From Cymodocea nodosa (Eukaryota; Streptophyta; Magnoliopsida; Alismatales; Cymodoceaceae): a DNA stretch of 64,000 nt. Position numbers and translations under genes: made by a program. The stretch lies in the NCBI GenBank assembly GCA_036874045.1, contig JAZBRI010000009.1:992001-1056000 (forward strand). Reading direction: 5' to 3'. The notes beneath the pieces were generated by a model that had not been told where the DNA came from, did not search any database, and worked only from the letters and a program-made list of their open reading frames with translations. Of this stretch, positions 1 through 64,000 are shown one piece after another. Position 1 is the stretch's first letter. Every line of letters begins with the position of its first letter.

Positions 1-604
1 TTCAGAGAGTTATATTTTATGTACTAGATAGTTATTTTTAAATGCTAAAAGAATATTTTATTTTTTCCTAGAGTACATGTGTTGAAACCTTAATGCATGA
101 CTTAAGTGAATTTTCATTAAATTATTTGATAATTATCTGAAATGTGTCTAAGCATTGAATAATTAAGGTTTGTAAGTATCCGAAATATCTAAATTCATTA
201 AGTTAAAATTATACACGTGTTGAATTTAAATGTTTTATTAGGTCATGTGAGCTACGCATATTTAACTCATTAAGTTAACATAACTATATGCGTTGAGTTA
301 CTTGAATATACACTAAGGTAACGCATTGTGTTAGTGTTATAAGCTTATAAATTATTTCTTTATCGCACGCGTTTTATAGTTAAATCAACGAAGTAAGTCC
401 GTTGAGTTACGCTAACTCCATGAACTAGTTATTTTCTAACATGCCACTATAGTAGTTGCAAAAATAGGAAATTCAAAGGAAAGCCACGATTGCACGTATC
501 ACGTAGGAATTCACTCATGAAATGAAAAAGAAATCACTATCGTTGATATGAATGAAGGAAATCCAACCGATCATTTAAGCAAAAGTAGTTACTACTGAAA
601 GAAA

Positions 605-612
605 TATAAAAG
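605..612 (+). promoter_or_regulatory. TATA box of element 0 LTR
   Basis: TATAAAAG in the context 'gaaatataaaagaag'. The same octamer and flanks occur at the equivalent place in all six Athila-like LTR copies seen here, so it is the best candidate for the core promoter of the U3/R boundary. The transcription start is inferred to lie about 30 bp downstream. Confidence 0.65.
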
Positions 613-1542
613 AAGAGGAGAAAGATGAAGAATGTGTGTTGTATGGGTGGAGGACTGTGCTAACTATAGGAAGCGTCAAAAGTTCCCTAAAGCTCCACAA
701 CACCACCAAAATCACCAACCATTGGAGGTTTGTGAAGATACTTTCTGGATGTTGGGTCGATTTCAAGCCAAACACGGTGACTGACAACCACTATGAGGAG
801 TGATCGCATCGTAGGAAGGGAAATCATTTTCACCAAGCATTGACTCTATCTCAGGAGATCGTAAAGCTTTTAGCCTTGGTTTCAGGTTGATGCCAGTATG
901 CTAAAGAGGAGATCAACTTACAATTCTTGGTTCGCGATTCTATAGGGAGAGGAGGCAAGATTGTAAGTGATTAAGTTTTTAGTGGTGTAATCATGTTGCA
1001 TGTAGTGATGGAAGTTTTTACCATCGATAGAGATTTTTACATTTCACCTTTCGCTCATCTTCAAGAACATATCAAAACAAAAATACCAAAAATAACTAAT
1101 TATATGTGTTTACATTTAGTATTAAAGTGTTGTATTGTTTGTTTTGTATCGTGATTAATGTTATCATTGTCAATATTGTGAATGTTTTATGTTTGTTTGA
1201 TTTAGAAAATAGAAAATAGTTTTATTGTTTACTGAAATTGATTCGTTCTAGATATTTAAAGATTTTAATGGTTACTATTTGAAATATCTAAATGTTAATA
1301 TTGCTTAATGATAAATCTTAGATTAACTAACATTAAAGAGCTTAATTGATGTTATTTACATTCTGTGGAACCACCTAATGGTTGGCCAAATTTCTTTGTA
1401 AATAACAGTATTTAACCAGAAAGGTAAGCTCATGGAGTTAACTTAAGTCCACAAGGTTAATTCGTTGAGTTAATCGTAACTCCACAAACTAAGTCCGTTA
1501 ACTATAACTCAATAGAGTGCTTAACTGAACACATATAGACTT

Positions 1543-2877
1543 TGAAAGGACCTTTAGATTTTGAGAATGCAAAAATCAATGTGAGGAAACAAATTATATT
1601 TCTCAGATATAATAGTTCAGCAAAAAGTCAAAAGGTAGAAAAATCGATATTGTTTGTTCAAAAATTGCTGCAAGAGAAAAACAAGATTTTTGGATAGTTA
1701 CCAGGCTTAAGTATCCGAAGAGTTAGTTTAAAGTAGTAGAAACATTGTCGGACAGTTAAAAGAATAACTATATGAAATTACAAGGCCTTTGGAGAGTTTG
1801 GAAAATAACTAGTTGAATGATCGTAGAGTTGAGTCACTAACTTTCCAGAAAAATCAAGGAAATCAGAAAGTTAGGAATGCTAACTATCCGAAACTTAAGT
1901 TATTGAATTTCCCACGTGTAGAAATCCAGAACAAAAGCTTAAAAGGATTTTTCGAAGAGTTAGAAAGTTAACTATTCGGAAAACAAGAAGTTTTAGAATG
2001 TTATAGATTTAACTATCTGAAACTTAAGTCATCCTATTATGCATGTACAGAAATAAGAAGACAACAGTCAGAAGCTTAAAAGAAGAAAATCAGAGAGTTA
2101 CTATAGCTAACTATCCGATAGTCAAGAACATTTCGGTAAGTTACAGTTACAAGTATCTAAACTTAAGACACGTCACATGTATGACTTAAATCTCACGTGA
2201 CAAAAGAACTTAAGTGGATTTTCAATGAGTTACAAACATCCTTCGGAAAGTTACATAGCTAACTATTCGAAAATCTAAGAAAATCGGAAGGTTATCTTGA
2301 AACACCTTCCTAAATGGTAACTTAGCATATTTGGTTTTGCAATTTCAGTAAGTATAGTAGAATACATCTGTTGGAAGAAAATATGATCGTTATGCATAAT
2401 GTTATATATACAAGTAGCATACAATAGAGTTAGATAGCTTCTTAAACATACAAATTCATACACCAAACTTCACACATATAGCAAAAAGACTTCAAGATCA
2501 AATCTTCAGCAAATGCAAACTCAAGTCTAGAAGTTCTCCACATATTCAACTCTGATTTATTCAAGCAAGTAGTTTACTAAAGTGCACCAACTAAAAACTT
2601 TAGTGATAGGTTGGTTGGAGCTACGACCAAAAAGCTCAATTTGATTGGTTGGTTCTTGCTTTAACCTTAAAGCAAGTATTTGTAAGTTTGTGAAAACTTA
2701 GTGAAGCCCAAGTATCCCTTGGGGGTGGACTAGCTGTTAGTGGTGAACCACTTAAAATTTCTATGTGCATTATTTTTATTGTGTACTTACTATTTTCATT
2801 ATCAATTAGTCATTTAGTGATAAGAAACAAAAATATTACCATTCACCCCCCCTCTAGTAAGCCATCAAGTCCTAACA
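1543..2877 (+). mobile_element. Solo LTR, family B (Sire/copia type), copy B1
   Basis: It begins TGAAAGGACC and ends CCTAACA, and aligns from end to end with copy B2 at 35932-37390. Both contain 'gtgaggaaac' near the start, a 'cttgggggtggacta' block and a terminal 'ccctctagt' segment, a style common in Sire-type copia LTRs. The interrupted sequence can be joined using element 3 (around 55620-55650, complement), where the LTR runs through without the insert. The flanks gactt/aactc are best read as a decayed 5-bp target duplication. No internal coding region or second LTR remains, so it is a solo LTR. Confidence 0.8.
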
Positions 2878-3141
2878 AACTCCAATATAAAAATTGAAAT
2901 AGTACACAAGCTTAACTCAATCTTTGTGGGATCGACTTGTACTTGCACACAAATACAATATACACTATGCACTTGTAGTTAAAAAATACAAATTGGACTT
3001 AATATCTAATTTATGTGAAAAGTTGTTTGTTTACTTCTGAAAGAATTTATTAATATAAGCATAAAAACAAATTAAACAAGTTTTTTGACACTATTTATTA
3101 GACAAGTTTCTGATTTAACTTTTCACAACTATAAAAGTTTT

Positions 3142-3160
3142 TTGGCATTGTTGCCAAGGA
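3142..3160 (+). other. Primer binding site of element 0, degraded
   Basis: 'ttggcattgttgccaagga' follows the LTR end and resembles the tRNA-Asp-complementary site of element 1 (tggcgccgttgccaggga), with several C-to-T or G-to-A changes. It marks the start of the internal region of element 0. Confidence 0.75.
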
Positions 3161-4431
3161 TTGAGAAGCTAAGCAACTGTGAGTGTTATTTTATTTTAAT
3201 AGTAGAAGGAGTGTTGTGTATTTTATTTTATAATTGAGAATATGATGTTGTAGTTGGAATGGATCATTCAGTTAACCTTCTATAGCACGATACTGAAACA
3301 CTCAGCTCTAAACTCACCGAAGCTAGGAGTGAAGAGTTGATGAAGAAATAATACAGAGAAGAAACAGGATTTACGTGGTTTAACAACAGCCTACCTCCAC
3401 AGAGAGTTGATGATTCCTTTATAAGCTTCGGTACAATCAACCGTAATGTTTTACAACATCATAAAGGTTTATATACTACCCAACTTAGGGTTTATAAACC
3501 TTTAATTACATACAAGCCATTACAGTAGAGAAACAATGCTTCGGAGAAGAGACTCTTAATTTTGGAGCCTTATCTTCTTATCTTTCCGAAATTTGCAACA
3601 TTTCGGATAGTTATAGACTTAACTATCCGAAGAGAAACTTCTTTCTGAACGGGCGGTACTATAGTAGGCTAACTGTCTAGAGAGATTCGGTATTTCGAAC
3701 AATTACTGACTTAACTATCCGAAAAGTCACTTACTTCTCTCTCTCTATCCTTTCGGAAGGTTCTACTGATAACTCTCTGAAAACTGTATGTCTTTCGGAT
3801 AGTTACATCTTAACTATTCGAAAACTCACTTAAGTGTCTCTTCAGGCATTTCAGAAGGTTCTACCGATAACCTTCTGAAAACTTATGAATTTTAGATAGT
3901 TACTGCTTAACTATCCGAAGATCCACTTAAGTCACTGCTTTTCGGATACTTGGCTTCATAACTGTTTGAACATCCACTTAAGTGTCCTTTAAGTTATTTC
4001 GGATGGTTACAGCTAGTAACCCTTCGAAATCTTCTAAGTTTCGGATAGTTAACTCAAAGCCTCTGATTGAACCTTTATTTTTGGATACTTAGGTCTGCAA
4101 CCTACTGAAAATATAAAACTGCTAGATACTTACTGTTAACAAGCTTTTGATTGAACCTGGACTTCTTGTGGCATACTCCACACTTGTACTACTAGCCCTA
4201 ACATATGACACATGCTTATGCTCAAAGATTTCTAAAACCTATAGTTAGCATATGTGATTTCTACAATTTGGAAGGTCATGACATTTCTGATTATTTGAAA
4301 CTGAGATGATTGTAGATGGTTAGATCACATGAACAATAAAAGAATTATATTCAATATAATAGAACTAAGTATGAGAATCTTATAGTTTACCTAGCTAATG
4401 GTTAGTTTAGAATAAGTAATATGTTGAAAGA
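3161..4431 (+). pseudogene. 5' leader and zinc-knuckle ORF remnant of element 0
   Basis: 3161-3245 matches the leader of element 1 (7859-7950), and 4204-4431 matches the start of its 5' ORF. Between them lies solo LTR F. The remnant reads through a knuckle-like stretch in which the His is kept but two Cys have become Tyr, whereas element 1 keeps the Cys and has Tyr in place of His. The common ancestor was therefore probably a normal CX2CX4HX4C knuckle. The codon TAG directly before an in-frame ATG is present in both copies. The copy stops abruptly at 4431, where element 2 begins; its remainder should lie beyond the right end of the window. Confidence 0.75.
3246..4203 (-). mobile_element. Solo LTR, family F, with perfect 5-bp target duplication
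   Basis: It is bounded by TGTTGTAG...CCCTAACA with the direct repeat TATGA at 3241-3245 and 4204-4208. Removing it restores the element 0 5' ORF in register with element 1. Length is 958 bp with no internal domain, so it is a solo LTR. Orientation is inferred from the 'tttacgtggtt' motif near 3370, which lies on the same side as in the minus-strand copia element A. From about 3590 to 4110 it is dense in inverted pairs such as cggatagtta / taactatccg. Confidence 0.85.
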
Positions 4432-4733
4432 TGTTTAGAATGAAAAAGTACATAATATTAACGGTTAAATGATAGTTAATTGCATAATATTTAGCTTATC
4501 ATATGAGAATTAAGCCATTATGTTATAATTGCACTGTTATATGCTTTAATGAAAGAATCTACATAATTTTAAGGAATTAACGTTAATTAAGTATATTTTC
4601 TGAATTGTCGGTGAATTATAGGTTTTTAATTCTAAAGTATCCGAATTGTCTGTTATTTTGGAGAGTTACATTTCATGTACTAGACAGTTATGTTTTAAAT
4701 GCCTAAAGAATATTTTATTATTTCCTAGAGTAC
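4432..4733 (+). mobile_element. Left LTR of element 2, first fragment
   Basis: 302 bp from the LTR start TGTTTAGAATG to 'cctagagtac'. The same sequence in element 0 (1-80) continues 'agtacatgtgttgaaacc', and that continuation is found at 20553. The fragment is therefore the left half of an LTR split by element 1. Confidence 0.85.
4729..4733. repeat. Target site duplication AGTAC of element 1 (left copy)
   Basis: AGTAC at 4729-4733 and again at 20553-20557 flank element 1 exactly at its TG and CA ends. The uninterrupted site is visible in element 0 near 72-78. Confidence 0.9.
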
Positions 4734-4777
4734 TGTTTAGAATGAAAAAGTGCATATTATTAATGGTTAAATGATGG

Positions 4778-6157
4778 TTAATTGCATAATATTTAGCTTA
4801 TCATATAAGCATTAAGCCATTATGTTATAATTGCACTGTTATATGCTTTAATTGAAGAATCTGCTTAAATTGGGGGAATTAATGTTAATTTAGTACATTT
4901 CTGAACTACCGGTAAGTTGCAGGCTGTGAAATTCTTAAGTACCTGAATTTTCTGATATTTCGGACAGTTATGTTTAACATACCGAACATATTTGGACAGT
5001 TATGTTTAACAGACCGAACATGTATCAGATAGTTATGTTTAAATTACCGAACAGTTATGTTTTGAGAGAATATTTTATTATTTCCTGAAGTACATGTGTC
5101 AAAACCATAATGAATGACTTAAGTGAACTTTCGATGAGTTATCTATAACTATCAGAAATTGCAGTTGGGCATCGAATAGTTATCTTTATAACTCTCCAAA
5201 ATCTCTTTTTATTTATAAAATAGCTGAAGACACGTCATGTTCTAAGAAAGTGACTTAAGTGGATTTTCGGTGAGTTATCTATAACTGTTCGAAATGCATC
5301 TGAGCATCGGATAGTTAGTTTTGTAACTCTCCGAATGTTATTTTATGATTAAACTACTGCTGACACGTGTCGAGATCTGGTAGATTTACTTAAGTTATAT
5401 ATCAATGAGTTATTTGTAACTATCCGAAATGCACCTGAGCATCGGATAGTTAAATTTATGCACGTGTTAATTGCATAATATTTAGCTTATCATATAAGCA
5501 TTAAGCCATTATGTTATAATTGCACTGTTATATGCTTTAATTGAAGAATCTGCTTAAATTGGGGGAATTAATGTTAATTTAGTACATTTCTGAACTACCA
5601 GTAAGTTGCAGGCTGTGAAATTCTTAAGTATCTGAATTTTCTGATATTTCGGACAGTTATGTTTAACATACCGAACATATTTGGATAGTTATGTTTAACA
5701 GACCGAACATGTATCAGATAGTTATGTTTAAATTACCGAATAGTTATGTTTTGAGAGAATATTTTATTATTTCCTGAAGTACATGTGTCAAAACCATAAT
5801 GAATGACTTAAGTGAACTTTCGATGAGTTATCTATAACTATCAGAAATTGCAGCTGGGCATCGGATAGTTATCTTTATAACTCTCCGAAATCTCTTTTTA
5901 TTTATAAAATAGCTGAAGACACATGTCATGTTCTAAGAAAGTGACTTAAGTGGATTTTTGGTGAGTTATCTATAACTGTTCGAAATGCATCTGAGCATCG
6001 GATAGTTAGTTTTGTAACTCTCCGAATGTTATTTTATGATTAAACTACTGCTGACACGTGTCGAGATCTGGTAGATTTACTTAAGTTATATATCAATGAG
6101 TTATTTGTAACTATCCGAAATGCACCTGAGCATCGGATAGTTAAATTTATGCACGTG
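4778..6157. repeat. Tandem direct duplication of about 690 bp inside the left LTR of element 1
   Basis: Unit 1 is 4778-5466 and unit 2 is 5467-6157. Both run from 'ttaattgcataatatttagc' to 'tttatgcacgtg'. They differ by only a few substitutions and a 2-bp indel (acacgtcatg versus acacatgtcatg). The units follow each other directly, and after unit 2 the normal LTR sequence resumes. I see it only in this LTR. Confidence 0.9.
4961..5058. repeat. Short tandem repeat, about 32-bp period (copied again at 5650-5747)
   Basis: Three and a half diverged copies of a unit of the form 'cggacagttatgttta' followed by 'accgaacat'. The array lies inside the duplicated 690-bp segment and so occurs twice. The corresponding part of the other Athila-like LTRs has one copy or none. 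Confidence 0.75.
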
Positions 6158-6445
6158 TTGAATTTAAATGCTTTAGTATATCACGTGAGATGCACATGTT
6201 TAACTCGTTAAGTTAGCATAACTGTACGTGTTGAGTTACATGAATATACACTAAGGTAATGCATTATGTTAGCAGCTTATTTCTTTATATTTTCTAATAT
6301 GCCACTGTAGCGGTTGTAGGAACAAACAGTTGGAAGAGAAAAACCACGTTTGCACGTATCGCGTAGGGAAAGAAATCATCGCCGTTGATATGAATGAAGG
6401 AAATCCAACCGACCATTCAAGCAGAAGCAGTTACTACTAAAGAAA

Positions 6446-6453
6446 TATAAAAG
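6446..6453 (+). promoter_or_regulatory. TATA box of element 1 left LTR
   Basis: TATAAAAG in 'agaaatataaaagaaaag', at the position conserved in all LTR copies of this family. Confidence 0.65.
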
Positions 6454-7492
6454 AAAAGAAGGAAAAAGAAGAAGTGTGTGATTGATGGGCGGACAATGTG
6501 TGTAGAGGAGGATGAGTGTTGCAATTCTCTGAAGTTCCACACCAACCATCATCATCACCACTATAATCACCAACTATCGGAGGTTTGTGAGGATACTTGC
6601 TTGATGTCGGGTCGATTGCGAGCCAAACATAGTGCCTGACAACCACTGTGAGGAGTGATCGTGTCGCGGGAAGGGAAACCATTTTCACTAAGCGTCGACT
6701 CATATTTCAGGAGATCGTAAAGCTTTTAGCCTTGGCTTTGGGTTGATGCCTATATGTTGAAGAGGAGATCATCTTGCAATTCTGGACTCGCGATTCTATA
6801 GGGAGAGGAGACAAAATTGTAAGTGGTTTAATTTTCAGTGGTGTAATCGCGTTGCAAGTAGTGTCGAAAGTATTTACTGTCAAGTGAGATTACTTTACAT
6901 TTCACCTTTCTCCCATTTCCATGTTCATATTAAAACAAAAATACCAAAAACAATTTATCTATGTTTGTATGTTGTATTTGAGTGTTGTATTGTTTGTGTT
7001 GTATCGTGATTAATGTTATCTTTGTCAGTGTTGTGATTGTTTTATGTTTATTTTAGTTTTACAGTTTACTGAAATTGGTTCGTTCAAAAGACTTAAAGAT
7101 TTTAATAGTTACTGTTTAAATTATCTGAATGTTAGTATTGCTTAATGATAAATCCAATGTTAACTAACATTAAAGAGCTTAATTGATGTTATTTACAATA
7201 TGTGGAATTGCCCAATGGTTGGCCGAATTCTTTTGTAAATAGCAGCATTAAAAAGAAAAGATAGGCTCGTGGAGTTAACTTAAGTCCATGAGGTTAGTCC
7301 GTTTAGTTAGCCATAACTCAACGAACTTAGTTCGTTGAGTTAACTGTAATTCAACTGAGAGTTTATTGAATATATAAATTTGATTATTAACAAATGAACA
7401 GTTCTTCAGCAATTCCCTGTGGGATCGACCTGTACTTACACACTAATACAATAGACACTATGCACTTGCAGTTAAAGTACAAATTGGAATTA

Positions 7493-7686
7493 CTTCTAGT
7501 GTATACCAGGCCATTTGAGTGTCCATTGAGACTCATATGTTATCACCTCCATGGATACTCCTGGTGTATACCAGGTTGTTTGAGTGTCCATGAAGGTTCA
7601 CCTTCTATCACCTCTAAAGATACTCCTGGTGTTCACCAGGCTGTTTGAGTGTCTAAGGAGGACCCTTAAAAAAAAAAAAAAAAAAG
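7493..7686 (+). mobile_element. SINE-like retroposed insertion with poly(A) tail and 16-bp target duplication
   Basis: The 16-mer gtacaaattggaatta occurs at 7477-7492 and again at 7687-7702, exactly flanking a 194-bp insert that ends in an A-run (7668-7685) plus G. The right LTR of element 1 (around 20405) has the single, uninterrupted target. The insert is mostly three tandem units of about 65 bp, each beginning near 'ctggtgtataccagg' (able to fold as CTGGT/ACCAG) and containing 'tgtttgagtgtc'. I see no convincing pol III A box; 'ggttcacc' near 7588 is only a weak B-box resemblance. It could be a SINE or a retroposed transcript of unknown origin. Confidence 0.8.
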
Positions 7687-7840
7687 GTACAAATTGGAAT
7701 TAATATCTAAATTGTATTAAAAGTTGTTTGTTTACTTCTAAAAGAAAGAATAGGCATAAAGATAAATTAACTAAGTAAAAATAGAAGTAACAAATCCAAG
7801 TTTTTCTAGTGTAATGCTGGGAAAACGCAAACAAGTTTTA

Positions 7841-7858
7841 TGGCGCCGTTGCCAGGGA
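7841..7858 (+). other. Primer binding site, tRNA-Asp type
   Basis: tggcgccgttgccaggga lies 7 bp after the LTR end. Plant tRNA-Asp has a 3' end complementary to TGGCGCCGTTGCCGGGGA, so this is a one-mismatch primer site of the kind typical of Athila elements. Confidence 0.9.
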
Positions 7859-7947
7859 ATCAAATTGAATTGAATTAACATAAGTAACTGTTAGAGCTAT
7901 TTCGTTTTAATAGCTAGAGTTATGTGTTTTCTTCTATAATTAAGAAT

Positions 7948-9363
7948 ATGGCATATGCTTATGCTCAAAGATTTCTGAAACCTGTAGTTAGCATATGTGA
8001 ATTCTGCAATTCTGAAGGATACGACATTTTTGACTGTTTGAAACTGAGACGTTTGTAGATGATTAGATCCCATGAACAACAAATGAATTATCCTCAATAT
8101 AATAGAGCCGAGTATGAGAATCTTATAGTTTACCCAACTGATGGTCAGTATAGAATGTGTAATATGTTGAGAGACACTGAAGTTTGGGATAGGTATGACA
8201 GACTAGAGCATGGTATAGAGAAAAATCTGGATAAACTGGAATACTTTGTGTGTGAACAACAAGAAGTCAACCAATTAAACTATAAGGAATCATATTTAGA
8301 ACCTAAAAAGGATATAATTTACGAAACTGAAAAATCCATAATGAAAATTGATCAAAAATTGAATGCAATGAGATTAAATGATCTGGAAAGAAAATTAAAA
8401 GCATTAGACGAATATACAATGAAAATACAAGTTATGCAATAGGACAACGAAAAATATAATGTTATAAACATGCATAATTTGCAAAATATATAGCAAACAG
8501 AAAATACTAATGCAAGAGAATTTAAAGAATGCACTTTAAAACTAAAAACAATTGAAGATCATAATCACAAAAATGATATACAAAAACATCATGAGAGTAA
8601 CGAAGATCTGGAAGATGTATGTATAACATTAAGATCTGGAACTGATATACCACCAAGAACTCAAAATGAAAATGATATGAAGGTGGATATGAGTAAAAAT
8701 CAAAATGATAATGAAAATGTAATAGCTGAAAATCTAGAAATCACTGAAGAACAATCTGAATCTACGAATGAAGCTAAAAATGATCAGACAAATCAACTGA
8801 AAGAAAAAAAGTTTTTGAAATCAAAATCTTTAGCACCCTATCTTGAAAGATTACAACAAACAATACCTGAAAAACAAGAAAAAATCAGAGAAATTTTTGA
8901 AAATGTACAAGTTAACATTCCTTTGTTAGATCTATTGCAGAAAATGCCTCCTTATGCTAAATTTCTGAAGGATTGGTGTACTAAGAAAAGAGAGCGAAAA
9001 GTTCTTAGAAATGTCATTTTAGCTGAGCAAAGTAGTTCCCTATTTCTGCCACAAATTCCTAAAAAGTTATCTGATCTTGGAATCTCTGTTATATCATGCA
9101 CCATAGGAAATACCATTCTAGAAAGAACCTTAATAGACTTAGGTGCAGGTATAAATGTTATGCCAAGTGATATATTTGCATCCTTAGGATTAGAAGGCTT
9201 AACTCCTACTAGTACGGTTATTCAATTAGCTGATAGAAGTATAAGATACCCTAGAGGAAAAATAGAGGATGTCTTAATTAAAATTAAAAATTTTATATAT
9301 CCTATTGATATTGTAATTTTGGATTCCCAACAAATTAAGCATAAAAATAGTGATAATCTTTAA
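7948..9363 (+). pseudogene. 5' ORF of element 1: zinc-knuckle segment plus aspartic protease
   Basis: One reading frame runs from ATG 7948 to 9363 with three in-frame TAG codons (8056, 8440, 8491). Residues 1-37 hold a nucleocapsid-like knuckle, CX2CX4YX4C, with Tyr where His is expected. The stretch to about residue 210 is polar, acidic and partly coiled-coil, and includes an 'LRSGT' motif usual before the Athila protease. The rest matches the Athila PR region: 'KMPPYAKF', 'CTIGN', and an active-site stretch with Asp-Leu-Gly-Ala followed by 'NVMPSDIF' and 'LADRSIRYPRG'. A frameshift at about 9363 moves the 'LGRPFLAT' motif into the next frame. The gag core normally expected upstream of the knuckle is absent here. 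Confidence 0.85.
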
Positions 9364-9365
9364 TT

Positions 9366-10730
9366 TTGGGAAGGCCATTTTTAGCAACATCAGGGGCTGT
9401 TATAAATTGTAAAACTGGAGTAATGAAGTTAGCATATGATAATGCAGATACTCAATTAAATATTTTCAAACTAGAAAGGTTTGAGGAGTTAGAAATGTCC
9501 TTACATACGATAGACTTTTTAGAGGATGAAGGAGATATGTTAGATGACGTGATTCAAGAAGAATTAAATAGACAAATCAATTCTGAAATTTTAGAAGAAA
9601 GTGAAAGCATAAATATAGGAGATCGGGAAGAAATTAATTTAGAAAATGATGATGTTCAATTAGGAGCTCTAGCTTCTGATGGGCAGCATTTAGAATTAAA
9701 ACATTTACCTCCTGAATTAACCTATATATTTCTGGAAGATAAACGAACCTATCCAATCATTATTGCTTCAGATTTAAAAGAGGATCAAATAGCTAAATTA
9801 AAAGATATAGTAAAAAGTTATAAAGAAACAATAGGATGGACTATGACTAATATAAAAGGGTTAAGTTCAACTTTATGCTGTCACCACATATATTTAGAAG
9901 AGAATGCTAAACCTATTAGAATTCCTGAGAGGAGATTAAATCCAAACCTTAAAGAAGTAGTCAGGAAGGAAATAGTTAAATGGTTAGATAATGAGATAAT
10001 TTATCTGATTTCTGATAGCTCGTGGGTTAGTCCAATCTATGTAGTTCCCAAGAAATCAGGATTAACAGTTATTAGGAATGAAAGTCAAGACTTGATACCT
10101 ACTAGAATTCAATCAGGCTGGAGAGTATGTATAGACTATAGAAAGCTAAATGCTGTGACTAGGAAAAATCATTCTCCCTTACCTTTTATAGATCAAATGC
10201 TGGAAAGATTAGCAGGGCAAGAATATTTTTGTTTCCTAGACGGTATTCAGGGTATAATCAAATTCCAGTAGTATTAGAGGATCAAGAGAAAACAACTTTC
10301 ACCTGTCCTAATGGAACTTATGCTTTTAAGAGAATGCCATTCGGATTATGCAATGCGCCAACTACCTTTCAAAGGTGTGTGTAGGGCATATTTACTGGAA
10401 TGACTGAAGATTTCTTAGAAATATTTATGGATGATTTTACTGTATATGGCAACTCATATGAAGTTTGTTTAAGCAATTTAGACCAAATATTAAAACGCTG
10501 TGTGGAAAAAAATCTGGTTTTAAATTGGGAAAAATGTCACTTCATGGTTAAACAAGGAATAGTCTTAGGGCATGCTATTTCTAAGAAAGGGTTGGAAGTA
10601 GATAAAGCTAAAATAGAAGTAATTTCTAATCTACCAGAACCTAAATCAGTAAAAGATATTAGATCATTTCTAGGACATGCTGGTTTTTATAGAAGATTTA
10701 TTAAAGACTTTGGCAAGATCTAGACCTTTA
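9366..10730 (+). pseudogene. pol: Reverse transcriptase of element 1, two frameshifts and a stop
   Basis: The frame from 9366 carries 'LGRPFLAT', a linker, then the RT domain: 'WVSPIYVVPKKSG', 'GWRVCIDYRKLN' and 'FCFLDG'. At about 10241 one base is missing, so the following 'YNQIPV' is read in another frame. That frame continues through 'MPFGLCNAPTTFQ', a TAG at 10381, the catalytic FMDD (about 10426) and the '[13 protein letters not shown]' motif, before a second frameshift near 10715. Order and motifs are those of Ty3/gypsy Athila RT. The enzyme would copy the element RNA in the cytoplasmic particle; this copy cannot make an intact protein. Confidence 0.9.
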
Positions 10731-12305
10731 ACTAATCTATTAAAAGATGTTCCATTTAACTTTGATAAAAATTGCAAGGAAGCATTTTTCAGACTTAAGA
10801 GTAACTTAATTTCAACTCTTATAATTCAAACACCTGATTGGAACCATCCATTTGAATTAATGTGCGATGCTTCTGATTTTGCTATAGGAGCAGTGTTAGG
10901 ACAGAAGATAGAAAAATCTCCTAGAGTGATTCATTATGCAAGCAAAACCTTAAATGATGCTCAAGTTAATTACACAACTACTGAAAAAGAATTATTAGCT
11001 ATTGTGTTTGCTTTAGAAAAGTTTAGATCATATCTGATTGGAGCTAAAGTAATAGTATACATGGATCATTCAGCTCTAAAACATCTAATAAAGAAAAAAG
11101 AAACTAAACCTAGATTGATCCGATGGATATTATTATTGCAAGAATTTGATCTAGAAATTAAAGATAAAAAAGGTTGTGAGAATGTAGTAGCAGATCATTT
11201 ATCAAGATTACAAATAGAAAAATCAAATATTGAAATTAAGGATAATTTTCCTAATGAACAATTAATGACCATCAACACAATGCCTTGGTATGCAGACATA
11301 GTTAATTACTTAGTTACTAGTCTAACACCTAAGGATTGGAGTAGACAGGATAAGAAATTGTTTTTCTCAAGAGTAAAATATTACTATTGGGAAGACCCAT
11401 ACCTATTTAAGAAATGTCCTGATATGGCTTTAAGGAGGTGTGTTCCAGAAACTGAACATCTGAGCATATTGTCTTTCTGTCATGACCAAACTTGTAGAGG
11501 GCATTTTGGTTCAAGGAAAACTGCTGCAAAAATTCTGCAATGTGGGTTTTATTGGCCAACACTATTCAAAGATGCTCATAAATATTGCTTAAGTTGTTTA
11601 AGATGTCAACAAATAGGAAGAATATCAAAGAGGAATATGATGCCTCTTAATCCTATTGTTGAGGTTGAAATCTTTGATGTGTGGAGAATAGATTTTATGG
11701 GTCCATTTCCTATGTCTAATCAATTTAATTACATATTGTTGGGGGTGGATTACGTATCTAAATGGATAGAAGTTATTCCTACAAAAACTAATGATAACAA
11801 AGTGGTAATACAATTTATAAGAACAAATATATTTGCTAGATTTGAAATACCTAAAGCTATTATCAATGATAAAGGAATTCATTTCTGTAATAGAAGTTTT
11901 GAAGCCTTAATGAAGAAATATAGAGTAAACCACAAAATTGCAACATCATATCATCCGCAAACAAGTGAACAAGTAGAAAGTGCAAACAAACAAATTAAAT
12001 TAATCGTAGAAAAAGTAGTAAATCCTACTAGAACAGATTGGGCTAATAGATTGATAGATGCACTTTGGGCTTATAGAACTACTTATAAAACGAGCTTAGG
12101 TATGTCACCTTTTAGGCTAGTATATGGAAAAAGTTGTCATTTACCTGTTGAAATAGAACATAAAGCTTATTGGGCATTAAAAACTCTGAACACTAATTTA
12201 AATCAAGATGCTGAAAATAGAAAAATGCAATTAATTGAATTAGAAGAATTTAGAAATGAAGCTTATTCGAATACTATAAGAGAAAAAGAAAAAATTAAAT
12301 TTTAG
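10677..12305 (+). CDS. pol: RNase H and integrase portion of element 1 pol, open for 542 codons
   Basis: An open frame covers the end of RT, RNase H ('[11 protein letters not shown]', '[19 protein letters not shown]', '[10 protein letters not shown]'), then integrase. The integrase zinc finger is visible as '[12 protein letters not shown]' with a later CX2C ('CLSCLRC'). The catalytic triad lies in 'WRIDFMGPF', 'IINDKG' and the Glu of '[11 protein letters not shown]', and '[22 protein letters not shown]' follows. The ATG at 10677 is internal to RT, so this is a fragment of a larger polyprotein, not an independent gene. It ends at a TAG (12303) where 'FW-HDRK' would be expected, a likely TGG-to-TAG change. 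Confidence 0.85.
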
Positions 12306-12587
12306 CATGATAGAAAAATTATTCCTAAAAGCTTTGAAATAGGACAAGAAGTATATCTTTATATGGCTAGACTCCATAACCATCTGGGAAAATTGAAATC
12401 TAAACGGGCAGGACCTTACATAGTTCGAAATGTTTATCCTTATGGAGCTATTGAAATTGAAAATCCTAAAAATCAGAATATATTTAAAGTAAATGGACAA
12501 AGACTTAGACTTATTCTGAAAACACCAAAAAGCTCCTTTGGAATTATGGAAGAAATCAGAGTAGAGGACTACTCGAGCTTTACTTAG
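12303..12587 (+). pseudogene. pol: Integrase C-terminal tail of element 1
   Basis: After the TAG at 12303 the same frame continues through a conserved basic tail ('GKLKSKRAGPYIV', 'NGQRLRLIL') that matches the end of gypsy integrases (GPF-type region) and stops at 12585-12587. It is joined to the preceding integrase by a single suppressed or mutated codon. Confidence 0.8.
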
Positions 12588-13158
12588 TAAGAAATCAGTT
12601 TTTATCTTTATAAAAAAAAAAAACATTAAAAATATATATAAAACATAAAAATCATTGCGGTTCAACTGACTGGAACCATCAATATGATCGGAACATAAAA
12701 ATATATGTATATTAATTTTTAGAAAAAAATGTTGGTTTTACCGAAACATAGTATCGGTTCAATCGAAAGAAAAAAAAATAATTTAGGTCTGACCGAAACA
12801 TAGTATCGATTAAACTGGTAAAAAAAATAGAAAAACTATTCTCTGTAATATTTTTATTATTATATTTGCTTGTACGGGGAGTCCATTGAGTTACACTTAA
12901 CTCAACGAGCTTACTCTTTTGAGTCTTGAGCTAGTCAACGAGCTTATTCTGTTGAGTTAACTGTAACTCAACGGAGTACTATAGCTAAGACCGTGAATAA
13001 AATAGTAATAGTTGGTTCAGGAAATGACCCGATTACCCGCCTAAACTTAGGGCTTATTTAAATTAAAACCTAGGGTTTTGGGGGCATTATCCGGTAAATC
13101 ATTTAGAATCTAGAACAATAGAAATCAGAGCGATTTCGTGCTGTTGTGTAACTCCACG
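12588..13158. other. Non-coding spacer between pol and ORF P (element 1)
   Basis: AT-rich. It contains several copies of a 'tcggttcaaccgaaacata'-like motif (12655-12815), then inverted Athila-type words such as 'gttgagtta' and 'taactcaacg' (12885-12975). A TATA-like 'gcttatttaaatt' near 13050 lies about 110 bp before the ATG of ORF P and is kept, with changes, in element 2 (near 25695). No gene is seen. Confidence 0.6.
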
Positions 13159-15348
13159 ATGAGGAAGATGAAGCCTAAATTCTAGGAAGAGGTAGTGGAC
13201 ACCGCACAGTTTTTGAAGGAATTTGAAGAATGACAGACGAGGTAGAAGATCAGAAATACAACAAGAGAGAAAGAGCTACAAAAGGTAGAATTAGAACTCT
13301 TTAACTTGAGAAAAATTTTGGTTAAGTTAGAAATACAAATACCACAAATAATGGAGACACGAATTAGAGTGGCAACTGAAATTACAGTAAGTAAAGAAAG
13401 AAAGATACAGCCGAACAATGAAGTAGCCCTAGAATTAATCCAACGTAAGTCTCAGCTCTGGCTCAAAAGATGAATCTGTAGACGAGCTAAATGGGTGATC
13501 TGGGAGCAAGAAAGGAAAGAAAATGAAGAAGAGGAAACTAAAGGACAAGAGGAGTCGATTGCCGAAAGACTTGTTCTTGAGGAGCAGCATCCTGGACCTT
13601 CAAATCCACTTCCTAAACCATTAGAAAGGTTAGTAGTTATGGGGCTTTCAAACGAAGAAGAAATAAGAGAATTTGAAGAACTGGTTCAAGTTGGAAAAAA
13701 CCAAGGAGAATCAAAAGATTTGGCAGTGGCTAAAGCACACCTAGTGTTTGATGCACTTTACAAAAAGAGGGCTGCAGAAAAGTTGAAAAACCAATATAAA
13801 ATCAAAGTGGAATAGCATCAAGAAGTTATTGCCAAACCTGCTGCAAAAGGAGATGAAGCTGGTCCTTCAAGACCAGCAGTTATAAAAAAAGTTAAATAGG
13901 AAGACTAGTACTTGTGGCTCAAAGGCCTGCAGAGCCTACTTTTGTAGATTTAATTTCAGAAGATGAAGAGGAAGAACAAGCACAACTAATTAGAAAAAAG
14001 AAAGGAAAAGAAAAAGTGCCTAAATATGAGGAAATTAAATCTGAAGTACCAATTTTTACAAGGCCTGTGGAGTAGATTTTTATTAACCTGTTATCCGATT
14101 CTAAGGAGGAGCAAGAGGAGCTGCAATAGCAGGAGCAAAGAAAAGAAAAAAATCAGGCTAAAATTAGTCTGTAGTCTATACAAGAAGAAACAGAAATTAG
14201 GGTAGAAACTAAATTGCCCATGACTCCATCCCAATCTGTTATAGAATCAGAAAGAACAGTAACAGAACAAATTGGTAGTCAGGAGGAAAAAGAAAGAGCA
14301 GAAAATGAAGAGGCTGAAAGAAGCCATTTGGACAAAAATAATTTTACAAATTCCATTGAAGAACAAGAAACTCTTCAGCAATTTATGGAGGGAATTTAAG
14401 ACAGAGTGGAGAGTTCTGCCGGCTCTCCACCACAAACAGAAACAGAAATTCAGGAATCTGTAGAAAATATTCAAATGCAGCCTATAGAAGAGGAAGAGCA
14501 AGAGAAAACCCCTCTAGAGCAACAAAGTCACCTTCCTGACCCGATTGAAACAACAATTTTGAATGAAGTACATTTTTGTAGTCAGGAAGCTTATACCAAA
14601 TACAAAGAAATAAGGGGTTACGACATTATTTACAGTAGACCAGTAAATTGGGATGGAATGCAAGAAATCAAAGATTTATTTGAATTCCAAGGTCTACTAC
14701 AATTCATTTCTCAAGAAAGAGGGCATGTAGTATATGGGAATTTAGTGCCCTGTTTTTATGCAAATTTAAGAGAAGGAGAAAGAGGATTAATTTCCAACGT
14801 GGAGGAAGCTGATGTACAGATAACACCAGAGCTTCTCCACAACATTTTTGGTTTAAAGAATGAAGGAATAACAATTTTGGAAGATACAACTATAGTTGAA
14901 TGGACTGAACAGCAAGTTAAGGATTGTTTAGCTATCAATCCTGGTGTGCCATTATTAAACAGATTGAAGAATTTAAATGGTAAAGCACACATGGTAGCTA
15001 ACATTCTGATTAAGAATGTCTATCAACGATAAGGCTATGATATAGAATTAAGTCAATTTGTCAAATGGGCCAACAGTTTTTATCTCCAAGCTGAAAACAA
15101 TGAAGAAGAAATTATTTTATGGAGATTTGATTCCACTGTTGATGGTGGACTGTATCGATTTCACGAAATGTACATCAAAAAGGATCAGATCTAGAACCAT
15201 TTCAGTGAAAGAATACAGAAATTTTGTAGCTACAGAACTAGCTGTACCTTCTAGAGGAATTACAAGAGCAGTAGAAAGGATTAATCAATTAGAGCTTCAA
15301 TTAGAAAAACTCCAGAAGGAAGTAGATGAACTTAGGCATAGAGATTAA
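13159..15348 (+). pseudogene. ORF P of element 1: accessory protein in the env position
   Basis: About 730 codons from ATG 13159 to TAA 15346-15348. The first part is charged and helix-forming; the middle is very Glu-rich and low in complexity; the last third (from about 14550) is a conserved globular region with 'DLFEFQGLLQFIS', 'FYANLREGERGL', 'ITPELLHNIFGLKNEG' and, in element 3, 'INWSAIFISKLR'. A short coiled coil closes it. This region resembles the domain annotated in plants as ATHILA ORF-1 or 'putative plant transposon protein' (resemblance by motif only; not searched). In-frame stops at 13183 and 13228 sit where Trp is likely (TGG to TAG or TGA), and there are at least two frameshifts. 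Function unknown. A homologue lies in copia element C. Confidence 0.8.
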
Positions 15349-16237
15349 ATTGTATTGTTTGTCTACTTGTATAAAATTGTATGATGTACTTGTAATGTAA
15401 TTGATTCATATTAATGAATGTAAATTTTTCGGATGCAATTTTCATACGTGTTTTGGATGTGAAATGAATGGAATTTATTGAATATTATGTCATTGTGGAA
15501 CTTTTTGAATGAATATGTAACCGATTTACAATTTGCTGAATGACAGGATAACTGCTTAAAAATTTCTACATGTTGTAAGGTAAAATGTAAATTCTGCATA
15601 ACATAAAATGACCTGCAAGTTAAATCTTTATATAAGGTTCAGATTTAAATGAATTTTAATCAAAATGATGCATTAATGACATAGATTTAACTTTATTTCA
15701 GTTAGTAGAATGAAAAAGAAAAAAAAAACTGAGAGGAACTTACGAGAGTAAAACTTAGAAGTTGCCAAGTATTAACTCAACGAAGTAAGTCCGTTGAGTT
15801 AAACGTAACTCCACGAGGTTAGTAATATAATATAAGATCACTTCGTTGAGTTATCACTAACTCAACGAAGTTAGTTCGTGGAGTTAACAATAGTAATCGA
15901 TTGTATTCTGTTGAGTTATCTGTAACTCAACGAGGTTAGTTCGTGGATTAAGTAGAACAGTTATTCTTTTAACCACGAACGAAACTTCATTGGTTTAGCG
16001 GTTACCAAAATTTGAAATTAGTAGTGGTACACGTACCCATAAAAACAGGAACCACGATGCACATTGCAAGCCACGTTCTTGCAATGAGATTTATTCACTT
16101 TATAGATGTGTAGTATATATATAAAACAGAATGTTATTTACGAGTTACCGGCACTTTTAAAAGAAAGGAGAATGCGTTGGAGGAACTGGAAGGAGAAGTA
16201 GTTGATTCAACTTCATCCGACAATAAATATTTATTGA
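15349..16237. other. Spacer between ORF P and F-box ORF, with candidate internal promoter
   Basis: AT-rich to about 15760. Then comes a cluster of hairpin-forming words (15770-15960, ttcgttgagtta / taactcaacgaa). From 15970 to 16237 the sequence aligns with the same place in elements 2 (28730-29000) and 3 (61940-62210, complement). No gene is seen. All three copies have 'aacagaatgttattta' just after a TATA-like stretch. Confidence 0.65.
16114..16126 (+). promoter_or_regulatory. Candidate TATA box for an internal transcript
   Basis: TATATATATAAAA lies about 120 bp before the F-box ORF start. Element 3 has TATAAATATA at the same place (62056-62065, minus strand); element 2 is degraded there. 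The conserved flanks suggest an internal promoter that would produce an mRNA starting just upstream of the splice donor. The promoter role is an inference. Confidence 0.45.
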
Positions 16238-17404
16238 ATGAAAAGCTTCAGACTGAATCGACAAATGGAATTGATGCAATTACCGTTGGATGCACTAAGG
16301 GAAGTACTAAGTAATTTGTCAGCTAAAGATATGTGCAGGCTGTGTTATATATCAAAGGAAATTAAAAACTGTATTGAAGAAAAATATTTTCAGGGACTAC
16401 AAGCTGCAAAAATGACTAAGATTAGAGATGGATTCATATGGAGGTCATTTAATCGTAGTTCAATTAACCATGAATATCTGGCTATGGAAGAAACTACTGG
16501 AATTCCACCCAATGCATTAGAAGGAATAGATCATATTATGGGGATAGATGAAAGATTAATCATATACAAGACGAGACCAAGGTATGTAAGTTTATTATTA
16601 CCTGATATTTTGATAAGAAATCCTATAACAGGAGAAGAATGGAATATAGGAAGACCTAATAGATTTGAAGCACCAACTGTAAATTGTGGGTCAGCTTTAA
16701 TATTTTCTGATAAAAATTCAGCAATTCCTGAAAAATTATATTATTGGAGACCTATAGGAAATTGGGGTGAAGATTTACGCTTAAGTGTGTATAATTTTTT
16801 GAACAGATCTTGGAATGAAAATATTATGATATATCTAGGACAAAAATCATTAATTAACCAAACACATGTCATACTTGATGGATATATATATCTAGTCACA
16901 GAGATATCAATAGCATATGGATCTGATTTATACATAGTCAGCATAGACAGTTATGATGAATATATAGAAATTTTATGTGTATTGAGTGAAATAGCTAAAC
17001 CACCATCTGTAGAATTTAATAAAATTCAAATAGGAATGTGGTATAATGAAGAAGATGATCCTACTTTATGTCTGATAAGATGGTGGGATGAACTGATGAA
17101 ATTTCAAATATGGATTATGAAAGACATAAATGAATGGAAGTGGGAAGAGGAGTATATTGAAATAGATGTAGAAATAGAAACTGCTACATTACCTTGGAAC
17201 CAAAAAGGATCCCTTTCTGCATTTCATATCATTAATGGTAATACACTTGTATTTGGAATTTATAATATATTACATGTTTACAAATTAAGAAGGAACAAGA
17301 ACTACATTAAAACAGAATTAATAGCAAGAAGAACTATGCCTAAAAAGTTTGCTTGGACTGACACGCTTATTCCATTTGTTTTTACTTTTCAATCATGTTC
17401 TTAA
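16238..17404 (+). CDS. F-box / F-box-associated protein carried by element 1, intact
   Basis: 388 codons, no internal stop. Residues 10-50 are an F-box ('MELMQLPLDALREVLSNL', 'KDMCRLCYISKEI'), which in known proteins binds SKP1 in SCF ubiquitin ligases. The rest resembles the plant F-box-associated domain: 'ILIRNPITGEEWNIG', 'FQIWIMKDINEWKWEEEY' and a C-terminal 'LIPFVFTFQSCS'. The first nine codons (MKSFRLNRQ) come from joining two exons: bases to 16255 match the exon upstream of the intron in elements 2 and 3, and bases from 16256 match the exon after it. It lies in the env position, downstream of ORF P, in the same direction. Its openness contrasts with the broken pol of the same element. 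A target for ubiquitination cannot be read from the sequence. Confidence 0.85.
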   Translation: MKSFRLNRQMELMQLPLDALREVLSNLSAKDMCRLCYISKEIKNCIEEKYFQGLQAAKMTKIRDGFIWRSFNRSSINHEYLAMEETTGIPPNALEGIDHIMGIDERLIIYKTRPRYVSLLLPDILIRNPITGEEWNIGRPNRFEAPTVNCGSALIFSDKNSAIPEKLYYWRPIGNWGEDLRLSVYNFLNRSWNENIMIYLGQKSLINQTHVILDGYIYLVTEISIAYGSDLYIVSIDSYDEYIEILCVLSEIAKPPSVEFNKIQIGMWYNEEDDPTLCLIRWWDELMKFQIWIMKDINEWKWEEEYIEIDVEIETATLPWNQKGSLSAFHIINGNTLVFGIYNILHVYKLRRNKNYIKTELIARRTMPKKFAWTDTLIPFVFTFQSCS

Positions 17405-18896
17405 GCTGTGATTTTGTGTGTTTAATGTTGTGTGTATTTTGCATTTATTTTTAGAAAAAAAAATATAGTTTTCATTTTATTTTATAAAAAAAAAAAAAAT
17501 ATCAATCTAGTTTGTTGGTATCTGTTCTGGGAAACCAACTAGCTTGCTTGTGAGCCACCAAAGGCATAGGAGCCTAGGTTCCACACAAGACATTGATTTA
17601 TTAATATTTGTTAAATGTTATTTTGTTTTATATTTTGCTTTTATCTATGAATGAAAAGTTTTTTAGAATCAAAAATCGGAATATGCAGAAGGAGATACAA
17701 ATGAAACAAGGTATGTAACTAATTACTCATCTTGAATTTTAAATCAAACAAAACTGTATTCATGCCTGCTACAATTACTATACTTATTGTCAAATCTTTT
17801 ACATTGAGGACAATGCAAAATGTAGGTATGGGGGGGAGGTAATTGAAGTAACAGCCATGTAAGTTTGTTAATTAAAGAAATTAAAATAGTACTGCAAAGT
17901 TTTGAGGAAATTGAAAAATTTATGAACTTGTTGTAACTATCTGATAAATGAGACTATAAAATTTTTATAAATTACTTGAATGTTATATTTAGAAGGCTAT
18001 ATAAGATGCTATTGAATTTACTATTTATGCAAATCTAGATATAGTATCTTATGTTTTTTCTGAATTTCATGAGTTTAACAATTTCACGATTTTAAAATGA
18101 AATCAGAATGCTTAATGAAAAAATCAGTAAATTATCTGAAGTCCTGAAAGAGCTGAGATGTGAATTCTAGATTAAATGAAACACATATGATTAAAGATAC
18201 ATTTAATTTGACTGATTGAACTTGTAGAATGATTTATGTGTAGATCTTATTAAACTACAGAAAAAGTATGAGCTTATTGTTATGGATTCATATTTTCAGT
18301 AAATGATAGAAGCAGAACTATATGAGATTGGTGTTTTACTACATTTGTATTAATGAAATACATACATATATAGTATGTGATTAATGTTTTGTTTTGTGTT
18401 TGTAGTTTGATTGAAAGAAAAAAAAAAAAAAAGGGAAAATTTTGAGAGTTTATTGACTTGTTTGATCACGAGCCTTTTGTACTTGAGCAGATAGGTATGT
18501 AAGGATTGTTGACCTGAACAAGGACTCTTGAAATCTGGCAACTTAAGATCTTGATCAGATCTAGGATTGTTGATTGAAAGCTCGTTACATGGGTACATTA
18601 GAAAGCTCTTGTATGATTCAAGCTTGTCAAATTAACTTTTAAAGTATGAAAAAAAAAAAAACATATATTGTTCTGAAAAGATAAAAGTGTTTTGTGAAAT
18701 ACAGATATCTTATGAATCGAGTATATTTTTTGTTATCTAGAATTGCTATAATATGAATCTAGAATTGACTTTTGAAGTTGTTTAATGGAGATACAATTTT
18801 TATTCTACTTGTCTTAATCAGATTGAATTGGATTGTACTTTGATTCGTATATTTTTGAAATTTCCTCTAGAAATCTAACTATTCGAATTGAATTGG
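17405..18896 (+). other. 3' non-coding region of element 1
   Basis: Aligned with elements 2 and 3 over most of its length. Notable blocks: 'ccaccaaaggcataggagcc' (17556-17575), 'cattgaggacaatgcaaaat' leading into a polypurine tract (17825-17840), and a strongly conserved block at 18465-18640 that also occurs in copia element C. Four A-runs are present. The region joins the LTR at about 18897 without a polypurine tract, because the start of the right LTR is missing. No gene is seen. Confidence 0.75.
17825..17840 (+). other. Internal polypurine tract
   Basis: 'ggtatgggggggaggt', preceded by 'ttgaggacaatgcaaaatgta'. Equivalent tracts are at about 53575 (element 2) and 58663 (element 3, minus strand). 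Many Athila-type elements have such a tract near the 3' LTR; here it is far upstream of the LTR, and element 3 has a second tract directly at its LTR (57358-57369). Confidence 0.55.
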
Positions 18897-20552
18897 AAAG
18901 TGACTTAAGTGGATTTTCGGTGAGTTATCTATAACTATTCGAAATGCATCTGAGCATCGGATAGTTAGCTTTGTAACTCTCTGAAATGTTATTTTATGAT
19001 TAAACTACTACTGACACATGTCAAGATCTGGTAGATTTACTTAAGTTATATATCGGTGAGTTATTTGTAACTATCCGAAATGCACCTAAGCATCAGATAG
19101 TTAAATTTATGCACGTGTTGAATTTAAATGCTTTAGTATATCACGTGAGATGCACATGTTTAACTCGTTAAGTTAGCATAACTGTACGTGTTAAGTTACA
19201 TGAATATACACTAAGGTAACGCGTTATGTTAGCAGCTTATTTCTTTATATTTTCTAATATGCCACTATAGCGGTTGTAGGAACAGACAGTTGGAAGAGAA
19301 AAACCACGTTTGCACGTATCGCGCAGGGAAAGAAATCATCGTCGTTGATACGAATGAAGGAAATCCAACTGACCATTCAAGCAGAAGCAGTTACTATTGA
19401 AGAAATATAAAAGAAAAGAAGAAAAAAGAAGAAGTGTGTGATCGATGGGCGGACAGTGTGTGCAAAGGAGGATGAGCGTTGCAATTCTTTAAAGTTCCAC
19501 ACCAACCATCATCATCACCACCATAATCACCAACCATTGGAGGTCTGCGAGGATACTTGCCTGATGCCGGGTCGATTCCGAGCCAAACACAGTGCCTGAC
19601 AACCACTGTGAGGAGTGATCGTGTCGCGGGAAGGGAAGCCATTTTCACCAAGTGCCGACTCATATTTCAGGAGATCGTAAAACTTTTAGCCTTGGCTTCG
19701 GGTTGATGCCTGTATGCTGAAGAGGAGATCATCTTGCAATTCTGGACTCGCGATTCTATAGGGAGAGGAGACAGAATTGTAAGTGGTTTAATTTTCAGTG
19801 GTGTAATCGCGTTGCAAGTAGTGTCAGAAGTATTTACTGTCAAGTGAGATTACTTTACATTTCACCTTTCTCCCATTTCCATGTTCATATTAAAACAAAA
19901 ATACCAAAAACAATTTATCTATGTTTGTATGTTGTATTTGAGTGTTGTATTGTTTGTGTTGTGTCGTGATTAATGTTATCTTTGTTAGTGTTGTGATTGT
20001 TTTATGTTTATTTTAGTTTTACAGCTTACTGAAATTGGTTCGTTCAAAAGACTTAAAGATTTTAATGGTTACTGTTTGAATTATCTGAATGTTAGTATTG
20101 CTTAATGATAAATCCAATGTTAACTAACATTAAAGAGCTTAATTGATGTTATTTACAATTTGTGGAATCGCCTAATGGTTGGCTGAATTCCTCTGTAAAT
20201 AGTAGTATTAAAAAGAAAAGATAGGCTCGTGGAGTTAACTTAAGTCCACGAGGTTAGTCCGTTGAGTTAACTGTAATTCAACTGAGAGCTTATTGAATAT
20301 ATAAATTTGATTGTTAACAAACAAACAGTTCTCAAGTTCTTTCGCAATTCCCTGTGAGATCGACCTGTACACTGATACAATAGACACTATGCACTTGCAG
20401 TTAAAGTACAAATTGGAATTAATATCTAAATTGTATTAAATGTTGTTTGTTTACTTCTAAAAGAAAGAATAGGCATAAAGATAAATTAACTAAGTAAAAA
20501 CAGAAGTAACAAATCTAAGTTTTTCTAGTGTAGTGCTGGGAAAATGCAAACA
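18897..20552 (+). mobile_element. Right LTR of element 1, lacking its first ~510 bp
   Basis: Homology to the left LTR starts at 'gaaagtgacttaagtgg' (compare 5243) and runs to the end GCAAACA, immediately before the target duplication AGTAC. It carries neither the 690-bp duplication nor the SINE-like insert, so both arose in the left LTR after insertion, or were lost here. Confidence 0.85.
19406..19413 (+). promoter_or_regulatory. TATA box of element 1 right LTR
   Basis: TATAAAAG in the family-conserved context. Confidence 0.6.
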
Positions 20553-21957
20553 AGTACACATGTTGAAACCTTAATATATAACTTTAGTGGATTTTCGGTA
20601 AGTTATCTGGTAACTATTTGAAATGCATCTGAGCATTAGATAGTTAGGTTTGTATGTATTCGAAATATTTGAACTCGTTAAGTTAGATTTATGCACATGT
20701 TGAATTTAAATACTTTATTATGTCATGTGAGCTGCACATGTTTAACTCGTTAAGTTAGCATAACTATATGCGTTGAGTTGAATATACACTAAGGTAACAC
20801 GTTGTGTTAGTGTTATAGCTTATAAGTTTTTCTTTGTTGCACGTGTTTTATAGTTAAATCAACAAAGTAAGTCCGTTGAGTTACACTAACTCCATGGACC
20901 ATTTATTTTCTAACATGCCATTGTAGTAGTTGCATAAATAGGAAATTTGAAGGAAAACCACGATTGCATGTATCATGTAGGAATTCACTTATGGAATGAA
21001 GAGGAAATCACCATCATTGATATGAATGAAGGAAATCCAACCGATCATTTAAGTAGAAGCAGTTACTATAGAAAGAAATATAAAAGAAGAGGAGAAAGAC
21101 AAAAAAAAAGTGTGCTGTATGGGTGGAGGACCATGCTAACTACAAGAAGCATTGGAAGTTCCCTGAAGGTCCACACACCACCAAAATCACCAACCATTGA
21201 AGGTCTGTGAGGATAATTTCCAGATGTCGGGTCGATTTCGAGCCAAACATGATGATTGACAACCACTATGAGGAGTGATCGTGTCGCAAGAAGGGATGCC
21301 ATTTTCACCAAGCACCGACTCATATCTCAAGAGATCATAAAGCTTCTAACTTTGGTTTCGGGTTGATGCTAGTATGCTGAAGAGGAGATCAACTTACCAT
21401 TCTTGGTTCATGATTCTATAGGGAGAGGAGGCAAGATTTTAAGTGATTAAGTTTTTAGTGGTGTAATCGCGTTGCATGTAGTGACGAAAGTTTTTACGAT
21501 TGATAGAGATTTTTACATTTCACCCTTTGCTCATCTTCAGGAACATATCAAAACAAAAATATCAAAAACAACTAATTATATGTTTTTACATTTAGTATTA
21601 AAGTGTTGTATTGTTTGTTTTGTATCGTGATTAATATTATCATTGTTAGTATTGTGAATGTTTTATGTTAGTTTGATTCAGAAAATAGAAAATAGTTTTA
21701 TTGTTTATTGAAATTGATTCCTTCCAGATACTTAAATATTTAATGGTTACTATTTGAAATATCTAAATGTTAGTGTTGCTTAATGATAAATCTCAGATTA
21801 ACTAACATTAAAGAGCTTAATTAATGTTATTTACATTCTATGGAACCGTCCAATGGTTGGCCAAATTCCTTTGTGAATAATAGTGTTTAGTTGGAAAGGT
21901 AAACTCGTGGAGTTAACTTAAGTCTATGAGGTTAGTCCGTTGAGTTAACTGTAACTT
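20553..21957 (+). mobile_element. Left LTR of element 2, second fragment
   Basis: It resumes with the duplicated AGTAC and 'acatgttgaaacctt', exactly the sequence that should follow 4733. The LTR then continues to 'gagttaactgtaactta' and is cut off, joining RT sequence at 21958. The last ~500 bp of the LTR are missing. Confidence 0.85.
21079..21086 (+). promoter_or_regulatory. TATA box of element 2 left LTR
   Basis: TATAAAAG in 'gaaagaaatataaaagaag'. Confidence 0.6.
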
Positions 21958-23404
21958 AGATCATTTCTAGGATATGTTGGATTTTATAGAAGATTCATTA
22001 AAGATTTTAGCAAAATAGCTAGACCTTTAACTAATCTATTAAAAGATATCCCATTCAATTTGATAAAAATTACAAAGAAGCATTTTTCAAGTTTAAAACT
22101 AGCTTAATTTCAACCCCTATAATACAAGCACCTAATTGGAGCCATCCATTTGAATTAATGTGCAATGCATCTAATTTTGCTGTAGGAGTAGTGTTGGGAC
22201 AGAAAATAGAAAATCTTCTAGAGTGATTCATTATGTAAGCAAAAATTTAAATGATGCTAAAGTTAACTATATAACTACTGAAAAAGAACTGTTAGTTGTT
22301 GTGTTTACCTTAGAAAAGTTTAGATCATATTTGATTGGAGCTAAAGTGATAGTATATACGGATCATTCATCTTTAAAACACCTAATAGCAAAGAAAGAGA
22401 CTAAACTTAGATTAATTCGATGGATATTGTTATTGCAAGAATTTGATCTAGAAATTAAAGATAAAAAAGTTGTGAGAATGTAGTAGCAGAACATTTATCA
22501 AGATTGCAAATAGAAAAATCAAATATTGAAATTAAGGATAATTTTCCTAATGAATAATTAATGACCATAAAAACAATGCTTTGGTATGTAGACATAGTTA
22601 ATTACTTAGTCACTAGTTTAACACCTAATGATTGTAATAGACATGATAAGAAATTATTCTTTTCAAGAGTAAAATATTATTATTGGGAAGACCCATACTT
22701 ATTTAAGAAATATCCTAATCTAATTTTAAGGAGGTGTATTCCAGAAATTGAATATCAAAGCATATTGTCTTTCTACCATGACCAAGCATGTGGAGGACAT
22801 TTTGGTTTAGGGAAAACTACTATCAAAATTCTGCAATGTGGATTTTATTGGCCAACACTATTCAAAGATGCTCATAAATACTACTTAAGTTGTTTAAAAT
22901 GTTAACAAATAGGAAGAATATCAAAGAGGAATATGATGCCTCTAAATCCTATTGTTGAGGTTGAAATCTTTGATATGTGGGGAATAGATTTTATGGGTCC
23001 ATTTCCTATGTCTAATCAATTTAATTATATATTGTTGGGGGTGAATTATGTATCTAAATGGATAGAAGCTACTCCTACAAAAACTAATGACAACAAAGTG
23101 GTAATACATTTTATAAGAACTAATATAATTGTTAGATTTGGAATACCTAAAGTTATTGTTAATGATAGAGGAACTTATTTTTATAATAGAAGTTTTGAAG
23201 CCTTAATGAAGGAATTTGGAGTAAATCACAAAATTGCAACACCATATCATCCGCAAACAAGTGGATAGGTAGAAAGTGCAAACAAACAAATTAAGTTAAT
23301 CTTAGAAAAAATAGTAAATTCTACTAGAACAGATTGGGCTAATAGATTAATAGATGCACTTTGGGCTTACAGAACTACTTATAAGACAGGCTTAGGTATG
23401 TCAC
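21958..23404 (+). pseudogene. pol: RT end, RNase H and integrase of element 2 (first part)
   Basis: It begins inside RT at the '[17 protein letters not shown]' motif (equivalent to 10658 in element 1) and continues through RNase H ('[15 protein letters not shown]', '[10 protein letters not shown]') and integrase ('FYHDQACGGHFG', '[10 protein letters not shown]', 'VNDRGTYF'). At least five stops and several frameshifts are present, e.g. the zinc-finger 'CLKC' is followed by a TAA in place of Gln. It is interrupted at 23404 by solo LTR E1 inside the segment equivalent to '[10 protein letters not shown]'. Confidence 0.85.
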
Positions 23405-24638
23405 TGTTAGGAATTTTGTTTTGATGATATATACTTTATTAACATTTTTAAATAAGTCTAAATAATATTCTCTAAGTATAATTGCCACGTAATTATATGT
23501 TAATAGATTATCAGAAAGTTTCATTTTTATTTCAGATAACTTCCGGATAGTTAAAGTTTTCAGATAGTTAAAGTTTTTGAAGAGTTAGATTTTCGATAGT
23601 TAAACTTTCAAATAGTTAATGTTTCGTTTTTGTCGAATAGTTTATGTTAAAAACTTGTATAGTGAAGTTATTTGCACGTGTAATTTTAATGTTTTAAGTT
23701 GTCATGTATTTTCCATGTGTGTTCGGTAATGAAAATCGAATAGTTAGATAATTGTTCGAGTTTTTATACGCGTGGATAGATAAGTCTTAGAGTTTTATAA
23801 AATGACTAACGAATAGGTAAGTTTTCTATGATTTGTCACATGTTTTGCAGGTGCAAAAACTTGAAGAGTTACAGATAAATATTCAAGTTTTTATAGGACT
23901 TAAAGGATAAGTGTTCGACTAAGTCGAAGAGTTAGAAGATATTCTACAAGACTCCAGGAAGATAAAGTTTTGGTGAATCTACAAGTGGAGATCGTGGAAA
24001 TTCAAAATGATAGTAGAGAAAGTGGAAACTCAAAAAGATAGTAGTTTGGATTAAAGAAAAAATTAGTACGTGGATTATGGATTAAGTGGATGAACATGCT
24101 GAACGTGAAGACATAGTTCAACTACTAATAGAGAGTATGAGCTACATTACAAAATAAGGATCCTAATCTCAAAAACCAAGTTTGAATATTCAATCCGGAT
24201 CCCTAATTGAAAAGTTAAGTTTGAATATTCATATCTAGAAAAATTCTCCAACATCAGAAGAAGTTCGAAATTCCAAGCAATTTCAAAAAAGGAGCAGCAA
24301 ACGTAAGAAGTCTAGAAATTTGATAATTGGAGAAGAAAAGATATAGAAGTTGAGCAAAAAGAAGGAAAGGAGCTGTGTGCATAAAGATTAGGTTTTATAC
24401 AATTCGAAATTAGTTTTGAATAAGAACTTCATTTTTTTATTTGAATTGTATATCAGACATTACTGTATCAAAATCCTCAAGAAGGGAATTGAGCTGAAAA
24501 GATATTATAAATTCTATCTTTAAAGTTTATAAAGAATAGAATTTCATTTACGAGTGTTTTGTGCTCTTGTTTTATCAGCTAGTATTTTAATTCCTAAAGA
24601 CACAATTCACCTCTCTCTTGTGATACAACAATCCTACA
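23405..24638 (+). mobile_element. Solo LTR, family E (Sire/copia type), copy E1
   Basis: 1234 bp, starting TGTTAGGAATTTTG and ending AATCCTACA. It is flanked by gtcac (23400-23404) and atcac (24639-24643), a 5-bp target duplication with one mismatch; removing it restores the integrase sequence of element 1 ('gtatgtcaccttttag'). It matches copy E2 (52319-53484) in the opposite orientation. The start 'ttttgttttgatgat' and the end 'acaattcacc...' resemble Sire-type copia LTRs, as in element C. Confidence 0.85.
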
Positions 24639-25107
24639 ATCACCTTTTAGAATAGTATATTGAAAAAGTTGCCATTTTCTAGTTGAAGTTGAACATAAAG
24701 CTTATTGAGCATTAAAAACTCTAAACACTAATTTAAATCAAAGTGCTAAAAGTAGAAAAATGTAATTAATTGAATTAGAAGAATTTAGGAATGAAGCTTA
24801 TTCAAAAATTGTAAAAGAAAAAGAGACAATGAAGTTTTGGCATGACAAGAAAATTATTCCAAAAACTTTTGAAATAGGACAAGAAGTATATCGTTACATG
24901 ACTAGACTTCATAACCATTTAGGGAAATTAAGATCTAGATGGGCAAGACCTTACATAATTCAAAATATTTATAGAAATTGAAAATCTTAAAAATCAAAAT
25001 ATATTTAAAGTAAATGGACAAATGCTAAAACCTATTTTGAAGTTTCCAAAAAATTCCTTTAGAATTATAGAAGTAAGAGTAGAGGACTACTTGAGCTTTA
25101 TTAAGTA
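24639..25107 (+). pseudogene. pol: Integrase C-terminal part of element 2
   Basis: Continuation after E1, aligned to 12105-12587 of element 1 ('VEHKAY', 'KFWHDKKIIP', 'GKLRSRWARPYII', 'KVNGQML'). Unlike element 1, the codon in 'KFWHD' is still TGG, which supports the reading that the stop at 12303 arose from Trp. Several other stops and a deletion are present. Confidence 0.8.
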
Positions 25108-25802
25108 AATATACTTTAGTATTAAAAAAAAAATTAGATGTAATCACGGTTCAACCAAAAGAAATTATCAGTTTTACCGAAACATATAGTAAAAGAAAAA
25201 ATTGTTATGGTCACATCGGAAGGATCCATCGGTTTAACTAAAACATAAAAATATATATTTATATTAAGTAAAAATGTCGATTTTATCGAAGCATGGTATC
25301 AGTTCAACTTGTAAAAAAAAAAATTTAATTTTAGTTCAATTGAGGAAATATAATAGTTTGATCAAAATTCTAAAATGTTGAAAAATTAAGAGTCGGTCAG
25401 ACCAGAAATTCTTTGGTCTTGACCAAATTAAAAATTATTATTATAAGTATTTTTATTAGTTATAACTTTACGGGAGGTTTGTTGAGTTACGCTTAACTTA
25501 ATGAACTTACTCCATTAAGTTTAGGATAAGTTAATGAACTTACTCCATTGAGTTAACTATAACTCAATGAAGCATTATAGTTAAGTCCACAGACTTAGTC
25601 TGTAGAGTTAACCGTAACTCCACAGAGAAGTGAGTGAGAGAGCAAGAGTTTGCGTGGGTAAATGACCCGATTACCTACCAAAAACTTAGGGTTTATTTAT
25701 ACTAAAACTTAGGATTTGGGGGCATTATCTGTTGAAATCATTTAGAACTTAGAATAGTAGAGATCAAAACTGTTCCGTTCTGTAACACCACGAAGATTCA
25801 AA
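25108..25802. other. Spacer between pol and ORF P (element 2)
   Basis: Aligned with 12588-13158. It contains diverged 'accgaaacata' motifs (25150-25290), 'gttgagtta' words (25475-25620) and a TATA-like 'tttatttatactaaaac' near 25690. No gene is seen. Confidence 0.55.
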
Positions 25803-28014
25803 ATGATGCTAGAATTCTAGGAAGCAGTGGACACAACAAGATTTCTTAATGAGTTAGAGGAATGACATACACGACAAAAGATTAGAAACACGAGAAGGGA
25901 GAAAGAATTAGAAAAGGTAGAATCTGATATTTTCTTCTAGAGGAAAGTTTTGGTTGATTTAGATATTAGAATACCTTAGATAGTAGAAACAAGAATCAAA
26001 GTAGCAACATAAGTGGCTGTAAATAGAGAAAGGAAAATTAGACCAAATAATGAGGTTGCCCTAGAGTTGATCCGGTGCAAGTCACGACTATGGTTTGTAA
26101 GACATATTGTTGGACATGCCTAGTGGGAAATCAAGGAGCAACAAAGAAAAGTAGCTGAAGAGTCAGCCGCTGAAGAACCTGCTACTAAGGAATAGCGGCT
26201 AGGACCATCCATTCCACTACCAAGGCCGTTAGAAAGAGTAGCATTTTTGGGGCCATCGATGCCAAAGGAATGGAGAGAATTCGTAGAGCTTGTTAAAGTT
26301 GCCAAGAGCCAAGGAAATTCTGAAGATATGGCTATGGCAAAGTCACATTTACTGTATGATGCACTCTGCAAGAAAAGGGCCGTAGATAGGTTGAATGCCC
26401 AATATAAAATTAAAGTAGAACAACATTCTGAAGCAGTTAGATCACTAGCTGCAAGAGAAACTGAAGTTGGTCCTTCTAGACTAGTAACTGTTAAATAGGA
26501 AGAGCTAGTAACTGTGGCTCAAGGGCTTGGAGAGCCTAGCTTTGTAGACTTAGTATTAGAAGAAGAAGAAGAGGAAGAACAGACACAACTAATTAGAAGA
26601 AAAGGAAAAGAAAAAGTGCCTAAGGTTGAGGAGATAATAAAATCCAAGCCTATACTATCAGTAGGGCCTATAGAGCCCATTTTTGTAGACCTACTATCCA
26701 AATTTGAGGAGGAGTAGGAGTAGCAACAATAAGAGCAAAGAAAAGAAGAAAAACAAGTTGAAATTATTCTACAGCCTGTACAAATAGAAGAAACAAGTAG
26801 GACAAAATATATTATGCCCATTACTCCATCCCAATCTACCACAGAATTAGAAAGAACAGTGACAATGCAGATTGGTTGTTGGAGGAAGACAAAACATAAG
26901 AAGCTGAATAAGAACATATTGAACAAAAAGGAAATGACTCGACAGATTCCACTGAAGAGGGAGAGACTCTTCAACAATTTATTGCTAGAGTACAAGAAAA
27001 AAGAGTGAAGAGTTCTACTAGCTCTCCACCATAGATAGAAGTAGAAATAAGAATACAGGAATCTCTGGATCATTCCCAACAAATTCAAGTTCAGCATTTT
27101 GAGGAAGAAGCAGAAATTCAAGAACAAACCCCAATAGAGGAACAAATTTAGATTCCTGACCCTCTAGAGCAACAAATTCTAAATAAGTATGTTTTTGGAG
27201 TTAGGAAGCAATGAATAAATATGAAGAGATAAACAGGTTTGATATTATATATAGTAGACCAATAAACTAGGACAACATGGAGAACATTAAAAAATTATTT
27301 GAGTTCCAAGGTCTACTACAATTTATTTCTCAACAGAAAGGACATGTAGTATATGAAAATCTAGTGCCCTGCTTTTATGCAAATTTGAGAGATGAATAAA
27401 GAAGATTAATTTCTAACGTGGAGCAAGCTGATGTATTGATAACACCAAAGCTTCTCCACAATATTTTTGGGATAAGAAATGAAGGAAAAGAAATTCTAGA
27501 AAATACAACTGCAGTGGAATGGACAGAACAAGAAATAAAGCAATGTTTGGCCATTGACCCTAGTGTGCCATTACTAAACAGATTGGAGTATTTTAATGGA
27601 AAAGCACACATGGTGGCAAACATTTTAGTTAAAACTATCTATTAGAGGCATGACCGCGATATAAAATTGAGTCAATTTGTTAAATGGGCCACGTATGCAG
27701 TTGTAAACAAAATTCAAGTTAATTAGTGTCAAATCTTCTTGTCAAAGATAAAGTCTGCAAAAAAGAAACTATTTTATGGGGACTTGATACCAGTATTAAT
27801 GAAAGAAGGAATTGACTTCAAGAAATGGACATCCAAGAGGATAAAATCCAGAGTTATTTTAGTGAAGGAGTATAGAAATTACACTGCTACAGTTGTTGTT
27901 TCTATGGTTGGACCTTCTAGAGACATTATAGGAGCTGTGGAATGTATAAACCAATTAGAGCAACAACTAGAGAAGCTCTAGAAGGAAGTAGATGAACTTA
28001 GGAAGAAAGATTAA
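25803..28014 (+). pseudogene. ORF P of element 2, many stops
   Basis: Aligned throughout with 13159-15348. The best-preserved parts are 26247-26717 (charged and Glu-rich segment), 27418-27645 (conserved core with 'LLHNIFGIRNEG' and 'AHMVANILVKT') and 27739-27981 ('KKLFYGDLIPVL' to the final coiled coil). Stops often replace Trp or Gln codons, and at least one frameshift is implied by the length. See the element 1 copy for the domain description. Confidence 0.8.
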
Positions 28015-29016
28015 AATGTATTGTTCATCTACTTGTATTGAAAAATATAAGATTGTATGTAATTGTAAACTATTTTTATATGTGAATGTTTGAATATCAA
28101 TATGCTGTTGAATTTATGTGATTGTGATTGAATGATTTAATTCAAAATTGTATTGAATGAAAATATTATATATGTGTGTTAAGACTGTTTGAAGTTCTTT
28201 TAAAAAATTTTATGAATGACATGGTTAAATGCACGATGATTGTATAATATCTAAACATATTTGTAAATTGAAAAGTAAAATTTGATTTCTACATAACAGG
28301 AAATGAACTATAAGTTAAATATGCATATAATGTTCAGATTTAAAGGAGTTTAATTAGAACACTGCATTAATGAAATGTATTTAACTTTATTTAAGTTGAT
28401 AGAATGCAGGAGAAAAAAATATAGATGTTAATATGAGGAGTAAGTTTTAGAAAAATTTGCTAAGTATTAACTCAACGAAGTTAGTTCGTTAAGTTAACCT
28501 TAACTCCACGAGGTCAATAATAAAATATAAGGTCACTTCGTTAAGTTATTTGTAACTCAATGAAGTTAGTCCACGAAGTTAGAAAAGGGGCGACGAAGCT
28601 AGTCTATTGAGTTAGCTGTAACTCAATGACATTAGTTCGTTGAGTTAGAAATAGTAACTAAAGCTAGTCTATTGAGTTATCTGTAACTCAATGAGGTTAG
28701 TTCGTGGATTAAGCTGAATGGTTATTCTTTTAGCCACGAATGAAACTTCATGGGTTTAGTAGTTACTTAAATTTGAAATTAGAAGTGCAACACGTATCCA
28801 TAAAAATACGAACCTTACTGCATGTTACAAGAGATGTTCTTGCAACGAAATTCATTTGCCTTATAGACGTGCATTATAATTATCGAACAGAATGTTATTT
28901 ACTAATTACCAACACTTGAGGGGAGAAAAGAAAATTCGTTGGGAAACCGAAAGAAGAAGTAGTTGATTCAACTTCATCTGTCAACAACTATTTATTGAGA
29001 ACAAAGCTTCAAACTG
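28015..29016. other. Spacer and short non-coding exon before the gag intron (element 2)
   Basis: AT-rich to 28460. A hairpin-word cluster lies at 28468-28710 (four pairs of gttagttcgt-type and taactcaatg-type words), followed by the segment equivalent to 15970-16255. The last bases, 'aaagcttcaaactg', match the exon end in element 1 (16241-16255). Confidence 0.65.
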
Positions 29017-30137
29017 GTGTGTAATTAATCTTCTGCAATTTTACTTTATGTTAAGAGTTTATGAGCACATGGACTTATTCTCCTAGCACTAAACGATTAG
29101 TAAGAACACTTAGACTAGATTATTCAACACAGAGGCGTACTAAAACATTTTCTGAATTGGACTTTAATGAAATCCTTAGGGGTGTAGCTAAACTTTCTTT
29201 AAAAGAGAACGAAGATATGGCTGCTCTAGTAGAAAAACTATTAGGGAAAATTTTGTATCCTGAATTAGTTGATGAACCTTCATGTATTCGATTGTCAAAC
29301 TTTGAGGGGGATATGTTTGAACTAAAATCTAATTATATTAGTTAATTGCCACACTTTCATGGATTAGAAAGAGAAGATGCTAATTATTTTCTTAGAGAAT
29401 TTAACGAAGTTTGTCAAATGATGAAAATGCCGAACATGAGTATTAATGCTATTAAACTTAGATATATTCCTTTTGCTTTAAAAGACACAACTAAGAGATG
29501 GTTATATACTCTATCACTTGATTTAATTTCTGCTTGGACTGAATTTTAGTCTATTTTTCTGGAAAAATATTATCCAACACATCAAACGATTAAAAAGAAA
29601 TAGAAAATATTAATGTGTAGCTAAAAGCAAGGAGAATCATTTTGAAAATATTTTGAATGATTTAAAGATTTACTAACTCAATGTCCACATCATGCAATGA
29701 GTAAAGCACAATTAATAGGTATAATTTATGAAGGCATAGATGTTTCAACAAAATCTTTATTAGAATCTACTTGTCAGAATGAATTTTTAAAATTATGTAG
29801 TAAAAAAGCATGGGCATACTTAGAAAACTTTATAAAAAGAACTACATAGTGGGAAAACTCGGTTGAAGCTATTACCGATAAAATAGTATTGCCAAGGGGA
29901 ATGCATGAAATAGATTCAAGCACTATGCTTGAAGTTAAATTAACTGAGTTAACAAAGAAAATTGAGGAGTTATCATTAAATCAAAAACTAGCAAATAAGA
30001 ATGTAAATATTAATGACTTAGATATTATTTATGTTAGAAACTAGAAAGATAACTTTGGAAATTCTTATAACCCTAATTAAAGAAATCACTTAAACCTATC
30101 TTGGAGAAATAATAATTTCTAGGGAGGAGAAAATATA

Positions 30138-30442
30138 TGTTATGCCAAGAGAAGCGCGGAAAGGGAGAAGCTTGGACTCATGGAGAAGAAAGAAGAAGAC
30201 AAATGGGAAAGACGTGTGAAGCAAATGCAAAAACACCAAGGTTTAACGTGGTTCCCCAATTGGGTACGTCCACGGATGGAGCTCAACTGAATGATTCTCT
30301 AGGTGATCACAAAGGGATACAAGATTCAACATTAACTCTAAGCACATGTTGGGGGTCTATTTATAACATTTGTGTACCCCCAAGTGGCTAAGGACAAAAC
30401 TACCCTTATGTGTAACAAACTAATTCAAGACACATAATAACA
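30138..30442 (-). mobile_element. 3' LTR of copia A
   Basis: 305 bp, TGTTATG...AATAACA, identical in layout to 35490-35794. Because the element is on the minus strand, this is its 3' LTR, next to the purine tract. Confidence 0.93.
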
Positions 30443-30517
30443 ATCTCCACCTTGCCTTGAATTTACAAACTCCGCCTAGAACCAAAACAAATTTCCATCT
30501 TCAAAAGACCCGAAGGG

Positions 30518-33500
30518 TCAACTATAAGCAAACACATTAAGTAAGTCTAAGCAATGCTTAAACTTGCTTTCAAGAACGCCTTTCGTAAACATATCGGCTG
30601 GATTGTCATGTGTGTTGATCTTCAAAATCTTCACGCAATCTTCTGTTCTAAGAAAGTGATAACGAACATCAATGTGCTTTGTCCTATCATGAAACACATT
30701 GTCCTTCGTTAAGCTGATGGCACTGAGACTGTCACAGAAAATTTCTGCTTTATCATATCATAGACCAAAGTCTCCAAGTAACCCCTTCAGCCAAATACCT
30801 TCTTTTGCAGCTTCTGTCATTGCCATATACTCAGCCTCTATGGTGGATAAAGATACAATAGGCTGTAGAGTAGATTTCCAACTAATAATGGAATCTGCCA
30901 ATGTGAAGACATATCCTGTTAAGGATCTATGCTGATCAACATCACCTGCAAAATCTGAATCAGAATATCCAGCTATTCTACAGTTATGTTTAACACCATA
31001 AATCAGTCCTACATCAGACGTGCCCTTCAAGTACCTAAAGATCCTTTTCACGGCCTGCCAATGACTCTTCCCTAGATTTGACATAAACCTGCTTACAACA
31101 CTAAGAGGGTAAGCAAGATCCGGACGAGTACAAACCATGGCATACATAAGACTGCCAACTACCTGTGAATATGGAACTTTCTTCATGTACTCTTTTTCAG
31201 ATGGCGTCTGAGGTGCCATAGCAATTGATAATCGCAGGTTCCTATCATAGGGCGTTCCGATGGCCTTGCTTGAAGCCATGCCAAACCTGCTCAAAATCTT
31301 CAGAACATAACTGTGCTGATGGAGAAATAATCTTCCAATGTTCCTGTCACGATAAATCTCCATCCCAAGGATTTTACCTGCCGATCCTAAATCCTTCATT
31401 GCAAATTCAGATTTCAATGTGTCTTTCAAAACCTGTATTTCATTGACATCTTTGGCTGCAATCAAAATGTCATCCACATACAAGAGCAAGTAAACAAATT
31501 CTTCTTTAATTTGTTTAATATAGACACATGAATCAAAACTACTTCTAACAAAACCAACATCAGTGATAAAAGAATCAAATCTTTTATACCACTGCTTGGG
31601 AGACTATTTCAACCCATACAAAGATTTCTGCAGCTTACAAACGAGGTCTGATCTACCACTTTCTGCAAAACTTGTTGGCTATTCCATCTAGATGTCCTCA
31701 TCTAAATCACTATGCAAGAAAGCTGTTTTCACATCCAACTGTTCAAATTCTAAATCCTTTATTGCAACAATTGCCAAAAGGACTTGAATGGAGGTGTGTC
31801 TAACTACTGGAGCAAAGACTTCATTGAAGTCCACACCCTCCTTCTGTGAAAACCCTTTTGCTACCAATCTTGCCTTATATTGTATTCCAAGGTTGCCCTG
31901 TGTTCCTGATTTCTTTTTGAACACCCATTTGCAACCAACAATATTCCTATCCTTGGGACGTTTTACCAACTCCCAAGTCCTATTCTTATGCAAAGATTGT
32001 AGTTCTTCTTGCATAGATCCCAACCAATGTACGGCTTCTGGTCTGCTAACGGCAGCATCAAAACTAGGTGGGTCAGCATCCTCCACCTCACTAGCTACCT
32101 ATAGGGCAAAAGCGACCATATTATTGTAGCCATACCTATGTGGAGGGTGAACATCCCTCTTAGGACGATCTCTAGCAACACACCTTGAACGTGTGTCCTC
32201 AACAAATTCATCTCCTTGATCTTCTTCTAAAATCAAACGTTGATCTGTATCAACAAGAACAGACTGATCAGATATCAACGATTGATTCAAATCAAGCTCC
32301 ACCTGCTTAGGAGTACTAGGTGAATTCAAAATAGTTGGGTTTTCTTTCTTGTGCATCAAAGAAACCTCATCAAAGGTAACATCCCTGCTATGAATGACCT
32401 TTCTTGTTTATTTATCATATATCCTATATCCTTTTACTCCCATTCTATATCCCACAAATATGCCTTCCTTGGCATGCGGCTCCAATTTACCATGATTCAT
32501 ATGGTAATACGCAGGACATCCAAATACTTTCAATTTGGAATAGTTAGCCGCTTTATCCATCCATACTTCATAAGGGATCTTGTTGCCAATTGCATTGGAT
32601 GGCGACCTGTTCACCAAATAGGAGGGTGTGTTAACAGCTTCAGCCCAAAAACATTTTTCAAGCTCAGCATGAGAGAGCATACACCTAGCTCTGTCCAACA
32701 ACGTCCTATTAAGATGTTCTGCAACTCCATTCTGTTGTGGAGTTCCCTTGACAATATAATGCCTAGTTATGCCTGCATCTATGCAAAAAATGTCAAATTC
32801 ATTTGAGCAAAATTCTAAACCATTGTCTGTTCTCAAGTATTTTACTTTCCTCCCTACTTGGTTTTCAACAATAGCCTTCCATTGTTTAAAGTTCTTGAAG
32901 GCTTCACTCTTATGTTTCATAATGAAAATCCAAGTCATATGACTAAAGTCATCAACAATGGAGAGAAAATACTTAGAACTTGCTAAAGAGAGTTGTTGAG
33001 ACGGTCCCCAACAATCTGCATGGACATAATCCAACTTTCCCTTGGTAGAATGTTTTGCTCTTCCAAAGGAAACACGTTTCTGTTTCCCATAGATACAATG
33101 CTTGCATAAATCAATATTTGTAAAGATATGACCATCTAACCTACCAAGCATACTGAGCTTCTGCATTCCCTTTAGGCTCAAATGTCCTAACCTGGAATGC
33201 CAAATAGCTGACATAGACTGTTGATCACTTATTGTCGCAACTACTGATCCAATGATAAGTTTGCCCTGAAGAATGTATAAAAGTTCATCCTTGATTCCCT
33301 TCATTACTACTAGGGAACCTTTCAAAATGTGAAGTTTACCTCCTCCACCTGAAAAACTGAAACCTTTCTAATCAAGAGCCATTAGTGAAATAAGGCTCTT
33401 GCCTAACCTTGGCACATGCCAAACATTCTCCAAGACTTTGATCGTCCTATCATGCATCCTAAATCTGACAGATCCAACACCTGTTCTGTCACAAACATCA

Positions 33501-34441
33501 TTATCTGCTAAAGTGACCTATCCACCATCTACCTCCTCATATGTATGGAAATATTCTCTGTTGGGAGTCATATGATGTGATGCACCAGAATCCATAATCC
33601 AACTCTGATCGGAGTAGACACTACAACATACAGTAAGGGAGAAATCACAGTCAAACCTTGAGTCTCCATTTTCAGCGACTGTTGCATTTCCCTTAATCTT
33701 CAATTTAGGGTAGTTTACCTTCCAATGCCCCTTTTCCTTGCAATAATTGCAAGTGTCCTTGGAAATTCTACCTCTGGACTTACTTCTACCTCTGCGCCTA
33801 TTGTCTCTTCTACTCTGTCGTCCTCTAGACTCTGAATGATGCACTATCAAACCTGATCCGCTAGCATCATTGCTACCATGTGTAGCCAAATGTCTCAATT
33901 CTCGAGAATGAAGACTCGATCTTACCTCCTCCAAAGTAATAGAATCTTTGCCAACTACAAAAGATTGCACAAAATTCTCAAAGGAGAGAGGAAGAGATAC
34001 CAATAAGATGAGAGCAGCATCCTCATCTTCCACAGTAACACCAGTGTTCCTCAACTCCATGAGAATGGTGTTGAGCTGATCCAAATGTTGCTTCAATGGT
34101 GTACCTTCCTTCATTTTTAGAGAGAACAACCTTTGCTTCAACAACAGCTTATTCGTAAGAGACTTAGTCATATATAGAGATTCTAACTTATTCCAAAGAC
34201 CCAAAGTTGTATTTTCATTTGCTACCTCAATGATTATCTCATTTGATAAACATAGCAAAATAGTCGAATGTGCCTTTTCCTCTTGCTGTTCAAATTCAGC
34301 AGACTTCTTATCTAGGGTTGTCTCCACATTTAAGGGAGTCCAAATACCCTACTGTTTCAAAAGTGCTTTTATCTTAATCTGCCACAAACTAAAGTTGTTC
34401 TTGGCGTTGAACTTTTCAACTTTCAAGGCTGAAGATGCCAT
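30518..34441 (-). pseudogene. gag-pol: gag-pol polyprotein of copia A, one frame with about nine stops
   Basis: From ATG 34441 to TGA 30518-30520 the frame never shifts. Domains in order: gag with CX2CX4HX4-type knuckle in which the last Cys is Tyr ('CNYCKEKGHWKVNY'); protease 'WIMDSGASHHMT'; integrase with 'WHSRLGHLS', 'CKHCIYGK', 'LDYVHADCWGP', 'YLRTDNGLEF' and 'NGVAEHLNRT'; RT with 'ARLVAKGFSQKEGVDFNEVFAPV', 'EQLDVKTAFLHSDLDE' and 'YVDD'; and RNase H ('GYSDSDFAGD', 'SLSTIEAEYMA', then 'FCDSLSAI' after a TGA). Stops include CAG-to-TAG (GLK-Q-SPK), CAA-to-TAA and probably CGA-to-TGA, i.e. C-to-T decay. Length equals that usual for Tnt1-like elements. Confidence 0.92.
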
Positions 34442-35475
34442 GATAGTAGAACAACACAAACACAAGCAAATACCAAATTATTCGGACAACAAATAAGCAC
34501 AAAATTTGTTATCCCAAAGCTGTGGATGAATCTTTCATTCAAAATATCCCAACTAACAAATGCAGCTACCAAATTCAAAAGATCACTTGCAAAGAATCCA
34601 AAAAACAAACAAAGATGAGCCAAGATCACACGTATTGTCTCAAAATTCCCAAAGAACTTCAAAGAATTCCAAAGAACTGCTAAAGAATTCCAAAGAACTT
34701 CAAAAAATTCCAAAGAACTGCTAAAGAATTCCAAAGAACTGGCCACACTTGATCTACCAAAAAAAGGCCGAAAAAGAATTCCGCAAAATCACAACAACAA
34801 ACTTCAAAAGTTATGATACGAATTCTTACTACTCGTTTCACCAACGTGGAAACGACAGATGACCAAGTGCACGTTGTCAGCTTCAAGATCGCAGATGTTG
34901 AACAAGATCTCCAACCATGGATGCTTTGTCACAAACACAGGTTGCGAACAAAGATCACGTGAGCAAACCGCAAGCGCTGGCGTCGAACAAAGAACGCAAG
35001 CGTTGATACATGAACGCTGGCGTTTAACAGAATGCGAGCAATCACGCACGGGCGCAAGCAACGACGTAGACAAATGCATGCAGGCGCTAGCGTTGGGCGA
35101 GGACGCGAGCAGTTGCGTGCGGGCGTTGGCGCGGATGAAGACGCGGGTGTAGGCGTGGGCAGAGACGCAGACGTTCGCGCGGGCAAGAATGCAAGCGAAT
35201 GCGCGCGGACGCTGGCGGAGACGCGGACGATCTCACAGGCAAGAACACGGGCGAATGCGCACGGACTTTGGTGCGGGCGGAGACGTGGACGATCGCGCGG
35301 GCAAGAACGCGGGCGAATGTGCGCATTGGGCGTGGGCGGAGACGTAGATGATCGCGCAGGCAAGAATGCGGGCGAATGTGCGCATTGGGTGCGGGCGTGG
35401 TTGTTGGCTCATGCGTTGGCCAAGATCTTTCTTTTCTTCTTTCAAGCCTAATCCATGGCCAACTCCTCAAGCCTC
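34442..35475 (-). other. 5' leader of copia A with two repeat arrays
   Basis: Untranslated region between the primer site and gag. Near gag there are tandem copies of an 'aaagaattccaaagaactgct'-type unit (34640-34742). Farther upstream lies a GC-rich minisatellite (about 35150-35410). Long arginine/alanine/proline-rich reading frames on both strands are a composition effect. No gene is seen. Confidence 0.75.
35150..35410. repeat. GC-rich minisatellite, about four units of ~60 bp
   Basis: Units share 'gcggagacg', 'gacgatcgcgcgggcaagaa' and 'gcgggcgaatg' with substitutions. The GC content is far above that of the rest of the window, so it is the only GC-rich patch visible. It lies in the transcribed leader of copia A. 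Confidence 0.8.
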
Positions 35476-35487
35476 GCTCTGATACCA
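35476..35487 (-). other. Primer binding site of copia A, initiator-Met type
   Basis: The complement reads TGGTATCAGAGC, two bases from the LTR end. This is the standard copia primer site for tRNA-iMet. Confidence 0.95.
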
Positions 35488-35489
35488 CT

Positions 35490-35794
35490 TGTTATGTGAA
35501 GAGAAGCGCGGAAAGGGAGAAGCTTGGACTCGTGGAGAAGAAAGAAGCAGACAAATGGGAAAGACGTGTGAAGCAAATGCAAAAACACCAAGGTTTAACG
35601 TGGTTCCCCAATTGGGTACGTCCATGGATGGAGCTCAACTGAATGATTCTCTAGGTGATTACAAAGGGATACAAGATTCAACATTAACTCTAGGCACACG
35701 TTGGGGGTCTATTTATAACATTTGTGTACCCCTAAGTGGCTAAGGACAAAACTACCCCTATGTGTAACAAACTAATTCAAGACACATAATAACA
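35490..35794 (-). mobile_element. 5' LTR of copia A
   Basis: 305 bp, TGTTATG...AATAACA. It contains 'ggtctatttataac' and the 'tttaacgtggttcccc' segment also present in the 3' LTR. Confidence 0.93.
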
Positions 35795-35931
35795 ATATAA
35801 ATGTTAAAAATATAAGTTATGAAGCATTAATTGAACAAGGATCTAGAATAGAGAAGTTACAAAAGATAATTCAACAATTAAATAATCGTCTAGATCATGT
35901 ATTTGAAAATGCTACCATTTAAAATCAAAAT

Positions 35932-37390
35932 TGTTAGAACCCGAGTATTTTGATAATGTAAAACTTATGTGAGGAAACATATTGTATTTCATAGATAAGT
36001 CAATGCAGCAAAAGATCAGAAGGTAGACAAACAAGTTGCAGTTAATTCCAGAATATGTTGCTATAAAGCTACAGAAAATCAAACAGTTCCAAGCTTATGT
36101 ATCTGAAAAAAAGTTAATCTTCGATGAGTTATAGAATTAAGTATCCGAAGAGTTAATTTAAAGCAGCAACAACATTGCCAGACAGTTAGAAGAACAACTA
36201 TCCGAAATCATAAAGCCTTTGGAGAGTTGTGTAAGGCAGTTGGTTGAATGATCAGAAAGTTAAGGAGTTAATTATTCGAAAGCTCAAGGAGAATTGGAAA
36301 GTTAGAAAGGCTAACTATCCGAAACTTAAGTCATTCAATTAACCATGTGTAGAAATCCAGAATAGAAGCTTAAAAGACTTTTCAGAGAGTTAGAAAGATA
36401 ACTATCCGAAATTTGAAGGATTTCGGTGAGTTACATGTATAACTATCCGAAACTTAAGTTATCCTATTACGCACATGCAGAATTAAAGAGACAGCAGTTG
36501 GAAGCTTAAAAGATATATCGGAGAGTTACTGTAATTAACTATCTGGAAGTCAAGAGTTTTTCGGTAAGTTAAAACTTTAAGTCTTCGATCACTTGACATC
36601 TCATGTGAGCAACTTAAAATCCTCACGTGACACAGACAACAGGATGTAAGTGAAGGTTTGGTAAGTTATAGATGCTCTTCGGTGAGTTATTCATATAACC
36701 ATCTGAAAATTAAAGGAAATTGGAAGGTTACTTACTGAACATCAGACAGAATGATAACTTACCATATTTAGGTCTGATTATTTAGCAAGTACAGCATAAT
36801 ACATCCGTTGGAAGAAAAATATGATCATTATACCTTTTGGTATAAATATGAGAAGTTTAAGAGAAGATCACATAGAGATAGAGGCAACGATCATACATTA
36901 TACAGTGAGCTACACATAATTCCAGATACACTCTCAACTTTGCAAACAGTCAAGTATACTCTTGAAGATTCACTGCAGAAAAGCTCTGTGTGCCAAAACT
37001 CTGTTAGAAAAATTCAAAGCTGTTGGTTCGTGAGTTTCAACCTGAAAACTCATTGTTGGTTGAGAGCTTCAACTTGAAAGCTCGAGAAAGAAAGGTTGGT
37101 TATTGAGCTTATACCTGAAAGCTCTAAGTGTTGGTTCTTACTTCAACCTGAAAGCAAGTGTTGTAAGTATTTGAATACTTAGTGAAGCCCAAGTGTATCT
37201 TGGGGGTGGACTAGCCAAGTTGGTGAACCACTTAAAACTTGCTGTGTGTTAATTTCTTCTTACTGCTTTGCTTACATTTAATTCATCTCATCTCACTGTT
37301 TTGTTGAATCATTCGATTCTAAGTGAAAAGAATTAAAAAGTACACACCTTCACCATTCACCCCCCTCTAGTGAGCCTATCAATCCTAACA
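35932..37390 (+). mobile_element. Solo LTR, family B (Sire/copia type), copy B2
   Basis: 1459 bp, TGTTAGAACCC...AATCCTAACA, with perfect target duplication AAAAT (35927-35931 and 37391-37395). It is inserted in the C-terminal part of gag. The interior contains many pairs such as 'gagttacatgtataactatccg'. Reading frames inside (for example near 36808) have no recognisable domain. Confidence 0.88.
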
Positions 37391-37741
37391 AAAATATGAA
37401 TAGAAATATACTCCTTAGACAAAAGGAATCAATAGAAATTAGACATGCTAGAGGATTGCTAATGCAAGTAGTGCCTAACCCTATTAATAGAACTGTTAAT
37501 AAAATTGATACCTCCTTTGGGAGGGAAGTTGAATGAAGCAATATAACTGAAGTAACTATGTATAATATAGTAGGTAGAAAAAAAAAAAAAAATGAATGAA
37601 AGTTTAACTATAGTTAGTAATATCGTAGAGTTATTACTTAACTTAACGAACTTAGTTTGTCGAGTTATGACCTAACTCCACGAAGGTATGTAAGTAGCTA
37701 TGTTAATTTTATTTCTACTAAATTTTGTTTTTGTTATATAG

Positions 37742-38758
37742 AATCACAATAGATGGAATTGATGAAATTACCATTGGATGCACTAAGGGAAGTACTAAGT
37801 AACTTATCTACTAAAGATCTATGCAGATTGTGTTGTGTGTTAAAGGAAATTAAAGAATGTGTTAGAGAAAAATATTTTCATGGACTACAATCTACAAAGA
37901 TAACTAATATTAGAGATGGATTTTTATGGAAGTCATTTAATCATAGTTCAATTAGCTATGAATATCTGAATATGGAAGAAATTGCTGAAATTCCACCCAA
38001 TACATTAGAAGGAATAGATCATATTATGGGGATAGATGAAAGATTAATTATTTACAGAACCAAACCAAGGTATGCTATTTTGTTACTCAATATTTTGATT
38101 AGAAATCCTATCACTAGAGAAGAATGGAATATAGGAAGGCCTAATAGATTTGAAGTACCAATTGAAAATTGTGGGTCAACTTTAACATTTTCTGATAAAA
38201 ATTAAACCATTCCTGAAAAATTGTATTACTGGAGACCAACTGGAAATTGGGATGAGGATTTATGTTTAAGTATGTATAATTTTATGAATAGATCTTGGAC
38301 TGAAAATACTATGATAAATCTAGGAGAGAAAGTATAGTTAACAACATACATGTCATACTTGATGGATATATATATTTAGTCATAGATATATTAGTTGCAT
38401 TTAGATCTGATTTATACATAGTAAGCATAGATAGTTATGATGATGAATTTATAGAAATATTACCTATACCTAGTGATATAGCTAAACCACCATCTACAGA
38501 ACATGATAAAATTCAATTAGGAGTATGGTATAATGAACATGATGATCCTACTTTATGTCTGATAAGATGGTGGGATGAATTGAAGAAATTTCAAATATGG
38601 ATTATGAAAGACCTAAATGAATGGAAGTGGGAAGAGGAATATATTGAAATACATGTAGAAATTGAAACAACTACATTATCTTGGAACAAAAAAGGATCCC
38701 TTTCTGTATTTCAATTCATTAATGGTAATACACTTATATTTAGTATTGATAACATACT
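37742..38758 (+). pseudogene. F-box ORF of element 2, first part (interrupted by copia C)
   Basis: Exon after the 3' splice border; ATG at 37753. It is about 80% or more similar to the element 1 F-box protein, with the same F-box ('MELMKLPLDALREVLSNLSTKDLCRL') and F-box-associated segment ('ILIRNPITREEWNIG', 'FQIWIMKDLNEWKWEEEY'). A stop at 38206 replaces a Ser codon, and a frameshift lies near 38330. Copia C is inserted at 38759; the C-terminal ~45 codons continue at 51766. Confidence 0.88.
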
Positions 38759-40254
38759 TGTTGAGTATTTTGTTTTGATGATGTGTGCTAAATGAAAATA
38801 ATCATATTTGCTCAATTACTATTGCTTGTGAAAAGAAATTAAAATCATCAATTAATACAGAAAAAGTTTACTGATATAAATACTTGTCTGTATTAGATAT
38901 GAAATTATACTAAGTTAATAATTAGTCGTTTCATTGCATTAATTTCTCATTTAACTAAATGTTAAGTTAACGTGTGTTTTTATTGAAAAGCATGATATGT
39001 TTTAAAGTTATATTTTCTGTATCATGTATAGTGCACGTTAAGACAACTCGTTAAGTTAGAGTGTTATTTGTATAGAGGTCACGTGAGAACTCGTTAAGTT
39101 AGAGGCTTAAAGGTTAAAATAGGTCATGTGAGAACTCGTTAAGTTAGTGTTATACACGTGGAGAAATTATAAGTTATGAATGTCATATTGTATGACGTGA
39201 GGTGCATATGTTTAACTCGTTAAGTTAACATAACTAAACACGTTGAGTTGCTATATTGAACAATAAGGCAACACGTTAGGTTAGCGTTATAAACTTAAGT
39301 TGTTATTTTTTGCACGTGGTAAAATTCTTATTATAAAAATATTTGTATATTACTAGTTCGTTGAGTTATCGTAACACAACGGAGAAGGTTCGTTGAGTTA
39401 TCGTAACACCACGTACTTAGTTCGTTGAGTTAGCTACAATAGTTGTCACGTGAATTGGCACATGAGGAACTCGTTAAGTTATATATATACTTGTGTTACT
39501 CGTTTAGTTAACATTAAAGTAACGACTACTTATTATACTGATGAAATATTTTGGATGAGAAAGTTTATTTTGCAGGAAATTTTTCAGAGATCTGGGATTG
39601 ATGATTAAAGAAAATTTGAAATGTAAATGTGGGTCAGAACATGTGTATTTCGATGAAGGAAAAAGAAAAGACGTGGAGAACTGAAAAACTGGTAGTGATT
39701 AAACGTGGAGGATATGCATGAAATGAAGATATAGTATAAAAGGCATAGAATTCTCATTGATCAAACTATCCCTGCACACAAAACGAAAAATCTTTTCAGG
39801 AATCAAAAACACCTCTTTGGGGAAAATCTCTCAAGTGGAAGAAAGTTCAGTGAAGAATAGAAAGGTAAGATTTACGTCATTGAAGATTTAAAGTATCAGA
39901 AGAAAGCAAATTCAGTGAAACATAAAAAGACAAGATATTCGACACTGAAGAATTGCTGAAGAAGAAAGAAGAAGAAGAAAGATCTCAAATAGGGAGAAAT
40001 GTTTTAAATTCCGTAAATTAGTTTTCTCTGTTTGTAGTTATGGAATTGTTTAGATGATACATGGTATCGAGATATAATTGCATCTACAATTTTTGAGGAG
40101 AATTGAATTGTATATTGTAATTGAAACCTTAAATAAAAATGATTTTATGAAAACAGTGTCTCGACTTGTTTTTTAGTTTTAAAGTTTCAATTATATTCAA
40201 AAATATTGAAAAACACAATTCAACCCCCCTCTTTTGTAGCCATACGATCCTATA
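38759..40254 (+). mobile_element. Left LTR of copia C
   Basis: It starts TGTTGAGTATTTTG and ends 'cgatcctata'. It contains repeated 'actcgttaagtta' words (39045-39490) with 'cacgtg' motifs between them, and a GAA-rich stretch near 39960. Confidence 0.9.
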
Positions 40255-40256
40255 AG

Positions 40257-40268
40257 TGGTATTAGAGC
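40257..40268 (+). other. Primer binding site of copia C, initiator-Met type
   Basis: TGGTATTAGAGC, one mismatch (C to T) from the canonical TGGTATCAGAGC, two bases after the LTR end. Confidence 0.9.
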
Positions 40269-40454
40269 TTTGTTAATAATATTTGATATAAAATCTATAC
40301 CAACTTATTTAATATCATTGCTTATTCTGCATTCCTTGTTTTTAAACATACATTAATATCTGAGCATACGTTTAACTTTCTTGATTTAAGGCTCAAGTTG
40401 TTTTAAAGTTTTTAGATTGTTTAAAATCAAATAGGTTGAAAAATCTAAGGCAAG

Positions 40455-42712
40455 ATGACTACTAGAAATGGTAATTTTTTTTTATCTGAAGGTCAAAATC
40501 TTAATTGTCCTCCTTTATTTGATGGAATACATTTTGAATATTAGAAATATAGGATGACTATTTTTTTTCAAAGTATAGATCATAAGTTGTGGTTCATGAT
40601 TTCTAAACCACATACTCCGTTATCTACCCCTTATAATACTTGGACAATTACTAAAAAAGAAAAAGAAACTCTAAATGCTAAGAGCTTAAATATTTTATTT
40701 TGTGCATTGAGTTATAAACAGTTCAGTAAAGTGTCAGCATATAAATCTACTTACGAGGTGTGGCATGCATTAGAAGTTTCACATGAAGGTACTTCTCAAG
40801 TTAAAAAGACTAAAATAAACATGTTGATTCATAAGTATGAACTCTTTAAGATGCATGAAGATGAATGTATTTCTGAGATATTTTCCAGATTTCTTGATAT
40901 CATAAACTCTTTAAAATGCTTAGGAATGAATTTTGAACAGAAGGATCTGGTGAGAAAAATTCTCTGATCCCTAAGTTCTAAATGGTTTCAGAAAGTAACA
41001 TCAATTGAGGAATCACGAGATTTAAATGTTTATACCATGAATGAACTTATAGGAAACTTAACAGCTTATGAAGTTCAATTAAATGAATCATTGAGTCAAA
41101 ACAAACCAAAAATTAAGAAAGAAATAGCCTTTAAAATTAATTCAGATTCTGATATATCTACTGATTCTAACGAGGATTTGATTTTGCTGACTAGAAAATT
41201 CAAGAAAGCATGGAAAGCTAGGATACAGCAAAGGAATAGAAACGACAAACCCTCAACATCAAAATTACTAAATAACAAGAATTCTTCATCTAGAAAGTAT
41301 ATATGTTACAACTGTAAAAAACCTGGACATCTTTCTTTGGATTGTCCTATAAGGAAAAATGAAAAGCAAAGTAGGACAAATCAAAAGAAGACGGCTCAGA
41401 AAACTCAGAAAAAGTTTTACAAGAAAAAAGCTTTGAAGGTCACTTGGGATGACACGTCTGAAGAGTCTGAATCTGAGGAATCATCATCAAAATCTTCACA
41501 TTCAGAGGAGAACAAGAGTTAGAAGACATTGCTCATGTGTGCGTCATGGCAGATGAGTCTGAGGTAATATCTGATCTTGAAAGTCATTTAGATTTTAACT
41601 TTGATGAATTATTATGTGCTTATCGTGCATTACTACAAAAACTTAAAGTTTGTAAATTACAAAATAAGAATATTAGAAACTCTTTATCCATTGTGGAAGA
41701 AGAAAATTATTTCCTGTGTACTACTTTAGAAAAGTTTAAATGTGATAATGAAAATCATGCTAGAGATTTGCATAAATTTAGATTTAATGAATGTGTCTTG
41801 CATGGACAAATATAGAATACAAATGGTGAAGAATTAAAGATAGAATCTGAAAATGAAATCTTGAGAAAAAAATATAAATGAACTTGAATTAGAAATAGAT
41901 AAATTAAAACTAAGAGAGCTAGATTTAAATTCTACCATTGAGAAATGGAATTTAAATCAAACTAAGTTAGACAAATTAACTAGTACCCCTATGGTGTCAT
42001 ATAAATTTGGCCTAGGATTTGCTTATCCTTAATATCTTGAATCTCAAGCCAATAAAGGATTTATTAGTTGTAGTTCAAGTAAATCTAAGACTAAAATTCC
42101 TTTTATCATGAAACAAGGTAATAAATATGTAGAAGTAGGTACTTCAAGGGATGAATCATGTAGTAATAATATAAATCAATGTGATTTGTCAAATTGTACT
42201 TCTAACATGACTATTAATGTTTCTAAAAATCTTGTTTCTTGTTTTGGAAATTCAGTTTCTAATGTCCCTAAAATTTTAGACAATTGTAGTAAACTGAAAA
42301 TTCAGAAACCCGAGCATGTAATTCAAAATACTAGTGTTAGACCAATTACTCATTCTGCATGTGATAAATCTGAAAATTCTTATGTAGAAAAAGATTTTGT
42401 ATGTACGAAAAATGTTAATACTAGTACAAAATCTTGGTATGAACTTACTGAAATGTATGAGCATAACGAAAATAAATTAACATCTAATAAAAATTAGTTT
42501 GGTCTTGGTTATACTACATCTAAAAACAAAAAGAATGATTATAAGAGCAATAATGCTTTAAGTAAGTATGATGCTAAAAATAAGTCTATAGTACTTACAA
42601 CTAATAAGAATGTAAATGATAATGTTAAACTATTTTTAAACAAAAAGAAGAAATATGCGTTTAATGAACTTGGTCCTCAACAACATTGGGTACCAAGAAA
42701 AAGTATTTCTTA
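40455..42712 (+). pseudogene. gag: gag of copia C
   Basis: Starts at ATG 40455. Residues 10-170 match the copia gag region ('CPPLFDGIHFEY', 'KEKETLNAKSLNILFCAL', 'STYEVWHALEVSHEGTSQVKK', 'KMHEDECISEIFSRF'). A knuckle 'CYNCKKPGHLSLDC' (CX2CX4HX4C) lies at about 41308-41350, followed by a Lys-rich and then Ser/Glu-rich tail. A frameshift near 41515 puts 'CVMADESEVISDLESH' in another frame, after which a long Asn/Lys-rich region with several stops leads to the protease. Long gag with extra C-terminal sequence fits Sire-type elements. Confidence 0.85.
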
Positions 42713-42719
42713 ATTTGTT

Positions 42720-45700
42720 TTGCAGGAGGAAACAACATCAAAATGGATCTTGGATAGTGGAGCATCAAGTCACATGACCGGACAGAAAAGTCTACTACAA
42801 AATTTTACAAATACCATGAAAGGAAGTGTAACATTTGGAAACAAAAGCAAAGATAAAATCATAGGTATGGGCAATGTTCAAATAACTTCGACTTGTGTTA
42901 TTTCGAATGTACTATATGTAGAAAACCTAGGATTTAATTTGCTGTGTGTTACAAAACTAACTGAAAATGGATATTATGTATTGTTTGAAGATAATGTATG
43001 CAAAATTATTGATAAAAATACAGATGAAATTAAGTTTATTGCTAAAAGAAAAGGTTCTGTATGTATTTTATCTTTACCTTCTAGTGTAGTTGATTTAAAT
43101 TCATGTTTGCTAGCTGAAACTAGTGATGCATATCTGTGGCATAGAATGATTGGGCATATAAATATGAAACTGTTACATAAACTATTTAGAAAACATTTAG
43201 TGAGAGGTTTACCAAGATTAAATACTCAAAGGACTTTATGTGTGATGCATGTGAGTTAGGTAAACTTCATAAAAACTCTTTTAAATCGAAAACTGATATT
43301 TCAAGCAAGAGAGTCTTAGAACTTATACATATGGATCTATTTGGACCAACAAGAATCATGAGTCTTGGTGATAAACGATATGTATTTGTTTTAGTAGATG
43401 ACTTCTCTAGATACACTTGGGTATATTTTCTAGCATCTAAGACAGAAGTTTTTGAAAAGTTTAAAATGTTTTGCAATCTTGTTCAAAATGAACAAAGTGT
43501 CTCTATTCAAAAACTTAGGAGTGATCATGGTACTGAATTTGATAATGATCAAATGGATAATTATTGTAATAAGCATGGTATTGATTACAGATTTTCTTTT
43601 CCAAGAGCACCGTGTCAAAATGATGTTGTTGAGAGAAATAATAGATCAATTCAAGAGATAGCCAGATCTATGTTGAATGAACATAAGTTACCTCAAAATC
43701 TTTAGGCTGAAGTAGTGAATACAACTTGTTATGTTATTAACAGAAGTCATTTAAGACCTTGTGTTAATAAAACTCCTTTTGAAATTATGTTTAATAGGGT
43801 TCCAAAAATTTCCTATATGAAACTATTTGGTTGCAAGTATTTTATTCTTAATACTAAGTATAAAAGGGATAAATTTCAAGCCAAAGCGGATGAAGGAATT
43901 TTTGTAGGTTACTTTACTAGAAGTAAAGCCTAAAGAGTATATAACAAGACTTCTAGAACTATTGAAGAAACCCTCCATGTAAGCTTCAATGAATATTCGT
44001 TTAGAGAATCTCAATTTAAAGCTAATAATGATGATATGATCAATTTTCCAAAAGAGTTAGAGATCAATAGAGAGATTGAAGATTTATTTGAGAAAATAAA
44101 AAATATGAACTTGAATGATCAAACTAATGATGAAAGTGATGGACCTTCAGAAGTTGATGAGAATATTGAGGAAAATCAAAGAAATTAACGTTATTCTTCA
44201 TCACATCCCATTACTCAAGTCATTGGTAATATTAATGAGGGAGTTAAAACTAGAGCTTCAGTAAATTCAAATAGTATGTGTATGTTTGTTTCTATGGTGG
44301 AACCAAGGAATATACAAGAAGCATTATCTGATGAAAATTGGATAGTGACAATGTAAGAAGAACTAAATCAATTCATCAGAAATGATGTTTGGGAATTAGT
44401 CTCTCCACTAGAAAATCAGTCCATAATAGGTACAAAGTGGATCTTTAGAAACAAAACTAACGAAACTAGTCAAGTTATAAGGAACAAAGCTAGATTAGTT
44501 GCACAAGGATATACACAGGAAGAAGGACTAGATTATGATGAAACATTTGCTCCTGTGGCTAGGTTAGAAAGTATTAGAATATTATTAGCCTATGCTTGTT
44601 ATATGGATTTTAAATTATTTCAAATGGATGTAAAGAGTGCATTTCTAAATGGTTTAATTAATGAAGAAGTCTATGTAAAATAACCACCTGGATTTGAAGA
44701 TATTAAAAATCCTGACTTTGTGTATAAATTGAAGAAAGCCTTATATGGTTTGAAGCAAGCACCTAGATCATGGTATGAAAGATTATCTACTTTTTTAATA
44801 GAAAAAGACTATATCATGGGAAAAGTGGATCATACTCTATTTATCAAGAGAGATGGTAAAGATCAGATTGTTGTTCAAATATACGTGGATGATATAATCT
44901 TTGGAGCAACCTCTAATAAGTTGATAAAAGTATTCTTTGAAGAGATGACTAATCAGTTTGAAATGAGTATGATAGGAGAACTTTCATATTTTTTAGGACT
45001 TCAAATTAAGCAAATGGATAAAGGTATATTTTTAAATCAGGAAAAATATGTAGATGAAATGCTTAAGAAATTTAATTTTAATGAGACAAGGATTCGAGGA
45101 ACTCCTATGAGTACTTCATTAAAGTTAGATATTGATGACATAGGAAAATCAATAGATCAAAGAAAATTCAGAAGGATGATTGGTTCTTTACTTTATTTGA
45201 CTGCTAGTAGACTTGATATTATGTTTGCTGTGTGTGTTTGTGCTAGATTTCAATCTAATCCTAAAGAATCACACTCAATTGCAGTTAAAAGAATATTTAG
45301 ATATATACAAGGAACTAAAAATTTCGGACTGTATTATTCTAAGGATAGTTCAATAGATCTTATAGGATATATTGATGCTGATTATGTAGGATCTAAATCT
45401 GATAGAAAGAGTACCAGTGGCATATGTCAATTATTGGGAAATAATTTGGTGTCATGGTTTAGTACAAAGCAAAACTATGTAGCACTTTCTACTACTGAAG
45501 TTGAATATGTTGCTGCTACATTGTGTTGCACTTAGATTCTGTGGATAAGGCAAATCTTAGAAGATTTTGGTTTATCTTATGATACAATTGAGATTTATTG
45601 TGATAGTAATTCTGCAATAAATTTTTCCAAAAATCCTGTATTACATTCTAGAGCAAAGCAATAGAGGTTAGACATCATTTTCTAAGAGATAACGTAATTA

Positions 45701-45831
45701 AAGGAAAAATTAAATTAGAATTTGTGTCTAGTAAAAATCAATTAGCTGATATATTTACAAAACCTCTAGGCGAAAATACATTCTACAACATTAGATTAAA
45801 TTTGGGTATTTGTAGGCTATGTGATGTGTAA
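42720..45831 (+). pseudogene. pol: pol of copia C (PR, INT, RT, RH)
   Basis: Protease 'WILDSGASSHMTG' near the start; integrase zinc finger 'HRMIGHINM' with 'CDACELGK', catalytic 'LIHMDLFGP', 'LRSDHGTEF' and 'NDVVERNNRSIQEIARSM'; RT '[27 protein letters not shown]', '[12 protein letters not shown]', 'ALYGLKQAPRSWYERL' and 'YVDDIIFG'; RNase H 'GYIDADYVGSKSDRKSTSG', 'ALSTTEVEYVAA' and 'ADIFTKPL'. Stops at 43703, 43931, 44356, 44681 and 45533 and frameshifts near 43235 and 45660 break it. Ends at TAA 45829-45831. Confidence 0.9.
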
Positions 45832-47405
45832 AATGCTTAAACTCCACATAAAAAGATAAATAGTATTGATGATGTTGTTCACCTCATAGATATTATATAC
45901 TTATCATAAATATCTAAAGTAATATCTAAACTGCTGCTTAAGATACTATGTATTTTTTGTAAAATCATAGTAATATCTTATTGATTTTAAGTAGTTTATT
46001 AATTTTAATGGTTTTTACGATTTTAAGTGGATGTGTAAATGAAAAACATTAAATACTTCTGACATTCTGAAATTTTGATTAAATGTTTTCTTTGAATAAG
46101 GAAAGTGCATATGATCATGCATAAATTTGACTTAATTAATTAAACTTGTAGAATAAGTTATATGTAACTGATCTTAAACTGTTAATCAAAAGTATAAGCT
46201 TATTGAAATTGATTCATATTTTCAGTAAAATCATAGAAGTAAAAATTGTATGAGATTTGTATTTTATTGCTTCTATATTAATGGAATACGTATATACTGT
46301 GCTTAAAAATGAAAAGTGCTTACAAAGTGAAATTCTTTGAGAATTTATTAATCAGTTTGATCATGAGCCTTTTGTACTTGAGCAGATAGGTATGTAAGGA
46401 TTGTTGTCCTGAAAAAGGATTATTTAAATCTGGCAACCTAAGGTCCTGATTAGATCTAGGATTGTTGACTGAAAGCTCATTACATGGGTACATTAGAAAG
46501 CTCTTGTATGATTCAAGCTTTTCAAACTAACTTTTAAAGAAAATTATCAATATTTATTATTTTGAAAAGAAAAAGGTGTTTCATTAATTACAGATATCTT
46601 TGAATCGAATATGATTTCTACCAATATGACTACTGATTTATTGAATCAGCATTAGTACTTACGAAAACGTTTATTTGAGATACATTCTTTTATTCTCCTT
46701 GAATTAATCATATTGAGTTCATAGTTATGTTTTGATTCATATACAGTAGGAATTGATTCTGGAAATCATTTTTGATAAGGTCAGAATAATGAAAGTTTCT
46801 GAAAAGAAAATTTAAAAGTATAGTTATACTTAACATCTATTGTTATACAAGTATATTTTGTATGTTATTGAATATATAAGAAGTATATTTGTAGGGGAAG
46901 GATTAACAATGTCTAAAACAGATTAATATAATTCAGAATACAAATCTTAATTAATGTCCTCTTAAAAGCTTGATGAAATAATTTAAAAAGACAAATAAAC
47001 TATTTTAGATTCAAAGGACAAGAATGTTAGAATAGTTTACAATGTTCTCAAGAAAATGATAAGGTTTAACTATTGTGATATGTTCGGAACATTTCAGTTG
47101 GAAACATCCAAAAATTGTTTTAAGTGTACTAACTAGACGTTATGTTAGATAAGGTAATGTGTAAAACTGCCTCTAGACAGTGTTTTACTCGTTAGGTTAG
47201 TTAACTCAACGAGTTATACTTGAATATTTCGGGAACATTGATTGAATAAACTTTATTCAATATTCATTTAATATGTAAACCCGACTTCTCTTCACGTTGA
47301 GTTATTCGCTTAAAACCCTATTTAAACACTTATTACACGAGCACTTAGGTTATTCATAAACTTTGTCAAGAAAATCTTTCCCGCTTGTTGTTGTAACAAC
47401 CTGCG
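45832..47405. other. Non-coding region of copia C, with a block shared with Athila-like 3' regions
   Basis: From about 46020 to 46960 the sequence aligns with the 3' non-coding regions of elements 1 (18040-18890), 2 (53840-54367) and 3 (57540-58420, complement). The best-kept part, about 46363-46535, differs from element 1 at roughly 13 of 170 positions by eye. From 46960 to 47405 there is AT-rich sequence with a TATA-like 'accctatttaaac' near 47316, about 90 bp before ORF P. No gene is seen. Confidence 0.75.
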
Positions 47406-49684
47406 ATGATGGTCTCCAAGTTCTACAAAGGTCGTGGCAGAGGAAAAGATAAAAGCAAAGGAGATGCAAAAGGAAAAGAAATAGAAAATGATGAAGTTCT
47501 ACGCACTTGTTTCAAGAAAATATTTCGAGTGGATAAAAGGTTAGTAGAAATTTATAGAGATTACTTCTTTCCTCAAGGATACTAGATGAAGTTAGACAAG
47601 AACTTCAAAATACTGATGAAAATATTACATACATGGGTATTCATAGTAAATTTGATAGAGAATACAAAATGAAATGTATTGAGATTGCATTTCTCGAGCA
47701 GTATGCAAAATATTTGGAAAAAGGTATAGGTACTTCAACTAGAATTCCTCAAATACCAATAAACGGTACAAGACTACATGCATTTGAGGAAGAGCATGAA
47801 TCAACTATCCCTACTCCTTTATATTCAAAACAAGTAGAATCACATATTGTTGTAGATAAAAGAAAAGTTAACAGTCTTTGAAAGGCTATAGCTATAGAAA
47901 GTGCTATTGAAGAATTAAAGTAGAAAACTTTTATGGAGCAATTTGAAAAGAAAACAACAATACTTGAAGAGGAGAAATAGAAATTTTATAGTAGAAGGAA
48001 AATCAGAAAAATTATGTCTTTAAAGACAAAGTCTATCGAAAAAGGAAAATCAGATGAAAATTTATTTCCAAAGGATAATGTATGTCTAGACATTGTACCT
48101 TATTGTGCATTTGATAAACTCATCAGTTTTGAGCATACTGAAACTGATGATGATAATGAGACTTTATTTTCTCTTACTAGAAAACTTGAGAAGAAATACA
48201 AGTCAAATATGAGCTCAAGTTTTTCTATTAGTACATGTCTTGATGATGCAGAAATTGAAAAATCAGAGCATCAGGCACCTGACATTGAATAAGTTATTGC
48301 AGATATAATTGACAATGTTGAGGTAGTAACTAGTTTACAAGCTAAATTGTCTAGAGTAGTAGATATTGAAAATGTTAAGACTCTAGAAGAGCTAAAAGTT
48401 AACCAGCCTTCTTCAGAATCTATAGAAGCAGCGTTTGAGAATTCATAGCATGTATCAATAGAGATATCTGTTGAACAAAATGAACAACTACAGACAGATA
48501 CACCAATTGTAGAATTTATGGAAACATTGAACTCTGATCATTCTATAGAGACTGAATAGATGAATGTTGAGCATATTGACAATGTTCCTTACACTGTTGA
48601 AGTTGAAGAATCAAGCTTACCTGAGTAGCTTCAAGATAATATTTTGACAGAGGAACAAAATGACATTCATTTTGAAGAAGAGGTTCCTGAAGATGAAATA
48701 AATTCAAAATCACAACTTCAGGTATCAACTTCTTTGTATAGAATAATATATATTCAAGGAAATTCAATTCATTTTAGATCTGAAGAAGTATTGCAGAAAT
48801 ATAATAATCTGATTATATGTTAGATTCTGCATGCTCAACTAATAAAATTTAGAAATTCGATGGAAATAAGAGATCTATTTGAGTATCAAGGACTCATTCA
48901 ATTCTTGCCAGTTGGAATGAAATGGAAATAATACACAAAGCTTATTGCAGCTTTTTATAGCAATCTGGTCAAGAATGGAAATTTTCTGAAAACTCAAATA
49001 AATCAACAGGAGTTTATATTGTCTCCTAAGTTAATTTTTGAAGTTTTGGGATTAAAGAATGAAGGTGTTGTTGTTACAAATAGATTTGACATGATTATAC
49101 AACTGGAATGGAACATTCAATCTTTATCAAAAATTCCAGATGTATATTCTGAAATGAGATTAATGGAAAATCTGAATGCAGAGGCAAGGTTCATTGCAAA
49201 TATATTGCATGCAAATTTATTTCAGAGAGTTGGGCACAATATGGAAGTTAGCAGAAGCTGTTTATATGCAACTTATGGTCTGTTGAATAGAATTCAAATC
49301 AATTGGTATGATGTTTTTACTTCTCAACTATAGCATATGAGTTCAAAGTTATTTTATGGTGATGGTGTATGTAGAATCCTTGTAAGCCAATTGAATTTAT
49401 CTAATTGGCCCTCTGAAACTAAAGGCATGAAAGCATTTAGTGTAAAAGATTTGCAACGATTCCAGGTCATGCATAAATCTCAACAACAACAACAACAACA
49501 ATAACAACCTGACTGTATAGAACATATACAACCACAACAACAAAGTTATTTAGTTCAAGCAGAACAGCAATCCTAGATACCTCCTGACTTAGATGTAGTG
49601 CTTAACGACATCAGAAATGATATTAGGCATCTAGGAGATAAAATATGTAATGCTATAACTGATATACTATGGATAGATCGATAA
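47406..49684 (+). pseudogene. ORF P homologue of copia C
   Basis: About 759 codons from ATG 47406 to TAA 49682-49684, close to the 730 of the Athila-family ORF P. The N terminus is Lys/Gly-rich; a frameshift lies near 47600; the middle is acidic; the last third matches ORF P motif by motif: 'EIRDLFEYQGLIQFL', 'FYSNL', 'LSPKLIFEVLGLKNEG', 'AEARFIANILHANLFQRVGH' and 'INWYDVFTSQL' (compare 'INWSAIFISKL' in element 3). A Gln-rich stretch follows. About ten stops. It sits downstream of pol, where Sire-type elements often carry an env-like ORF. Function unknown. Confidence 0.8.
49482..49505. repeat. CAA microsatellite within ORF P homologue
   Basis: Seven or eight CAA triplets coding for Gln, broken by a CAA-to-TAA change at the end. 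Confidence 0.85.
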
Positions 49685-50226
49685 CTTTCTGTTTGCTTGT
49701 TTCTGAATACAAAATGTAATGTTTGTATTCATAGTTTGATTCATTGAACAATACATTTTTTTCTGTAAATGTTTATAATTCTTATTATTGTTTACAGAAA
49801 GAGTTGTTGTAAATATATCTCTTACTATATATATTCTCTGTAATTATCTTTTTGATTAATGACAAAAAGGGGGAGAAATATTATAAAAAGATGATTATGA
49901 TAGAAATTGCATACAATATAAAGGGAGATGATATCTATATGGTTATTGTAATATGACAGATGATAATGTAATTTAAAAGAAAATTATATGGTTATTAAAT
50001 TATATAATGAAAGGTAGAGAAATGATACTTATGTAATTATTGACATCTAAAAGTTTTATTTCTGAGAGGTGAAATTTACACAAACAATAGAAATAAGCTT
50101 AAGTGAACTTAAGTCAACAAACTTGTTTGTTGAATGAAAAGTTAACCCAACGAAGGTGCTTAGTTGAGTTAAGTATATTTCATAATTGATTTAATATGGT
50201 TTTGTCATTATCAAAAAGGGGGAGAT
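49685..50226 (+). other. 3' non-coding end of copia C with two polypurine tracts
   Basis: The tract directly before the right LTR is 'aaaaagggggagat' (50213-50226). An almost identical tract, 'aaaaagggggagaa', lies about 350 bp upstream (near 49864). The sequence between them is AT-rich with no gene. Confidence 0.8.
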
Positions 50227-51765
50227 TGTTGAGTATTTTGTTTTGATGATGTGTGCTAAATGAAAATAATCATATTTGCTCAATTACTATTGCTTGTGAA
50301 AAGAAATTAAAATCATCAATTAATACAGAAAAAGTTTACTGATATAAATACTTGTCTGTATTGGATTTGAAATTATACTAAGTTAAGAACTAGTCGTTTC
50401 ATTGCGTTAATTTCTCATTTAACTAAATGTTAAGTTAACGTGTGTTTTTATTGAAAAGCATGATATGTTTTAAAGTTATATTTTCTGTATCATGTATAGT
50501 ACACGTTAAGACAACTCGTTAAGTTAGAGTATTATTTGTATAGAGGTCACGTGAGAACTCGTTAAGTTAGAGGCTTAAAGGTTAAAATACGTCACGTGAG
50601 AACTCGTTAAGTTAGTATTATACACGTGGAGAAATTATAAGTTACGAATGTCATATTGTATCACGTGAGGTGCATATGTTTAACTCGTTAAGTTAACATA
50701 ACTAAACGCGTTGAGTTGCTATATTGAACACTAAGGCAACACATTAGGTTAGCGTTATAAACTTAAGTTGTTATTTTTTGCACGTGGTAAAATTCTTATT
50801 ATAAAAACATTTATATATTACTAGTTCGTTGAGTTATGGTAACACAACGGAGATGGTTCGTTGAGTTATTGTAACACCACGTACTTAGTTCGTTGAGTTA
50901 GCTACAGTACTTGTCACGTGAATTGGCACATGAGGAACTCGTTAAGTCAAAAACGTTAAGTTATATATATACTTGTGTTACTCGTTTAGTTAACATTAAA
51001 GTAACTACTTATTATACTGATGAAAAATTTTGGATGAGAAAGTTTATTTTGCAAGAAATTTTTCAGAGATCCAAGATTGATGATTAAAGAAAATTTGAAA
51101 TGTAAACGTGGGTTAGAACGTTTGTATTTCGATGAAGGAAAAAGAAAAGACGTGGAGAAGTGGAAAGCTGGTAGTGATTAAACGTGGAGGATATGCATGA
51201 AATGAAGATACAGTATAAAAGGCATAGAATTCTCGTTGATAAAACTATCCTTGCACACAAAACGAAAAATCTTTTCAGGAATCAAAAACACCTATTCGGT
51301 GAAAATCTCTCAAGTGGAAGAAAGTTCAATGAAGAATAGAAAGGTAAGATTTACGTCACTAAAGATTTAAAGTATCAGAAGAAAGCAAATTTAGTGAAGC
51401 ATAAAAAGACAAGATATTCGTCACTGAAGAATTGCTAAAGAAAAAAGAAGAAGAAGAAGAAGAAGAAGAAGAAGAAGAAGAAGAAAAAAAAAGATCTCAA
51501 ATAGGGAGAAATGTTTTAAATTCTACAAATTAGTTTTCTCTATTTGTAGTTATGGAATTGTTTAGATGATACATGGTATCGAGATATAATTGCATCTACA
51601 ATTTCTAAGGAGAATTGAATTGTATATTGTAATTGAAACCTTGAATAAAAATGATTTTATGAAAACAGTGTCTCGAATTGTTTTTGAGTTTTGAAGTTTT
51701 AATTATATTCGAAAATATTGAAAAACACAATTCATCCCCCTCTTGTGTAGCCATACGATCCTACA
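50227..51765 (+). mobile_element. Right LTR of copia C
   Basis: TGTTGAGTATTTTG...GATCCTACA, about 95% or more like the left LTR by eye. A GAA microsatellite (51445-51490) is expanded compared with the left LTR. Confidence 0.92.
51445..51490. repeat. GAA microsatellite in right LTR of copia C
   Basis: About fourteen AAG triplets; the left LTR has a shorter, interrupted version near 39960-39980. Confidence 0.9.
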
Positions 51766-51903
51766 ATATTGCAAGTTTACAAGTTAAAAAGGAGAGTAGA
51801 CGACATTAAAATAGAATTAATTGCAAGAAGAATTATGCCTAAAAAGTTTACTTAAATTGACACATTTATTCCATTTGTCACTACTTTTCAATCATGTTCT
51901 TAA
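51766..51903 (+). pseudogene. F-box ORF of element 2, C-terminal end
   Basis: Continues the F-box ORF after copia C: 'ELIARRIMPKKFT' and 'TFIPFVTTFQSCS', ending at TAA 51901-51903, as in element 1. A TAA replaces the Trp codon of 'AWTDT'. Confidence 0.88.
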
Positions 51904-54367
51904 ATTGTGATTTTAATGTTGTGTGTACTTTGCATTTATTTTTAGAAAAGAAAGAAAAATTTTTAGTTTTTGTTTTATATAAGGAAAAGAAAAAAACAAA
52001 CAAAATATCAATCTAGTTTGTTGGCATCTGTTTTGGGAAACCAATTGGGTTGCTTGTGAGCCACCAAAGGCATAGGAGCTTGGGTTCCACACAAGACACT
52101 AATTTAACAATTTATGTTTTGTTGTTAAGTTGTTATTTTGTTATATATTCTGCTTTTATTTGTGAACGAAAAGTTTTTCAAAATCAAAAGTTGGAAAATG
52201 TTGAAGGAGATACAAAAGAACACGATATGTAATTAATTACTAATCTTGAATTTACATTTAAACATAATTCGTGGAGTTATTCATTAACTCAACAAATTAA
52301 GTTCGTTGGGTTAGGTGTTGTAGGATCGTTGTATCACAAGAGGGGGGGTGAATTGTGTCTTTAGTAATTAATTTTCTAGCGGATAAAACAAGAGCACAAA
52401 ACACTCGTAAATGAAATTCTATTCTTTATAAACTTTAAAGACAAAATTTACAATATCTTTTCAACTCAATTCCCTTCTTGATGGTTTTGATACATTAATG
52501 TCGGATATACAATTCAAATAGAAAAATGAAGTTCTTATTCAAAACTAATTTCGAATTGTATAAAACCTGATCTTTATGCACACAACTCCTTTCCTTCTTT
52601 TTCCTTAGCTTCTGTATTTCTTCTTCTCCAGTTGTCGAATTTCTAGACTTCTTATGTTTGCTGCTCTTTTTCTGAAATTACTTGGAATTTCAAACTTCTT
52701 CTAATGTTGGAGAATTTTTCTAGATATGAATATTCAAACTTAACTTTTCAGTTAGGGATTTGGATTGAATATTCAGACTTGGTTTTTGAGATTTGGATCC
52801 TTGTTTTGTAATGTAGCTCATACTCTCTATTAGTAGTCGAACTATGTCTTCATGTTCAGCATGTTCATCCACTTAATCCATAATCCATAATCCACGTACT
52901 AATTTTTTCTTTAATCCAAATTACTATCTTTTTGAGTTTCCACTTTCTCCACTATCATTTTGAATTTCCACGATCTCCACTTGTATATTCACCGAAACTT
53001 TATCTTCCTGGAGTCTTGTAGAATATCTTTTAACTCTTCGATTTAGTCGAACACTTATCCTTTAAGTCCTGTAAAAACTCGAATACTTATCTGTAACTCT
53101 TCGAATTTTTGCACCTGCAAAACATGTGATTAAGCATAGCAAACTTATCTGTTCGTTAGTCATTTTATAAAACTCGAAGACTTATCTATCCATGCGTATA
53201 AAAACTCAAACTGTTATCTAACTATTTGATTTTCATTACCGAACGCACATGAAAAACACGTGACAACTTAAAACGTTAAAAACACACGTGTAGATAACTT
53301 AATTATACGAGTTTTTAACATAAACTATTTGACGAAAACTAAACGTTAACTATCCGAAATAAAAATGAAACTTTCTGATAATCTGTTAACATTTAATTAT
53401 GTGACAATTATACTTAGAGAATATTATTTAGACTTATTTAAAAACTTTAATAAAGCATATATCATCAAAACAAAATTCCTAATAGGTGCTAAGTCAATGA
53501 AACAATATTCATGCCTACTATTATTTTTTGTATTTACTCTAAAATCTTTTACATTGAGGACAATGCAAAATGTAGGTATGGGGGAGGTAATTAGATTAAA
53601 ATCCAAGTAATCTTGTTAACTAGAGGAACTAGGATGGTGCTGCAAATTTTTGTGGAAACTGAAACTAAAATTTTTTTATGAATTTGCTGTAACTCACTGA
53701 AAATTCCTATAACTTTTCGATAATTGAAACTGTAAAATTTTTAAGAACTATAATTACTTGAATGTTATATTTAGAATCTTATATAAGATGCTACAAAATT
53801 TGATTATTAATATAGATCTGGATATAGTATCTTATGTTTTTACTAAATTTTTTAAGTTTAACAATTTCATGATTTTAAAAAGAAATCAGAATGCTTAAAT
53901 GAAACTCAGTAAATTATTTGAAATCTTGAATAAGTTGAAATGTTGATTTTTGGATTAAATAAAATACATATGATCAAGGATACATTTAGTTTGATTGATT
54001 AAACTTGTAGAATGATTTATGTGTAAATCTTATTAAACTACAGAGAAAGTACAAGCTTATTGATATGGATTCATGTTTTTAGTAAATTATAGAAGCAGGA
54101 TTATATGAGATTTATGTTTTATTGCATCTATATTAATGAAATACGTATATATACTGTGTTGAAAAGAAAAAAGAGGAGAAAAAGAGAAAAACTTTGAGAG
54201 TTTGTTGATTTGTTTGATCACGAGCCTTTTGTACTTGAGTAGATAGGTATGTAAGGATTATTGACTTGAAAAAGGACTCTTTAAATCTGGCAACCTAAGA
54301 TCCTGATCAGATCTAGGATTGTTGACTAAAAGCTCGATAAATGGGTACATTAGAAAGCTCTTGTATG
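51904..54367 (+). other. 3' non-coding region of element 2 (split by solo LTR E2)
   Basis: 51904-52318 and 53485-54367 align with 17405-18600 of element 1, including 'ccaccaaaggcataggagc', the internal polypurine tract (about 53575) and the block shared with copia C (54210-54367). The region breaks off at 'gctcttgtatg' directly against the LTR start TGTTTAG. The ~560 bp that element 3 has between this point and the LTR are missing, including the polypurine tract. No gene is seen. Confidence 0.75.
52319..53484 (-). mobile_element. Solo LTR, family E, copy E2
   Basis: Reverse complement of E1: begins 'tgtaggatcgttg' and ends 'aaaattcctaata' (ACA changed to ATA). Flanks ggtgt (52314-52318) and ggtgc (53485-53489) are a 5-bp target duplication with one mismatch. 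The intact target is seen in element 3 ('gttaggtgttaagtc', complement near 58755). Confidence 0.87.
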
Positions 54368-55396
54368 TGTTTAGAATGAAAAAGTGCATAATATTAATAG
54401 TTAAATGATGGTTATTTACAGAATATTTAGCTTATCATTTGAGAATTAAGCCATTATGTTATAATTGCATTGTTATATGCTTTAATGAAAGAATCTGCAT
54501 AATTTCAGGGAATTAACGTTAACTAAGTATATTTCTGAACTATCGGTGAATTATAGGCTTTTTAACTCTTAAGTATCTGAATTTTCTGTTATTTCAGAGA
54601 GTTATATTACATGTACTTGATAGTTATGTTTTAAACGCTTAAAGAATATTTTATTATTTCCTGGAGTACACGTGTTAAAACCGTAAAATATGACTTAAGT
54701 TATCTTTCAGAAGGTTAGGTGCTAACAATCCAAAATGCATATAAGTTTCGGATACTTATAGTGGTAACTATATGAAACATTTGAACTAGTTATTTCTTTA
54801 TTGCATGTGTTTTATAGTTAAATCAATGAAGTAAGTTCGTTGAGTTATCTATGACTCCACGGACAATTTATTTTCTAATATGCCACTATAGTAGTTGCAG
54901 AAATGGGAAATTCGAAGGAAAACCACAATTGCACGTATCACGCAGGAATTCACTTGTGGAATGAAGAAGAAATCACCATCGTTGATATGAATGAAGGAAA
55001 TCCAACCGATCAATTAAGCAGAAGTAGTTACTACAGAAAGAAATATAAAAGAAGAGGAGAAAGATGAAGAAAGTGTGTGTCTAGAGGTGGAGAACTGTGC
55101 TAATTGCAAGAAGCGTCGGAAGTTCCCTGAAGCTCCACACCACCACAGAAATCACCAAACATCGGAGGTCTGTGAGAATACTTTCCTGATGTCGGGTCGA
55201 TTCTAAGCCAAACATGGTGACTGATAACCACTATGAGGAGTGATCGCGTCGCGAGAACGGAAACCATTTTCACCAAGCATCGACTCATATCTAAGGAGAT
55301 CGTAAAACTTCTTGCCTTGGTTTCGGGTTAATGCTAGTATGCTGAAGAGGTGATCATCTTACAATTTTTGATTTACAATTCTATAGGGAGAGGAGG
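54368..55396 (+). mobile_element. Right LTR of element 2, interrupted by element 3
   Basis: It starts TGTTTAGAATG and follows the family LTR to 'gggagaggagg', where the next bases should be 'caagattgtaag' but the end of element 3 begins. The remainder of this LTR should reappear to the right of element 3, outside the window, with GGAGG duplicated. Confidence 0.85.
55044..55051 (+). promoter_or_regulatory. TATA box of element 2 right LTR
   Basis: TATAAAAG in 'gaaatataaaagaag'. Confidence 0.6.
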
Positions 55397-57357
55397 TGTT
55401 TGGGTTTTGTTAACTTCTATTTTACTTATTTAATTTGTCTTTATGCTTATATCAATAATTACTTTTCGAAGTAAACTAACAACCTTTCACACAAATTAGA
55501 TATTAATTCTAATTTGTATTTTAATTGCAAGTGCACAGTGTTTATTATATTTGTGTGCAAGTACAGGTCGATCCCATAGAGATTGAGTAAGAATTGTGTA
55601 CTGTTCTGATTTTTATATTGGAGTATATGTGTTTAGTAAGCACTCCATTGAGTTACAGTTAACACAATGGACCTAGTTCGTGGAGTTATGGCTAACTAAA
55701 TGGACTAACCTTGTGGACTTAAGTTAACTCCACGAGCCTATCATTCTAGTTAAATACTACTATTTGCAAAGGAATTCGGCCAACCATTGGGTGGTTCCAT
55801 AGATTGTAAATAACATCAATTAAGCTCTTCAATGTTAGTTAATATTAGATTTATCATTAAGCAACACTAACATTCAGATATTTCAAATAGTAACTATTAA
55901 AATCTTTAAGTATCTGGAACGAATCAATTTCAGTAAACTATAAAACTATTTTCTATTTTCTGAATTAAACAAACATAAAACACTCACAATTTTGATAATG
56001 GTAACATTAATCACGGTACAAAAAAATAATACAACACTTAAATACTAAATGTAAACACAGATAATTTTTTGTTTTTGGTATTTTTGTTTTGATATGTTCT
56101 TGAAGATAAATGAAAGGTGAAATGTAAAAATCTCTAACGATAGTAAATACTTCCGTCACTACATGTGACACGATTACACCACTGAAAACTTAATCACTTA
56201 CAATCTTGCCTCCTCTCTCTATAGAATCGTGAGTCCAAAATTGTAAGATGATCTCCTCTTCAGCATATTGACATCAACCTAAAACCAAGACTAGAAGCTT
56301 TACGATCTCTTGAGATATGAGTCGGTGTTTGGTGAAAATGGCTTCCCTTCTCGCGACGTGATCACTCCTTACAATGTTTGTCAAGCACTGTGTTTGGCTC
56401 GGAATCGACCCGACATCAGGAAAGTATCCCCATAGACCTCCGATGGTTGGTGGTTTTGGTGGTGGGGTGGAGCTTCAGGGAACTTCCAACGCTGCTTGCA
56501 GTTAGCGCGATCCTCCACCTCTGCACACACTACCCACCACACTTTCTTCGTCTTTCTCCTCTTCTTTTATATTTCTTTCAGTAGTAACTGCTTCTGCTTA
56601 GATGATCAGTTGGATTTCCTTCATTCATATCAATGATGGTGATTTCTTCTTCCTTCCACGAGTGAATTCCTGCGTGATACGTGCAATTGTGGTTTTCCTT
56701 CGAATGTCTTGTTTCTATAACTACTATAATGACATATTAGAAAATAAATGGTCCATGGAGTTACAGATAACTCAGCAGACTTACTTCGTTGATTTAACTA
56801 TAAAACACGTGCAATAAAGAAATAAGATGCTAACATAATGCGTTACCTTAGTGTGTATTCATGTAACTCAATGTGTATAGTTATGCTAACTTAACGAGTT
56901 AAACATGTGCATCTCACATGATATACTAAAGCATTAAAATTCAACACGTGCATAATTCTAAGTTAATGAGTTCAGATATTTCGGATACTTACGAACCTAA
57001 CTATTTGATGCTCAAATGCATTTCAGATAGTTAACAGATAACTTACCAAAAATCCACTTAAGTCATGTATTATGGTTACAACACGTGTAGTCCAGGAAAT
57101 AATAAAATATTCTTTAAGCATTTAAAATATAACTGTTTGGTACATTAAACATGACTCTCTAAAATACAAAAAAAATTTGGATACTTTAGAATTTCATAGC
57201 CTGCAATTCACCGATAGTTCAGAAATGTACTTAATTAACATTAATTCCCTGAAATTATGTAGATTCCTTCATTAAAGCATATAACAGTGCAATTATAACA
57301 TAATGGCTTAATTCTCATATGATAAGCTAAATATTATGCACTTTTTCATTCTAAACA
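55397..57357 (-). mobile_element. 3' LTR of element 3
   Basis: On the minus strand it begins TGTTTAGAATG (57357) and ends AACCCAAACA (55397), giving the matching ends TGTTT/AAACA. It is the only full-length, unduplicated family LTR in the window. Confidence 0.9.
56564..56571 (-). promoter_or_regulatory. TATA box of element 3 LTR
   Basis: TATAAAAG on the minus strand, in the family context. Confidence 0.6.
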
Positions 57358-57369
57358 CTTCCCCCATAC
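57358..57369 (-). other. Polypurine tract of element 3
   Basis: The complement reads GTATGGGGGAAG and directly precedes the LTR start TGTTTAG, as needed for plus-strand priming. Confidence 0.85.
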
Positions 57370-59171
57370 TTAAATTTTGTTAGTCCCTTAGCAAACTAAG
57401 ATCTAACTAGTTGGTCTTTCTAAAGTTGTTAGAATTAATTCTTCATTTCATTCTTCTTTAGAATACATAAATTAGATTACTATATAGATATTCTGTATTT
57501 TTCAGTAATCTGTTTTAACTTTGTTTTCTCATCTTCAACCTACAAATATATTTAAAACATATGTAAATTACATACAAAATATATCAACATCACATAGGTG
57601 TTAATTATATTATCATTTTTTCTTCTTTTCAGCATTTGTTATCCTGAATTTTCCAATATGATTTCCAGAATAAATTTCAACTACATATGAATCAAAGCAC
57701 AATCTAATTCAATATGATTAAGACAAGTAGAATAAAGAATTGTATCTCAAATAAACATCTTCAAAAGTCTATTCTAGATTCATACTTCGGTAATCTTAGA
57801 TAACAGAAAATATACTTGATTCAAAAGATATCTGTATTTTACAAAATACTTTTATCTTTTCAGAACAGTATATGCATATTTGTACTTTAAAAGTTAATTT
57901 GAAAAGCTTGAATCATATAAGAGCTTTTTAGTGTACCCATGTATCGAGCTTTCAGTCAACAATCCCAGATCTGATTAGGACCTTAGGCTGCCAGATTTAA
58001 AGAGTCCTTTTTTAGGTCAATAATCCTTACATACTTATCTGTTCAAGTACAAAAGGCTCGTGATCAAATAAGTCAATAAACTCTCAAAATTTTTTTTTCT
58101 TTTTTCACATAGTATATATATGTATTTCATTAATATAGATGTAATAAAACACAAATCTCGTATAGTCATACTTCTATTATTTATTGAAAATATGAATCCA
58201 TCTCAATAAGCTCATACTTTTTCTGTAGTTTAATAAGATCTACACATAAATCATTCTACAAGTTTAATCAATCAAATTAAATGTATCCTTGATCATATGT
58301 ATTTCATTTAATCCAAAAAATCAACATTTCAGCTCTTCTAGGATTTCAAATAATTTATTGAGTTTCAGTTAAGCATTTTGTTTTCTTTTTAAAATCGTGA
58401 AACTGTTAAACTCATAAAATTCAACAAAAACATAAGATACTATATCTAGATTTGTATGAATAGTAAAATTTTGTAGCATCTTATATAAGATTCTAAATAT
58501 AACATTCAAGTAGTTACAATTCTTAAAAATTTTACAATTTCAATTATCAGATAGTTACAGCAAATTCATAAAAAAAAAAAATTTCAATTTCCACAAAACT
58601 TTGCAGTACCATTCTAATTCCTTTAATTAACAAAATTACATAGCTGTTACTTTAATTACCTCCCCTCCATACCTACATTTTGCATTGTCCTTAATGTAAA
58701 AGATTTTACAGTAAATACAGTAATTGTAGTAGGCATGAATATTGTTTCGTTGACTTAACACCTAACTCAACGACTTAATTCATTGAGTTAATGAATAACT
58801 CCACGAACTGAGTTTAAATGTAAATTTAGGATAAGTAATCAATTACATACTTTGTCCTTTTGTATCTCCTTCCATATCTTCTAATTTTTGATTCTGAAAA
58901 ACTTTTCATTCACACATAAAAGTAGAGTATATAATAAAATAACAACTTAACTTGTTAAATTAGTGTCTTGTGTGGAACCTAGGATCCTATGCCTTTGGTG
59001 GCTTACAAGAAAGCTAGTTGGTTTCCTAAAACAAATACCAACAAACTGGATTGATATTTTATTATTTTTTCTTTTTTATAAAATAAAACTAAAACTAAAA
59101 TTTTTCTTTTCTTCTTTTTTTCTAAAAATAAATTAAAAATACACACAACATTAAAAGTACAAAATCATGCT
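57370..59171 (-). other. 3' non-coding region of element 3
   Basis: The full-length version of this region, about 1.8 kb. It contains (in minus-strand order) 'ccaccaaaggcatagga' (near 58985), an internal purine tract (near 58663) and the block shared with copia C (about 57900-58090), then ~530 bp to the polypurine tract. No gene is seen. Confidence 0.75.
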
Positions 59172-60311
59172 TTAAGAACATGATTGAAAAGTGGTAACAA
59201 ATGAAATAAACGTGTCAGTCCATGCAAACTTTTTAGGCATAATTCTTCTTGCTATTAATTTTGTTTTAATGCAGTTTGCTTTCCTTTTTAACTTGTAAAT
59301 TTGCAGTATGTTATCAATATTAAATATAAGTGTATTTCCATTAATGAAATGAAATGCAGAAAGGGATCCTCTTCTGTTCCATGATAATGTAGCTATTTCT
59401 ATTTCTACATCTATTTCAACGTATTCCTCTTCCCACTTTCATTCATTTAGGTCTTTCATAATCCATATTTGAAATTTCCTCAATTCATCTCACCATCTTA
59501 TCAGATATAAAGTAGGATCATCATATTCATTATACCACATTCCTGATTGAATTTTATCATATTCTGAAGACGGTGGTTTAGTTATATCACTCAGTATAGG
59601 TAATATTTCTATAAAGTCATTATCATAATTGTCTATGCTTACTATGTATAAATCAGATCTAAATGCAACTGATATATCTGTGACTAGATATATATATCCA
59701 TCAAGTATGACATGCATGTTGTTAATTAATGTTTTTTGTCCTAGATATATCATAGTATTTTCAGTCCAAGATCTATTTAGAGAATTATACACACTTAAGC
59801 ATAAATCTTCATCCCATCTTCCAATTGGTCTCTAGTAATACAATTTTTCAGGAATGGTCGAATTTTTATCAGAAAATGTTAAAGCTGACCCACAATTTTT
59901 AGTTGGTACTTCATATCTATTAGGCCTTCCTATATTCTATTCTTCTCTAGTGATAGGATTTCTAATCAAAATATCAGGTAACAGAATTGCATACCTTGGT
60001 TTGGTTCTGTATATAATTAATCCTTGGTCTATCCCCATAATATGATCTATTCCTTCTAATGTATTGGGTGGAATTCCAATAGTTTCTTCCATATTCAGAT
60101 ATTCATAGCTGAATGAACTACGATTAAATGACTTCCATAAAAATCCATCTCTAATCTTAGTCATTTTTGCAGCTTGTAGTGTATGAAAATATTTTTCTCT
60201 AACATAGTCTTTAATTTCCTTCGATACACAACACTATCTGCACAAATCTTTAGTTGACAGGTTACTCAGTACTTCCCTTAGTGCATCTAATGGTAATTTC
60301 ATCAATTCCAT
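59172..60311 (-). pseudogene. F-box ORF of element 3
   Basis: ATG at 60311, TAA at 59172-59174. Same F-box and F-box-associated layout as element 1, with well-preserved 59937-60164 ('DGFLWKSFNRSSFSYEYLNMEE', 'ILIRNPITREE') and 59490-59792. It is broken by stops, such as TAG for Trp after 'ITREE' and a stop within the F-box, and by small frameshifts. Confidence 0.87.
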
Positions 60312-60322
60312 CTGTTGTGATT

Positions 60323-61924
60323 CTGTATAACATAAACAAAAATCAATAGAGACAAAATCAACATAGCTACTTACACACCCCCTCGTGGAGTTAGGTCATA
60401 ACTCAATGGACTAAGTTTGTTGAGTTAAGTAGTAACTCTACGATATTACTAACTATAATCAAACTCACACATTTTTTCTTTTTATATTTTTCTATTTACT
60501 ATATTATACATAGTTACTTTAGTTATGCTGCTTCATTCAACTTCCTTCTCATAGGAGGTATCAATTTCATTAATAGTCCTATTGACAGGGTTAGGTACTG
60601 CTTGGATTGGCAATCCTTCAGTAGGTCTAACTTCCATTGATTCCTTCTATCTAGGGGGTATATTTCTATTCATATTTTAATTTTGAATGGCAGTGTTTCC
60701 AAATACAAGATCTAGATGATTGTTTAATTGTTAGATTATCTTTTCTAATTTGTCTATTCTAGATCCTTGTTCAATTAATGCTTCATAACTTATATTTTTG
60801 TCATTTATATTTTCTCCTCCCTAGAAATTGTTGTTTCTCTAAGATAGATTCGGGTGATTTCTCCATTTAGGGTTATAAGAATTTCCAAATTTATCTTTCT
60901 AGTTTCTAGCATAAATAATATCTAAATCATTAATGTTTGCATTCTTTTCTGCTAGCTTTTGATTTAATGATAACTCTTCTATTTTCTTTGTTAATTCAGT
61001 TAATTTAACTTCAAGCATAATGCTTGAATCTATTTCATGCATTCCCCTTGGTAATATTCTTTTACCTGTAATAGCTTCAGCCGAGTTTTCCCACTGTGTA
61101 GTTCTTTTTGCAAAGTTTTCTAAGTATGCCCATGCTTCTTTACTACACAGTTTTAAAAATCCATTCTGACAAGTAGATTCTAATAAAGATTTCATTAAAA
61201 CATCTATGCCTTCATAAATTATACCTATTAATTGTGTTTAACTCATTGCATGATGTGGACATTGAGTTAGTAAATCTTTAAATCTTTCAAAATATTTCCA
61301 GAATGATTCTCCTTGTTTTTGGCTACACATTAATATTTCATTTTTCTTTTTAATCGTTTGATGTGTTGGATAATATTTTTCCTGAAAAACAGAGCAAAAT
61401 TCAATCCATGCAGAAATTAAATCAGGCGATAGAGTATATAACCATCTCTTAATTGTCTTTTAAAGCAAAAGGGATATATCTAAGTTTAATAGCATCTATA
61501 CTCATGTTTGGCATTTTCATCATTTGACAAACTTCGTTAAATTCTCTAAGGAAATAATAGGCATCCTCTCTTTCTAATCCATGAAAATGTGGCAATTGAC
61601 TAATATAATTAGATTTCAATTTAAACCTATCTCCCTCAAAGTTTAGAAATCGAATACATGAAGGTTCATCAAATAATTTAGGATATAGAATTTCCCCTAA
61701 TGGTTTTTCTACTGGAGCAACCATATCTTCATTCTTTTTTAAAGAGAGGTTAGCTACACCCTTAAGGATTTCGTTAAAGTCCGATTCAGAAAATATTTTA
61801 ATACGCCTCTGTGTTGAATAATCCTGTGTAGGTGTTCTTACTAATCGTTTAGTGCTAGGAGAATGAATCCATGTGCTCATAAACTCTTAACATAAAGTAA
61901 AATAACAGAAGATTAATTACATAC
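60323..61924 (-). other. Intron-like segment containing gag (element 3)
   Basis: On the minus strand the left border is CTTA|GTATGTAATT, a strong plant 5' splice consensus, and the right border TTATACAG|AATC. Length 1602 bp, no later insertions. Element 1 lacks the equivalent segment exactly. Confidence 0.82.
60533..61880 (-). pseudogene. gag: gag of element 3
   Basis: ATG at 61880, TGA at 60533-60535, about 449 codons. It aligns with the element 2 gag: 'SPSTKRLVRT', 'QLPHFHGLEREDAYYFLREFNEVCQMMKM' and 'LRYIPFALKDN' in the first 143 codons, and 'STCQNGFLKLCSKEAWAYLENFAKRTTQWENS' in 60899-61195. A frameshift near 61450 and several stops break it. No zinc knuckle. Located wholly inside the intron-like segment. 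Confidence 0.85.
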
Positions 61925-62872
61925 TAAGCTGAAGCTTTGTATTCATTAAATAGTTGTTGATGGATGAAGTTGAATCAACTGCTTCTCCTTCTAGTTCCCC
62001 AAGGAAATTCCTTTTTTTTTAAAAGTGCTGGTAACTTGTAAATAACATTCTGTTCTATATTTATAATCCACGTCCATAAAGCAAATGAATCTTGTTGCAA
62101 GAACGTGTCTTGTAACGTGTAGTGTGGTTCCTATTTTTATGGATATGTGTTCCACTTCTAATTTCAAATTTCAGTAACCGTTAAACCCACGAAGTTTCGT
62201 TCGTGGCTAAAGGAATAACCATTTAGCTTAATCCATGAACTAACGTCATTGAGTTATAGTTAACTCAACGGACTAGCTTCAATTACTGTTGCTAACTCCA
62301 CAGACTAACTTCATTGAGTTATAGATAACTTAATGGAGTGACCTTATATTATATTATTGACCTCGTGGAGTTAAGGTTAACTCAACGAATTTACTCCATT
62401 GAGTTAACACTTTGCAAATTTCTAAAACTTACTCCTCATATTAACTTCTATATATATATATATATTTTTTTTGTTGCATTTTGTTAACTTAAATAAAGTT
62501 AACTACATGTCATTAATGTAGTGTTCCAAAATAAAACTCATTTAAATCTGAACATTATATGCATATTTAACTTACAATTCATTTCATGTTGTGCATAATT
62601 TACATTTTACTTTTCAGCATGTAGATATATTCAAGCATTAACCAATTATCATACATTTAATCCTGTCATTCAGCAAATTTGTAAATCTTTTAAACAATCT
62701 TGCTCATTATTTAAACAGTTATAATATTCAAGATAGTTCACTATTATATCATTCTCAAACACGAATGAAAAATACATCTGAAAAACATACATTCATTTAT
62801 ATGAATAGTTTACAATACAATCAATCAGATATTTTTCATACAAAATAAGTACAAGTAGACGAACAATACAAT
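61925..62872 (-). other. Spacer between ORF P and the gag intron (element 3), with TATA
   Basis: On the minus strand: AT-rich sequence, a hairpin-word cluster (62220-62405), the conserved 15970-16255-like segment with TATAAATATA at 62056-62065, and the exon end 'aaagcttcagctta'. A TA dinucleotide run lies at 62449-62464. Confidence 0.65.
62056..62065 (-). promoter_or_regulatory. Candidate internal TATA box (element 3)
   Basis: TATAAATATA on the minus strand, about 140 bp before the splice donor, at the place where element 1 has TATATATATAAAA. Confidence 0.45.
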
Positions 62873-64000
62873 TTAATCTTTCTTCCTAAGTTCATCTACT
62901 TCCTTCTAGAGTTTTTCTAATTGTTGCTCTAATTGATTTATCCTCTCTACAACTCCTGTAATTCCTTCAAAAGGTTCAGCAATCTCAGCAATAGCATAAT
63001 TTCTATATTCTTTCACTAAAATGATTCTTGTTCTTATCCTTTTGGATGCCCATTTTGTGAAATCAATATTGTCCACCATCAACTGTGGAATCAAATCTCC
63101 ATAAAATAGTTTCTTCTTTATTGCTCTCAACTTGGAGATAAAAATTGCAGACCAATTAATCTGAATTTTGTTCACAACTGCATATGTGGCCCATTTGACA
63201 AATTGACCCAGTTCAATATCATGGCCTTGTTGTTGGTAGACATTCTTAATCAAAATGTTAGCTATCATGTGTGCTTTACCATTTAAGTGCTTCAGTCTAT
63301 TTAATAATGGCACACCAAGATTGATAGCTAAACAATCCTTTATTATTTGTTCTGTCCACTCGACTGTAGTTGTACTTTCCAGAATTTCTGTTCCTTCATT
63401 CTTCAGTCCTAAAATGTTGTGGAGAAGCTTTGGTGTTATTTATACATCAGCTTACTCCACGTTGGAAATTAATCCACTTTCTCCTTCTCTTAAATTTGCA
63501 TAGAAGTAGGGCACTAGATTCTCATATACTGCATGCCTTCTCTATTGAGAAATAAATTGCAATAGACCTTAGAACTCAAATAAATCCTTAATTTCTTGCA
63601 TACCGTCCTAGTTTACTGGTCTACTGTAAATGATATCATAACCCTTAATCTCTTGATATTTATTATATGCTTCTTGACTCCAAAAGTGTACTTCATTCAA
63701 AATTGTTGCTTTTGTCGGGTCAGGAATTTGAATTTGTTGCTCTAGAGGGGTTTGTTCTTGAACTTCCTCTTCCATGTGCTGAACTTGAATTGGCTGAAAA
63801 TGCTCTAGAGATTCCTACATTTTTGCTTCTACTTCTATCTATGGTGGTGAGCCGGCAGAACTCTCCACTTTGTCTTGAATTCTTTCCAAAATTTCCTGAA
63901 GAGTTTCTTGCTCTTCAATGGAATCTGTTGAGTCATTTCTTTCTTATTTAATATCCTCTTATTCAGCTTCTTGTTCAGTTTCTTCTTTTTCTTCTTCCTC
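62873..64000 (-). pseudogene. ORF P of element 3, C-terminal part (start outside window)
   Basis: Ends at TAA 62873-62875. Best-kept segment 62906-63313: 'PLLNRLKHLNGKAHMIANILIKNVYQQQGHDIELGQFVKWATYAVVNKIQINWSAIF' region (broken here only by quotation length), then 'KKLFYGDLIPQLM' and the final coiled coil. Upstream (63320-64000) the equivalents of 'FYANLREGE' and the Glu-rich region are present with stops. It is the clearest sequence for the conserved core of ORF P. Confidence 0.82.

Follow-up and report, generated by a model that had tools for sequence, protein, structure and literature searches.

Copying of spliced RNA into new genomic insertions is described for the SD'/SDARE system of MLV, in which packaging and reverse transcription of a spliced genomic RNA give rise to a defective integrated element (PMC2925334). 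For Diaspora, a soybean relative of Calypso, the authors proposed in 2005 that anomalous splicing together with reverse transcription removed env in a single step, and both Calypso and Diaspora carry a primer site of the tRNA-Asp type (PMC1142308). In BARE1 and BARE2 of barley, splicing adjusts Gag, and BARE2, which cannot make Gag, is packaged by BARE1; attempts to amplify copies of the spliced BARE RNA from barley DNA were unsuccessful (PMC3735527). Ogre, a plant Ty3/gypsy element, has a functional intron between Gag and Pol (PMC12786077, PMC9289625, PMC3735527), and a 2025 review describes plant LTR elements as generally free of introns, with Ogre and EVADE as the exceptions (PMC12786077). 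An extra ORF beyond gag-pol, env-like in Bagy2 and Athila, is also found in the orchid 2-ODD Gypsy, and Bagy2 transcripts are spliced (PMC7264820, PMC9289625).

We analysed a 64,000-nt stretch of Cymodocea nodosa DNA (the window; positions 992001-1056000 of contig JAZBRI010000009.1) with three copies, elements 1, 2 and 3, of a Ty3/gypsy-type family in which a splice-bordered segment is either present (intron-plus) or absent (intron-minus). Our results make it very probable that intron-minus copies arose by reverse transcription of spliced element RNA, in one event or, most likely, in several; the mode itself, in which RNA is copied after splicing, is known, but its setting here would be new, and the gene order is unusual. 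As in MLV SDARE, spliced RNA would have been copied into an integrated defective element, but MLV is a vertebrate retrovirus with a different intron, and its case was shown experimentally, whereas ours is drawn from genomic copies (PMC2925334). Diaspora is likewise a Ty3/gypsy element, and its tRNA-Asp primer site may be a second likeness; there, however, env was considered the lost gene, with no intron-plus parent presented in the available part of the source, whereas here it is the capsid that is missing, and intron-plus and intron-minus copies occur side by side, and Diaspora has its gag, with a zinc finger, upstream of pol (PMC1142308). The route proposed in 2005, by which reverse transcription of spliced RNA removes coding sequence in a single step (PMC1142308), gains large-scale genomic evidence from this family within one genome. 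Control of Gag by splicing and a Gag-less passenger, as BARE2, would be shared with BARE, which belongs, unlike this Ty3/gypsy-type family, to the Copia superfamily (PMC3735527). The additional ORF is a likeness to Bagy2, Athila and the orchid 2-ODD Gypsy (PMC7264820, PMC9289625), and the presence of an intron in a plant Ty3/gypsy element is a likeness to Ogre (PMC12786077, PMC9289625, PMC3735527). The family differs from Ogre in the site of its intron, which is found not between gag and pol but 3′ of pol, with the capsid part of gag inside it. To our knowledge, the Ogre intron holds no capsid gene. The word 'F-box' is absent from the main text of PMC7264820, PMC11963269, PMC9289625 and PMC12786077, and the literature covered, which is partial, yielded no description of a capsid gene placed within an intron 3′ of pol, nor of an F-box in such an element, a weak hint that this gene order is new to the literature.

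Element 1 is an intron-minus LTR insertion at 4734..20552 on the plus strand, starting with TGTTTAG (4734) and ending with CAAACA (20552), and is abutted on both sides by the target-site duplication AGTAC (4729..4733 and 20553..20557). Its flanks and target look like the LTR of another copy, from window position 67 onward. The 5′ LTR (4734..7833, plus) has an internal duplication of about 690 bp, and the 3′ LTR (18896..20552, plus) is without a 5′ part present in its counterpart. Comparison of 5937-7836 with 18896-20547 gave 77 substitutions over 1643 aligned sites (4.7%, K 0.049) and 266 gap positions, presumably equivalent to about 2-3.5 million years at plant substitution rates. The duplication is a tandem one at 4777-6164, its parts 98% alike, and is absent from the remaining part of the 3′ LTR; a short repeat unit (GTATACCAGG..GTTTGAGTGTCC) at 7500-7670 breaks up the 5′ LTR and is, as judged by eye, absent from the 3′ LTR. 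Directly 3′ of the 5′ LTR region stands the primer-binding site TGGCGCCGTTGCC.. (7841..7858, plus), a candidate for the tRNA-Asp type; Rfam and tRNA scans of the 64,000-nt window gave no match. LTRs, primer site and target duplication are thus present as hallmarks of a Ty3/gypsy LTR retrotransposon, and the order protease, reverse transcriptase (RT), RNase H, integrase fits, with the protease under the Pfam cut-off and the RT identified by eye.

All coding regions of element 1 lie on the plus strand. Right behind the primer site is a nucleocapsid-like region (7948..8676) with a zinc knuckle (7996-8037), in which Y replaces H, and the LRSG motif; it carries a stop. It is followed by an aspartyl protease-like ORF (8677..9363) and an interrupted RT region (9423..10676), in which a Pfam search of the ORF 9423-10271 returned no RT family at E 0.1. 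RNase H and integrase (10677..12305) were recognized by PF17917 (1.3e-37), PF17921 (3.6e-13) and PF00665 (2e-12). Further downstream are ORF P (14475..15032), a TATA-like stretch (16114..16126, about 140 nt upstream of the junction) and an intact F-box ORF of 388 aa (16238..17404), in which the ATG of exon 1 is joined in frame. The F-box domain PF00646 scored E 1.1e-7 and 31.9 bits vs. a Pfam cut-off of 20.5. A palindrome-like word near CTCAACGAAGTTAGTCCGTTGAGTT was noticed by eye in the spacer between ORF P and the F-box ORF (15775-15955), in the LTR (7265-7350) and at the intron end (60400-60440).

The exon-1 end of element 1 (16238..16255, plus) is joined directly to the next exon, homology to the exons of other copies running up to 16255 and again from 16256, with ACTG/AATC at the join. 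A reading made earlier from the window alone (the sequence-only reading) had claimed that the intron is missing exactly from this element, and the base-to-base join bears this out. An LTR insertion that lacks precisely an intron bounded by splice sites is the hallmark of the SDARE-like mode, and element 1 is such an insertion. The intron of element 3 spans 60323..61924 on the minus strand (1602 nt), and its donor GTATGT at 61924 and acceptor ATACAG ending at 60323 were found as previously read. In element 2 the intron covers 29017..37741 on the plus strand, with family sequence at 29017-30137 and about 37391-37741 and later insertions between; the donor is GTGTGT at 29017, and the CTACTAA word said to lie about 20 nt before the acceptor was seen ahead of TATATAG, which ends at 37741. 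Elements 2 and 3 had also been taken for full-length copies, which they are not: both are truncated, LTR sequence passing directly into RNase H at 21956 in element 2 and LTR-like sequence directly into the end of integrase in element 3 (L039). A longer intron-plus copy is present elsewhere in the genome (L053+L054).

Two further insertions, copia-like by eye, were noted in element 2. One lies within the intron (30138-35796), with pol-like ORFs on the minus strand and end repeats (30138-30444 and 35490-35796) that are 97% alike. The other is a long element inserted near the end of the F-box exon (38758-51766); its end repeats (38758-40255 and 50226-51766) are 93% alike, and gag/pol-like ORFs were found at 41037-45535.

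Gene order was examined at five 5′ ends: element 1, L053 (intron-plus), L055 (intron-plus, linked to L021), L056/L051 (intron-minus) and an inverted piece in L049, the 3′ part of which is not in view. The zinc knuckle CX2CX4HX4C was matched in four of them (with the Y for H in element 1) and is broken in L056, and LRSG stands just upstream of the protease in all five. A deletion in L053 fuses the LTR to the knuckle region, so that this copy cannot show what lay between. In the four judgeable 5′ ends (element 1, L055, L056 and the L049 piece), of which only L055 is known to be intron-plus, no capsid domain was found upstream of the knuckle. Although we take the family to resemble the Athila/Calypso lineage, the complete gag 5′ of pol that is a feature of that lineage is therefore absent from these four ends, which have a knuckle without a capsid. 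The capsid domain was found only downstream of pol, in the intron 3′ of ORF P; in element 3 it lies at 61238..61459 on the minus strand (PF03732, E 4.4e-13), and the gag ATG is at 61880, 44 nt past the donor. To call the intron gag-bearing, as the sequence-only reading did, is right for the capsid part; it is wrong for the zinc-knuckle part of Gag, which sits at the 5′ end, upstream of the protease. The F-box exon of element 3 (59172..60322, minus) is broken by stops, and its ATG at 60311 is 11 nt past the acceptor, compared with 9 nt in the element-1 type.

The intron-plus copy L053+L054 gives the order LTR, knuckle, protease, RT, RNase H, integrase, ORF P, intron with capsid, F-box and LTR, in which the F-box is partly deleted; the RT was named from its position and by eye, and RNase H and integrase from Pfam. 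The LTR at its 3′ end (L054, 2818-4640) is followed by a primer-site-like word at 4613, so a further copy in tandem may share that LTR. About 140 nt upstream of the donor, the TATA-like TATAAATATAG has a conservation of 0.97 (interval from -150) vs. an exon mean of 0.94. It might be an internal promoter for the capsid and F-box genes; with conservation so little above the exon mean, this is an idea and not a finding.

Gap-free patterns with up to two mismatches were run on the 374.6-Mb genome (28 contigs). They gave 3167 exon/donor sites, a match that does not prove a whole intron behind it, and 246 precise intron-minus joins (203 of the element-1 type and 43 of the element-3 type), while the reversed-pattern control of each pattern had 0 matches genome-wide. 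Intron-minus copies matched by these patterns number at least 246, element 1 among them. Their share of about 7% (246/3413) is only rough because the patterns are of unequal length; with such copy counts, the rate of spliced-RNA copying by an LTR element becomes measurable. Splice signals were read in the intron-plus loci: GT was found in 26 and GTATGT in 22 of 27 donors, AG is kept in 12 of the 14 acceptors examined, and CTACTAA, CTGCTAA, CTATTAA or a close form precedes the acceptor wherever the sequence shown reaches far enough. For the element-1 type, 12 of 100 listed places of the donor pattern were fetched, and the donor side (TTGAATGGAAAGCTTCA... followed by GTATGT) equals the exon end of element 1 in all 12, which were selected by that pattern. 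The exon-2 start, AATC[G/A]ACAAATGG, was seen in 6/6 places for which the F-box exon was obtained; this side was not selected by pattern.

As gap-free patterns demand an exact join, these counts are no test of precision. We therefore also consider a search with the upstream exon only, where, among the best 30 of 40 listed matches (element 3 included), 27 kept the intron start and three were joined exactly (L012, L018 and L023), all at the same base. Ordinary deletions occur among the same 30 loci, L010 being without intron positions 437-1307 and L014 without the segment from intron 589 to F-box exon 506, and neither uses both splice sites. The exact join was found in element 1 and in 30/30 further intron-minus loci; seven of these (L002-L008) came from a join-spanning query and 20 (L057-L076, fetched from the 43 element-3-type places) from a join-requiring pattern, so that 27 were selected via the join and only L012, L018 and L023 are free of that bias. 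With a slack pattern (0-30 nt at the join, 0 mismatches), 10/10 matches had the exact spacing and no ragged join appeared in that range, although joins cutting into the flanking words would be missed. Ragged copies elsewhere in the genome had been named in advance as the sign that would favour an ordinary deletion, and the retrocopy reading survives this check.

Trees were built from the upstream exon and the F-box exon, without loci repeating a place already included and without the larger pieces L048-L056. The 34-row, 35-row and element-1-type-plus-row trees omit L063, L068, L074, L047 and L075, and the first two also copies having too little F-box exon. Intron-minus copies are present in both subfamilies and interspersed among intron-plus ones. 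A single clade of intron-minus rows was rejected in the 34-row tree (27 rows minus; AU p 9.7e-5) and in the 35-row tree (24 rows minus; AU p 2.1e-5), and in the latter also for the eight element-1-type intron-minus rows (AU p 0.006). The fewest state changes were 4 in an early tree, 14 in a gappy tree, 7 in the 34-row tree, 6 in the tree of element-1-type plus vs. minus rows and 7 in the 35-row tree, of which well-supported branches force 1, 4, 5, 2 and 4, respectively; the last four of these trees are star-like with weak branch support. In three trees the eight element-1-type minus rows formed a pure clade, since the rows came from a join-spanning query and their intron-plus relatives were unsampled. 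The candidate view of the element 1 subfamily as one clade of capsid-less parasites was dropped when newly sampled intron-plus copies fell inside it. The donor pattern with the exon end of element 1 has 1850 matches (up to two mismatches), some possibly of the element-3 type.

Exact joins, two subfamilies and the lack of any ragged join in the slack search support the earlier explanation of element 1 as a retrotransposed spliced RNA, and these observations also bear on its rivals. Removal of the segment from some copies by ordinary deletion, through illegitimate recombination or slippage, keeps next to no probability: L010 and L014 attest such events in the family, but they bypass the paired splice sites, the 246 pattern-matched joins are exact with none ragged within the 0-30 nt slack, and the two intron borders have at most one base in common (by eye). 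It is likewise very improbable that the intron-minus state is ancestral and that the capsid segment was inserted later. Intron-minus copies in both subfamilies would agree with such a gain, as would unrooted trees, for which this genome, the only one used, offered no outgroup; however, no other capsid domain was found in the elements examined, which would leave an intron-minus ancestor unable to move by itself, donor sites number 3167 vs. 246 intron-minus joins, and the scattered intron-minus rows would require many precise gains.

Occurrence in both subfamilies outside one clade means that spliced RNA was copied repeatedly, or that one copy was spread by template switching. The latter, with one spliced founder whose join then entered other backgrounds, is a narrower form of spliced-RNA copying and not an alternative to it, and we regard it as rather unlikely. 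Star-like trees with weak support, and well-supported branches that require no more than 1 to 5 changes, leave room for a single founder, and co-packaged retroelement RNAs are described to recombine (PMC2925334). Against it, element-3-type intron-minus copies have element-3-type bases on either side of the join, and even the element-1-type intron-minus rows, taken separately, are rejected as a single clade, although recombination may produce such a rejection as well. Because recombination of co-packaged RNAs can imitate repeated loss, we give no count, and consider several separate events of spliced-RNA copying likely.

Copying of spliced element RNA could have proceeded as follows. The family would make a full-length RNA with the capsid part of gag downstream of pol, in an intron spliced by the host. 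Unspliced RNA would retain the capsid ORF; the spliced form would be without it and have the F-box start codon directly behind exon 1, so that splicing would exchange capsid for F-box protein. A full-length RNA, once spliced, still has its two ends and its primer site and could thus be packaged, with capsid supplied by other copies, then reverse transcribed and integrated. The outcome would be LTR insertions such as element 1, without exactly the intron and hence without capsid. The anatomy on which this scheme draws was read directly from the copies; from it we infer that the plant splices the RNA, that packaging occurs in trans, that capsid and F-box protein are translated, and that there is a choice between the two. 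The copies examined are old and mostly broken. The P0 protein of some plant viruses is an F-box protein that suppresses host silencing. We suggest, tentatively and with more doubt than confidence, that host splicing acts as a switch, unspliced RNA giving capsid and spliced RNA an F-box protein, perhaps a silencing suppressor, so that each packaged spliced RNA would become a capsid-less passenger. If so, the family would steadily generate its own parasites.

Coding constraint was evaluated by comparing dN/dS in frame with that in wrong frames. Values of 0.35-0.61 for gag and the F-box had been considered as evidence of selection and were rejected by this control. For gag, dN/dS was 0.38 in frame vs. 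0.34-0.74 in wrong frames. For the F-box it was 0.50 vs. 0.40-0.65 in the element-1 type, 0.43 vs. 0.43-0.58 in intron-plus copies and 0.43 vs. 0.49-0.69 between the two groups, in the last case the lowest of six by a narrow margin. Fixed differences in the F-box were distributed 27/14/29 over the codon positions (p 0.058; vs. private changes, p 0.19); L045-L047 were omitted from the F-box rows of both tests. The F-box frame is stop-free in three of eight element-1-type copies (element 1, L002 and L004). A protein search with the F-box ORF gave 1170 candidates, none at E 0.001, and comparison with solved structures gave one match at E 0.5. ORF P, present in the window at 14475-15032 and 62906-63439, has no relative in the Pfam search, and with a dN/dS of 0.27 in frame vs. 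0.47-0.90 in wrong frames (7 copies) it is under clear constraint.
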